Assembly (NCBI GenBank): GCA_964036195.1
Contig: OZ038460.1
Coordinates: 12,341,504-12,405,503, forward strand
Length of the DNA stretch: 64,000 bases
Source: Sphaerolaimus hirsutus
Taxonomy: Eukaryota; Nematoda; Chromadorea; Monhysterida; Sphaerolaimidae
Direction of reading: 5' to 3'
This document shows, piece by piece, positions 1 to 64,000 of the stretch. Both the position numbers and the translations under genes were made by a program. Positions within the stretch are counted from its first letter, which is position 1; each line of letters opens with the position of its first letter. The notes beneath the pieces were generated by a model that saw only the letters and a list, made by a program, of their open reading frames with translations, made no database searches and had not been told where the DNA came from.

Positions 1-297
1 TTACGAACCTCTTTTTGCCGCCTAATATACTGTATTTGCTCGAATATTTCCCATGGGGAATTAAGATTTTCCGCAGAATTATTTGAGGGAGGAATGATTC
101 AAGGGAAGAAATAATTATTTCGTTTGACAATTTTTTTCAAAAGAATGTTTCTACCAATCATTCAATTATTTCATGAAATATTCTTTATTCACAATTATTC
201 ACATGCCGCTTTTATTCAAATTAGACAAAACAAATTGATCATATGCAATAAGGGGGGAATTATTTAAGCGGGGATTATTTTCTATTATTTATTTTAC

Positions 298-352
298 AGG
301 GCATTTTACATGACGTTTGTCATATTGCATGACATTTTACATTTTACAGGGT
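298..352. mobile_element. Fragment of the introner family
   Basis: AGGGCATTTTACATGACG to TTTTACAGGGTCTGG resembles one end of the family; no second end or duplication is seen. Confidence 0.45.
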
Positions 353-513
353 CTGGTACATTTGACATTTCAACTGCCATTAGATAAACGGTTTCAACTG
401 AGTTTTAAAATAATATAAGTTTAAAAAAAGTGATCCCTCAACAAGACACAGCCATAAATACGTAAACACACATAAATCAGGCCGACCTTTCGTACTGGGC
501 GGCGACCGACTAC

Positions 514-721
514 CTCTGAGCTTCCTCTCCAACTTCTGCTTTGCGCGAAACAACGCAGCGACAGGCGACGCGGGCGCCGACTGCACCACGCTGGGCTTGC
601 GCTGGACGTCGCCGTTGCCGTTGCCCGCGGGCACCGGCGGCAACTGGGCGCGCACGTGCCGCTCCGCCGCCGCTAGCTCGTCCAACTCGGGCTGCCGACT
701 GCGCAGTTCGCGTTGCAGCGC
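514..721 (-). CDS. DMD: Dystrophin ortholog, last exon visible in the window
   Basis: This 208-nt exon starts after a CGCGCAG acceptor and ends before a GTAGTC donor (phase 1). It encodes ALQRELRSRQPELDELAAAE, a typical spectrin-repeat helix, then a Gly/Asn/Pro-rich loop and a basic helix (RAKQKLERKLR). It accepts phase 0, so it can be joined either to the preceding rod exon ending at 6236 or to the internal first exon ending at 4114. The reading frame continues open past the donor for a while, but that stretch looks like intron. The gene continues beyond the left edge; the cysteine-rich and ZZ regions of dystrophin are not in the window. Confidence 0.72.
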
Positions 722-770
722 CTGCGCGGAACGAGCGGCACTGGGAACGGCGAAGGGAAACTGGAATGAA

Positions 771-1197
771 TGGCGGCCCTGCACGCTAGTTGACACTCGT
801 GTGTCGACTGTGGGCAGTGGCAGACCCTGTAAATGCCCTGAAATGTGTAAAATACCCTGTTTGCCATTTTACGTACGTTTGCCATTTTACCAACGTACAT
901 TTGTTTGCCAACGTACGTTTGCCATTTTACCGGGCATTTTACATGACATTTGACACTTTGCATGACATTTGACACTTTACAGAGCATTTTGCAGGGTCTG
1001 GGACTGGCACCTGGACTGTGACAACTCAGATTGCGGCTTCACGTGTAGCAGAGCGATCTCCAAATGTACATGCGGCGATGTTGAAAAAGAAATATTACGG
1101 CAAGTGCATTGGAAGATCCCTCTGTGACACGTGAAGCAGAAATCTGAGTTGACAGAGACAAGTTGACAAGTTGTGCTAACTGGTGCGTGGGCCGCCA
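771..1197. mobile_element. TGGCGGCC-ended MITE (host of the nested copy)
   Basis: TGGCGGCC...CTAGTTGACA at the left and GTGGGCCGCCA at the right. Excluding the nested 200-bp insertion and one CTG it is 224 bp. It begins 49 nt upstream of the acceptor of the dystrophin exon at 721. Confidence 0.65.
811..1010. mobile_element. CTG-flanked introner-family MITE, nested in another MITE
   Basis: 200 bp, ends TGGGCAGTGGCAGACCC and GGGTCTGGGACTGGCAC, flanked by CTG at 808-810 and 1011-1013. It lies inside the MITE at 771-1197 within a dystrophin intron; removing it and one CTG leaves 224 bp, the length of the uninterrupted copy at 24071. Confidence 0.8.
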
Positions 1198-4113
1198 AAT
1201 ATTACACGCTGGATTTTACGACACAGATCATCGCTCGATGTTTGGACAGCGAAAATAATTGCCATTTTACACATTTTTCCATCCATACAGGCCACGGAAA
1301 AGATATAAAATCCGTCTTCTAGACAAATATTTACACGGAAAACCGTCAAAACTGACACAGCAGGCGGGCGCCTATAACGATCGCCTTCGAAGGCAAGTCG
1401 GAAAATATCGGTATATTTTTAGTCGGGAACGGAAAAAAGATTCACAATTGCTCGCTCCAAGCGAGCAAATGTCGTTCGCACTCGAAAGTGCGATGTTACT
1501 ATACGGGGCGTCAAAATAGCGCCGGGTGAGAAGTGAAAAGATGCCATTATAAGATGAGTGAAGGAAGAAAGCGTTGCATGAGGGGCTTATAGCGGGATAA
1601 AAATGAGCTGCCAGTTTTAAGTGACGCTGCTACTCGGCATTCGCTTTATCTAGTGTTTTTTTATAAATACAAATACAGACCCTGCAGTCTCGCTGCTTTC
1701 AGGAAGATCCACTATAAAAATGCACACATTTATCTAGGCAAACGTATTTTCGCGAATAACAAAATCACAGTGATTCATGTCGTGGAAATAAAAATGTTTC
1801 TGCAGATGGACACGCCAAAAATGCAGAGGTTGTTGGTTTCAGCAAAACATAAAAAACTACTTATAAACTGGGTTTATGAGTGAAAGATACTTCTTAAAAG
1901 CACTTTTTGCTTGGTTTCGCAGGTCAGTTCACGTGCCAGTGCAAATGATTTGACTACGGATTGATACCAAAAATTTTTTAAACGACCCCGTTCTTTTTTA
2001 AATAAAGCAACTTTTTTATAAAACGGGTTTTTCAAATGTGAGACACGTCTCAGGCTCTCATCGAACATGACTTCAACAATGAAAATTAGACATTGAATAG
2101 TATTTAGAAGATCAGAATACATTGAGAGTGATACTTCATATTTTATTTCAGAAGTATGTGGATGCACATTGGCTGGATTTCAGATATATACTATTTACAA
2201 TAACATATTACGGATTATTGTTACATGCCAACATACCTAAACTTTGACAGGTTTGGTGACTTTGACATCAAAAATGTCACAAAACCAACGAAACACCCCT
2301 ATTATTTTTTGGTTTACCTAAATGTGAAATTGTGCGTTTGTATGCTTTAAATTTGCAAAATACCTGGTGTATAAGTACTGAGAACGTTTCGATGTTTGCG
2401 CTTAGAAAAACGGTCAAATGCTCAAACCTTTTGATGGAAAAAATTGCAATTTCGATTGGTTTATAATGAATTAATTCATAATAGCAGTGATGAAAGATCT
2501 TTAAGATAAACAGCCATCTATGTAAGTCTCTGAGTTATCAAATAAGCAGACATGAAAAATCAGCATTTTTCAAGAGACGAAATACGAAAACAAGCGTTCA
2601 ATGGTCGACGCGTCAAATAAGCATGAACACCTGTCATAAGCTCGCAGACTTTTGGAATGGAATGTCACCTACCTCAGCGGCTTTGAATTTGATTCGTTTA
2701 TTGGGCATTTCTGACAGACTGCGCATCAGTGCAAAAAAGCGTGACACTTTTCGAGTCAACCCATAGGAAAAATAAGTCACCATCATTCTGCGACGAGAAA
2801 AATATCGTATTAAGCTATTCTATCTATTCATATCGCTTAAGTGTTCTATCTATTCAGCAAGTTATTCATACAGGTCTACATTCTTCTATGCATCTGTATG
2901 CTTGAACTGTGCAATTACAGTTTCTGATGATTATAATCAAAAAAGCAATCGGCCTAGACATTTGCAGCACTGCACATGGATTTGTTCGCAAGCGTGGTGT
3001 CCTATTGATAAAGAATACCATATATTTTATCGAATATCAAACACCATATTCATAGACATATATTTTTTTGAAGGATATTTAACGGAGATCGGAAATGCAT
3101 AAATATCATCCGAACCGTCATCGTATCACTATAAAACAAGACACTCAGTTACGCTTGAAGCCACAAGTTCAAATTTGAATAACCCAGCGATTTGAAAACT
3201 GTAAAATTGCGAGTTACTCTAAAAAATGAGCGCAAAAAAACAAAGCTCTTCAACGAGCCTGGCCAGTGGACCATAAACTGTACGGGATATGGGCGGCGCG
3301 AAGTTCCAAGTGCAAACACGCGTCCATGCACCGCGGCGGACGCGCATTGTGCAGAGTTTTCAGCTTTTCATCCCTAATGGGTTACATCTCACGGTTTTCA
3401 TCTTAAATACTCAGTTTTATGTGCCAAAATATATGGTTTTCAAGCCCAATACATGTTTTACATGCAAAATCATTGTCAGTTTTCATCCCGGAGTTTACCA
3501 CTTTATGTGCTAGACTGTCACATTTTCCAAGCCACAGGCATTTTTTTACAAGTGACAAGACTGGCACCACACACAGTGGATGTCAACCGGTTTCGGTGTC
3601 ACCTCAATTTTAATTCAATTTAGGTTTTCAATTTTTCAGTTCAATTTAGGTTTTCAATGCAGGACAATTTTCAAATACAATGTTCAAATAGTAATGTCAA
3701 AAAGGAATCATTATTTCCATGTGCATTTGAATCATGTTTTGAAACAGTCAGCCCAATTGACATCCAGTGACATACTGATGTCAACTGTGCCAACTGGCAA
3801 CGTTGATCCCTTTGTTGCATGTGCACAGTGCACTGGAAGATTGTCCTGCAACCAACCTAAATTAAACTAAAATCGAGTTGACAACAAAACCAGTCGATAT
3901 CCAGTGTGTGGTGCCACTGTGACTCTTGATTCGAGACTGCACTCATCAAAACATTGCAGAATGCATGTCTGGTATAACTAGCACTTCACAACCACACCAA
4001 GCATGTAAAGCAAGGCTACAGCATGAAAACCGCGCGCATGTAAACCGTGCGCATGTAAACCACACCTGATGAAAAGTGGCACACGCCGAATTGTGCATCC
4101 AAGCTTGACTCAC
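1198..4113. other. Dystrophin intron, no gene seen
   Basis: AT-rich sequence without recognisable exons, RNA genes or clear terminal repeats. Short frames here have no family resemblance and no splice-site support. Confidence 0.5.
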
Positions 4114-4230
4114 CGCAGTGCCGTAGAAACGCAGCGCGAAGGGGCTGCGTCGGGATAGGGCGTCGCGCAGTCGGCTGCCGCCGCTGGAGCTCGCCGCGCC
4201 CGGATCACTCATTTCCCGCTCACCCAACAT
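4114..4230 (-). CDS. DMD: Candidate internal first exon of a short dystrophin isoform
   Basis: The frame begins MLGEREMSDPGAASSSGG, continues to FALRFYGTA and ends at a strong GTGAGT donor in phase 0. This phase fits the next rod exon (acceptor at 721). No usable acceptor lies just upstream, and the first Met (4230) has A at -3, so it looks like a true first exon. Vertebrate and fly dystrophin genes are known to make short Dp isoforms from internal promoters with unique N-termini; this would be such an exon. The Ser/Gly/Arg-rich peptide resembles no domain I know. It could instead be a small unrelated gene or a chance frame. Confidence 0.5.
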
Positions 4231-5029
4231 GTTCGAAGATCAGGGCCGATTTGCTGTGGATGCTTGGCGGCACGTCTATAAACCAGTGGATCGGGTTTTC
4301 TTTCACTTTTTCTTGAATTGAGGTTCAAAAGTCAGTGAGGCGGCTTAAATTAGACCGGAGCCGCCCCCGTGGAACGCGAGGGATACCAATTGCGGGCAAT
4401 AAAATGTCCACTGATGGTTTACAAATGAGACGGTTTCAGTTTTAATATAGCCCGCAGCACACGGAGTCGTAAAAGCCACAACCGAGTCACAGAAATGTAC
4501 GCACCTATGTACTCGCGAAGTTCCGAAGGAAATGCCAAAGAAAAATGTTACATACAGGGGTAGTTTTGGGAACAGAATTAATTCTATCTGATCCTCTGGG
4601 TGCTATTTAAATGCACGGCAAAATGCAATTCAATATGGGGGTAGGTAGTTTAGTAGCGCGTTCTCAATTACGACGTGCACTCACAAGAATGCCTAATTCT
4701 AGACGAATAGTTTCCGATCCAATTATACATAGGAATAAATATAGATAGATACATAGATAATCAAACGTTCGTTTACACGCTCACGCACTGCACCGCATTC
4801 GGGGAAATCAAACGCACACTTCCGGCACTAGCCGGTCGCAATAATAAGTCTAGAAAGCTGATTGGAGCTTCCCAACCAGCTACCAGTCTCGTCACGCGCG
4901 TACACGCGAGTACCACATAAATGCATACATACTTATGTATGCGCATAAACATGACAGGGTATACTCATCGCGGTTCTATGCACACACACATTATACATAG
5001 ACAAGAACATTGCCGCACTCTAGCGCAAC

Positions 5030-5400
5030 ATGTGGCAGATGATCGACGCGCGCATTAAGCTCGAATAAGTCACCGGCGCGTCTACCGGAGCGGCAGACCG
5101 CAGCCGGCCGTGCGGCTGCAAATCGATTCGCCGCGCCGCCGGGGCGGAATGCGAGAAAAAGCAATCAAGAGAGGCGCCACAAATCAAGCGCGCCGCCCGC
5201 CGCGCAGCCGTTGGCAGACGCGGCGGCACAAGATTCACAGCTCATTGATGCGCGAATGAGTGAAGGTGGTCAGGTTAGGCACTTGCCAAGGCGCAGCGGT
5301 GCCCGGGCAAATCACTGCGGAATTACGCGATGCGACAGCTGCCGCTGCTGCAGGAGGAATAGCTGCAATTAGAAGAGGCAAAGATCCGTTTCCCTATTCT
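5030..5400. promoter_or_regulatory. GC-rich, CpG-rich block upstream of the internal first exon
   Basis: A GC-rich patch in AT-rich intron, about 0.8-1.1 kb upstream (minus strand) of the exon at 4230. It could be promoter or 5' UTR of the short isoform. On the minus strand it holds a short frame beginning MSCESCAAASANGCAAGG. No core promoter motif is clear. Confidence 0.3.
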
Positions 5401-6235
5401 GAGTCGATTTTGCTAGCTTTGAGCATTCGATTGACAGCTGCTATTCTGTATTTAATATGCACCAAATGCAAGCAGATTTAGTAGCATTGTGGTTTTTTCA
5501 CAGGAAATGAGTGTGGCAACAGTGAAATAGAGCAACGACCAAACATATTGATATTCAACGAGAAAACAAAATGTTCCAGAGAAGTGATATTTGGTCAGAC
5601 TTGGCTGGTTCAAAATGGCGTCTCTTAGTACATGACGCAGTAAGCATGTTGTTTGTGAATTTTTTCGTCATTCCAAATAATTGCCCTGTCCCGAAACAAC
5701 GGGGGTTCACAAAACCATGCTAATTTTCCATGACCATAAATAGCTCTGGTATGACCATTTTAACCGCTCCATACTTCCATTGGAGAACCAGATGACAATA
5801 TTTTTGTTTTCACATTCGTGAAAATTTATCCAAATTACTCTTGGCCGACATCACATCCGATTTTATCAACTGGTGGTGCACCTGCACGGCCAGCGGTTTA
5901 TCTTGGACCAAACGTTTATTCAACCATAATTTTTTAAAATGTATGTCCAAACAAACGCACAAATTTCCCATTTTTTCAAATTGGTCAAATAATTACCATT
6001 ATTCAAGGAGTTTTTTCGAAGGTGTTTTAAAAAATCATCATTCAAAATGTTTTTCGGACAGAAAACTGGCAAAATACAATTTCTTCGACAAAGCCCATTG
6101 CTGTTGGAAAATAATAGTGGGCTCTGAAAAATAACTAAGCGCCACCTAGGTAGACCACAACTGAACCAGAGCCTCTTCAGGATGCGTGTCTACTAAACCA
6201 AAAAAAAAAACACAATAAAAAACAAAAGCGCGTAC

Positions 6236-9200
6236 TTGATAGTCGGCAGCCGATCTGATTTGGCGCGAATCCAAATCATCGATCCATTGACGCAGGGGTT
6301 CTACGCAGCGCAGCAGCTGGTCGTGCTGTGCACTCGTTTCCTTCAGTTTGTCCAGGTCGGCCTCCACGCGAGACTCCGCCTACAGTGAAAGTGACCAGTG
6401 CGCTTTTGGATTGGCAATAATTAGTTTTACTAGCACGCACGTAAATATTCACATTTGTATGAACAAAAGTGTAATTTGCAAAAACGTGCTTCTCCAAAGC
6501 TACCGTATTACATCGAATTGACCCCCCCCCCCTAAAAATTGGCTGAGGAAATAATAACCCACCCCCCTTCGAAATACCCCCCCCCCCTACAATTGAATGT
6601 AAAGAGAACGTACATGACAAATACCACAGTTTGTGATCTGTACAATGCAGAACACACGTTGAAACCGATGATTGAGTGACGTTAGGGAAGGGTTTATGTG
6701 TATATGCAGTCATATATAACTATCAACACATCTACATCTATGTATTTGTTGCATTTTTTACGTCTGAGTAGGGGGAATTTCCAAAAAATTCTGGCGAAAT
6801 GATAGACTCCCTTCGAATTACCCCCCCCCCCCCCAAATTATGCTGGCGAAAAAATAAACCCCCTGGGGGTGTTTCGAGGTAATACGGTATTTAGGTGATG
6901 CAGTCGGGCGAAAAAAGCATTTTTCTGCTTTTTTGCAAAAAAAACAACAACTGCCTCTTCCTTATTGACACAACTGTTTTTGCATATATGCAAAAAGCAG
7001 CCCGCTCAAGCACCGTGCAACCAACCGCAGCAAAGCTAGAGCACAACAGGTCGATCTTGTCCAAAGCGTTCTGCACTTCCAGCTCGCTGGGACCCTTCTC
7101 TGCGACGCGACGACCGCGCTCCACCAGGCGCTCGTGCAGTTCGCGCGCTGACACCAGCTGCGTCTGGCGTTCCTGCGAAAGAAACCGTAAATATATGTTC
7201 GAAATCAAATTATTTATGCGCTCGATTCAATCGTGTTAGCCAAAAGAACGAAGTTCAATCGACTGGGGGCCTATTGCACATGTAAACACGCTGCACGTGT
7301 AAATCTACCCATTGCACATGTAGACCCGCTGCACATGTAGAGAGGTATACATCTGCAATGTGGGCGTAGTATGAAATATGTATGAACTTTGTACATTCCA
7401 TATGAAATGGATGTACTTTACCGTGAAACTATACAGTATACCTCCCTACATGTGCAGCGGATTTACATGTGCATTGGGTAGATTTACATGTGCAACGGGT
7501 CTAGTTATGCAATGGGTTTACATGTGCACCTGCACTGGGTCGTTCAATCAGAAAAACGTCAGCAATTCAGTCTAACCGCAGAGGCATCGATCCAGTGTGA
7601 AAGCGACGAAGCGCCGGCGTCGAGAGATTGGTTCAACGACTCCACCGAGTCGCCCAACTGGCCGATCTCCGCCTCCAACTCGTCCAGTGCGAGCGCGACG
7701 CTCATCCGCGAACTGCTCAACTCGCGCTGCGAGCACGCGGAACAGTAACCAGGTGCCAATTCAGGTGGTGCCGAATGTAGTGTGGTTGTGGTGACTAGTA
7801 AATGTCAAGTCGAAAATGATCAGAAAAACAACAGTAAACTTGTCACTGATAAGTTGTAAATGACAGGTTGTCTCTGTGTGACACGTAAATTTCAAGTGGT
7901 AACTTGCAAGTGGCAAGTGGCGAATGTGAATACAAAACAATAAGGCTATAAGAAAATTTGTATTACGCACAACTCGTCACTTCTCACATATAGATTATTG
8001 TTGTTACTCATCACCAAACTCATTTTACAACCACCACAAACTTTATTAAGCACATATCAGTATGCCAAAGTAAATATGCAAACAGACCTTCCTGGCCGAC
8101 TCAATGAGCTCCGCGATCACGGGGTTGTCACATTTCGCCGCTTGCACCCCCTCTTCAATCTTCTCACCGACAGCAGTATCTTCAAGAACACTCTTCTCAA
8201 CGAGAACACCCTCCGGCGTCGGCTCGTGTACGGCCAGAGAACGTTGCAAACGTTTTTCGTGCGTGTCACTCGACTCGGTTTTCAGCACGGGCGATTCCAT
8301 GCGCTCCAGGTCGCTTTGTTTCCCCTGTATAAAAAGCAAAAAAGTGCAAAAATATGCTCACGCCAGGGCTCGAACCTGGGACCTTCAGTGTGTAAAACTG
8401 ACGTGATAACCACTACACTACGCGAGCTCGCAGAGGCCCGCCGCTAAACGCGACCCAGGTAGCCACTGGAGAATAGAAAGCGGCACATTTTACGCACCGC
8501 GGTCATGTAAATATCTATTTACCTACCTATTTACATTTTTCCGGAGTTGTTAAAAGTACTGAACTTTTTCAAAGTAAATGTCAACGTAAAGTATTTGATT
8601 TTTACTCACCCGAGTACAGAAAACGTAAAGTCATTTGTTTTATATATACGCTGCGTAAAAGGTGAGTAAACGTCAATACTATTATTTTTACTCAGGGAAA
8701 ACGTGAAAACAAAGATTTTCTAATTTTTCACCTAGGAAAGCGTAAAAATGAGTAAAAGTGAAAGCGAGTGACGTCACTTTACTTACCCATCGCAAATTCG
8801 CATAATTTCGCATAATTCGCCATTTTTGCGTTTTCTTACGTAAATTACGTGTTCTGTACCCGCGTACTTTCAGGAGGAAACGTAAACGTATTTACGCAGT
8901 GCTCGAGCATATGTACGTATTTATCGAGTAAACGTAAATACGTTTGAACAGCAATACATTTTTCATATGGATTTTGGCTTGACTTCGGAAAAGTAAATTT
9001 CATAAAAAGCGGGAGCACTTTGCGGAAATAAATAAATTAGATTATTCAGGAAATCAGCGATAAACAATGGATCGCTAAAATGGTGGTATAATAGACATTT
9101 TCACTAGACCATGGGGCAAAGCACACCGGAAAAGTGGTCCTGAATATTGATGTACCGAGTGGAGCGCATACTTTGCACAGAATCTTACCATAATTCAATG

Positions 9201-12200
9201 AATAAAATCATGTGATAAATTTCGTAATTAATTATTCCATGATAAAAAAACGAAATGTTATGATGAAAAACAGTATAATTAAAGGTTCATAATTCCGAAA
9301 GGTTATGGTAGGTTTCCATGCAAAGTGTGATGTCCGCTGAGTATACCACTGATTTAAATTATCTTTATCATACTGGTTTTACACGAAAGCAAATCCCATG
9401 AATGAAAAAAAAAACAGTTGACTGAATATAATAGAATACATACTACTCAATGCAGAGTTGTTAAAAGTACCGAACTTTTTTCAGAGTATTTTTTTGTACT
9501 CACCCCCTGAGTACAGAAAACGTAAAGTAATTTTTACTTTTACTGATGAGTAAACATGAGTAAAGGTACTTTTCCCATCAGAAAACGTAAACGTGAGTAC
9601 TTTCGAGAAATTTCCAAAATTTCCGCTCAAAATCACAAATTTTGACTGTCGAGGAAATGGACGTCTCGCCTTCTTGCACGCGAGAACATTTTTGTTCCCG
9701 CCCACGTTGCTCCTCCCTTATGGAAAATTTATGCACTTGTCGACTTTTAGAAATCGGTGCCCATAGTGGACTTTTCACATTTCTTGCGTTTTCTCCGCAT
9801 AAAAAAGGATGCGGAGGATGGACTTGTCGACTTTTAGCCCAAAACTAAGTGGACTTATCGACTTCTTGCCCAAATTTTTTTGCATTTTCCCCCCAAAAAA
9901 TGTCAAATTTGGCACTATGCCATATGGGCATGTGAGGTCAAAAAATTTATGGAAAATTATGAAAAATGTGCGGAAGCAGCCCAAGATGACGTTTCCGGGC
10001 CTAACTCGAAATTTTCATATTTTGGACTTGTCAACTCGTAGAATTGGACGCCTAACTATGGAACAATGATTCCCAAAGTAGCCCCTCTGTAGTCTGTACC
10101 CAAACTTCAGCTAAAATTTCGTCAGGAACCTCATATACCCCATAAAAACCACGCCAACAAACGTGCAGTGTCCTGGCCAGGGCCTGCCACCTGGTGTTCA
10201 CCTGAGCGAGCAGGGGCTGGACGCGGTCGCCGGCGGTCGCCTTGGTCTTGGTGCGGTTGCACAGCTCGACGGCCTTGTCGCGCAGCTGCTCCAGGGGGCC
10301 GTCGGCCGTGCTCGACATCCCGTCGCGGATGTCCTGCGGCGTCAAGTTTGGATATGAGAGCCGCCGACGCAATCAGAAACGGAGACACTTTGAAAACTTT
10401 GACCTTGGGTGGTTCATAAAAATGAAAAGTCAATCGCGATCCCGGAGGTAAAGCCGAAAAAAATTTTCTTTGAAAAAAGGACTGCTCTGCTGCCTGGTCG
10501 AATGACGAAATGTTTTGCTGATTCTCACGTAGTCGTAGCGATTTTTCTCCCATTATCCTTTCCTTACCTAGAACAGACCATTAAACCCGGGAACCCCCTC
10601 CCCCCAGTTATCTACCCCCAATTTGCCACCTATGAACCCCGCGAGAGTGAAAACCCTGTAACACCCGGGTAAAAGTTCCAAGGACCAGACAGACCTTCAG
10701 CAAGTTATCGAGATGGGCGCGGTCGTAATCGGCGGCCTGGTCGAGCGCCTTCGCGGTGTCAACGATGAACATGGACACTTTGTGCGCGAGCGCGTCGAAC
10801 TCCAGCTGCAGCGACTCGTCGTCCTTGTTCATGTTCTGCACAATAAATACCACGGTGTTCGGGTGAAGATATTGTAGACATGGTCCGCTATGGGACTAGT
10901 TTCACACACTGTTAAAGGACAGATTAAAGACAAAGTTTGCAGTGAATAAGACAAAATGCTCTTTCTTGTAAGTTGAAACAACACCTGCAACGTTCTTTTT
11001 CCGGAAATTTTAAAACTTTGTCTTCAACTTTAACACTTAACAGAACGGAAACAACTCCCACAAACACACCAGCAAACACTCCTTCCACTTTGAAAGTCTA
11101 GCAGAAAACCCATCCCAACGGCGGTGCAGCATGTCGTTGCTGGCGGCCGCCTGGGCCGCGGCGGCGCTGCACCGGCCGACCAGCTTGTCCCAGCGCTGCC
11201 TGAGCGCCTCCGCCTGCGCCCAGTGCGCCGCGTGACGCGACACGTCGTTTTGGTGTTCCTGCGGGCGCGCGTGTATTCATCAGCTAAAGGTATTTAAAAT
11301 ACAGTAAAATAAATTTTGGCTATTTTTTATTTAAAAAAAAACGATTTCGCTGCCTGTGTTTTAAAAGAGACATTTAAAAAATGACGGTTAAAAACACCGG
11401 TCATTCCCAGCCAACACACCTCGATCAGTTTTACATCATCAGCGACATTTGGCGCCGGCTCGCCAGCCTCCCATTCGGCCAGCTTGGTGCCAGACTCGTC
11501 CAAAAAATTGGTGATAACGTTCCGTTCTGCGCTCAACTGCGCCATGACACTTTCACTTTCCTCCAAAGTAGAACTGTTCGATTCCACCTGCGTAGTGAGG
11601 ATGAATATTGCATAGTAATGGAGTATGAAAAATGGCGAAAAAAATATCACTGTGCAAAATTGACATCGGCAGAATTGCGCAAGCTGGTATTTGCGTGGCA
11701 AAAATACTTTGTAAAATCCTAACTGGCGAGGAAAGAATTTCATGTACATGGTGTCAAAAAATCGGTGATGTTGATAATAAAAAAGAAAAAAACTCACAAT
11801 TTTGGCTGAAGTTTTTCAAAAAAAACGGTATCGATGGTCCGGGTTTTTTTAATAAAAAAAAACGTTTTTATTTTATTTTAAAACCTTTGGAAAAAAACTC
11901 CGGCCATCCCTAAATGTTGAGCAAGGAAAATAGATACCTATAACATTTTGTTTCAATCTCAGGTGGTGTAAATATATCCATATAAAGATGGCACTCGCAT
12001 TTCAGCCAATGTTGAGAAAATACCATCGCACCAGTTTGCACTCGCACTTAAATAAATTCCATTATCAAACAACAACACAATAGACACACAATTTTCGCCG
12101 CGCTGCTAAGCTGCGCGGTCATTTCCGTGAGCTGCTGACGCAATTCTGCCGCCTCCTCTATAGTCCCTTCTGTGATTAGGCGCTCGCCGTTACTTTTCAG

Positions 12201-15200
12201 ATAATCGAATTCAGCCCTCAGATCAACCAGTCTCACGTTGAAATCCTGTGAGTAAAAAAACAATAGGTATTTTAAGCATGGAGATTTGGAAATAATGATA
12301 TGAACGGGATGGAAATGGATTACGGAAGTAAACTGGGAAAATGACATACAATATTTCCTCGAAATACACCCCCCCCCCTCAAAATGGACACTATGGAAAA
12401 AAACCCCCACCCCCTCGAAATACCCCCCAAATTAAGTGTAAAGGGTACGTAAATGACAAAAGCTGATGTTTGTGATCCGGGCAATGCAGAACACACGTTA
12501 AAACAATGACTGAGTACGTTAGGACATGGCGTACACCATCTACATACTTATATAGGTCTATAGACGCTTATACATGCCAGTTATTTTACAATTTTCTACG
12601 TCTGCGTACTTTACAGACGACGATTTAGTACTGGGAGTTCAAAAAATGGCGAAATAATACCCCCCTCAAAATACCCCCCTCGTTTAACCCCCCTCAAAAT
12701 TTCCACCCTGAAAAACCCCCCGGCGGATAATTCGAGGAAATAGGGTAATAAAAAATGAAAAACACAACCCAACACTCACAGCGCACTTATCAATCTGTTG
12801 CTTTATAGCCTCATGCGTATCATCGTCGGGCATAAAATCATAATCACTGAGCTGCTCATTAAACTGACTCAACGCATGCGCGCACCTAGCCAGCCGACCT
12901 TCGTACTCCCTGGGGGCAGTCCCAGACCCTGTAAAATGCCCTGTAAAATGTCAAATGTCATGCAAAGTGTCAAAAGTCATGTAAAATGCCCTGCAAAATG
13001 GAAAACGTACGTTTGCCATTTTCCAGGGCACTTTCCATAACTTTTAACACTTTGCACAACATCTGACATTTTCCAGGGCATTTTACAATGTCCGGGACTG
13101 GCACCTGGGCCGCTTGAACTCGACCAGTCTGCGTCTGACCGCGTCGAAGTGCCGCTGCACGTGCTGCACCTGTTCCAGGCCGCGGCCGGTCGGCGCGGCG
13201 GCGGCGCGTTCGCGCAGCGCCGCTATGCACGCCGCGTGCTCGGCGAACTCGTGTTCCAGTTGCTGTGAATGGATAGGATATTGTCTGGGGGTACCGGTAG
13301 TGCTGACTAGGTAAATATACTCCGCGGACCGCGTGCTATGCATTTTTCTGAAGGAATCACTCCATTATGACGGCATCGTTAATAAAATCAAAGTGTACCC
13401 AAAAAAGCGTTTCAGAAAGGCCATTTTTTGTGAAAACGCTATTCGATCTTTTCAATTAATTTTCAGTCGTTGTGAATTTGCGTACATAAGTATCCTGCTC
13501 GCGCGTATCGACGAAGACATAAGTAATTTTGGAAGCATACTTTGCGGTCCGCCGAGTACATGTAAATTTTACGACATGAAAGGCAACGCAAAACAACAAC
13601 GGTGTTCACTTGCCCGCGCTGATTAAGCTGCCACGCTGCAATGCGTTACGAGGATTATTGTTAGCTGAACGGACCAGTGGGTACGGTTATTTCATGGCGG
13701 GTTCAAGGTTGAACAAAAACACATTAGCGACAGGAAAGTCAAGTCAAACCGCGCACAGCACATAAAGACATACCGAAATGAGCGATCCTTCCGTATCCGC
13801 CTGCTGAAAGTAATGTATGGGAAATGTGCAGCGAGAGACGGACAATGCAGCGCAGCGTGGTTGCCGTGTCGGTTTTTGTGATGTTGTTTTAAATTCGAAC
13901 AAACAAGCACAGAGACGACGAACATTTTGGGAATGAAAACGCAATTGATACACGTGCACATTGCGGGGTATGTTGGCTCGATCTCGACTCGACCCGACTA
14001 ATGCCTCGAGCTAGTGTGACTGTGTTGTTGCATGTTGTCAAAATGAAGGAATGTTGGACATGTGGAAAACTCTGAGTTTGGGAAAAATTACAATGTTTCG
14101 ATTTCGAGGTTCAAAAACGTCTGGTCCCATATCCGTTCCATTCCCTTAATCAATTTCGCAGCAATACCGAAGCTGCCGCAAATCGGCTTAGTTTGTAAAG
14201 GCTAGAAAATTTTGTCGCCCGCACTCCTTCTATTTTTGTCAATTTGATTGCACATGCAGCGCCATTTTCTAATGGCAGCGTCATTTATGATCACAGCTGC
14301 TGAGTCTCCTTTTATATCAAAAAATTTATGGAATGAATAAACCGCAACAAAATTGAAAAACAGTCTGATTAGTGCAACGCTGTGCCCGACTTCCTGATCA
14401 GGGTTGGTTTTAGTAAAATTCTTTTTACTAAAATTGTATTTTATTTTTATTAAAATTGTATTTTATTTTTATTTTATTCTTCAATTTTCCATTTTATTTT
14501 TATTTTATTCTTCAATTTTCCATTTTATTTTTATTTTTTATTTTACTTCGTGACCAGGATTGATTTGAGTAAAATTCTTTTTACTAAAATTGTATTTTAT
14601 TTTTATTAAAATTGTTCTTTATTTTTATTTTATTCTTAAATTTTACATTTTATTTTTATTTTATTCTTTAATTTTCTATTTTATTTTTATTTTTTTCTGA
14701 GATTTTGCCAACCCTGTTCCTGATACATCCGAAGTTTTCAAGCCCTGGCAAAAGCTCGAATTCAAAACTTTCGAGATCTGAGCTGTAGATAAATATAATG
14801 GCAAAGCGAAAGTGGAAATTGGGGTGACAGGGGGTGGGAAAAGCGGAAGGAAATGCAGCGAGGGAAATCCACATCAAAAATCTTTACCACCAAACCTTGT
14901 ACTCCATGGGAACATCGCTGGCGGCGAAGTCGTGTTCGAGGCGCGCGCGCAGGATGGCGTCCACGTGCGTCAGCCAGCTGCGGCACTTCACCAACGACTC
15001 CTCAAACTCTTGACACTCGTGCACGCTGCGTTCTAGATCGGAGCGGCGGCCGCGACACTGAGAAGTGATGTGAAGATGTGCGCCACATGCAATGGAATGT
15101 ATTTACACGCAGACGGTCAAAACATTAACGATATGTACCTTGGCTAAAATCTCATTACGCTTGCGCAGGTGCTCTTCATACTGTGACGGCGGCTGGACAA

Positions 15201-15472
15201 CGCACGACTGTAGTGCAGCAGCGACAGTGGCAGATTCCGGTTCGTTCTCCAAATCAGCCAACACGCGTTCCACATCCTGCATAGCCAGTCGAATGAGCAA
15301 AAAATACAAAAATTAGAAATCAAATAAATGAGAATCAAATTAATAAATATCACTAAAGCGCCAAGACTGACATCCAAATGCTCAGAATACTCCTCTGCAT
15401 CTTCAGCTACTTTTTCGGGCGTGCCCATTTTCTCGAGGCGATCAAAGGCGCGCCGCTCGGCATTCATTCCTT
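6236..15472 (-). CDS. DMD: Dystrophin ortholog, middle spectrin-repeat rod (exons 19-32)
   Basis: Exons: 15372-15472, 15139-15276, 14896-15057, 13105-13262, 12780-12909, 12090-12245, 11420-11587, 11070-11258, 10695-10835, 10163-10333, 8088-8324, 7577-7726, 7026-7172, 6236-6379. Nearly all junctions are phase 0; the 13105/12909 join is phase 2 (AG|G, Arg). The translation is coiled-coil spectrin-repeat sequence, with VNTRWQALARTLH and LRQRWDKLVGRC as clear B-helix Trp motifs. The exon 8088-8324 is rich in acidic residues and prolines and resembles a hinge, or a long inter-repeat loop, more than a repeat. The intron 12910-13104 is exactly one transposon copy (see that entry). The donor at 7026 was chosen to keep phase and helix spacing; a donor slightly further on is possible. 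Confidence 0.78.
6501..6887. mobile_element. TACCGTATT...AATACGGTA family MITE
   Basis: TACCGTATTACATCGAATTG to TTTCGAGGTAATACGGTA, with C-rich tracts and AAAAATAA spacers. Shared by at least eight copies in the window. In a dystrophin intron. Confidence 0.6.
7268..7538. repeat. Foldback MITE with CACATGTA repeats
   Basis: TTGCACATGTAAACACGCTG, then repeats of GCACATGTAG, then the inverse CTACATGTGCAGCGG and TTTACATGTGCA. In the intron between dystrophin exons 7577-7726 and 7026-7172. Confidence 0.65.
8355..8427 (-). tRNA. tRNA-Val (anticodon UAC)
   Basis: Read on the minus strand, the sequence folds fully. The 7-bp acceptor stem pairs GCTCGCG with CGTGAGC (one G-T), followed by discriminator A. 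The D arm is TAGTGTAGTGGTTATCA. The anticodon stem TCAGT/ACTGA carries loop TTTACAC, anticodon TAC. The T arm is CCAGG-TTCGAGC-CCTGG. The A box and B box (GGTTCGAGCC) are intact, and a T6 run 13-18 nt downstream can end Pol III transcription. The gene is in the sense orientation inside a dystrophin intron, its 3' end 30 nt from the acceptor of the exon starting at 8324. A tRNA-derived SINE head is possible but no SINE tail is seen. Confidence 0.88.
8532..8935. repeat. GAGTAAAAGTAAACG-rich repeat
   Basis: Begins GGAGTTGTTAAAAGTACTG and contains many AACGTAAA/GAGTAAA units in both directions. A second partial copy starts at 9455 (CAGAGTTGTTAAAAGTACCG). Boundaries on the right are unclear. Confidence 0.45.
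9150..9348. mobile_element. TATACTCAGC-type MITE
   Basis: Same family as 22416: TACCGAGTGGAGCGCATAC to GTGATGTCCGCTGAGTATAC. In a dystrophin intron. Confidence 0.55.
12347..12746. mobile_element. TACCGTATT family MITE, diverged ends
   Basis: TACAATATTTCCTCGAAATA to ATTCGAGGAAATAGGGTA. In a dystrophin intron, 34 nt from the donor at 12780. Confidence 0.55.
12910..13104 (-). mobile_element. Introner: transposon copy that is the whole of a dystrophin intron
   Basis: The element (12913-13104, 192 bp) has inverted ends GGGGCAGTCCCAGACCC and GTCCGGGACTGGCAC and is flanked on both sides by CTG (CAG on the minus strand). On the coding strand the preceding exon ends CCCAG, the intron opens GTGCCAG inside the element end, and it closes with the second CAG copy before GGAGTAC. 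The intron is therefore exactly element plus one 3-bp duplication (195 nt). Removing it restores the Arg codon and the spectrin frame. DNA-transposon introners described in other eukaryotes carry one splice site in the terminal repeat and take the other from the duplication; this copy fits that. Confidence 0.85.
13318..13559. mobile_element. ATACTCCGCGGACCGC family MITE
   Basis: ATACTCCGCGGACCGC to GCGGTCCGCCGAGTAC, about 240 bp, with an ATTATGACGGCATC motif inside. In a dystrophin intron. Confidence 0.65.
14399..14716. mobile_element. hAT-type MITE, duplication TTCCTGAT
   Basis: CAGGGTTGG...CCAACCCTG with exact 8-bp duplication TTCCTGAT at 14391-14398 and 14717-14724. The interior is two similar T-rich units (TTTTATTTTTATT motifs) in tandem. 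In a dystrophin intron. Confidence 0.8.
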
Positions 15473-15591
15473 CTGCAAAAATATAACATTTAGCTGAAGC
15501 TATTCGTGGAAATGATCATCATACATAGAAGATATCTATTGTCATGCACCCTACCTTTCCCAACGAAAAACAAAACTCAAACAAAATTCTT

Positions 15592-16087
15592 ATCCAATAA
15601 AAAATGGCTAAAGCCAACAAAAAGTGGACGCTGCAGCCAAACATCTGTATGCTTTTGAATGCACAAAAGTGATATATCATATACTATGCCATTTTCTGAT
15701 TGCGCTATCAAAAGATGTATATTAAGGGAAATGTATACAAATCCTAATAATATAGGCTATCAACACAGCAAACTGCATCACAAGAAACAGTTTCACCAAA
15801 CTTTTGCATGGAAGTGTGAGCTGTGTCAAATTGCTGCAAACATTAAAAATACAAAAAGCTCACGCTGCCATACAAAAGTTTGGTGAAACTGTTTCTTGTG
15901 ATGCAGTTTGCTGTGTTGATAGCCTATATTATTAGGATTTGTATACATTTCCCTTAATATACATCTTTTGATAGCTCAATCAGAAAATGGCATAGTATAT
16001 GATATATCACTTTTGTGCATTCAAAAGCATACAGATGTTTGGCTGCAGCATCCACTTTTTGTTGGCTTTAGCCATTTTTTATTGGAT
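15592..16087. repeat. Near-perfect 496-bp hairpin in a dystrophin intron
   Basis: The two arms (15592 to about 15823 and about 15855 to 16087) are reverse complements with few differences, from ATCCAATAAAAAATGGC to GCCATTTTTTATTGGAT. Only about 30-60 nt of loop separates them. No flanking duplication is clear. It is probably a foldback MITE. Confidence 0.88.
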
Positions 16088-16734
16088 GTACTTCTTTTCG
16101 GGGGCCACAGGCCCAAAAAATTTATAAGTTATTGCAAATCAAGCAAATGCCAAATTTGGCACTGAGAAATACAATCTATAGTCAAGAAGAAGCCAAATAC
16201 TAATACCCTATATCCTCGAATAAGTCCCCTGGGGAGTTATTTTTTTGTCAGAAGTTTTTGAGGGGAGAGTTATTCGAGGGGGGGGGGGGGTGGTTTCGTC
16301 AGAATATTATCTAAAATGCATGATCAATACATTGTATAAATAGGGGGTGATCGGTTGCATAAACCTGTAGGTCAGTATAGAAATTCATTTATAAATGCAA
16401 TAAAATGAATGCTGATGAAAATAAGCTGCAAAAATGCGTCAGCTGCAATAAACAACTTGACATTTTGAATTATATAAAAAATCATTTATTTTTTATTTTG
16501 AAAAAAAAATTATTTTAATTAAACAATTTTTTCTTTAAACTTTAAAAAAAATATAAAAAATTTGAAGAACAAAAACTTACAAAAAAAACAAAAAAAATTA
16601 TTTATATTTTTTTGTTGAAAAAATTATTTAAAAAATCACACTGAACAAATTTGAAAAAATAGATGCTAGAACTAGATGCGCCAATTCAGAACTAGATGCC
16701 TCAATTGCCATTTCTGACTTTGTATTATCACTTA

Positions 16735-17290
16735 CCATTAACCACTTGACACTGATGATTTGTAATTATCCACTTGATAATGATCACCTGAACATTATCA
16801 GTTGACAGACAACTTGACATTTGACTTGATATTTTACTTGGCATTTATCACTTGACATTAAACTTGACATTTCAGTTGAAATTTATCAGTTGACATTTGA
16901 CTTGGAAGTTATCACTTGAAATTTGACTTGACATTTATCACTTGATATTTATCACTTGACATTTATCAATTGACATTTATCAATTGACATTTGTCTTGAC
17001 ATTTATCACTTGACATTAAACTTGACATTTCACTTGAAATTTATCACTTAACATTTATCACTTGACATCTATCACTTGACATTTTTCACTTGACATTTCA
17101 CTTGAAATCTACCACTTGACATTTATCACTTGATATTTGACTTGATATTTTATCACTTAATATTTTATCACTTGACATTTATCACTTGACATTTGGCCTG
17201 ACATTTATTGCTTGACATTTGACTTGACATTTATAACTTGACATTTGACTTGACATTAACCACTAGACATTTATGACCTGATAGTAATCA
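16735..17290. repeat. TTGACATTTATCAC minisatellite
   Basis: About 550 bp of degenerate tandem copies of ATCACTTGACATTT and GACTTGACATTT, unit 11-18 nt. In a dystrophin intron. Confidence 0.8.
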
Positions 17291-17977
17291 CCATGCAAGG
17301 TCACATGCTCAGTATCACATCAAGCAGTAGTTCAGGCATGTTTGCGCATTTTACACAAAACAAGCAAACTTGAATAACTTTTGTAAATCTGTACCAAAAT
17401 TGCCAAAAATTGGCTCATTTGAAAGCTCTAGTCATGGCGCACATCAACAAATTTTTTTATTGCCGCATTTATATTCAAATTTTAAATTTATTGAGGTTTG
17501 AAAATGTCAAACAAATACCGTCCCAAAGTGGGCGGAGCCTGTGAAAAAAATTTCCGAAAATAAGAAATGGCATCATATGCTCTTTCATATGAGCCATCAA
17601 CCATGAAAATCGGTCGTGTTTCAAGGAAGTTATTGCAGTTTGAAGATTGTCGGGAGAACAAGAAGAACAACAACAACGACAACAACACTACTTGAAAAAG
17701 AAAATCCGTAATATTTAACTTCCTCCGGACTCAACCGTTGGATCTGAAAATTTGCATGGTGGTACTTTTCGACACGGGCTTTTTAATGGTACAGTCGGTT
17801 CTGCACTAGCGCATTGCGTTCCAAAGTTATTGCGATTTAAAATTTGCGATTTCCGCATTTTGGTGTGTCTGACCATATTATGGGTGGGTCGCTTGCGCCT
17901 TCCCTCGGCAGCGAGGGATGGCGCTGGCGCGCCCACCCGAACACATTACAATTGTGGGCACATAATGATGAACCAAC

Positions 17978-20900
17978 CAAGGAGTTTGGTGTAGTGTTCT
18001 TTAGCGACACCAAGTTGTTCAATTCGAGCATTGGCCTTGCCACAAACGGAACCACAACGGTCCACTACAGGGGACCACCTAGCTGCGTCGGAAGCTTCGG
18101 CCATCTCTTTCAGTTTGCTCACGATTTCTGACGACACCTGTAACATTTGGTGGATCGTCTTGTCTAGAAGACAAAAGCGGGTAGGTAAATACATGAAATT
18201 ACAAAAAGACGCACCCGTAGTTTCTCAATAGAATCGTCCAAGGTGGCACTAGGAATGGCTGTATGCAGTTCGCCCACCAATTTTTCTTGTGCATCTAGCT
18301 CTCTGCCGATATCGACGAATTTCTGCTGATCTCTTAATTCGTCCCAAATTGCGTTAACCCTGGAATCACACAAAATTAGAGTGGAAAATTACGGAAGAGA
18401 ACTTTTTATTCATTCAAGCAGCGTTTACACGGTTTGATGTGCCGACAAAAAAATTAAGTGAAAGTTCCATAATTCCAGAATCAAGTGCCATATCAGACAA
18501 AAAAAACAGTGAAGTATACTCATTAGTTAACTGCATACACATGCCAATTTTCAGATAGTCGGCTCAGGACAGCTGAAATTCGTTTTCAAATAGTCTTGAA
18601 CGACAGGCTCCAATTATCTGAAAATTGGCACTCTGCAATCTGTGAACACTTAACTAGTGAAAATACTTCACTGCTTTTCCATGCAGATATGGAAATTTAT
18701 TCCGAAATTATGGAACTTTGTCACTTAATTTTTTGTTCGCACACAAGGTCGTGTAAACCACACTTCAGCCAAATTCACCTGTCTGCCAGATCAGTCGATT
18801 CGCTTTTAACCTGTTCGATACGCACAACGAGTTTATCAGCTTGTTTCTTCCAGAAGATGTTCTCAGCATTCGAAAGGTCGTTTTGTAACGCCTTCTTTAT
18901 ATCATCAAGCAACTTCTTCAGATCGACGCTGCACTTCTGCAAAAAAGAAAACGTCACAACAACGGAGGTATGATATTTCATTTCCCTGGTGCCAATTCCG
19001 CAAAAAGTGAAAAGAGAAGTGAAAAAAGTGAAAAAAAGTTATTGAACAGGGTAACATTTTCAATTTCAAGTTGCGACGCAAGCGCAAAATCGGCACGTTT
19101 CGCACAAAATCATCATTACCGTCATCAGAAACAATGCTTTCTAAGTCAGAATTCACCATTTACGTTGTCGTTTTTTTCACTTCTTATTTCACTTCGCTTT
19201 TTGCGGAATTGGCCCCTGGTCAAAAAAAAAAACATGCACAAACCTGCAGTAGATCACGCGTGCTGTCGCAGTCATCTACGCCGAAATCGGCACCCGACTT
19301 ATCCAAAGTAGCCGCGGCGAGTGCATTTGCCGCTGTAGCCGCAGCCAACTGTGACTTCCATTCAGACAATCGTTCATTGAGCTCGTCCCGCTGCCGCCTT
19401 CTAGCCAACAAGGCGTCAATAGCCTGTCTGATCTTCGTGCCGCTAGACCGCCAGTGTTCCCGGAGGTCGCTCATAGTGTTCGTTGGCAGCACGCCAACGA
19501 GTTCATATTCAGTGTCCTTCTCGTTTCCGGCTGGCGCCAGTGCGCCCAGAGAATCGCTGTGCGCCTGGTGCAGCGCTTCAAGTTCCTGTGAAAACAGATT
19601 TTTGAAGATTTTATCTTTAAAGGTCACCCGGCGGAAAAATAATCCAGCATGGGAGAGGTTTAACGAAAATGTGGCTGACGTTGGACATCTGTCATGGAAA
19701 CGTGTGAATTTTGAAAATATGAAAAGATAAAAGACAATGACAACTTGTATCCAACTGATACCAAAACACCAAGCCACCCAAGCAACTAAAAAAACCAACC
19801 CTAAGCGTAGCCAGCTTGCACTCAAACACATCATCAGCATCCTCCCAAGGCCCACCCGTTTCACACTCAGTCGACTCAGCGCGTCCAAGTTCAACATCGT
19901 CCTGCCTGGCAGCAACCTGAACCAGTTCGTCGGTCGCGTCGAGCCATTCAGCGAGCGCAGATGCTGCAGTCACGGGGCTAGATTCGCTTTGAGAGCCTAA
20001 AGAGTCGCGAAGGGAGCTGACGATTCGATCGAGAAGGCTGGCGCCGGCCGCTCTGCGTGGTGGATGCGCGGTTGTACAGTAATTTTCATGGATTGTAATA
20101 AAAAACCAGAGTGCTTTATACTCCTCGAACTGAATGCTAGGTATGCATTTTCTTGAAGCATTTTCTGAAACACTCCATTATGATGTCATCGTAAAAACTA
20201 GAAATTGTTCCAAAAAACGTTCCAGGAAATAATATTTGTCGCTTCAATGCGACTCCGCCTTTTTCTTTTAATAAACGTATTTTTCTTTTCTTTGTGAAAG
20301 TGCATGCATGAGTATCCTGCTCGAGCGTTATCGACCAAGACATAAGTAATTTTAAACGCATACTTTGCGGTCTGCTGAGTATCTGAATAACGAACAAATC
20401 ATCGGTGACATCTCGCAATCTGCTCTGGCACCGCTCCACGAAGTCGTGCTGCTCGCCGAGCTCCTCGAGCCTGTCAACGACGGCCTCGAGCTGTTCCAGC
20501 TGCTCGCCGACGTCCTTGATCTCGACCAGCCGCCAGCCGCATTTGGCCAACGCGCTTCGAATGCTGGTGGCGTCGCCGGACACCTCGGACTCGCCGAAAG
20601 ACTCGGCCCAGCGACACAGTTCGGTCGTGCGCGCCGCCAACTGGGGGTGTTGGAATATTTTTGGATATCAATAATTGCCTGAAAAAGTTGCCTGGGGCCA
20701 CGCGTTGTTTGTAATGCGCACTATTCGTGAGTACCGCATATCCTCAAATAATACCCCTCGCTTGAATACCCCCCCCCCGTTGACTGAGTGAGGAAAAAAA
20801 CTTCCCCTTGAATAACTCCCACTCTGTGATAGGTGGAAAAGATGTTGGGTCAATTGAAAAACAAGGTGGAAAAGATGTTGGGTCAATTGAAAAACAATCA

Positions 20901-23900
20901 ATGAAGTCAGACAGCACAAATAAAGCTACGCCGGGGCTGTAAATGCAGTGCAGCGTGAAACGAAAAATACAAAAGAAAATGAGCCTACGGCAGCGGCCGA
21001 TAATGTAATTCTGAGGAAAAATAACTCCCCCTTAAACACTCTGATGAAAAATAAATCCCATGGGGTCTTAATCCAGAATATACGGTAAGCGACAACTGTC
21101 AGAAAGAGTTTCAAATTAATTATACATATCACTCAAAATCGGCCACTTGACGCCAGGGCACCAGAGTTGTTAAAATACCGGTATTTTTGGAAAGTGTAAG
21201 TGTAAGTGTAAATACACTTTCCAAATTTTGAGTATGGATACTAAAAGTGTAAGGTATTTTAAAAATACCTAGGAAAGTGTAAAAAAAGTGTATGTGTAAA
21301 AAAATTTTTTAGAAAGAGCTCTCACTGTTGAGCATTAGAAAACATCACTGTTTTCACCTTTAGATCAATTTATTTGTCATTTTCATGCATTATTTCACAT
21401 TTTACTGTTTTTTATGAAATATTTCAGACTGTAACAAATACTGTAGTGGTATGAATATCCCTAATAATGGCAGTTTTTCAGTGTTGATATTTTACTGATT
21501 AAGCAATGCAATACACACTGTTTAAATGCAAGAATGGACATGCAGCAAATGTCAATGCAAAAGCCAGTTGACTTTGTGTCCAGCTGGTGAATTTCCATTG
21601 ATCTTGTCCTTTTTACAAAAGTATGATGAAACTGTAGAATACCATGAGTACTGATCAAAGGTTGGAGATCAAAGGCTAGTTTGTACCTTTTCCATATTTT
21701 CTACATTCAATGCATAAATGCATGTGTGCACTGTGCAGTTATTTTTTGTACATGACCCTATTTTATGCTTTCTCAAAAGCATAAAACAGGGCCATCTGAA
21801 AGAAAAAAATACACTTTCTGTACCCGGGTATTTTGCTGAGGAAAGTGTAAAAAAGTGTATGGGTATTTTATGAAAGTGTAAGTGTAAGTGTAAATATAAA
21901 TACCCATTTACCCGGGTATTTTGGGTAAGTGTAAATACACTTTCGCAACTCTGCAGGGCACCATACAATGTGTGGGATGCACACGGAAAAGCGGATTTTT
22001 CACGAAACAAACCCGTTTGAATCGACTCTCGAAATCGGCTCTCACGAGAGCGGCCTTCCTAGCATCGTTTTTGTTCTCAACCGTGAGCCGCAGCGAGCGC
22101 CACCTCTCGTTGATTGCATGCAGGCGAGCCTCGATTTCCCGACATTCTTCCTGGTCATGACTAGCTTCTACTGCGGCGCGGCCAGTCTCGTGCGCGCTCA
22201 TCATTTCCCTGCCGATCGAGTCGCATCTGCAATTGCGCAATGATGAGATGAATGAGTGGAGAAAAATGTGGTAGATTATAAAGGTACTTTGCAATGAACA
22301 TGGACGTTCTCGCGCAATTTTCCAGTGTTTCCCCACCAACTATTTTTGGCTCAACCTCCAGGTATTTCCAAATCAAGGGCATTTTGAATAGCTTAGGAGC
22401 AACAGAAATAAATATACTCAGCCGACCGCAAATTGTGTGCAGAACCCTACCATAATTAAATGAATAAAAATTGTGAAAAATTTCGTAATAAATCATTCCA
22501 TCGTATAAACGAAATATTATGATGAAAACCTGTATAATTTTTGGTTCATTATTCAGATGGGTTATGGTATGTTTCCATACTAAGTGTGATGTCCGCCGAG
22601 TATAGCTATTTTTCCAACAAAATCTCGAATCCCTCTAAGATAATGTCAACAAAAAAGCTACAGCGCACCTCGAATCCAGCTCGTGCCACATCTGCGCCAG
22701 CGCCTGCCTATAATGATCATCCACATTATCCCCCTCATCACCCCCCTCCAACTGCTGCAACAGGCCAGCCTTGGCCTCGAGCCTGGACAGGGCGGCAGCG
22801 ACGCGATCGTAAACCGCATTGAACTGGTCCAGTTCGAATACGACTGCGGCGCGTGCACGTTTTGCTGGAACACCGGCGCCGGGCGGCGACCGCGGCGGCA
22901 CGGCTGTTTCTAGCGATTTGGCTCGACTCGGCTGGGCGCTGGCTATTTGCACGAGGAAATCGTCCACGGTCACTTTGCCGCTTCTGTAAAAAGTGTGGGA
23001 AAATAGACATTGGAGAAATGGGGAACCAAAGGACACTTGAAAAGCACACCTCAGCAGTAGTTCGGCATTATCATGGACTTTGGCCGCGGCCACATTCCAC
23101 CGCTCGGCCAGCAAATCGAACGCGCGTCGAATGTCGCACGCGACCGTTCCACTCTCGGCGTTGTCCAGGCGGTTGATCAGTTCGGTGGCGCAGCGAGACA
23201 CGCCCACGAAGTGATCGGTCTCGGCTACGAGCTCGTTGTACAGCGACTGAATATAGGTAGTGCGATTCGTGTTCAAATACTGTTGTGACTGCACAAGTCA
23301 TTTCATTTGTCAAGTGACAAGAGAATTGACAGGGAAAATTGAGTGGTATAACAAGTAAAATGACATGTAAATAACACAGCTCTACTCACTTACAGCTTTG
23401 CATATCATTTCGCCCATCACTTAAAGTGTTTGATTTACTTGTAACTTTTCTTGTCATCTGACAAGGTGCGAAATCGAAACAAAGTCGAAAGAACCTTTAT
23501 CAGCTGGACTTGTTCATCCACCTGTTGCTGAGTGTCCAAGTGATGGGAACCCTTCAACGTTGCCAACATGGCTTCGTGGTGGTCGAGCCACTTGCGCATG
23601 TCGCCGCAGCGCACGTTCCACGCGTCGATCGTGTCCGCCAGACCGTCAAAGCGAATCGCCCGCCGCTCAGCCCACTGGCACACGCGCATCCAGCGAGCCC
23701 CAATCGACTACGAGTTATTACAAAAAAATTTCTTTCAAAAATTGTGATAAATTTCCGTTTTCCAGGGCATTTTACACGACTTATGACACTTTACATGACA
23801 TTTGATATTTTACAGGGTCTGGGAGTGCGACCAGATCCACCCGACCTGCAATTGTTGCTGCAAATCGGCGGCGGTCATGGCGCCGGGCGGCTCGTCGGTG

Positions 23901-25130
23901 TCGTCGGTAGCGATGCTGTCCACGTTGTCGCCGTCGACGACCGCGACGAACGAGCGCAGCTCGGACACGGCCGCCTGCTCCTCCTCGATTCTCTCTTGGA
24001 ACGTCTGGAAGAGTTTGTTGGGGATAGGTTTGGGAAGGAAACCTTTTTATAAAGGACATTGTTGAAATAATGGCGGCCTACACACTTGTTGACATACGTG
24101 TGTCAACTGGTTTGTGTTAACTCAGATTTTGGCTTCTGGTTTCGCAGAACGATCTTCCAATGCACTTGCCGTAATATTTATTTTTCAACATTGCCGCAAG
24201 TGCGGTTGGAGATTGCTCTGCGACACGTAAGCTGAAATCTGGAGTTGACACAGACCAGTTGACACACGTGTGTCAACTAGTGGATGAGCCACCAATAGTT
24301 TTTAAAAAGGACCTTATAGATGGTACATACAGCGTGTAAAAATATAAATGAGGACACTACTACTTATGCAACATATCACACCAAAAATGTCCATAGGATT
24401 TGCATTTTCCTGTCAATCTTGTAAATTCAAAATAATCCAACCGCACCCGGTGCTGCGCCGCCAATTCGCGCATCAACTGCGCATCGACATCGAGCGCGGC
24501 GGCTTGTTCAATGTGCCGTTCGGCTTCAGTGAGCCAGTCGCACACGGCATCGAGTCGGTGCTGCTGCAGCAACATCAGCCGGTCGTGCAGCTGCGCCTGT
24601 CGCTGCATGGCGCTCGTGCGGAGACGTTCCCATCTGCGCGCCACGCGACTAAATGGTACTCAAACTCATTTAATCTGACGGATGAAGGAACTGTAGAAAT
24701 ATCGATAGAAGGTGACGAGTATTGACCGCAACAATCTGCCCAGAGATAACATTTGATTTTGTAACTTATCTCTTTAAAAAAATCATCTTTTTTAACTTCT
24801 TTTCACCAAAGGATCCCGTCTGATTTCTGATTTTTTCCCAACCCTAATTTCCCCACCAACAAACCTATCATGCACAGCGGCCACCTGTCTGCGCGCGGTA
24901 GCCGCCGCCGCGTCAGTAAGCCGCCCAGACCTAGCTAACGCCTGGCCGCGCTGCAGCACGCTGCCAACGGACTGCTGCGAGCCGGCCAGCCGCTCCATGA
25001 ACTCCTCGTGCTGCTTGAACTGGCTCTTCACCTGCGACAGGTCCGTGTCGCTCACCGGCGGCAGGGAGGACATGTGCTCGTCGGCGGACAGCAGCCAAGC
25101 TAACACGTCTTCTAGGTCGACCTGGTACTC
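17978..25130 (-). CDS. DMD: Dystrophin ortholog, proximal spectrin-repeat rod (exons 6-18)
   Basis: Exons: 24865-25130, 24447-24648, 23846-24004, 23495-23707, 23050-23288, 22669-22983, 22013-22226, 20396-20640, 19800-20052, 19244-19585, 18779-18936, 18211-18359, 17978-18163. The first exon opens EYQVDLEDVLAWLLSADEHM, and a later join reads LQQQLQSIGARWMRVCQWAE; both align without gaps to dystrophin repeats 1-2, which is the main evidence for the family. The rest is amphipathic triple-helix sequence with the usual Trp positions (RVARRWERL, AFDLLAERWNV, AINERWRSL). Phases match at every junction, for example AG|A giving Arg between 22983 and 23050. The intron 23708-23845 holds a piece of the CAGACCCTGTAAAATG family. 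The rod works as a flexible spacer between actin and the membrane complex. I am sure of the coding status, slightly less of a few exact donors (20396, 18211). Confidence 0.82.
20118..20385. mobile_element. ATACTC family MITE next to a dystrophin donor
   Basis: TATACTCCTCGAACTGAATGC to GCATACTTTGCGGTCTGCTG; its right end is 10 nt from the donor of the exon ending at 20396. Confidence 0.6.
20732..21087. mobile_element. TACCGTATT family MITE
   Basis: TACCGCATATCCTCAAATAA to CCAGAATATACGGTA; holds a direct repeat of GGTGGAAAAGATGTTGGGTC (or its inverse). In a dystrophin intron. Confidence 0.5.
21162..21953. mobile_element. hAT-type MITE, duplication CAGGGCAC
   Basis: 792 bp, CAGAGTTG...CAACTCTG, exact duplication CAGGGCAC on both sides. 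Subterminal GTGTAAGTGTAAATACAC repeats point inward from each end. In a dystrophin intron. Confidence 0.8.
22416..22604. mobile_element. TATACTCAGCCGACCGC MITE
   Basis: TATACTCAGCCGACCGC to GTGATGTCCGCCGAGTATA with an AT-rich core containing CCATAATTAAATGAATAAAA. Further copies at about 9150-9348 and, partial, 53980-54130. Confidence 0.6.
23762..23831. mobile_element. Truncated introner-family copy in a dystrophin intron
   Basis: CCAGGGCATTTTACACGAC to GGGTCTGGGAGTGCGAC matches one end of the family; CAG follows. It occupies about half of the 138-nt intron between exons 23846-24004 and 23495-23707. The other end is lost. Confidence 0.65.
24071..24294. mobile_element. TGGCGGCC-ended MITE, uninterrupted
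   Basis: 224 bp, TGGCGGCCTACACACTTG to GTGGATGAGCCACCA, with subterminal inverted repeats TTGACAYACGTGTGTCAA. Lies in a dystrophin intron. Confidence 0.65.
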
Positions 25131-25484
25131 CTGGGTTGGAAAATGAAATGTGAATGAGGGTGACAGTGACAATTAGCATGGGCGTTGGTCTGAAGATGTT
25201 TTAAAAAAGGTTTTCGAAAAGTGTTTTTTTCAACCATGTTTAAACACTGGGTAGGTGACATCGCACTAAATGTAAACTGAATAACACAAAACAAATTGAG
25301 CATCACACTTAACAGAAACAATGAAAATTATGTGTCACGTTACAAAAGTAACATGCTACATTACATAGAAAAGTTGAAATCACATAATTAACAAAATTTA
25401 TTTGACACTAATCAACTGGTATGTATGCGCCCATAGTGACTACAGCAGAGCAACAGTTACAATCCAGCAAACGCCAAAACACAC

Positions 25485-28400
25485 CTTCATAGTCTCAGAC
25501 ACGCGTCTGTGTCTGTTAGCCTTAACAACAGCGGTGGCCTGAGGGTCCAACTTGGCCAGCGGGCGGCGCTGCACCACATCCACCGCAACGGGCTCTTGCA
25601 CATTCTCATCCTTGTCAGGTATGGGATCGACGAGCTCGTCGTTTAAGTCGACCGGCAGCTCGTCCAAGGGGAGCACGTGCGCGCGCGGCAGCACTTGATA
25701 CAGACTGTACAGGTAAAGCGTGGTGGCGTACGCGTCGGTCGGCTGGTCGGCGCGCGTGTACTCTGCGCGGGTGCATTGGTCAGTGTAAGACATAACTAGG
25801 GATGAAAAAAAAACAATTTTCAACGACCTGGTTTTGAAAAAGGGTTTTTTAACCGTAAAATTTTAAATGTGTATATGAAATTGCGAAATTAGATTGCACG
25901 CAAGAAATTGCAAAATACCACTGTGCTAAGTACTTAAATTTTTGGCTGAGATTAAAAAAAAAATTTTTAAACACCTCTGAAAAAACCCGGCCATCCCTGC
26001 AGGCAGAAAGAATCAAGCTGAACGGAATGGCTCTACAAACTAGGGTGTCAAAAAAGTTTTCTACGGAAAACGGAAAACGGAAAGGTAAAAATTTTTCACT
26101 TTACGGAAAGGTAAAAAAAAATTTCTGCCGGAAAACTGAAAGGTAAAAAAATTTCACTCAGCCGAAAACGGAAAGGTAAAAAAAATTGTCGACCGGAAAA
26201 CGGAAAAATGAAATGCCGGAAAACGGAAAACGGAAAGCGAAATTTTCACGGGAACGAAAAAAATAAAGTGAAATTTGCACAGTAATAGACAAATTTGCAG
26301 AAGGAAAACCTGCATGCAGGTTTGCCTGTTTGGCTTTGATTGTGGTAGCTGTACATTCTGCAACTATGGATCATGCCAGTAACTTCACTTGTAGCTCAAG
26401 CTTAACTGAACCAACAAAAAATCATCAAAAGGTAGCAAAAATACACTACAACAACAATAAGAATTAAGCAAAAGTGAACTTTGATGAAACTGAACAGTAA
26501 AAAGTATACTCAGCGGACTGCAAAGTATGTGTCCAAAACTACTTTGTGTTTTTTACAGATTTGGATACAGATAAAAATTATGAATGACAGAAGAACCTGG
26601 TAGTTAAAAACACCATAGTGGAAAAAGATAAATACAGATTGGAAAAACAATGGAAAAATGCCAGAAAACTGAAAATCGAGCCAGAAAATGGAAAAATGGC
26701 CTGGAAAAATGGAAACGGAAAGGTAAAAAAAATTTCAGCCGGAAAACGGAAAAATGGGCCGGAAAAACGGAAACGGAAAGGTAAAAAATTTTCAGCTGCC
26801 GGAAAACGGAAAGGTAAAAAATTTTCGGCTGCCAGAAAACGGAAAGGTAAAATTTTTTCGGCTGCCGGAAAACGGAAAACGGAAAGGTAAAAAATTTCCC
26901 TGCGGAAAGGCGGAAACGGACAACGGAAATTTGACACCCTACTACAAACCATCAGGATGAAGCAACTGCGGCACATCCCACTGGCCGGCGGCCGTTTCCA
27001 AAACGCAGCGACAACGGTCACTCGGCTCGAACGTGGCCACCGACTCCAAATCGAACGCGGTCGGTCGGAAGTGGTGCACGATGGCGCAGAAGGCCATGCA
27101 GTCGCGCCAATCGCTGTGCAGGTTGCGCACGCACACATCGTCGTATCTGGGCGTGTGGTTGGCGAGTGTTTATGATAACACTGCTATTATGTGACACATC
27201 ACATGCGGGGACGTAGCCAGGATTTTTGAGCGGGAGAGGGCGGATTGTATACGGAGCCCGGGAACGGGGGGGGGGGCGGCGCCCCCCCCCCGTAAAATTT
27301 AAGCCCTACATTGAGGGATTGGGGCCATGGCGCCAGCGCCATTCGCCATGGCGCCACTGGCGTTGGCATTAGCGCCAAAGACAGCTGTATAAATATGTCT
27401 GTATTTACAAACATATACAGTGACGTGGACAATATACTTTCACATTTTCAGTGCATTTTCACAGTATTTGAGGCTGCTGCGACCGGTCGCGTGAAGGAAA
27501 AATGCGCGCTTGCGCGCAAAAAGTTTTTTAATTGGTGACAAAATCGCTTTATGGAAGTGGCACATTTTTTGTCTGACCCGGGAAGGGGGGGGGGGGCGGG
27601 AAGGGGGGCTGCAGCCTTCCCGCCCCCCCTGGCTACGTCCTTGATCACATGCACAAGAGCGACCGACTGCTTGAGCGCGAGCAGACACCATCGCACGAGC
27701 ATCTGCTGCAGCGGCATCTTGCCGTCGTCGGGCAAGTCGTGGCTGTCGGCGAACAGCTTCCAGTGCAGCAGCACGCAGAGCCACAGCAGCCGCAGCACGG
27801 CGCTCTCGTCGCCGTCGGCCACGTCCTCGGCGCGGGGCGTCGGCGACGCGTCGCCGTTGTCGCTGGTGTCAACGGACAGACGATCGGTGATGAAGCGCAG
27901 CACCGACGACACGTTGGCTACAGCGTGCGCGCGCAGACGGCCGCGCTCTCGTGGCTGGGGCAGTTTAATAGTGTACTTTGGTCGGATGGTAACTAGGCTT
28001 GCATCACTTTTCGATATTTTTGTAAAAAATTTCGATATAGATAGTGGATCAGGGCCGTATCCAGGGGGGGGGGGCGGGGGGGGGGCTGCAGCCCCCCCCT
28101 CCCGGGGTGAGACCTAAAAAGTCCCGGAAAATGCAATTTTTCCTATACATTTTTTGATGTTTCTTAAAAATTTTTGCGCGCAAGCGCGCAATTTCTTCCC
28201 CATACATTGTATTTTTAGCGGATCAGTCCCTGTAAACAAATATCCTTGAAAATGAACACATTTTTGCGACTTTCGCCGCATATGTATGCATATTTAAATC
28301 TATACAAAGCGGTTCCTGGCGCTGGCGCCAACGCCAATAGCGCCATGGCGTGGCGCCATGGTATAGCGCTAGCGCCAAAACGCCTTTCCGTCCCTATATA

Positions 28401-28846
28401 GGGGAAAAATTTAGGGGGGGGGGGCTGAGCCCCCCCCCCCCGCTCGCCGGCCCCCGTAAACAAGCAGCCCCCCCCCGCTCAAAAATCCTGGATACGTCCC
28501 TGTAGTGGATATAAAAAATTGTCCGTATTTGATACTAAATATAGTTGAAATCCTCCAAAGAGACATTGTGCGGTGGGGTGCGGCAATGCGCGTATCTGGC
28601 CATCCCTAAAGCAGTGCACTGTCACACACCAGTTTGGCATCCGAAATAGCCTGCAACAACTCTAGAAACTTGATGCCGTCGCGCAGCTCGTCCACCAGCT
28701 CGTCGACCGTCTCGAAGCCAGCCTGAATTCCAAACCAACGTGAACACTTGCACACTTGCAGGGGGGGGGGTAAATCAAGGGCTGACCTTTTCCAACAAGT
28801 GATTCACCCATTTTGTGAACGCATACAGCCGCACAATCGAAGCCAT
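25485..28846 (-). CDS. DMD: Dystrophin/utrophin ortholog, N-terminal actin-binding domain (exons 1-5)
   Basis: This part encodes the tandem calponin-homology (CH) actin-binding domain of a cortical protein that ties F-actin to the dystroglycan complex. Exons (minus strand): 28787-28846, 28630-28722, 27668-27954, 26950-27146, 25485-25762; splice phases agree throughout. CH1 begins with FTKWVNHLLEK, continues ELVDELRDGIKFLELL and AKLPRERG..RAHAVANV, and ends LLWLCVLLHWKL, which resembles the dystrophin CH1 end more than the spectrin one. CH2 has VRNLHSDWRDCMAFCAIVHH and closes with SLYQVLP, a dystrophin-like linker. A diverged acidic insert (about 25 residues) lies in CH1 before LLWL. The start at 28846 is the first Met in frame; a possible acceptor CAG just upstream (exon from 28861) means an extra 5' exon is possible. 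Beta-spectrin and nesprin are less likely because the following rod aligns best with dystrophin repeat 1. Confidence 0.82.
25797..25999. mobile_element. TAGGGATG element in a dystrophin intron
   Basis: TAGGGATGAAAAAAAAAC at the left, CCCGGCCATCCCTG at the right, about 200 bp, AT-rich interior. A partial relative ends at 11911 (GGCCATCCCTAA). Confidence 0.5.
26041..26941. mobile_element. hAT-type element, duplication CTACAAAC, at a splice donor
   Basis: 901 bp, TAGGGTGTCAAA...TTTGACACCCTA, with exact CTACAAAC at 26033-26040 and 26942-26949. The right duplication is the first 8 nt of the dystrophin intron (GTTTGTAG on the minus strand). The interior repeats GGAAAACGGAAAGGTAAAAA many times. Confidence 0.85.
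27206..27643. mobile_element. hAT-type MITE, duplication ATCACATG
   Basis: 438 bp, CGGGGACGTAGCCAGG...CCTGGCTACGTCCTTG; ATCACATG at both sides. Long G/C runs next to the ends. Its right duplication ends 16 nt from a dystrophin splice donor. Confidence 0.82.
28050..28502. mobile_element. hAT-type MITE, duplication TAGTGGAT
   Basis: 453 bp, CAGGGCCGTATCCAGG...CCTGGATACGTCCCTG; TAGTGGAT exact on both sides. Same family as the elements at 27206 and 40208. In the CH1 intron. Confidence 0.85.
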
Positions 28847-29283
28847 CCGCCTCGACGACAACCTGAAACCGTGTGTCATTTTCAACACACTATTTTTGTG
28901 TGGATCGGTTGTACTGTTCAGGCGGCGTGGCGTTCGCTGTTTCTGAATGAGCAGAAACTACTGAAACTAAATTACGCAAAAAGCGCGCGTATAATAAAAA
29001 AATATCGCTGCGGGCGGTGACGTGCCAGCTCAGCAAACGAAAATTTATAATATTTACGCGATAAAAAAATATATTTTGCCGGTTGGAAAATCGCGACGAA
29101 ACAGCAGGAATTTAATTGAACCGGGTGTTCTGCGAAAATAATCACCTGGTTATCGCCATTTGAAAGTATACTGAAATGGGCGGTTTGAAATGAAACTGTT
29201 CGGCATGATGTGACAAAATAATTTGAAATAACCTATTAATGTCACTGCCGATATTTATGTATTTATGTTTACAAATAGCGGTC

Positions 29284-29549
29284 ATACTCGGCGGACAGCA
29301 CAGTATGCGTCAAAAATAACTTATGACTTATGTACGCATGCGCGCGACTTCTGTCTTATGACTTATGTCACGACTTATACCTTCACAAAAAAATAATTGA
29401 AAAGAGCAAATAGCGGAGTCGCGAATATTTTTTCCCGAAACGTTTTTGGAGACGTTCTTTTTAGAACAATTTTTTGTCAACGATGACGTCATTATGGAGG
29501 TGTTCCTTATTAATGAAAATGCATAGCATGCGGTCCGCGGAGTATACAG
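29284..29549. mobile_element. ATACTC family MITE upstream of dystrophin
   Basis: ATACTCGGCGGACAGCACAG to GCATGCGGTCCGCGGAGTAT, about 265 bp. Confidence 0.6.
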
Positions 29550-29752
29550 ATTGGTTGAAACGCAAGCCCGCTTATTTTCAACACGCGCTGATTACCACAC
29601 GCCGCGAATTTGTACCAATCGAATCGTAACGTTTTCGATAAATTACAACGTGCAAACACCGGCATCAATCTGACAATTTATGGGCCATTGAACATGTTAC
29701 GGAAAAAATAGGGACGTGTGGCGGCATAAATACCACGCTGGTAAAAAAGAAC

Positions 29753-30455
29753 TACCGTATTTCCTCGAAATACCCCCAGGGGGTTTATTTTTTCAGAGTT
29801 GAAATTTTGAGGGTGGGGGGGGTATTTCGAGGAAGGCTTATTCGAGGGGGGTTATCGCCAGGTTTTTATTCCTTAAATAGGGTTGACAATGATACCTCCC
29901 TCCAAGTAAGCTCACTCTGCAAGTAGTAGTGACATGCAAGTAATTATGACTGCTATGTGTGTGCACTTACTCTGCAAGTATGGAATCGAATCACGAGGGG
30001 TAATTTGTACCAATCGAATTGTAACGAATGCACAAATCGGAAAAATCGTGCCGTACAAATCGAATGCAATATTCGAGGGGGGTTATCGCCAGGTTTTTAT
30101 TTTTTTGTGATAGTGCATACATAAGTATCCAGCTCGCGCGTTATCGACCAAGACATAAATAATTTTGGACGCATACTTTACGGTCCGCCGAGTATACTAG
30201 CGATGCAAATTGGTCCCAATTGAAAAATACATCATATATCAATGTATACATGATGTACCTTCTTCCAGACGGGGGTATCTCGAGGGGGGGTGGTATTTTT
30301 TCCCCAGCTCGAAAACACCTGGGGTATTTCGAGGGGAGGGGATTAATTCAAGGGGGGTATTTCGAGGGGGGGGTATTTTTTCCCCAGCTCGAAAACACCT
30401 GGGGTATTTCGAGGGGGGGGATTAATTCAAGGGGGGTATTTCGAGGAAATAAGGT
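29753..30455. mobile_element. TACCGTATT family MITE with internal insertions
   Basis: TACCGTATTTCCTCGAAATA to TATTTCGAGGAAATAAGGTA. Interrupted by the dispersed repeat at 29871 and by a partial CCGCCGAGTATAC MITE near 30112-30195. Contains a direct repeat of about 85 bp (around 30285-30430). Confidence 0.6.
29871..29983. repeat. Dispersed repeat, copy 1
   Basis: CCTTAAATAGGGTTGACAAT through AAGTAAGCTCACTCTGCAAG to ACTCTGCAAGTATGGAA; nearly identical to 41817-41953, which has an extra 20-25 bp near the start. Confidence 0.7.
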
Positions 30456-31375
30456 AGGTAGATTAAATTCGCTACTGAAATGAAACCACACACGTGACGT
30501 AAATTTATGGTTATTAGGAATGCATCTGCGGCACTAAGCAATGAAACCACAGAAAAAATTGTTTGCTTTTGCAGTAGAAAAAGTGTGAAAAGGAAAAATG
30601 AACACATTGTATGCCATTAGCGCGATACGGGATTGAGTGCAAAGCTGTACAAACAGCTCAATTCATTCAGCTGACTCTGACTAAAGAAATTCAAACTCAA
30701 AGCAGCTTCAAAAGGATGTGGCACTGATCCCATCTAGTTTGAAAAATTGCACATTCAGCAAATTCGACAATCGCAGGCGGTTAAATAAAATTGGTAAAAA
30801 CATGTTGATAATTATTACATGTTGTCAGCTTAAACATATTAAAAAAACATTTTGCGTCAAAACGAAAACAAATACATCCGATAATCCGCACCCATGTAAA
30901 TATCTACTAAAGCACAATTTCAAAGAATTATTAGTGCGTCAGTGGCAGGGCTGGGCTGCACAATGATCAGGGCAAGAGAGCAAACACAAATCAAATGCCA
31001 GTGCTATTGATATTTGTAAATATGTAAATGCATACGCAATTGCAGCAAGCCATAGCGTCAAATACCAGTTTACATCAATCCGAATTCTGTGAGAGTCCGA
31101 CCGACTGACTGGCTTACAGTCCGACCAAATAAAACTGAATGTGTCAATGCCCACGCTAGAGTTGGATAATATCTTTAAGGTGCCTGATATTCATGAATGG
31201 AATCAGGTTCCAGATAAGGAATGGTGTAGAGTGGAGTATACAACAAGAGTCAAAAATATTATGTGGCACTCTATGGCCATAAACAGAGCATTTTTATGAA
31301 ATTTATTATTTTTATCAAATTTTTTATGAAAACTCATAAATCATGTTTGAATGCATTTCAGTTTATCAGAATGAA
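30456..31375. other. Intergenic, nothing recognised
   Basis: No coding, RNA or repeat structure that I can support between the TACCGTATT element and the CAGGGGTATC element. Confidence 0.4.
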
Positions 31376-31905
31376 CAGGGGTATCTTGAATTTTGACCCT
31401 CCGAGTGGTTGGATAGATAGCAAATCGCTCCTCTGGAGGGATAGATAGCTGAAAAATTTTCTGGGGGGGGGTTGGGGGGGGGTTGCGGCGGGGTTGGGGG
31501 GGCGGTTGGGGGGGTGTGGTGGTTCGATATATAGGCTTTTTCGAGGCATAGAAGGAAGAAAAAGGAGAAAAATCGCTAAAAGTAGGTGTAAAATGGCTCA
31601 AAATGGGTATACAAGAGCATATAGTACTAAATATAGCTGAAAATAGGCAAATAGGAACCAGAACCATGATTTTGGAAGTGAAATCTATAAAAATGTATGA
31701 AAAATAGCAATTTTGAGCGAAAATTGGGGTATAGTTTTGCAAAAATCGCTCCAGATGGGTAGATAGCTGGGCGATTTTGGGGGGGTTTAGGGGGTAGTAG
31801 ACCAAACTTTTGCCTCTGGGATAGATAGATAGCTAACAGCCTCCAGGAGAGATAGATAGATGGGTGGTTTGGGGGGATAACCCCCCCCCCCATTCAAGAT
31901 CCCTG
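31376..31905. mobile_element. CAGGGGTATCTTGAAT element
   Basis: Left CAGGGGTATCTTGAAT, right ATTCAAGATCCCTG. The interior has GATAGATAGCT runs and long G tracts. It ends just before the Ty3/Gypsy element. A diverged relative is near 54540-54680. Confidence 0.6.
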
Positions 31906-31919
31906 AGGCATCTGTCAAT

Positions 31920-32344
31920 TGTTGCAGTGTAACATGCATTATGCGGGTTTACCATTGAGTGGGCGCCGCGGCTGTTGCAGCAGGACGCCGTGCTGCACGG
32001 CGGACTGCTGCCACACCCGCGACGCTCACGTTTCAGGATCCCATACATAACGGGTTGATTTTGCCATGTGGGCAGTTCAGTTCTTTTCTGCCCTTCGCGG
32101 GCATTTATTTTGTATGGCCGTACGGCCCTAAAAGCGCATTGAGAGAAAATATGAAGTGATTTAATTAAAGTTGTCTTGTTGCTCGGCGACGGTTTCGGAA
32201 GTAATATAAACCCAACTTGCACTCAATCACAAACGCATTCTCTCTTCCATCTCGCCGACGTCAGCGAGCTCCGTTCTGATTGGAGGCTCGAAGTCGGACA
32301 ACACGTTGGACCAGCGGGCTTTTGGCGCAGTCCAGCGTGTTACA
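31920..32344 (+). repeat. 5' LTR
   Basis: 425 bp, TG...CA ends. It contains the GTAATATAAACCC stretch at about 32199-32211, a plausible TATA region, and differs from the 3' LTR at two visible positions (C/G near 32011 and T/C near 32180). Confidence 0.95.
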
Positions 32345-32362
32345 TGGTGATCGTACAGCTCA
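32345..32362 (+). other. Candidate primer-binding site
   Basis: TGGTGATCGTACAGCTCA starts immediately after the 5' LTR. A TGG start complementary to a tRNA CCA end is expected for a minus-strand primer site. I cannot assign the tRNA. Confidence 0.5.
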
Positions 32363-32489
32363 TAAAATTTTAAAAACTGAACCCATGCGCAAAATAGGCC
32401 GGCGGCAACAAGCACCGGTAGCGCCATAAATTTTCCACCGCTGCATTTAACGCCGGTGGCGCGCCACAAGAGCGCTCAGTAGACACAGG

Positions 32490-35400
32490 ATGTCTGACAC
32501 TGACGAAAACGCCGCAGGCGGCTCAGGGGTAACGAACCCCCCAAAAATTGTCCGACAAGTGACATTTACAGAGCGCGAGCTCACACAAAAAATCAATGAA
32601 TGGACAGCACTCCCCGACAGATGGGCGTTGCTAAATGCCGGAAACTCCCTCAACGAGCATAGGGACGACACAATTGTGGACAGCAAAAGAAAATGGCCCA
32701 AATTCAACTCGCCATGGAAAGATGGCACGGAAACACTGGCAAAAAAAGTACTGCGGTTAGCGGAAAGATACTTCAGCGAAACCACCAACGGGCATATCAC
32801 GATGGAAGACCCGGAGGGCGAGTTTGATGATGACGCGGACCCGCTCAGTTCACCAGTCATCCGCCCAGTGGCCGGAATATTGAAACGCGCGGCGTATGTT
32901 CCCACACCGCGGCGCGAATTGAAGGCCCACACACAGGCCACTGACACATCAACGCTAATAACCATAATTCAGCAACAGCAACAACAACAGGCACAGGAAC
33001 ACCAGCAACAAATACAATTACAACAGCAACAAATACAAATGCAACAGCAACTAATGACCCAACTCGCGGGCGTAATGGCACAACAGTCAAAACCGCCAAG
33101 CCCCGCACAGAGCGCCACAACAAGCAAACTGCAAAGAAATGACCAGAAAGTGACAATGGATATGCCACAGCCAAGCCGCCCAAGAGACCCGTGGGCATGG
33201 GAAACTGACGATCGTCTGGCAACGCTGCCACAAGGCTCAATTCTCGAGCGCATGATTGTGTATATGGAAGAATATGCACTGACACCAGAAGATGGGCTGC
33301 CACGCTTGAGTGCGCAAACAATACCCCAGGACCGCATGAGCGTAGGACACGTAGCATCCGCGGCAAACAAACAAAACAAATTTGATGGAGACCAAAACAG
33401 CAAAACAGGCCCATTCAAGTTTTGGCTTCACATGGTCATGCAGCAGTCAATGGGGGTACCGGAAAGCCAACAACAGCTATTCTGGAACATTGTTTTTCAA
33501 CAATGTCTGATAGACGATGCCCAAGACAGATACATGAGTATCAGAATTGCCAGGCGCCACGACATTTTGTACGTGGTGGACAAGCTCGTCGAGACTTACC
33601 GATTGGACCACCAAGTTTATTCAGTAACAGATTGGTACAATCTAAAAGCCGTGACAGGAGAAACCGTCACAGCCCTGTACACGCGCCTGTGCACGAAATT
33701 TTACCATATCAGCGAAAAATTGTCTGATAAAGACCGGGAGCAAATGATTGGGGACAAACTGTTCAGCGAAGTGCCAAAGTTAGTCCCAGCATCTTGCTGG
33801 TACATGTGGCAGCAGCGCTGGGCAGAGAATTGCTGCACACTGAACATGGCAGTCACAATGATGGAGGCAGCGCGGAAAAACGTGGAAAAAACGCGCGCGC
33901 AGCGCAGGGACGAACAGAACCAACGGCCCCGCCCAAGATACCGGAATTGGCAATCAGACCGCCGAAACGACCAGGGCTGGCAAACAGAACCAAAAGCGCA
34001 AAGCACATTGATGAGCAGCAGCGCACCGGCAGAAATTCGAGCAACATTTGACCCAAAAACACACAAGGGCCCATGGTGCACCTATCACCTGCACCAGGGG
34101 CCAATGCCACACGACCCATCAAATTGTTTCCTGGATGACAAGTCACAAAAATTCGTGCCGAACAGGGCGGAAAACGCAAAACGAAACTTGGCCAGGCGCG
34201 GACAAACAGAAGACGACGCAAAACGAATGATGGAGGAAAAGTGCAAAGAACTAGGGATCCCGCTACAAGGGGAGAATATGACGAGCAGGTGCACCCAGGA
34301 AGAGTATGAGGAAGAAAATGCAGTGTTTGGGGGTGAAAGTGAAGACGACAACTGGGGCGGCCTAGACGAATGGGTGCCCACAGTCGCAAGCACAAAGAAC
34401 ACTGAAAATGCCAGAATTGGGGCAACCCAATCACCAGATCCGATGGCAACCATAATCTTCCAAGGGGTGCCGATAACTGGGCACATCGACACAGGCTGCA
34501 ATATTGGCCTGTTTATCGAAGACACAACACTGGAAAGTGTCTGGGCCAAAGCCAACTTAAGCCCAACAGAAGAACGCGCAAAGTTCCGCCCATACACGGG
34601 AAGCCACATTCGAACATCGGGAGACATCATAAAAGGAGAATGGCTTCGGATTTACGACATGTGGGTGGAACACACTACCCCGGATGGGGTGCGACACAAA
34701 GACAAACTGCCAGCAGTGGTGAAACTGCGGGAATTTCTGCCCCCAGCAGACCCGCTGCTCATCGGACGCGCAGCCATCTGGGGACCACTACAAATAGTGC
34801 AGACAGCACACAAGGAGCTAGAAAGACTAGCGAAAGAATTCGAGCAAGAAGTAGGAGTCCTAAAAACAAGCGAGGACACTACATTCCGCACGGCAGGAGT
34901 GCACACATTGCACAATGTCACAATTTTGGCAGCTCAACAGCACCAAATCAAAGTCGGCATTGACAAAAGCCACCAAATTCCGGACCAGACTGAGACAGGC
35001 GCAAGAGTTGCATATGCCCTCGACCCATATGTCCGCAATCATAGCGGGCAGTTGCAGGAGCGAGTGCCAGGGATAGCATGCACAGCAGCACTGCAATGGG
35101 AACGGGAGTGGCTAGAAAATGCGGAATTTCCACTGTATGTCACAAACACAACTGGCGCAGACCAATACATACCAGCACACACACAAGTGGCAGAATTGTT
35201 TACCACAACACACGTGCTGGTCACAGAAAGCCAAGACAGTCAGTCAGCACAGGGACTAAAAGAGCTCCCACAGCCACCAACCCCAACTGAGACAACCCCG
35301 AAATGGGCAGAACTAACGAATGAACAAAAAGATCGGATCGAAGAAATTTGGCAGCGACTGCCAAAAGAAAGTCAAGATGCGCTACCAGCACAGATGCGAG

Positions 35401-38400
35401 ACAGATTCAAGAATGTACTGGCGAGACAAGAGGGGCTATTCAGCCTCACAGAATATGACATCGGAGAAACGGAAGTCACTGAACACAAAATTGAATTAGT
35501 GCCAGGGGCAGAACCGATCAAATGTGCAGCACGGTTCGAGACACCCCCGAAACGAGCATTTGTCTGGCGGACGATTGACGAAATGCTCAAGAAAAAATTG
35601 ATCATACCGTCAGCATCACCATGGGCATTCCCCCTGGTGATTGTCCCAAAGGGGAAAACAGACTATCGGCTGTGTTTGGACTTTAGGAAATTGAATGACG
35701 TCACAGTGCGAGATGCATACCCCCTCCCCAGGATAACTGACATGTTCCAACAGATGAGTGGCAGGGCTCTATTTTCCACAATGGACGCCAGTTTTGGATA
35801 CTACAATGTCACGATTTCTGACCCCGCCACAAGGGACATGGTTTCGTTTGTTTGTAGTCGGGGACAGTACAGCTACACAAGAATGCCGCTAGGGCTAAAA
35901 AATGCCGGAGCAAGTTTCCAAAGGCTCATGGACTGCGTGTTAACGGGGCTTAATCAGGAACCCGAGCGCCCAGCATTTTTTGCATACATCGACGATTGCT
36001 TAGTGGCTAGCAACGAGCCAGAAGAGCACCTACGACACCTAGTGCAGCTATTTGACGGACTCAAATGGGCAGGAATTAGACTCAAACCAGAAAAGTGCTA
36101 TTTTTTTTGTGCAAAAGTGAAATTTTTGGGTTTTGAATTAAGCAAAAATGGAATTTCCCCAAAACGAAGCAATGTGGCTGCCATCTTGGACATGCCCACA
36201 CCGGAAACAAAACAGACAATCAAGACATTTCTGGGAAAGGCGGGATACTTTAGTCAACACATCCCGGGATTCCACAGAATGGCAGCACCATTAAACGAAA
36301 TGGCAAAAGGAAAGTATAGAGTGAACGGAAATGACCCGATTCCCAAATGGGAACAGTGGACGGCAGAGGCAAAAACGGCGTATGAAACATTGAAACACAA
36401 ACTGAGCACAGCGCCAGTGCTGGCCCACCCAAATCGAGCGAAAACGTACTATTTGTACACGGACGCCTGCGATATCGGGTTAGGAGCGGTACTAATGCAA
36501 CAAAGCGACACAGACCAGACGAAATTAAGGCCCGTGTCCTTTGTATCCAAGAGGCTACCCACGACACACAAGAATTGGTCCACCATCGAAAAGGAAGCCC
36601 TAGCGTGCACATGGGCACTGGATAGATTGGGAGATTACTTAGATGGGCAGAAAGTGGTACTAAGAACCGACCACAAGGCATTAGTCAATGCACTAATAAA
36701 ACCAGCACACGGGAAAATCGAAAGATGGACGCACCGTTGGGCAATGCGATTGTCACTTAAAGACTTAACGATTGAATACTGTCCAGGGGAACAAAATGTC
36801 ATGGCGGACGCACTTAGCAGGAACCCCATAGACGACCCAGACAGTATAGCATTCCAACAAGCAAGTGAAAGCATTCGAGTGCCACTAGACAAATTATGCC
36901 CACACATGGCACGGGCTACAAAAGGACCGGTGGACTGGAGAAAAGAGCAAAAGCGAGACTCGGAATGCCAAAAGATACGAGAAAAATTAGAAAATGGCAC
37001 TCTGGGCCAAGCTCAGTACTCGATTCGGGATGACATCATCCAATACAAAGGACCCCAGGGATCTCAACCACTGGCACCAGACCACATGAAAAAGTGGATC
37101 TTGGAACGAGCACATGCAGGAATACTGGGAACACACGGGGGCACTGAGCAAACAGTGCAACACATCAGCAAAGTGGCAGCATGGCCGCGCATGAGACAAG
37201 ACGCCGCAGAATTTGTGAAAAATTGCCACGTGTGCAAAATTACAAAAGACGGGCAGAGGAAGTGTTTCAGCCCCCTATTTCCAGTTGACCCAGGAACACA
37301 TCCATGGCAGAAGATGGCAGTAGACACGACGCCAATGCCAGAGCACAAGGGGCACTGGCACCTACTAGTAATGGTAGATTATCTCACAAGGGCCGTAGCA
37401 CTTGCACCATTGCGCCAGCTAACCGGAAAAGCAGTGGCGAGCGCCATTGAACGACACGTTATCTGCAGATTCGGGCCACCAAAAGAAGTGGTAAGCGACA
37501 ACGGCACAGAGTTCGTGAACAAAGACATTACAGAATTAGCAAAAAAATGGGGATTCAAACAGCGCACCACCACCCCATATCACTCACAGTCAAATGGGCT
37601 GGCAGAAAGAGCTATTCGAAGTGTCGAACAGCTAACCAGACAGTGGTCCCACAAAAACAAAAACTCACGGGACTGGCCAGCAGCTTTACCAGAAATCACG
37701 CTACGACAAAACACAGCGTACAACAGGGACATAGCACACACACCTTTTGAACTTCTTTTTGGCTACATGCCATCCATTTTAGAAGGGGCTAGCAACCCCT
37801 CAGACAATGAACACAGTGAAGAGGCTGCGAGCAGCCCGCCAAGCAAAAACACACGCTTACAAAAAACACTGAGCGCACTAGCGTCACACATCCCGAATGC
37901 CGTGGAGAGACCCGGCTCATTACAAAACTCTTGGCAGCGGGCCAGAGCACAGCTAAAAAGTGCCCAGCAGCGGTACAAAAACGCGTATGACAAAAAACCC
38001 GGGGCGGAACTAAAAATTGGAGACAGAGCCTATGTTGAAAACAAATGGGGAATGTCAGTAGAACAAAAAATTTGCCCACTACGCACTGGACCCTATGAAG
38101 TAATTGGAATTGACAAGTCAATCGCAATTTTGGATACAGGGGACCGTATCCAACGAATACCGATAAACACCTTGACAACGGAAAATAAAATAAAAAACGA
38201 AAAAACAAGCGCAACGGCCGATTTTGCTACAGACATGGACGACAAGTCAAAAATCCCACAGCTGGAAGGAGCGCAGAACCGGCCGCCAACGTCAGCCGCA
38301 GTGGCGCAGCAACCACCCAAACTCAAGGCACTGGCGCAAATGCGCAAGCGGAAGGCGGTAGAATGGGTGGGTTGCGTTAGACATCTATGTGGTGCCACAG

Positions 38401-38705
38401 ACATCTCACACACAAAATGTTGCACTTTGCAGGCCCCAATGTCAAACGACCAGGCACAGAAGCAAAATGAAGTGCAGCAGGCGGTTGCCAAAGCGAACGC
38501 GGCGAAAGTTTTGGCAGGTTCGGTAAATATGTCAACTTTCAAAACAACCCTGGCACGTAGCCAAAACACCGAGATTGCAGGCTCTCATGGACAAACGCGC
38601 CCGGCGCAGCGCAGGGCGCCCATTCCGGCCAACCGCAGGGCTGCGGCCGCGCCGCCAGAAACAAAACCAGGTCAGGAAAGGCCGCGAATTTTTTGGAATA
38701 CTTAA
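32490..38705 (+). CDS. Gag-Pol polyprotein of the Ty3/Gypsy element
   Basis: One uninterrupted frame of 2,071 codons. The gag part has a Gln-rich segment (residues ~157-200) and, near 530-547, a Cys-His cluster (CTYH...H....C) in place of the usual CCHC knuckle. The aspartic protease site DTG is at 667-669. The reverse transcriptase has LCLDFRKLNDV, PLGLKNAGASFQ and the catalytic YIDD at 1166-1169. RNase H has YTDACD near 1323-1328 and LRTDHKAL. Integrase has the HHCC zinc region (~1541-1585) and D1612, D1670, E1706 with 35 residues between the last two; a GPYEV motif lies at 1867. Gag and Pol are in one frame, so no frameshift is needed. Only the TAA at 38703 separates it from a further open stretch in the same frame. 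Confidence 0.95.
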   Translation: MSDTDENAAGGSGVTNPPKIVRQVTFTERELTQKINEWTALPDRWALLNAGNSLNEHRDDTIVDSKRKWPKFNSPWKDGTETLAKKVLRLAERYFSETTNGHITMEDPEGEFDDDADPLSSPVIRPVAGILKRAAYVPTPRRELKAHTQATDTSTLITIIQQQQQQQAQEHQQQIQLQQQQIQMQQQLMTQLAGVMAQQSKPPSPAQSATTSKLQRNDQKVTMDMPQPSRPRDPWAWETDDRLATLPQGSILERMIVYMEEYALTPEDGLPRLSAQTIPQDRMSVGHVASAANKQNKFDGDQNSKTGPFKFWLHMVMQQSMGVPESQQQLFWNIVFQQCLIDDAQDRYMSIRIARRHDILYVVDKLVETYRLDHQVYSVTDWYNLKAVTGETVTALYTRLCTKFYHISEKLSDKDREQMIGDKLFSEVPKLVPASCWYMWQQRWAENCCTLNMAVTMMEAARKNVEKTRAQRRDEQNQRPRPRYRNWQSDRRNDQGWQTEPKAQSTLMSSSAPAEIRATFDPKTHKGPWCTYHLHQGPMPHDPSNCFLDDKSQKFVPNRAENAKRNLARRGQTEDDAKRMMEEKCKELGIPLQGENMTSRCTQEEYEEENAVFGGESEDDNWGGLDEWVPTVASTKNTENARIGATQSPDPMATIIFQGVPITGHIDTGCNIGLFIEDTTLESVWAKANLSPTEERAKFRPYTGSHIRTSGDIIKGEWLRIYDMWVEHTTPDGVRHKDKLPAVVKLREFLPPADPLLIGRAAIWGPLQIVQTAHKELERLAKEFEQEVGVLKTSEDTTFRTAGVHTLHNVTILAAQQHQIKVGIDKSHQIPDQTETGARVAYALDPYVRNHSGQLQERVPGIACTAALQWEREWLENAEFPLYVTNTTGADQYIPAHTQVAELFTTTHVLVTESQDSQSAQGLKELPQPPTPTETTPKWAELTNEQKDRIEEIWQRLPKESQDALPAQMRDRFKNVLARQEGLFSLTEYDIGETEVTEHKIELVPGAEPIKCAARFETPPKRAFVWRTIDEMLKKKLIIPSASPWAFPLVIVPKGKTDYRLCLDFRKLNDVTVRDAYPLPRITDMFQQMSGRALFSTMDASFGYYNVTISDPATRDMVSFVCSRGQYSYTRMPLGLKNAGASFQRLMDCVLTGLNQEPERPAFFAYIDDCLVASNEPEEHLRHLVQLFDGLKWAGIRLKPEKCYFFCAKVKFLGFELSKNGISPKRSNVAAILDMPTPETKQTIKTFLGKAGYFSQHIPGFHRMAAPLNEMAKGKYRVNGNDPIPKWEQWTAEAKTAYETLKHKLSTAPVLAHPNRAKTYYLYTDACDIGLGAVLMQQSDTDQTKLRPVSFVSKRLPTTHKNWSTIEKEALACTWALDRLGDYLDGQKVVLRTDHKALVNALIKPAHGKIERWTHRWAMRLSLKDLTIEYCPGEQNVMADALSRNPIDDPDSIAFQQASESIRVPLDKLCPHMARATKGPVDWRKEQKRDSECQKIREKLENGTLGQAQYSIRDDIIQYKGPQGSQPLAPDHMKKWILERAHAGILGTHGGTEQTVQHISKVAAWPRMRQDAAEFVKNCHVCKITKDGQRKCFSPLFPVDPGTHPWQKMAVDTTPMPEHKGHWHLLVMVDYLTRAVALAPLRQLTGKAVASAIERHVICRFGPPKEVVSDNGTEFVNKDITELAKKWGFKQRTTTPYHSQSNGLAERAIRSVEQLTRQWSHKNKNSRDWPAALPEITLRQNTAYNRDIAHTPFELLFGYMPSILEGASNPSDNEHSEEAASSPPSKNTRLQKTLSALASHIPNAVERPGSLQNSWQRARAQLKSAQQRYKNAYDKKPGAELKIGDRAYVENKWGMSVEQKICPLRTGPYEVIGIDKSIAILDTGDRIQRIPINTLTTENKIKNEKTSATADFATDMDDKSKIPQLEGAQNRPPTSAAVAQQPPKLKALAQMRKRKAVEWVGCVRHLCGATDISHTKCCTLQAPMSNDQAQKQNEVQQAVAKANAAKVLAGSVNMSTFKTTLARSQNTEIAGSHGQTRPAQRRAPIPANRRAAAAPPETKPGQERPRIFWNT

Positions 38706-39488
38706 TTTCGACAACAGCAAATTTCTGGGCACGCAGGTGCTATCAGACCGGCGGGGTGGGGAAAAACGCTGCTGCCAACGCCAGTCAACGTACGCCCAAC
38801 CGCCGAAGGTGGGAAAAGTGGTTTTTTGGTGGAAACACAACTGAATAACATTGTCACACAAAACAACTCCCATTACGCAGTACGCAACGTGCTGTTGGAG
38901 CTGCAAAACAGCAACGACTTGCTGTCCAGCGCCCTGCAAAACCTCACCCTGCTCTCGACGGAGGCAATTCCCATGTTGAGATGGTCGCTCAACGCGGAGG
39001 GGCGCATGCGCGGTGAGAGGGACACGTTCCGGGGGCAAGCTGAGCAGCACCAAGCCGAGCTGAAACTAACAGCCGCGAAACTACAGGAAACAAACACACA
39101 GGTTTCAATACCACTGTCTTTTTCCAATAAACGCAACACATACAAGCCAAAATAATTCGCTCAGCTCGAAGCGGCAAAGCGGCAGTTGGAGCAGTGCCAG
39201 CCGCCGGCAATTACCGCGCCGCCCGGCGACACGAGCGGCAGAAATGTGTCGGCTGAATTGACGGGCGAGGATCTACTACCAGACGAGTTGCAGGAGGTAG
39301 GGCGGCAAGGCAACATGCCCTTCTTTCCATTTACCCGGCTGCCACCACTTCTGTCGCCGATACAGCCAACGCCGCGCCAGTGCCCGCCATCCCCGATTTA
39401 TTCCAGCGCCGGTGAGAGCCCTTCGGACAGCGAACCAGCAGTGGAAAAGAGCCCCCGCACACTCCGCGGAAGGAAGGAAGATGAGTGA
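38706..39488 (+). CDS. Possible spliced C-terminal extension of the retrotransposon protein
   Basis: After the gag-pol TAA the same frame stays open to 39155, and again from 39156 to 39488. Two GT-AG segments whose lengths are multiples of three would each remove the intervening stop: 38671-38736 (66 nt, CCAG|GTCAGG to CACGCAG|GTG) and 39102-39164 (63 nt, ACACAG|GTTTCA to GCTCAG|CTC). The joined product would add Leu/Gln-rich coiled coil (NVLLELQNSNDLLSS, ETNTQLEAAKRQLEQ) and a Pro/Ser-rich acidic tail ending RTLRGRKEDE. No transmembrane segment is apparent, so it does not look like an envelope protein. A separate third protein made from a spliced RNA is the alternative. Confidence 0.5.
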
Positions 39489-39728
39489 AAAATTTTCAAA
39501 TCGCGTTTTATTTGTATTTTCTATTTTTGTCTGGTTTTACGTTTTATCAGAGCCGATTTTGGTGGTGGGTTTGCCCCTTTTGGGCCGAGTTGTAAAGTGA
39601 TTTATTTCTTTTTTCTCATTTAACCAGCTAATACGGGTATGGCGTGGAAATTCACCATTTTTAGGCGTTCGATACTCATTTATTATTTATTTTTTCGTGA
39701 TTTTTTCGGAGGCCCCCCCAGGTGCCTT

Positions 39729-39737
39729 GGGGGGGAG
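39729..39737 (+). other. Polypurine tract
   Basis: The run GGGGGGGAG directly precedes the 3' LTR TG, as expected for the plus-strand primer of an LTR retrotransposon. Confidence 0.6.
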
Positions 39738-40162
39738 TGTTGCAGTGTAACATGCATTATGCGGGTTTACCATTGAGTGGGCGCCGCGGCTGTTGCAGCA
39801 GGACGCCGTGCTGCACGGCGGACTGCTGCGACACCCGCGACGCTCACGTTTCAGGATCCCATACATAACGGGTTGATTTTGCCATGTGGGCAGTTCAGTT
39901 CTTTTCTGCCCTTCGCGGGCATTTATTTTGTATGGCCGTACGGCCCTAAAAGCGCATTGAGAGAAAATATGAAGTGATTTAATTAAAGTTGTCTTGTCGC
40001 TCGGCGACGGTTTCGGAAGTAATATAAACCCAACTTGCACTCAATCACAAACGCATTCTCTCTTCCATCTCGCCGACGTCAGCGAGCTCCGTTCTGATTG
40101 GAGGCTCGAAGTCGGACAACACGTTGGACCAGCGGGCTTTTGGCGCAGTCCAGCGTGTTACA
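39738..40162 (+). repeat. 3' LTR
   Basis: 425 bp, nearly identical to the 5' LTR; followed by CAAT, the second copy of the target duplication. Confidence 0.95.
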
Positions 40163-40381
40163 CAATACTGTTGATAGAGATAAAAAATGGTTCACTATGG
40201 TAAACTCCAAAGACGTAGCCAGGGGGGCAGGGGGGGTTACCCCCCCCCCCCCTTCTCCCTGGGTGGGACAAAAAATATGCCAGAAATGGCACTTTGCAGT
40301 TTTGTCAGCAGTTTGGAAAACTTTTGCGCACAAGCACGCATTGTATTTTTGTTCATACCTTCTAGTTTATGACAAAAAAAG

Positions 40382-41056
40382 TAGGGTTCAAACGGGATCT
40401 CGATCCCGAATCCCGAGAAATTTCGGGATTTTGTGGTCCCGATCCCAATCCCAAAACCTCAATCCCAATCCCAAAATTTGAGAAAGCCAATCCCGATCAC
40501 AATCCTGAGACTTTGAAAATCCCAATCCCAACCCCCCAAAAAATGCCCCAATCCCGATCCTGAAAAAATTCACAGACACAAAACGTGCCAGAAATGGCAC
40601 TTTTAAAGGACCATTTTGTATGCAGTGCACAAAAATTTTGCGCGCAAGTGCACATTTCCTCACCTCTCTCTACATCTATGTTACATGGGCATGGACACCA
40701 CAACAAATGGACTCGATACAGTGCCCATCACCATAGTTCAAGCTTAATACACATGCATATGATAGACAGTGGTGTGAATGACCATGCCAGGCAGCCCATT
40801 GCGCAGTGCCTAAATGACTCTATAGCATTGTTTTGAATGCCAATTTAATCCAATGTTTCTGGCATCCATTGTTTTTGGTGTTTTGGGTCATTTTGTGAAA
40901 TGTCAGAGGAAAAACCCCTGAAAACCAATTTTTTGGGCCTAAATCCTGATCCTGAAAAAACGCCTATCCCAATCCCGATCCCGAAAGGCCAATCCCGATC
41001 CCAAAATCTCAAAAAACCAATCCCGATCCCGAAAAGTCAATCCCGTTTGAACCCTA
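40382..41056. mobile_element. Nested TAGGGTTCAAACGGG element
   Basis: TAGGGTTCAAACGGGAT at the left and ATCCCGTTTGAACCCTA at the right; interior of repeated AATCCCGATCCCGAAA. Flanks CAAAAAAAG/CAAAAAAGG are a near duplication. A decayed relative lies in DEK intron 2 near 57090-57190. Confidence 0.7.
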
Positions 41057-41239
41057 CAAAAAAGGCTCCCTGTATGTATGTAAAACACAAACATGTATGT
41101 ACTTGGTGTATTTGGTGCTATGTCAATGCCAATGGCGCCATGGTGTGGTGCCTACGAATGGTGCTGGCGCCAAGGCACCATTCCTTTACCACAAGGATCA
41201 AATTTTAGGGGGAGGGGGGCACCCCCGGCGGGTGCATCA

Positions 41240-41617
41240 TTTCAAATGCTAGTCACTTCAAATGCTGCCAAAAAGCTCACTTCAAATGCTGTAGTGCATC
41301 ATTTCAAATGCTACTGTGCTAGAAGTGGTATGAGAAGTGAATTGAGAAGTAGAAAAACAAAAAAAACAAATGGCAAGTGACAAGAAAATGCTTAAAAAAT
41401 CTAAACAATACTATTCACTTCTTATTTCACTACTATATTCATTTTTAATGCTCATGAAGTCCATTTTAGTGCCGCAGATGAGCAAGCATGAGATGATTGA
41501 ATGGTGGCATAATTACTAACTGTAGGTAGTTGTCGCCTTACAGCATTTGAAATGATGCACTACAGCATTTGAAGTGAGCTTTTTTGGCAGCATTTGAAGT
41601 GACTAGCATTTGAAGTG
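41240..41617. mobile_element. Nested foldback MITE with ATTTGAAGTG repeats
   Basis: About 75-nt inverted arms built from repeated CACTTCAAATGCT units; arms at 41240-41315 and 41545-41617. Nested in the hAT element 40208-41669. Confidence 0.65.
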
Positions 41618-41816
41618 GTCTGGGCTCCACCACCCCCCCCCCCACTCAAAAATCCTGGATATATCCCTGGTAAACTCAATGTGTTCAAAGCTGAGCTAAT
41701 GCATGTGTTGGTGAAAATTTTTACAAACAATCTTGAAATGTTTGAATATAAATAGAAAAGTCAATTTTTTGAGCAATAAAAAAACATTCAAAATAGGTTC
41801 TTTAAAATCAGTGTTT

Positions 41817-41953
41817 CTATTCCTTAAATAGGGTTGACAATGATACCATGGTATGGCTGGAGTTCTCTCTCCAAGTAAGCTCACTCTGCAAGTAGTAGTG
41901 ACATGCAAGTAATTATGACTGCTATGTGTGTGCACTCACTCTGCAAGTATGGA
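41817..41953. repeat. Dispersed repeat, copy 2
   Basis: Second copy of the 29871 repeat, in the region right of the nested hAT block. Confidence 0.7.
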
Positions 41954-42816
41954 AGCACAACTAGTAAAAAAATGGGTGATTTAAATAAAATAAAATATTG
42001 TACTTTCATGTGGTTGCAAATACAGTTGATCATCTTTTTACTGAAATGTGAATGGTAGAAGTGATTTTAAGAAGGTTTACAACAGTCAAAATGAGAAAAT
42101 GGGAAAAGCATGATGAATCAAATTTTATCTGGGAAACAACAACCGGTAAATATTACAGTTTATACTTATAATGCAATTGAGGCGTTCAATTGTAAAAGTC
42201 GACAAGTCCAAAATATGAAAATTTTGAGTTAGGCCCAGAAACATTGGAAAGTCATCAAGTCCATAAATTTCCCATAAGGAAGCGTCATAATCGCTGGGAA
42301 CAAAAAAGTTTCTTGCACTCCATTTCCCTCCCCAAAACAGTGTTGCTCTGACCGAATGGAATTTTATGGACACCCCATTCTTCACATGTAGGTCGAGATT
42401 AGGGGCTGAAAATTTTACACTTTATAGTCAACATATGGAACTTAATGGAAAGCATGAGAGAGCCGAATTGGACATGCACCACAGGCCTGGAATTGGGTCT
42501 GAAACTTAAAATGCAATTTACTCAAAATCGCATTTTCTGGACTTGTCAACTTTTAGAATTAGACAATTCAATTGCTTAAGGGCATGTTGCTGAAAAGACA
42601 TCATATCAGCATTTTCTGGCTTTAAATGTGGCAATTCAAGTTGCTAGGTACTTAACCAACCCAAATACAAAAAATGTGGAGTAAGCACTCCAACCAAAAT
42701 GACACTATATAAATACTTTTATTCATCAACTAAACTACTATAAGCACATCACATCAATCACCAAAAATCTCAAAACAAAATAGTAACTTAATCAAGGGAC
42801 ATGATACAGGTTTGAT

Positions 42817-43516
42817 TAGGGTTGGAAAAAAAACGTTTTTTTTTAACTCGATGTTTTTGTTTTTTTTAAACGTTGTTTTTTTTTTTAAACGTTTTTTTAA
42901 TAAAAAAAACGTTTCTTTTTAAAAGCTCCCAGATATGACCTAGTGTCAACATATATAGGTATATCAGACACTGGCAATACTCTGTGATGTTAAATATGAC
43001 CATATAATGGCTGTGGAGCCATGGGATAGCATTATAAGTAGTGATTTGTGTCAAAAATATCCATTTTTCGTCAACATATCGTTTGTATATCGCCTTATAG
43101 TTGAATGTTCGTGACTTCAGGTAAAGTTTGGCACGGAATGGTGAACAAACAAGGTTATAAAAGGAGGTTGTTACTTTGGGAGTGAAGTTACACACTGTGG
43201 AGGTACATGGAAGCACATTACCTCAATATTATATATTACAGCAACATATGTCGGCTTATTCACCCATGGTAGCACATAGAAATGGATGTTTTGATACTAA
43301 AAATGCAACAAAACCAATGAAAACAACCACCAATGTCAATTTGTGTGTGAAATTGCGCGCTTGCGCGCAAAAATTTTGCAAAATACCTAGTGCTTAGTAC
43401 TAAAAATTTCGGCCGATGTTTTTTTTTAAAAACAAACATTTCGGACATCATGTTTTTTTTTAAAAAAAAACGTTTTTTTTATTAAAACGTTTAAAAAAAA
43501 ACATCGGCCAACCCTA
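42817..43516. mobile_element. hAT-type element, duplication GGTTTGAT
   Basis: 700 bp, TAGGGTTGG...CCAACCCTA; GGTTTGAT exact at 42809-42816 and 43517-43524. Poly-T/poly-A arms with AAACGTTTT lie next to the ends. Confidence 0.82.
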
Positions 43517-43718
43517 GGTTTGATATATTTAAAAACTGGTCGATATTCGATTTTTTCCCTCAAAATTTTCGATATCGATATTCAATGTTTTTTCAAAACT
43601 TTGGATATCGATATTCTATGTTCAATATTGAAAAATAATCGATATTCGATACTATATATTGTTTGAACCCTAACTTTTATACATTAATTTTATTTGTAAT
43701 ACTTTTTCATTGCCGCAT

Positions 43719-43969
43719 CGCACACTGAAATTTTGCGTTCAGCGTTCGAACGTTTTTGCGCGCTGAACTATAAACGCTGAAATCAGAATATAAAGAACAC
43801 AACGTTTTTGAAGCGTAAAAACTTCAGAATTTGTAATATTTCGCGCAATTTGCATGTGAGTCGAAGTTTTTAGGCTTCAAAAACGTTGTGTTCTTTAGAT
43901 TTTGATTTCAGCGTTTGCAGTTCAGCGTGCAAAAACGTTCGAACGCTGAACGCAAAATTTCAGTGTGCG
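43719..43969. mobile_element. MITE with CGCACACTGAAATTTTGCG ends
   Basis: About 250 bp; arms of roughly 100 bp are close reverse complements (CGTTCAGCGTTCGAACGTTT in both). No duplication identified. Confidence 0.7.
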
Positions 43970-44966
43970 GTGCGCCATCATATACTCAATCAAGATTTAT
44001 GGTCGGTCGGATTGGCCAATACAACAGCACCGCGGACTAAACTCTAGCCAAGAATGCAATCAGCCTATGAGCGACGCCAACGATTTGCATTTTACGCTGA
44101 ATATGCCAGGGCCAAATAAAACATCAAAGCAAGTTGCCAGCACGCGCTGAATCGAGACAGAATCGAAAGCACAGCCAACCAAATGGACAGCAGAAAATGA
44201 GCGGGCAATCAAATTCCACTGAAAAGCGTCATCAGACACCGCGAAAAACAACGGTGCGCAGCTGCGCGCGCATATTTTTCCTCAAATGAGATGAGTGTCC
44301 AGGAAAACCGAACAGTTTCCGCAGACATCCGCAATCTGGACCGTTGTTGTTGTTTCTAGGCAAAGTTCATATGTACAAGATTCGAGTGGCGACGCAATTT
44401 GTGCAGCTCAGCCGCCGCACTTCACCTTGGCGGCATGAATGCAAAAACTTAAGCGGCGCGGCGCGGCGAAATAACAGCGGTAAACGCGCCGCCGCGGCGC
44501 CCGGCCGAATGGAAAAGGGCAAGCTAGCTCCTGAACGAATAGACACAAGAAAAGCTGGCTAGATAAGAATTGTGCGGGCGCGGTGATTCAAGTTTGCCAG
44601 GCACAACGGTCGTAAAGAAATGTGACGGAAGGGCGACCGACGCCCAAATGACAGGCCGCTGACGAAAAGAATGCTACGGCCGGCGCGCACACCTGGAGAC
44701 GCCTGCTTTGCATACCGCATATACGCATACGCGGTTACACTCGTGTAGGTGTGCCGCATTCACAAAAATGGGCAGAAGCGCGCGGCAACTGGTAGGGCGG
44801 CGGCAGTTGGCTGGCGGTGCCATGAAAGTGGGACGGCACATGGCGATTAGCTTGATCAAAGTGCTCGTTTTTAGAATCTGCGCGGGCATTTTAATGGCAA
44901 CAAATGGCTATCAGTGGTTTTATGCAACCCTGATTGCACGTAAAAATCCAACACGCCATACTTAAA
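43970..44966. other. GC-rich intergenic block without an assigned gene
   Basis: CpG-rich stretches (44398-44520, 44640-44850) stand out from the AT-rich surroundings, as promoters and first exons do in this window. No protein I recognise is encoded on either strand. It may be the 5' end of a gene or non-coding RNA. Confidence 0.3.
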
Positions 44967-45245
44967 TACCGTATATGCTCGGATCATTGCCCCCTCTTAG
45001 ATGAGTGAGAAAAAATAATTCCCCCTCCCGTCGAATATTCCCCCCTTTAGGCATATGATAAAGTTTGCATCTGATTTGAACAAAAATTGCACGTTAAAAA
45101 AAAAATGCATTTACCATGAAATCAGTTAATAGAAACATGTTTAAATTTCTGACGAAATAATAATCCCTCCCTTGAATAGCCCCCCCCCTCAAAAAGTCTG
45201 ACTAATAAATAATCCCCCTGGAGGATTATTCGAGTATATACGGTA
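44967..45245. mobile_element. TACCGTATA family MITE
   Basis: 279 bp, TACCGTATATGCTCGGATC to TTCGAGTATATACGGTA. Confidence 0.6.
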
Positions 45246-45946
45246 TTACAAATATCTTTGTACAAAAATGTATGTGTACCAGTATCAGATGTACTGGGCT
45301 AGGATCTATAATGGGCGCTAATGCATCGCATGCAAATAAATATTTCAACCGCTACAAACACTCAAAAAAAACTAGGACCACTCAATTTTCGCATACTTAG
45401 AATGAGCAACAGACCAACCTCAGAAGAAATGTATTCGTGCAGCAAAATTGACGTCAATAAAACAACCGGAAAACGTGCAGGAATAACGAAAACGCATATC
45501 AGCACAGCCGTTCGCTGGGAAGCTGAATAGAAACTTGAATCGTCTTGAGCTGCGTTAAAAAAACTGTCAGCAGTGAAGAATACAGTGAAATACAGGAAAA
45601 AATTGGCACTGTTCCAAATTGTGAAATACGGACGATATCAAAAAGTATTAAATTTTCGCACTACATCAGGCCAAAACATTTTATAAGGATTGCTTGCTTC
45701 AGACTGAATTTAGACGTCGTGAAAGGTCGCATAAACAAAAAAGCGATGGAAAAGCCGAATTTGCGGCTTCTAACGCATTTCAAAACACGTTAGTTTTTAT
45801 AGAACACATTCCAATAATACTGATATTTCCTTTTGGTCCATTGCCCGAATGAAGGCGTATTGTACTTTTGGCCTTCTGCCAAGGAATATAAAAGATTTGG
45901 GTTAAACAACTCGACGCAGAATCTCGGAATGTGTGAAAAAATAAAG

Positions 45947-45954
45947 TGACGTCA
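45947..45954. promoter_or_regulatory. Palindromic CRE/ATF site upstream of EMC8/9
   Basis: A perfect TGACGTCA octamer lies 62 bp before the EMC8/9 start codon, where a proximal promoter or 5' UTR is expected. CREB/ATF factors bind this motif. No TATA box is evident. The function is inferred only from position and sequence. Confidence 0.35.
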
Positions 45955-46015
45955 GAGCAACGGGCTGCGCTGGCCGAAACTCTTCGCCATAGTCCCGTCC
46001 GATTGTCGCTGGCGC

Positions 46016-47727
46016 ATGGCGGCGAGTGGCGGCGCGACCGGAGGCGGCGGCGTCGACGAGGGCCCGTCGGCGGGCTGCGAGTTCACGCTGGCGGCGGCCG
46101 CCTACGTGAAGATGGTGCTGCACGCGCTCAAGTACCCGCAGCTGGCCGTCAACGGGGCGCTGGTGGCCGAGCGCCGGCGCGGCAACGTGTGGCGCATCGT
46201 CGACTCGGTGCCCATGCTGCACCAGGTGGGCGGGCTGGCCGCGCCGCTCGAGGCCGCCCTGTGCCAGATCGACGCCGCCTGCCAGGCCGCCAGCTCGAGC
46301 ACCTGCCAGCTGGTCGGCCTCTACCACGCCAACGAGCGATTCGACGACACTGCGTTCGTTGCTTTGGTTTTAGTTTGGGCGGCTGGGCGTGATGCTTGGA
46401 ATTGTGCGTTAACTCGATTCAGATCGAAACGTTTACTCCGCTTCTGTGTGTTATTGATGAATGCCGGTAAAATTGCATGAGTGAGAATTGAGTCACCACA
46501 ATGACGTCACATCCAAATGATTACATGGCGTTTGACATCTCTTGTGTTTATTCCGTGTATACCCGTGTGCAGGCTCGATCATTTTGTCAGTCGAGTGGGC
46601 GAGAAAGTTCATTCCGTCTTTCCTGATGCTGTGATGCTCAGAGTGAGTTGTTTGCCGGTCAACGAGGGTACCAATAGGTATTATTTGCATCCATTTAAAG
46701 CCATTTTCCTTTCAGCTCCTTGCATAAATTTGGGATTGCAAGCATGTATAAGCAAAGTGGGAGGATATTCTTTACTTCACTAATATATCACTGATTCACA
46801 TGGTGTGATATTGCACGCAATGCTAAATGTGATTTTACGAAATCGATTGACATCAAAATGTCTAAACTATTCGCAGGTTTTTTTGTTGACCCCCGAAATA
46901 AGCCACTTTTACATCCACTCATCCGTACACGCAGATCGAGAATAAGCTGTTAGGTGCAGCGGCCGGCGATTCTCCATGTTACGTGGCACATTCATACTCT
47001 GTTGAAGCTAAGTCATGGAAGCCCGCTAATCGGTTAGCCCTTTGTTATGACGTCGTTTTCTGCGCTCAGCTCGTCCAGCGCCATTCGAAATTCATCCGAA
47101 ATTTCACTTCGAAAAAGTCCAGTTCAGGGGTCTTGTAGATTTTGGACCCATGTGGGATCTCAAATAGATCGTAAGTCGTTCTCTCGGGGGTGTATAATTT
47201 CTCCGAACGGTGTTGGGCAAGCTATGTCGCTCGTGTTGTCGGGCCAATGCTATTTTGAAAGGTCTAAATTTGTGGATATTATGCACTTTTTGAATGATTC
47301 TGGTATTAAGATAAATAGCTGTAAAGGGTAGGGATGACCGTCTTTTGAAAAAATATCTTTTAAAAAGCAGTCGCTAAATAATAATTTTTTCCATCCCTAA
47401 TAAAAAGCGAAGAAAAGCGCCGCGAGCGGGAAAAACCCTCACCCGTTCCCGATTACAATACTACCTTAAACGCGGCTTACCATCTACCTACCCCCTACAA
47501 AACCCCCCTCAATGAAGTCTAGATTTTGAAGACCCCCCCATTGATGCCCTCAACTTTTCAGTGTCCGATTGGAGAACGAGGAGCGCACCATGGAGGCGGT
47601 GTCGTCGTGCGTCCAAACAAAGATGTACCGATATCTGGTAGATTTCGACAATCACCTCGACAACCCGGCACTCGACTATTGGAACCGTCAGCTCACTAGC
47701 AAGATTGTTTCACTTATGCACGACTGA
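46016..47727 (+). CDS. EMC8: ER membrane protein complex subunit 8/9
   Basis: EMC8/9 is a cytosolic subunit of the ER membrane complex, which inserts transmembrane segments of client proteins. Four exons: 46016-46353, 46573-46642, 46935-47032, 47562-47727, giving 223 residues (vertebrate proteins are about 205-210). Family landmarks are YVKMVLHALKYPQLAVNG near the N-terminus, LVGLYHANERF, the VGEKVHSVFPDAVMLR helix, and the C-terminal YLVDFDNHLDN. The fold is an MPN domain without the metal-binding JAMM residues. All junction phases agree (2, 0, 2). The N-terminal Ala/Gly-rich run is longer than in vertebrates. Vertebrates have EMC8 and EMC9 paralogues; most invertebrates have one gene, so the choice of symbol is conventional. 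Confidence 0.92.
47330..47398. mobile_element. Short TAGGGATG element in EMC8/9 intron 3
   Basis: TAGGGATGACCG...TTTCCATCCCTA, about 69 bp. No clear duplication. Confidence 0.5.
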
Positions 47728-47822
47728 ATGTATTGAATTTGAACAATGCGCGTGTTTGGTTTGCAGTTTGCGAGCGCAGTAGCGTTGATTAGGTGTTGAA
47801 TTGTGCCCGATGCCGTTGTCTC

Positions 47823-48010
47823 TGCACACATTATTTTACAACCGAAATTTTCGAGGCACTATTCACCTCTGTACGCATTTGAGTTTACTAGAGCTGGTTA
47901 TTATTATCTCCGCCAACTACAGTTGACTGACACCTTATTCCGGTCAACTCAAGTGCGTTCAAGATTGATTTATGAGTTTTAGAAATTTCGGTAGTACACT
48001 AGTGTGTGTA
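47823..48010. mobile_element. TGCACACATT family MITE, copy 1
   Basis: About 188 bp; near-palindromic with GCATTTGAGTTTACTAGAG and, on the other side, CAACTCAAGTGCGTTC; central CAACTACAGTTGACTGACA. Begins about 95 bp after the EMC8/9 stop. Confidence 0.6.
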
Positions 48011-48263
48011 AGGCCATTGTGCCTTTCTGTTGGTTTTACGGTCGATCATGCGTTTTTCGAGCGTCTACTGTGACTGCCTGAATACATTTATTTTCTGAGC
48101 AATGGCTCGATATGGATTTTGTCGGATACTATTTATCTATCGGATGCGAAGGTAGGATGTAGGTTTTTTCATATCCGCACGTTTTTGCTCTTGTTGGGCA
48201 TGCCGCCGTGCGACACAAACTGCAAACGAACCATGCCTGGTGGTGTGAGGGTTTGTTGACGCA

Positions 48264-48565
48264 TACCGTATTTCCTCGAAATACCCTCTTGAATTGACCT
48301 CCCTCGAAATACCCCCCGTCTGGAATAAGGTTCATTATGTATGCAATGTACATGATGTATTAAATTCTGCCAGTGTGCATCGCAGCTACACGTAGGCATA
48401 GTTTGTGTAGACATCTACTTCGATACGTCTAAATGTAGCCCATCTTTATTCCGATCTGTCTCGAAAATTTCTGGGGAAATAATAAAGACCCCTCGAATAA
48501 GTACCCCACTCAAAATTTGCGCTCTGAAAAAATAGACCCTGTTGGTATTTAGAGGAAATACGGTA
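48264..48565. mobile_element. TACCGTATT family MITE between EMC8/9 and SAXO
   Basis: 302 bp, TACCGTATTTCCTCGAAATA to TTTAGAGGAAATACGGTA. Confidence 0.6.
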
Positions 48566-48830
48566 TTTATATTGTTAGCGTTTTTTAGTAGGGTCTGCCT
48601 CGGTCCTCCCATTTAATGGTGGTATATTGGATTTGTTTGTGATTAATCTCACGTGATTTTCATGCTACTGGTCTACAGTAATATTATGTCGTAAATTGTC
48701 AGTTTAGTGCCGAGTGTCAAAAATAAATGCAATATTTCTTAGTCTTCAATCTTCCAAAGTTCTGTCATATTTATTTAACGTAGGTTTCCATTGTTACTCA
48801 TCCATTGTTTCTTGCAGTGAAATGTTGCAG

Positions 48831-49018
48831 TACACACTAGTTTACTAACCGAAGTGAACTCAGAGCCTTGAACGTATTTGAATTTAACAGGATGAATTAT
48901 TTTCAAATCTTGGTCAACCTTAGTTGACAGCACCTCATTCTGGTAAACACAAATAGGTTAAAAGCCGATTTATTGTTTACCAAAACCCGAGTTTACTGGA
49001 AGTAAACTAATGTGCGCA
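48831..49018. mobile_element. TGCACACATT family MITE, copy 2
   Basis: TACACACTAGTTTACTAACC to AAACTAATGTGCGCA. Confidence 0.6.
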
Positions 49019-49279
49019 GCTCCAATGTGACGGCACGCCCAAAACCCAAAACCGCTTTTGCGACGTTGCTTAGCACCAAACACATGTAAACACATGACGG
49101 CGGATGCCTCCGCTGTGTGTCAGCTGGGCAATATTCATTTTACGCCTGATTAATTTTTTTACTTATGTAAATTTTTCTGGCGGTTTCTCTGGTTTGAGAA
49201 TGAGTGGGCTCAACTCTTTAATATGAACATGGTGTAGTGCCGTTGTAGTGATTACTGCCCTGTTTTGGCACAGATAAAT

Positions 49280-51806
49280 ATGTCTTCGCCGAAATGCATT
49301 TGTGAGATGTGCACATGCGGGTGAGTTTTGCCAAAGAAAAAAATGACGTGACGGCATATTGGCTCTACACACGCTACTGTTTGACCAAAATTTTGGAAAC
49401 ACAAATCAGTTTTAAATGCATTTGAGTTTAACAGAGTGAGGTGGCTTTCAACTACAGTTGATGCCTAGGGACTAGAAATATCCCGTTTCAGTAAACTCAA
49501 ATGAATTGAAATCTGATTATGAGTTTTCGAAATTTCAGTTGTGCTACTCGCATCTGTCCTGTAGGAACCACGCGTGCATCCACAACCCAAATCCACTGGC
49601 TGTGGATAATGAGTTTCACGGACTGTCCGAGTATGATTCAAAATATGTGCCTTTCGATGGAGCTAGAACTACCTCATTCAAGCCAGCCGCATTTAATTCG
49701 TCCGATGAGCCCTTTCACGGTGTCAGCACTCATGGTGGTTGGTAACGCTGGCGTTTGCTTTTTAAGACCGTTTTTAGGCGTATTTCGTGTCCCAGTGGTG
49801 GCCTGAAATTATTTCTGTCCCCTGGTTGCCACTTCCAGATCCTGTAGTGTTAAAAGTCGTGTAAAATGCCCTAAAAAATGTCAAAGGATCGTTGAATAAT
49901 TTGGCATTCTACGGGGCTTTTTAGCATGACATTTTACAGGGTCTGGGAGTGCCCCCTAGACTGTTCTGAATGTAGCCCCGCTACTCTAAGCTTGAAGGCA
50001 GGTTTGGTATTGTCGAAAACATCACAAACCGGTGTTTGCAGCTGATTATCAACCGTGGCAAGTGAGTAAAACAGACAGCTTCAAGCCTAGCCAATCGTTC
50101 TCCTCTGCTCAACCATTCGTTGGAAACACCACTGTCAATGATGAATACACCGCAAAGCAGGTTAGCATTACCTATAACATTATTTGCCTCTGCCTATCAA
50201 AATAAGCAATTTTTAGAAAACGACAAAAAACTATGATTAAGGCTCTCTTCGAAAAGCTCAAAATACAAATAAATCTGATAGAAATTCTTTTACCGTATAA
50301 CCTCGAAATACCCCCATGGTGGTTATTATTTAGCCAGCAAAGTTTGAGGGGGGGGGTTATTCGAGGGGGAGGGTTTTTATTTCGTCAGAAATTTTCGTGA
50401 GGGTCGTAGTAAAAAATGGGCAATTGCGTACCAAAAACAGGTAATAAATTTGTCCAAACGGGGTATATTTGGACATAAAAACGCAGATAGGTAGCTACGC
50501 AAACTAGTCTATGTGTAGCTGCAATGCAAATTAGCAGTAACATACATCATGTATATTGTACACATGACGTATTTATTACGTACATGACGTACATCGATCC
50601 GAAGGGGGGGGGGGTATTTCGAGGGGGGTTTCTTATTCCCCAGCCCATTTTGAGGGGGGTTTATTCGAGGTAATACGGTATGTTAGCTTTCCACTTAATT
50701 TGGGGGTGGGGGTGTTATTAATTCCTAGTGTCCATTTTGAGGGGGGTCGGACTATTTCGAGAAAATACAGTACTTATAATGAGAGCGTTTCAAATCATTG
50801 CTAAATTTTCTTTCAAAAATATTGAAGCCTACCGTATTTCCTCGAATTACCCCCCCCCCCGGGGGGTTTATTTTTCAGAGTGAAAAATTTGTGAGAAAAA
50901 CACGAAAAATGCAACAATAACCATCATTTATAAGTTTTTACAGCCTTATATAAGGATGTAGATGTTCTAACGTAACACAGTAAGTGCTTTGAACGTCTGT
51001 TATGCATTTCCCGGACCACAAATTCATAGTGCCCATTTTGAGGGGGGGTATTTCGAGGAAATGCGGTATTTCTAGCCTAATGCATAAAATGTCATCGATT
51101 AACAAAAACTCAGGCGGATCCCAGCCGCATCTATCGTCCAACGGTGTCAGTTTTCCAAAACAGCTTGCCTCTGGATGGTACAACGACACATGGTGCCGAT
51201 TACACACCAAAGGATCTCCAAAGGAGTCTCCCCTTTGTGCCAAAGTCAGACAGAAATGTTGGACAGTTTCAGGTGCAATACCTGTTTTACATTAAACAAC
51301 TAATAGGTAAATACTTCATGCAAAAAGTGCATGTGATCAAAACTTTTTCAGGGTGAAACTGAACACACTGCCATGTACACAGAGAAAGAGGGGGCCAGAT
51401 CGCGAGCATTCAAGCCAAGTAGCAAGCTACTCGCAGGTGTTTTATAAAGTTTTTTTTTAGTTAAACTCGCAATCCGGTAAACTCCCATAATAAACCCCCA
51501 TGGGGGTATTTCGAGGTAATACGGTAGCTATTTATGGCGTCGTTGACGTCGTACCTTGATGCGTCGTTTTGCGACAGTGGAATCGTCCAATAATGAGCAC
51601 GGTGTTGAGAAACTACATTCCCTTCAAAACATTGCCCCACTTCCCCAACAGCGGGCGAGTTCGACGGGGCCACCACCTACGGGGGAGACTTTGTGCCGAA
51701 GCGGTCGCAGCGCTGCCTCGCCGAGATGGTGGTCACCGGGCGCGACAAATCCTTCGTGCTCGTCGGCGACAAGGGCAGCCACATGTGGTACAAGCGAATC
51801 AAATAG
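49280..51806 (+). CDS. SAXO: Stabilizer of axonemal microtubules (SAXO family)
   Basis: SAXO proteins bind and stabilise ciliary and flagellar microtubules through repeated Mn motifs. Five exons: 49280-49320, 49565-49734, 50042-50160, 51114-51272, 51660-51806 (211 residues; shorter than vertebrate SAXO1/2). Exon 1 encodes MSSPKCICEMCTCG and joins to NHACIHNP, matching the conserved Cys-rich N-terminus of the family. Mn-type motifs follow: PFDGARTTSFKP, PFHGVSTHADYQPW, PFVGNTTVNDEYTAK, LPLDGTTTHGADYTPK, FDGATTYGGDFVPK. Phases agree at all four junctions. For the last exon I chose the acceptor GCGAG at 51659, which keeps frame and motif spacing; CAG at 51650 would not fit the phase. The protein ends HMWYKRIK. 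Introns 1 and 2 contain transposon copies. Confidence 0.85.
49366..49552. mobile_element. TGCACACATT family MITE, copy 3, filling SAXO intron 1
   Basis: TACACACGCTACTGTTTGAC to TTTCAGTTGTGCTACTCG. It occupies about 187 of the 244 nt of intron 49321-49564. Confidence 0.6.
49825..49955. mobile_element. Introner-family copy in SAXO intron 2
   Basis: 131 bp, from GTTGCCACTTCCAGATCC to GGTCTGGGAGTGCCCC, preceded by CTG and followed by CTAG (a decayed CTG). It lies inside intron 49735-50041; the spliced acceptor is further down at 50041. Confidence 0.65.
50291..50680. mobile_element. TACCGTATA family MITE in SAXO intron 3
   Basis: 390 bp, TACCGTATAACCTCGAAATA to ATTCGAGGTAATACGGTA. Confidence 0.6.
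50830..51068. mobile_element. TACCGTATT family MITE in SAXO intron 3
   Basis: 239 bp, TACCGTATTTCCTCGAATTA to ATTTCGAGGAAATGCGGTA. Ends 45 nt before the exon at 51114. Half-copies lie at about 16202-16320 and 51484-51525. Confidence 0.6.
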
Positions 51807-51880
51807 CCGCTGTGATACTTGCGAGCATGAAAGTATTTATCATTGATTAATGCAAATAAATAACACGCAAAAAGACCTAT

Positions 51881-52043
51881 AGGCCCCACACACGCTAGTT
51901 GACATCGACACCAAATGTCAACTGGTTCCGATTCCTATTTAAAGCTTGCTGACGTACCGACGAACGACGTAAAACGCAAGCTTTGAATTGGGATCGGAAC
52001 CAGTTGACATTTGGTGTCGATGTCAACTAGCGTGTGCGGGCCC
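51881..52043. mobile_element. Related MITE downstream of SAXO
   Basis: GGCCCCACACACGCTAGTTG and its inverse CTAGCGTGTGCGGGCCC; arms of about 60 bp are nearly perfect. It begins 75 bp after the SAXO stop and may lie in the 3' UTR. Confidence 0.65.
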
Positions 52044-52181
52044 ATTGCCGAATTACAATTGATAAATTTAAAGAATGTGAGAGAGTATACGTTATTCAAG
52101 CTACATGATTTTCAAGCGCTCGATTATCAAGCAAATGTGTAAGTAAGGCTACTATTTATATTGCTGAAAAATTCCCCTCTG

Positions 52182-52816
52182 GGGGGGGCAGTCCCAGTAA
52201 AAACCCTGTAAAGTGTAAAATTCTCTGGGAAGTGTATTGTGTCATGTAAAATTCCATGTAAAATGCATGTGTCATTTAAAAGACCCTGTAAAATGTCATG
52301 TGTGAAAACTTTGTATAATTTCAAATCATGCAAAGTGTCAAAATACTCTGAAAACTATCATGTAGAAGACCTGGTAAAGTGCCAAATGTCATGTAAAATA
52401 ACCAAATAATTGGTCTTATTCAAAAAGTGAAAAAAATTATGGCACATCCTGGTGAGGTGCAAAGAGTAAAATGAAAATGCCAAATGTAAACACCACATAC
52501 ACAATAGTAAGTGTTGTTCAGTATTTCCTTTTCAATCATCATATTCATAGATGGCATTTTTTAATTTGGGTGATAAATTTTTTTGGCTCAAGCTGCATTG
52601 TCATTGTCATCTGACATGATGCTATCCATGTCAAAGTCTATGTTACTTGGATTTCATTGCTTTATTTTATAATTTTTGTGTGAATTTTAATGATTTGCAT
52701 GACGACAGGCTTGTTTATATAAAATTTAACACTTTCAGAGTCTTTAACATTATTTTTGACACTTTGCATGAGATTTGACATTTTACAGGGTCTTTTACAG
52801 AATCTAAAACAGGCAC
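52182..52816. mobile_element. Long (635 bp) introner-family copy
   Basis: Begins GGGGGGGGCAGTCCCAGT after CTG and ends TAAAACAGGCAC before CTG. The interior repeats ATGTAAAATG-type motifs many times. It is three times longer than other copies and lies in intergenic DNA downstream of SAXO. Confidence 0.6.
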
Positions 52817-54999
52817 CTGTTTCCAGTCCTGAATCCTATTGAGTGTAAAGTCAAGTGTCAAATCTCGTGTGAAATGTCAGACAATTTTGTCAATTGCCAT
52901 GCAGAGTGTTAACAGCTCAGTAATAAAATCTTTTATTTTTAATTTAAATTGGCATTTTACATTACATTTGGTAGTTTATTTTGCATTTTACATGGTGTAA
53001 GATGGGATGGATCCAGACTTTTTGAATGGGGGTAGATTGTAGACAGAAACCTGTGTATCCTCTCCATTCAAAATTTGCCCCTGAAGTGTATCAATACTGC
53101 ATTCATAAGCACAATTCCATGGCATAATGGCACCATGGCATCAAGTACCGTACAGTGTACTTATATTCAAGGGAGGAGCTAACTTCAACATTTATTTGCA
53201 TAAAATAAGTAAAAAACTAACTTGTTTGATATATGAAAGTGCATGCATGCATTTTATTTACAATGAAATTTTAAATGGTTTGTCTCACCCTGAAAGGTGG
53301 TGTGTCAAGGCCCAGACCAGAGGGTCTCAAACATTTCTTTTTACAAAGGCTGATCCAGACTGACATTTTCAGGCTGTGACCAAGAGCAGGCACAAAAACT
53401 GAAACAAATACTGGGAGCAGAAAATCTCGTTATTTTTCAAGATGAAGACAAAGGTATTGTTTGAACACTAGCAATGACTGTGGGATGGGTCTCACTAGGA
53501 ATAGGTTCCCAAGGGACCTGGGAAAAAAATTTAACAGTATTCACCAGGCATCAAGTGAAAAACCTGTTGCACTCCTAACATTGCTGGTGTTAATGTTTAA
53601 ATCTGACTCTTTGAAGACTGAATTGAGTATGTGTACTAGAAAAGCTCCCCTGCCCTCTGGTAAATATAGCATTGGACAAATTTTATGATAGTGTTATTCA
53701 AGGGGAAACTTAATGGTAATTCCAATTTTGAAGGTGAAAAGGTTGGGTGGAAAAAGGGTCACTTTGAGTATACGGTCATTGTCGTATGAATGCGCTGACC
53801 AATCACTGTTTTTGTTTGCACACGATATCTGTGCGGTCATTTGCAGATTAATCTGCAATGGATCATGATGCAATCTGTCCATTTTGACCATGTGTGGGTC
53901 AAATAAAGAAATTTTGATCATCCCATGCTTAGTTTCTCTCTAGATCGCAATTGTTATCTCAAGATTGCCGATACACCCATACTCTACAGACAGCACACTT
54001 TGTATGGAAACATATACCATAATTTCATGATTAAAATCTTGTGATAAATTTTGTTATTAATTTTTCCATAGTAAAAACAAAATAATTTGATGAAAAAAAC
54101 TGTATAATTTTTGGTTCATTATTCAAAATATATTCATAGTTTTCACTGTTTTAGGATTAAAAATTCCGGGCAATTAAAGTGCATTCAAAGCAGATTTATG
54201 AGTTTTCAAAGTTTCAGTTGAACTATTGGGATCAGAGGTTCATGACTTCATGGCCAATAATTCTATTGGGATGATTCTTTTTCAAATATTGGGAAATTTT
54301 CAATATTGGGATCAGAGGTCATGCCGCAGGTAGATTATACGGCATTAAATCACGATCCGGCACCGATGACCACTTCAAAAGCAGAACCGAACTCCGCCTC
54401 ATCGATAAATACCATATTCTCAAAGTGACCCTTTTTCCCCCCAGCGGGTGAAAAGGTGAACAATTAGATGAGTCTGAGTGAAAAGATCAGGGGCACTGGG
54501 CAGTCATGAAAATTAGACCCAATCATGAAAATTGGGGCAGAATCAGTAAAAATTAGCTCCAGATAGGTAAATAGATAGCTGGGGAATTTCATAGGTTTGC
54601 TTGCAGGTAGCAGTTCTGAGTTTTTATCTCAGGGTAGATGTATAGCTCAGTGGCTTTTGGGATAGACAAATAGCTGTAGCATTTGGAGAATATCCCACAT
54701 ACTAGACCAGTGGGACCAGTTGAAAGTGCATAAGTCCAAAAATAAAGTTTGATTCAAAAAGTACACATGTGCTCCTGCAGAGCCAGTTAGAATCACCATA
54801 TAGTCATAGTGTCAATCCAAAGGTGCATCAATTCTTTTCAAAATGTGTTTCAGATATGGATGTATGCACATGTCTGAGTACTGATGCCAGTCTTTTGTGG
54901 GGTTTTCAATAGTGTAGTTGGGTTTACTGTGAGTTGCACGATTTGTAACTAATTCCACTCTGAATTTCAGACTGTCTGAAACTTTGGATATAAATTGAG
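52817..54999. other. Intergenic, relics only
   Basis: Contains decayed MITE pieces (53980-54130, 54150-54240, 54540-54680) and no supported gene. Confidence 0.4.
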
Positions 55000-55702
55000 A
55001 GTTACTGTATTTCTTCTAATAGAGGCGTGCTGTTATATTTTTTCATCAACATTTTACCTCCCATTGTACTGGAGGTGCTGTTCTATTGGAGGCTGTCATT
55101 TCCATTTTTCCACCAATCTTTTTCACACATTTTCCATTACACATGGTATTTATCATTGAAACATAATAAAAATTATTATATCAGAGCATCAATTCAAACA
55201 ACACCAAATGTGAAAACACCTTGGGTGTTCTCACCACCCATTCTGCAAATATTTTGTTTGTTTTGGCACTCTTCCAAGGTCATTTCTACCTGCCTTTCAA
55301 TTGGAGGTGCTGTTCTATTGGAGGCTACCATTCTACATCTTTCATGGGTGAAAAAGTGCCAAAACCTGCTATTCTCTTTGAGGTGCCTTTGGAAGGTGCC
55401 ATTCTATAAGACAAAATATAATATGCTGTGAGAATCAAATTTCCAATGACAATTATACTGCTACATGGTGGACTGAAAATCTGGATATAACTTCCAATTG
55501 ACTAAATACATTTATAATAGTCCTGTATACAAAGCATGCAGACAAGTGCCTAAGGTTTCTGAAAAATATGGGGCAAGCTTTTCCACTTAAAGGTGGCACT
55601 TTTGGGTTAGAAAAAATGCAAAACGTAAGCGCTTTTGGAATCAAACTCCTGTATATTTTTGCAGCAGCATGATCTCACCCTGCCTTTGTGTTCAATCAGA
55701 AG

Positions 55703-55734
55703 TAGGGATGGCAAGCGCTTTTTTTCCATCCCTA
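55703..55734. mobile_element. 32-bp hAT-type relic, duplication ATCAGAAG
   Basis: TAGGGATGG and CCATCCCTA ends with only 14 bp between them, flanked exactly by ATCAGAAG (55695-55702, 55735-55742). Confidence 0.75.
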
Positions 55735-56330
55735 ATCAGAAGAACACTGAACAAGCCCAAGGCATCAGACTCCCTGTAGTTTACCAATCACACCACGCAC
55801 ACACACACACATCTATTGTAAATCCGTATTTCTATTGTAGTAGCGAAAATAACGTGTTCAGATTATTTTTGAAGTCGTTTGCGCCTCTCAGAGCAAACGT
55901 TGCCTTCGAATAGAAGCTTGTTTTTCGTTAACTTGTTCGGTTCGCCACCCGCAGCGCCGAACAAGGTGCCCTATTCCCTCATGTTACGGTATTTTTTATT
56001 GAGTTGTACAAAGACTTCGCTTGAACCAAACGTAGGATGAAAAAAAAACTGCCATTATTTTCTAGTTTTTTGCTTTAAAATGTAATAATAAATGTAGAAA
56101 TGAACTGACATAGCCGCGTGCAGTGCAGCTTTTCTCACGCACGCGGTGTCGCGGATAGATTGTTTGTATATTTGTACACGCCTAGCCAAATTCCAAGCGA
56201 ATAAATGCACAAATTGGCAGCGAGCCAAAAGTTTGTTTGGTTTGTTGCGCACGATTTGAAAATTATAGGAAATCCGCGGACGATCGCAAATAGGTACGAG
56301 AGCGTTAAAAGGAGACAACCAGCGGTCAGG

Positions 56331-59300
56331 ATGGAAGATACAGCGACGATAGTGGAGCCACGAGAGGAGAAGATGAACGGCGACGTCAGTCCGGTGCCCG
56401 CGGAGCCTCCGAGCGCCGACGGCGCGTCCGCGGCCGTGCCGACGTCGAGTACGCCGGTGAAGGCGCCGCCGGCCGTCGACGCTTCGCAGCCGTCCAGCGA
56501 CACGCACACGGCGGCCGAGTCGATCGAAGACGCCCCGCCGGCGCCCGCAGAATCGAGCCCGGACGCGAAGTCGTCTGAGCCGGTGGTGCCGCCGAATGAC
56601 GCGCCGCCTGAAGCCGCTGTTGATGAAGCGCCGCCGGAGAAAAAGCCGCCCCAAGCCGACGAGCCGGCGCGGGAGAAGAGCGAAGAGAAGGATGGCGCGG
56701 ATCAGGTGCGTTTTGGGCGGCTATTTTTGTATTTGGCATCCTGCCAGATTTGTCTATTTACTTCGTACGATCGATTGGTCCAATTCTACACCATACCACA
56801 TAAAGCTAGGATAGGCTCAATTATAGCGACAAGTACAGTTGAATTTTTTAGTTGTGCTTTTGAACGTTTTTGGTATGCAAACCCGCGCAAATTGCCCTTT
56901 CCAATCTCATTTCTTGTGCAGGACGAACCCGAGCCCGCACCGGAAACTTCAACAGCATTGAACGATACAGAAATGGACCAAAAGACAGAAGAAAAGCCTG
57001 AGGAGGCAGCCTCAGACGGTCGGTGTTCTTTCTGGCGTTTTATCAGCGTTCGTTTTTGGCACGTTTCCAGAAACTAGCGTCAAACAGGATCCCTATACTG
57101 AATTCTGAAAAAATTTCGGGATTTGGCTGTTCCGATCACGAAACCTCAGTCCCTATCCCGAAATCTGAAAAAAAATCCATATTTCGAGCCCGATCCCGTA
57201 AAATATGTGGAAATGATAAAGACGTTTATAAAATCACTTTTTGCATTATGAAATGTGGTCGGAAACCTCTAGTGTCCAATTTATGCCACTGATGACATCC
57301 ATGTGTATTTGAAACTATTTTTGTGGCGAATCAGAGTAAAACCTTTAATATCAGAACAATGTTAAAAATCCAGAAACCCTTATCCCGTTAAAACCTATCT
57401 GTTCATGCTTTTCTGTTCAGATAAGTTGCCTTCGGACGAGGTAGCCGCCGAAGACAAGGAAGAAAAGGAAGCGGCAGGTGACGACGCAGCAGCAGACGAC
57501 AAGACCGACGCACCAGACGACAAACCGACCGAGTCTGTTGAGCCGGCGACTGGCGAAAAGACTGGCGACGCGCCGAAGAGAGGCCGGCCGGGCAAGAAAG
57601 ACAAAAGCGAAGCCACACCCAAGGCGAATAAACCAACGCCAAAGCCGCGCGTTAAGGCTGCGCATGAACGTTGGTTTACTGGGATTTTCTGATAATTTTC
57701 AACAGTTTGAGAGCGATTGGAAGAGGGTTCTAGTAGGGGTGTTGCCACCCGCTATCTATCTACTATCTATATGAACCCTTTTGCTATCTTTCACCCTTTA
57801 ACTATTTATTGGCGCTCCACACACAGCGATTTAAAAAAGTCCGTACGATTTTTGGCGAAGTATGAATACCGTATTTCTTCTAATAGAAGAGCGCCGGGTT
57901 TTTTCGTCAATTTGTATTCCTGCCGTTCTATTTGAGGTTGACGAAAAAATAGAACGGCGCTCTTCTATCAGAAGAAAAACGGTATTCATACTTAGGAAAA
58001 AACGTTCAAACTTGTTTAAAAATCGCTGTGTGTGGAGCGGCACTATCTATATGAACCCCCGCGCTGGTCCAAATCTGCATAACCCCTAGATTCACACGAA
58101 TTTCCGAGAAATATGCGTTTTGGTGATTTTCACGCAGCCCCACCAGCCGACTCGCCGGCGGCGACCGCGGGCAGGCGCGAACGGCGCACTGTGGAACGAT
58201 TGCAGATCGCCGACAAAACGGCCACCAAGTCCAAGTCCGTCGAAGAAACTGCCGAAGCCGGTTGCGGCACAAAGTTCTCCGACATTGAATTCAGTGAGTT
58301 GTTCATCGTGATTTTAGTTTACTGATGTGTTTTTTAATTGTGATGTCATCACGCAGTCGACCATCAAATAACCAAGGTGAAGGCAGACAACCTGAAAGTG
58401 CTGCATCGTGCTTGTTTCGGTCGCCCTGGCACCGTGAGTGTAGTTAAATATTCAAGCGTAGGGTTGGAAAAAAAACGTTTTTTATTTAAAAAAACACCGA
58501 GTTAAAAAACGTTGTTTTCCAACCCTAGTTCGCGTATACATATACTTTATGAAAGTACTGGAGTACAGAAAACTAATTTTGAGAGGCGTTTATATCGGTT
58601 TTAAAGGCATGGTAGGGAGAAAAAAGGACTCAAAAAGAGAGGAATGGTCAAAAATGGGTATAAAATAAATAAGATTATATGTATCCCAAAATTTAGAAAG
58701 CTGAAAATAGGTGACTTTGAAAGTGAATACAGGCGAAAGATATGAAAATTGGTGTGGGTGAAAAATGGGGCAGAATTTCTCAAAAATACTTACTTACTTT
58801 TTCTGGAGAAAAGTATTTTACGCACGTTTACTCATGAGTAAAAGTACTGTACGTTTTGTGTACTCGTGCGGTGAGTAAAAGGTAAATACGTATACTTTGA
58901 AACAAATTCAGTGCTTTTATCAACTCTGCGGTACACGAACAAATCCGTAGATTCTGTGTGACCATCTGTTTGTTCGCAGGCGCACGAAATACGTAAGAAT
59001 TTGCGCAAGTTCAACGGCTACCCATTTGACTCGGACTCGGACGAGTGCACGAGAAAAGTTGCGGGCATAAGTAAATGGAACAAGTCCGACGTGGGCAGCT
59101 TGCTGAAGCTGCTCGGCTTGGAGCGCGGCGGCAGCAAGGATGACCAGGCGCGGCGAGTGGTCGACTTCTTGCTGAAACCCACCGACCAAGGGAAGAAAAA
59201 GGCCAAGGCTGTCTCCACCGGCACTAAGCGTCTGTTTACTTGGCCTTGGTGATGTGAATACTTGGTATTTTCTGGGTTGATATTCATGTTGATACAGTGT

Positions 59301-60933
59301 TCGAACATGTCGATTCACCTTAATTTGATTCACCTGAATTGAAAATATCGAGTACGATGGATTAATTTAAACAATGGAGAAAAAATAAATTTTGTGCTGT
59401 TTGAAAAAAAACTGATTTCGAATCACCACCTACCCGGAACCCCTTAAAATCAATCCATTTATAGCTTTCTATTTATCAACCTCAGTTCAAGAAGGTGACA
59501 CCCTGTGCGCACTAAATTGTTTCTTTCGTAGGTGGCCGACCATCGAGCGGCAAAAAGAGTTCCGCAGCCGATTCATCTGCCAGCGAGCACCAGGAAGAGT
59601 CCAGCGAGGATGACACTGTTAGTGCTCAGCTGGGGTTCTAATTGGATTTTTTTAATTTTCGGAATCGAGGTTTTGGACAATGTTCTGGTATTCTTATGAC
59701 TTCTTTTTCTTATTTATATAATTTTCCGCGAAAGTGTTAAAAACATTTGGATTTCAGATAAGTGGCATAAAATGCACAGGGTTGTTTCCATTCACATCTC
59801 TCAGTGCAAAAAGTCATTTGGCAAATTTTTCTGGGATCGCGGTTTCGGACATTTTTGTCGGAATCAGGATTGGCGTTCCAAGTGATCGGAATCGGAATCC
59901 CATTTGAAACCTAGGTGCACCTGCTTGTGGGGACACCTTTCACTGGTTAATTTTTACCATTCCTACAATATCCGTAGGCGCGTGAACCCCCGGCGAAGAA
60001 AGCGAGAGCTGCACCAAAGGCGAGCCCTAAGAAAATGCCCACCGTTTGTTTTTGATTTTTATTTCTCTGTTTCGTCGTTCGAAAGCGTGTGGCGTATTTT
60101 TTGCGTTTTCAGGATGCTGAGTTGAAGACGACCATAAAGAAGATGTTAGCAAATGTCAACTTGGAAAATACCACCATGAAGGAGATGTTCAAAATGGTGA
60201 GGGGTTTAAAACGCGTTTTCTTTATTCAAATGTTTGTTAGTGTTGGGATGTTCATTGGGGTCTAAACGCGTATTTGATATTTTGGCCCGTGGTTGGAATT
60301 TTGATTTCCCGAGTGCGGGACCGGGACACGATTTTTCAATTTCCGTGGCGGTGAGTAGGTTGTTTTGATGGTTCGATTTCTAGCTGCCATAACTTGATAG
60401 TGTGATTGAGCTTAGTTGGAAACAGATAACAGATTACCATTTTTGTGAAGTTTTTTTTTGGCCGCGTAAAATGTCAATGTCAAAGTGGCAAAAGTCATGT
60501 AAAATGCCCTGTAAACGTTTAAAAATAAATTCATTTTTCTACTTTTCTACTGATCATTTGGGATTTTACGGGGTCTGAGAGATGTCCGGGACTAGAAAAA
60601 AAAAGTTAGGGCCGGGTCTAAATCAGTTTTTTTTATTTTCGAGACCAGCGCTAGAAAGTTTCTGCCTTTTGTCGGGTCTTGCGCCTGGCGCTATCGGGCT
60701 CAAACTTCTGAGTAAATTTTTATGGATCGGAAGTAACACCTAAGTATCTATGCGTTGCCACGTGCAGGTCGCTGCCAAATTTCCGAAGGTCGATTTGACG
60801 CCCCGCAAGGACTTTATCAAGAGTGCCGTTAAAGCGGTGAGTATATAACTGTCAGCGTTTTTTAGGATTTTACAGCTTAGTGTCCCATTTTATATTTGTT
60901 CACATTTTGCAGATTATTGAGGCGAGGGCGTGA
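56331..60933 (+). CDS. DEK: DEK chromatin protein
   Basis: DEK is a nuclear DNA- and histone-binding protein that bends and supercoils DNA. Eleven exons: 56331-56705, 56922-57018, 57421-57669, 58138-58293, 58357-58433, 58980-59229, 59532-59617, 59978-60043, 60113-60196, 60768-60836, 60913-60933 (509 residues; human 375). Residues 1-240 are a long acidic, Pro/Ala-rich region with a KRGRPGKK AT-hook-like motif. Residues ~250-395 hold the pseudo-SAP/SAP block: GRRERRTVERL, FGRPGT, LRKFNGYPFD, VGSLLKLLGLERGG, VVDFLLKP. Exons 7-8 are acidic/basic linker with GRPSSGKK. Exons 9-11 are the DEK C-terminal domain (KKMLANVNLENTTMKEMFK, RKDFIKSAVKAIIEA). Phases agree throughout. Met at 56331 has A at -3. 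Exon 3's donor (57669) is the weakest call. Confidence 0.9.
57813..58039. mobile_element. Nested foldback MITEs in DEK intron 3
   Basis: Outer arms CGCTCCACACACAGCG / CGCTGTGTGTGGAGCG; inside lies a second hairpin, TACCGTATTTCTTCTAATAG to AAACGGTA (57868-57984). A much diverged relative of the inner one is at about 55002-55410. Confidence 0.7.
58459..58527. mobile_element. Short TAGGGTTGG element in a DEK intron
   Basis: 69 bp, TAGGGTTGGAAAA...CCAACCCTA, a small relative of the 42817 element. No clear duplication. Confidence 0.6.
58771..58928. mobile_element. CAGAGTTG-type MITE in a DEK intron
   Basis: CAGAATTTCTCAAAAATACT to GCTTTTATCAACTCTG; same family as 8532. It ends about 50 nt before DEK exon 6. 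Confidence 0.5.
60465..60598. mobile_element. Diverged introner-family copy in a DEK intron
   Basis: GCGTAAAATGTCAATGTC, then GTAAAATGCCCTGTAAAC, then TTTTACGGGGTCTGAGAG and TCCGGGACTAG. It lies well inside the intron between exons 9 and 10. Ends are decayed. Confidence 0.5.
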
Positions 60934-61161
60934 TATGTTTCCCGTACGATGTTTTGTAAAGTTGTCTTTTCAAGTCAAATAATATGCTTCTCGGATCGTT
61001 TTCATCGCTGCATGCAGGCGTTGTTATTCTGGCAGTTAATTATCGTATTTACGATTCAGTTGAGGAATTGTATCGCATGCATGATGTAGTGTGGGCAACA
61101 TTTTCGGGATAACGACAGTGGACTTGCTGTGATATTCCCGAACATTTTGCGGTATTGGCCC

Positions 61162-61351
61162 TGCGCACACTATTTTTACAAGAAATTTTGAAAACCCTTA
61201 AATGAGCTTTTAATGCATTTGAGTTTACTACAATGAATCACTTATAATCTCTGTCAACTGCAGTTGACGGACACCTCATTGTAGAAAACTCAAATGCGTT
61301 CAAAGCTGATTCATGAGTTTTCCAAATTTCGTGTGAAAACTAGTGTGCGCA
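61162..61351. mobile_element. TGCGCACACTA family MITE, copy 4
   Basis: 190 bp, TGCGCACACTATTTTTAC to AAACTAGTGTGCGCA, same core as copies 1-3. Downstream of DEK. Confidence 0.65.
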
Positions 61352-63178
61352 GGCACATTATGTTAGCTACTCTCAGTTACGTATCTCAGTCTCTAACTCC
61401 CAGCTGTCCATGTAATCTGCACAGTCCTATGTAGGGAGTTTTCTCCAGTTGAAAGATACGAGCATCGAAAAATATTTTAAGCTGAAACAAACAGTAGAAT
61501 AACCCCTGCATGTCGCGCGAAATTCGCGTGTTTTAATTTGTTCGAAATGCTGCTTTTTGTGACATTTTAGCAATGTCTTATGAATTATGTCGATTTTTCT
61601 CTATCACTTGTAGTATAGTTTCCTTTCACTGTTGTTATTTATCACTGCAGAGTAGACTAGGCACCAAGTGCCACTGTGCCTCATCTTTAAGTGGGTATTT
61701 TCCAATTTCCATGCTGATCCCAAGTGCCCCATTTTAAATTGATCAAAGTACATGCCATTACTGTCAACTGGTCAGGTTTGAAGGAACCATGTCAAAACTT
61801 TGTAGACTGAAAAGTGGAAATAGACTATCGATTAATGGACTGAGTGCCGATATTAGAAATACTTTCAAATTCTACATGACATATTTTCAAATATTTATCG
61901 ACGAATATCAACTGAACGAATATACATTTTCTGCCTGTTTGGCTCCGTACCAAAACGTTTTGCTTGTGAAAATATTTTTATGCGAAACGGGATGCTCAAG
62001 TTCGTGAACTACGTAATTACATGGTTCTAGTGTAATTAAATTCATGCAGAAGTAAATACTTCAAACATTGAAAGACCACAAAACCTGAATCAGCCATATT
62101 TTCTCAATTTTTCACGTAAACTCTCACCCGAAAAAATGTGTACTGTCAGTGTTTTTTTTCTATTCGATTGCCAGCAATTTCGATAGGTCGCTTTGGGTCA
62201 ATCGAATGTTATTTCAAATGGAAATGCTATAGAAAATTGTACAACACTAATTGGTGTGAAGTTGAGGCACAGTCGCGCGTAAAATTTTCTGTTCCGATTT
62301 CATTGTGTCCTTTTTATCTCACTCGATTTTGTTTACTCTGTACTAATGTGCTGCGTTGATTGTCGGTGTGTTTTTTATCCGGATACTCATTGTATGTGAA
62401 TTTAGGGGTTCCTTTTGTTCAGGTTTTTATATTTGAAGTAGATAAATTCGTAGCTTTCATAAAGACTTATCGCACAGCGTTGTTGCTGAAACTTGAAAAC
62501 TGACTCGTGTGGGCCGCTCCTGTAATCAATTTGTGTTGTATTTCGTTACATAAAATACTACTATGTTTAGAATAGCGTGTGGTTTCCCCGTAAATTTTTC
62601 TTTCTGTAAATAAATTCTGTTTTCGTTTTTATTGGAACCACGCGTATATCGTTCTGAGCTGCCTCATTCATTATCAAGCAGAAATTATTCACGTAGTATC
62701 ATGTATGATTACACCTTGAGTCATCTTTGCGGTCGTTTAAATTGAGGTAATATTGAATGTATTTGTGAAATGATGGCAGTGTCAATTTTATCTGGCTACG
62801 GTAAAAGTAAATTTTCGTTTCTGGATACAGTTTCACGACACGCTTGAGTAAAATATCCACCAACAATAACTATCACACATGGTAATATCGAGTATCACGG
62901 GACCATACATATTTCTCATGATAAATGTCTGCGCTTGTGGCCATGGCCGGGTAGTTCCAAGAAACGTTTTTTTGGGTCTTTTCGTGTGATACCAGCTTCA
63001 GCGTGATGTGGTGTGTGTGTGCACTTTCGAATTTCTGAAAGTAAACACGCTGAATCATGTCTATCGCATCGCTTGGCACCGTGGTTATGCAAACAGAATG
63101 GACATTTGAATAAGCCCTTATTTCGGCGCCTTTATCTCCACATTTGCGACTTTTCCTCGTTGATACTCAACCGTGCAA
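61352..63178. other. Intergenic between DEK and the right-edge gene
   Basis: AT-rich; AATAAA at about 62609 is present but too far from DEK to assign as its poly(A) signal. No gene or clear repeat seen. Confidence 0.4.
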
Positions 63179-64000
63179 ATGGAGGCCGGCTGCGACCTTG
63201 TCAAATCTGGCGTGCTGCGCGTTCGCGTCGGTCGCCACCGCGCTCGGAGCCTATTCCGCCTGGTGCCAATGCCAGAACCTGTATAATGTCATCCAAAGCT
63301 CTGTACACTCGCGTTTGCCATTTTGCAGGGCATTTTACATGACTTGACACTTTGCTGACATTAGGCATGGTCTGAGATTGCCCCCTGGTGTTCCCCACCG
63401 CATGGTTCCGCACGAGGAACGTCCGCCTGTACTCGGTGTGCGGCGGGACGCGCGGCCAGCTGCTGGCCGTGTGCGACGACCTGGCGCGACCGGACAAACC
63501 GCCGCTGCGGGTGCACCTGGCGCCGGTGCGCGACGCTCGCCGCGCCATCGCCGTGAACTATGGCGCTGTTGTCTCCGGGCCTGAGCGCGCGCCGCCGCCG
63601 CCCGGTTGGTTGGTACTGGTGTTGGGACCCGAACCGCGGTTCCATGCATTTTTTGGAACCGGAACCGAAGTTAATAACCGAACCGGAACCGAAAATTTTG
63701 TGTTGCCGAAATCTTTTAGAACCGAAAATTTCGAATGTGTTTATGTATTCCTTCGTTTTCCCGATGCGGTGGCGACTACAAATGAAGTGTCCATTCGAAA
63801 TTCCCAACCCTAGTTGGGACTGCCAGTGCTTCCACTGGTCGCTCCCAGTTTCACCAGCGCTGACAAGCTTCTGATTTCACTCAGCAGGCAACGGAGACAA
63901 TTGCTGCCGCGCGATTCAATGTGGAAGTAGGCGGCAAGGCTCTGGGCTTGTTTTCGAATTCTTGGGTCGGTCGCACTCTGAAGTTGAGGATTGGCTCGAT
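63179..64000 (+). CDS. Unrecognised gene, 5' part, cut by the window end
   Basis: Three GC-rich segments look coding: 63179-63262 (MEAGCDLVKSGVLRVRVG to SLFRL), 63388-63612 (VFPTAWFRTRNVRLYSVCGG, then a Pro-rich APPPPG tail) and 63888 to the end (ATETIAAARFNVEVGGKALG). The third positions of codons are strongly GC, as in the neighbouring genes. I do not recognise the family. Segments one and two are separated by a copy of the CTG-flanked transposon family, and join in frame only if the element and one CTG are removed; that boundary lacks an AG. A different acceptor (CTGAG at 63378-63379) would need another upstream frame. The second intron, from 63613, holds a 184-bp hAT-type element. Confidence 0.4.
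63263..63384. mobile_element. Introner-family copy between two coding segments
   Basis: 122 bp, GTGCCAATGCCAGAACC to GGTCTGAGATTGCCCC, with CTG on both sides (63260-63262 and 63385-63387). Here the duplication is CTG in the sense strand, so it does not offer an AG acceptor. Confidence 0.7.
63629..63812. mobile_element. hAT-type MITE, duplication GTTGGGAC
   Basis: 184 bp between exact GTTGGGAC copies (63621-63628 and 63813-63820). The right end is CCCAACCCTA; the left end has decayed. Interior repeats GAACCGGAACCG. In an intron of the unrecognised gene. Confidence 0.7.

Follow-up and report, generated by a model that had tools for sequence, protein, structure and literature searches.

How does a gene come by a new intron? 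The origin of introns is a long-standing question, and mechanistic examples from animals are few. The window analysed here, a stretch of 64,000 nucleotides from the nematode Sphaerolaimus hirsutus, holds an intron at 12910-13104 (minus strand) that bears on this question. It interrupts a long spectrin-repeat gene on the minus strand, which starts near 28.7 kb of the window and extends to 6.2 kb or beyond. A preliminary description of this DNA had claimed that the 195-nt intron is a 192-bp element with inverted ends plus one CAG, that the GT donor lies in the element end and the AG acceptor in the duplicated CAG, and that removing it restores an arginine codon. The coordinates and both CAG copies agree with this. 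The inverted-repeat element occupies 12913-13104 (minus strand, 192 bp), with GTGCCAGTCCC as its donor-side end and GGGACTGCCCC as its acceptor-side end. CTG, which is CAG on the minus strand, flanks it on both sides: the target-site copy at 13105-13107 is retained by the upstream exon, and the copy at 12910-12912 lies within the intron, where its AG is the acceptor. The GT donor (13103-13104) comes from the element end. With slashes marking the splice sites, the minus strand across the junction reads ...AAG CGG CCC AG/GTGCCAGTCCC...GGGACTGCCCC CAG/G GAG TAC GAA..., and excising 12910-13104 rejoins the AGG of the arginine codon. Very probably, a non-autonomous DNA transposon (MITE) with a CWG target entered an exon of dystrophin, where it immediately served as a spliceosomal intron, as one member of an introner family that would have done the same in other genes.

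Is the host gene dystrophin, as the same description held, and does the element sit in it as an intron? In Pfam searches, the predicted exons matched the calponin-homology domain at 2.2e-10 and the spectrin repeat at 4.2e-9. The gene's identity is marked by the calponin-homology exon at 26950-27146 and by the exon of spectrin repeat 1 at 24865-25130 (both minus strand; both from the splice model and Pfam, the second also from the PDB). Repeats 1-3 match a solved dystrophin chain in the PDB, 9c3c_D, at 1.5e-29, and the 248 residues spanning the element junction match residues 1353-1549 of the dystrophin chain at 2.5e-7. On these domains and alignments, the gene carrying the element intron is dystrophin. 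The splice model combined codon usage with GT-AG ends and the usual splice consensus, and it was blind to the element; being limited to GT-AG introns, it is therefore silent on other splice types. It predicted 84 exons, 31 of which were retained by eye, many of the dropped ones being only a few bases long. The model picks exactly the intron 12910-13104, its training exons having been chosen by eye with both exons flanking this intron among them. The upstream exon (13105-13262, minus strand, 158 nt) starts in phase 0 and ends in phase 2, and the downstream exon (12780-12909, minus strand, 130 nt) starts in phase 2 and ends in phase 0, both resting on the model and the PDB alignment. Phases agree at 29 of the 30 junctions of the kept 31-exon chain; the mismatch, from exon 31 to exon 36, lies elsewhere.

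The rest of the window holds other features. An LTR-retroelement-like unit, recognised by eye at 31836-40040, has a 2,084-aa frame at 32451-38702 (plus strand) and near-identical translations at 31836-32222 and 39690-40040. An exon of an EMC8/9-type gene at 45950-46477 (plus strand) matches Pfam UPF0172 at 2.1e-26, and a stretch at 58962-59249 (plus strand) is DEK-like by eye, with no Pfam match.

What sort of intron is this? The two halves of the inverted repeat, 12908-13008 and 13009-13109, directly adjoin each other and show 84% complementarity across 101 nt. Pairing of its first with its last 40 nt gives the intron a score of 25, against 4-8 for the 29 others in the kept chain. The self-complement score of 132 lies within the range of three other introns (102-134), whose repeats are internal and not terminal. 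These large inverted repeats (scores 126, 134 and 102), located in the introns that follow model exons 15, 29 and 56 of the dystrophin gene, are possibly other elements. As RNA, with 10 nt of flanking exon at either end, the intron folds to -141.7 kcal/mol, whereas its shuffled versions average -59.0 (z -19.1; 0 of 200 shuffles equal it), and the predicted hairpin would place the donor beside the acceptor. The usual 5' splice site follows GTRAGT, and the donor GTGCCA is a poor fit to this consensus, which weighs against the proposed intron birth.

Did the element make the intron, or did it settle in an old one? Boundaries were counted along the printed alignments to one solved dystrophin chain and set against human exon ends computed from assumed exon lengths. 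The element junction falls at residue 1464/1465 of solved dystrophin, in phase 2; on this assumption the human exon ends closest to it are 1448, that of exon 31, and 1506. Among the other model boundaries in the aligned stretches, five of six coincide with human exon ends, those at residues 494, 534, 1357, 1411 and 1506 matching exactly the ends computed for human exons 12, 13, 29, 30 and 32. The sixth, between model exons 14 and 15, lies close to residue 427, where the alignment has a gap, and disagrees with the computed human end at 443.7; the donor of model exon 14 may be wrong in the model. Because five of these six boundaries sit on human ends and its own does not, the element intron reads as an extra one, gained rather than invaded, among old dystrophin introns that appear to have stayed in place. 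The preliminary description had pointed out that invasion of an old intron would follow if distant dystrophin genes shared this intron in both position and phase; the assumed human map, the one comparison made, has none there.

A deletion could in principle lead to the same picture, had the element entered an old intron whose remainder was later removed, leaving the element alone. Entry into old introns does occur: a 138-nt intron at 23708-23845 (minus strand; model and alignment), at the human exon 13/14 position, contains a decayed fragment of the element. Moreover, human intron 31 would sit 16 codons upstream of the element junction and is absent from the splice model. Against this, 12910-13104 contains zero old-intron nucleotides and its target copies are intact on both sides, its position and phase are unlike those of the assumed human introns, and the flush structure repeats in unrelated genes. 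We therefore consider such a deletion very unlikely. The piece in 23708-23845 is not flush, with 15 nt of non-element sequence at the 5' end of the intron; judging from this case, the family can also enter old introns, and then it looks different.

If the dystrophin intron was gained by insertion, do sister copies lie in genes in the same manner? The preliminary description had not seen the family and had suggested a genome search; sister copies were indeed found exactly between coding flanks. Searching 348.5 Mb in 762 contigs with the dystrophin element intron gave 2,911 first-look candidates. The best 40 of the 2,911 were scored and all 40 are copies; being those most like the dystrophin copy, they are biased to intact, well-preserved copies and are not a random sample. 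They amount to 36 separate insertions, one insertion being common to L006, L012, L020 and L021 and another to L017 and L023 (gene copies or repeated contigs). Among the 40 scored, the closest sister to the dystrophin element is 91% identical, and a 12-way alignment of copies has a mean column identity of 89%. Both ends are readable in 35 of the 36 insertions, those of L037 being unreadable. With the GTGCC end on the left, the flank triplets of these 35 are CAG/CAG in 15, CTG/CTG in 7, CTG/CAG in 3, CAG/CTG in 2 and other in 8. Identical CAG or CTG thus stands on both sides in 22 of 35, a CWG pair with differing middle base in 5 (CTG/CAG in L003, L007 and L008; CAG/CTG in L006 and L024) and an otherwise different pair in 8. 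Some of the mismatched CWG copies could go back to mutation, some to selection for AG and some to a mismatch brought in with the insertion. Element positions 6-8 vary with the flank: the GTGCCAAT-type end (AAT) accompanies a CTG 5' flank in 8 of 11 cases and a CAG flank in 2 of 21 (Fisher p 0.0006). A splicing cause for this link between flank and donor was weighed; two subfamilies may account for it. The window itself has two further copies. One is full-length (811-1010, minus strand), with CTG on both sides (CAG on minus) and no recognised coding flanks. The other is shortened (63263-63384, plus strand), with CTG on both sides and flanks without resolved coding; it was weighed as another intron-forming copy and dropped, there being no recognisable frame running across it.

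Are the copies introns? The element and one triplet were removed, or the sequence was cut to the first AG (L017, L028 and L040), and the join was translated. Sense frames were picked by codon score or by eye, mostly one frame each, and a crossing match had to reach E 0.001 or better. The sense test covered 30 of the 36 insertions (L002, L004, L016, L035, L037 and L038 were left out). In 12 of these 30 a match crosses the flank-joined junction, and the similar elements lie exactly as introns would in unrelated genes. Besides the dystrophin copy itself (L001, by its PDB match of 2.5e-7), the matches are to a nicotinic receptor (L005, 8e-25), a GPCR (L013, 7e-15), an amino-acid transporter (L019, 2e-25), HSP70 (L039, 1e-28), a TIL domain (L006, 8e-11), cuticlin/ZP (L034, 2e-22) and Patched (L018, 1.5e-21, reaching only 3 residues beyond the junction). 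An SLC1-type symporter (L022, 3e-15) was matched by a tested join that retained 6 nt, in frame, before a poly-C CAG acceptor. A thrombospondin repeat (L017, 1e-12) appeared after a re-cut and a frame change, the first frame and cut having given no credible match. Vinculin (L025, 8e-7) and a myosin head (L028, 8.7e-4, re-cut to AG) are both under Pfam's cut-off. The HSP70 copy begins GCGCC, and its predicted intron is GC-AG; in L013 the donor end is GTTCC in place of GTGCC. The other 18 of the 30 gave no Pfam match across the junction at E 0.001 or better (L003, L007, L008, L009, L010, L011, L014, L015, L024, L026, L027, L029, L030, L031, L032, L033, L036 and L040). Among them, L008 has a vinculin match downstream of the junction only, L014 is GRK2-like by eye with no crossing Pfam match, L032 has by eye a plausible sense start exon and L040, re-cut to AG, is tyrosinase-like by eye, the last two with no Pfam match. 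L030 has a C8 match of 0.012 that does not cross the junction. Its joined exon aligns to the uninterrupted L006 exon, gap-free at the junction, with L012, L020 and L021 scoring alike; an intron position that is absent from an orthologue or paralogue was thus found both at dystrophin 1464/1465 and in L030 against L006.

Which way do the copies face? Every one of the 12 homology-confirmed insertions faces in the sense direction (two-sided binomial p 0.0005). An antisense control, in one frame each of 20 of the 36 insertions, found no credible gene: L028 gave DUF702 at 1.1e-4, above Pfam's cut-off, and one other gave 0.024, neither of them convincing. This control is weaker than the sense test, with fewer insertions and one frame each, the sense frames having been partly picked by hand and in some cases re-cut. 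Automatic scoring of 35 insertions by codon usage gave 21 sense, 6 ties and 8 antisense (L004, L028, L032, L033, L034, L035, L038 and L040), L028 and L040 having been scored on joins cut a fixed 3 nt beyond the element, before their re-cut to AG. The antisense call for L028 was set aside because the AG re-cut reads myosin, and that for L034 because of its sense cuticlin/ZP match.

These results also bear on whether the dystrophin copy is spliced at all. Were it a polymorphic disrupting insertion, or its locus a pseudogene, neither the phase-consistent kept chain nor the alignment of the exons along solved dystrophin would be expected; the sense-only pattern suits splicing, and a very recent insertion is disfavoured because the closest scored sister is only 91% identical. 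We see very little chance that the copy is unspliced. Least probable of all is removal at the DNA level, as with the internal eliminated sequences of ciliates, in which a transposase would restore one target copy with no splicing: it would explain how genes that look intact can carry CTG/CTG copies with no need for a non-AG acceptor, yet excision is orientation-free and the 12 confirmed insertions are all sense, and the AG ends of L003, L007, L008 and L028 despite a donor-side CTG are favoured by splicing and not by excision. We infer instead that the dystrophin element is spliced, that it was born from one transposition event and that it was moved by a transposase of the NuwaI type.

What happens at copies where the acceptor triplet is CTG? 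This is the case in 5 of the 12 homology-confirmed copies (L005, L006, L013, L018 and L019) and in L030, and exact removal there therefore requires GT-TG splicing. The encoded proteins argue for exact removal of the element. The PDB match of L005 runs gap-free to alpha-7 receptors through the WFPFD stretch, that of L013 is gap-free through the TM6 CW-P stretch and that of L018 is gap-free to six residues beyond the junction; the PDB search with L019 found no solved relative. Judged by eye, the sequence downstream of L005 contains the next receptor exon, and that upstream of L019 contains an earlier transporter exon. The distinct loci L006, L012 and L020 of the L006 gene all retain CAG...CTG. 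Their pairs, compared over one 198-nt frame, have synonymous/other differences of 3/2, 4/3 and 1/3 and element differences of 4, 9 and 11, which is consistent with a living gene, the numbers being small and the last pair not silent-biased. Alternative introns were sought as GT or GC to AG, in-frame and stop-free, with donors from -30 to +40 and acceptors from -70 to +40. L006 has no in-frame stop-free GT-AG alternative within the stretch searched; L005, L013, L018 and L019 have 3-4 with GT each, every one altering the junction residues. A report on human genes (PMC2374985), in the portion available to us, describes TG as an alternative 3' splice site in 36 of them. We give even chances to the reading that the family gives rise to introns whether its target is CAG or CTG, the CTG copies being spliced as GT-TG by the U2 spliceosome, with TG tolerated beside the donor at the base of a hairpin of about 190 nt. 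If this is true, the target preference of a transposon would fix the acceptor rule for newborn introns, and the spliceosome would accept transposon-delivered non-AG acceptors. Four copies (L003, L007, L008 and L028) have CTG on the donor side and AG at the end, the state expected to remain after selection for an AG acceptor. The CAG/CTG insertions L006 and L024 go the opposite way, and AG selection does not explain them. If the CTG copies are spliced, CAG/CAG, CTG/CAG and CTG/CTG would make a natural series for the study of acceptor evolution.

How, then, would such an intron be born? Insertion of the MITE into an exon, presumably cut-and-paste by a NuwaI-like transposase, would duplicate the CWG target triplet. 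The GTGCC end of the element would supply the 5' splice site and the duplicated CAG the 3' splice site (AG, or TG where the triplet is CTG), and the other CAG would stay in the exon, leaving frame and protein unchanged. It seems reasonable to assume that the spliceosome recognises the element at once, perhaps helped by the hairpin, and that antisense exonic insertions are lost through selection. One family would thus combine target duplication with copies placed exactly as introns in a dozen identifiable animal genes and, for the further copy L030, with a paralogue exon that has no insertion, which would open intron birth in an animal to direct study.

How does the family compare with known systems? 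The literature searched, in which the family was never sought by name, gave no earlier report of it. In the part of their report available to us, Gozashti et al. (2022, PMC9860276) record introners in two animal groups only; introners in animals have therefore been reported already, and the kind is not new. A family described there resembles the one in S. hirsutus in taking its 5' splice site from the element and its 3' splice site from the target duplication, and in having many genic copies, but it has 4-bp target-site duplications and no evident TIR as far as that part goes, whereas the S. hirsutus family, in an animal, has a 3-bp CWG and a near-complete inverted repeat. The introner elements of Amoebophrya, as presented in the available text (PMC7789003), share boundary direct repeats, hairpin-predicted inverted repeats and many non-GT-AG ends; Amoebophrya, however, is a dinoflagellate with highly varied ends, while here they are GT, or GC in L039, at the donor and AG or TG at the acceptor. 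Fritillaria borealis is an animal, in which the accessible account (PMC13326754) describes a YAY triplet often at both ends of the main non-canonical introns, with mostly non-AG acceptors, AG/AC and AG/AT as the commonest non-canonical ends and about 5% of introns canonical; in contrast, the kept dystrophin chain here fits a GT-AG model, one that allowed no other ends. A likeness on the transposon side is offered by NuwaI (PIF/Harbinger, PHIS superfamily), which in the sections at hand (PMC4482050) has CWG target duplications, is reported from animals alone and has a TIR usually starting GGG. Like NuwaI, the S. hirsutus family has CWG target duplications of 3 bp (the identical CAG or CTG pairs at 22 of 35 insertions) in an animal host. 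Of its two ends, the acceptor-side one reads GGGGC inward and the donor-side one begins GTGCC; only short copies were seen here. By these features of its sequence, it is very probably an animal introner family whose CWG target sites are of the NuwaI type.
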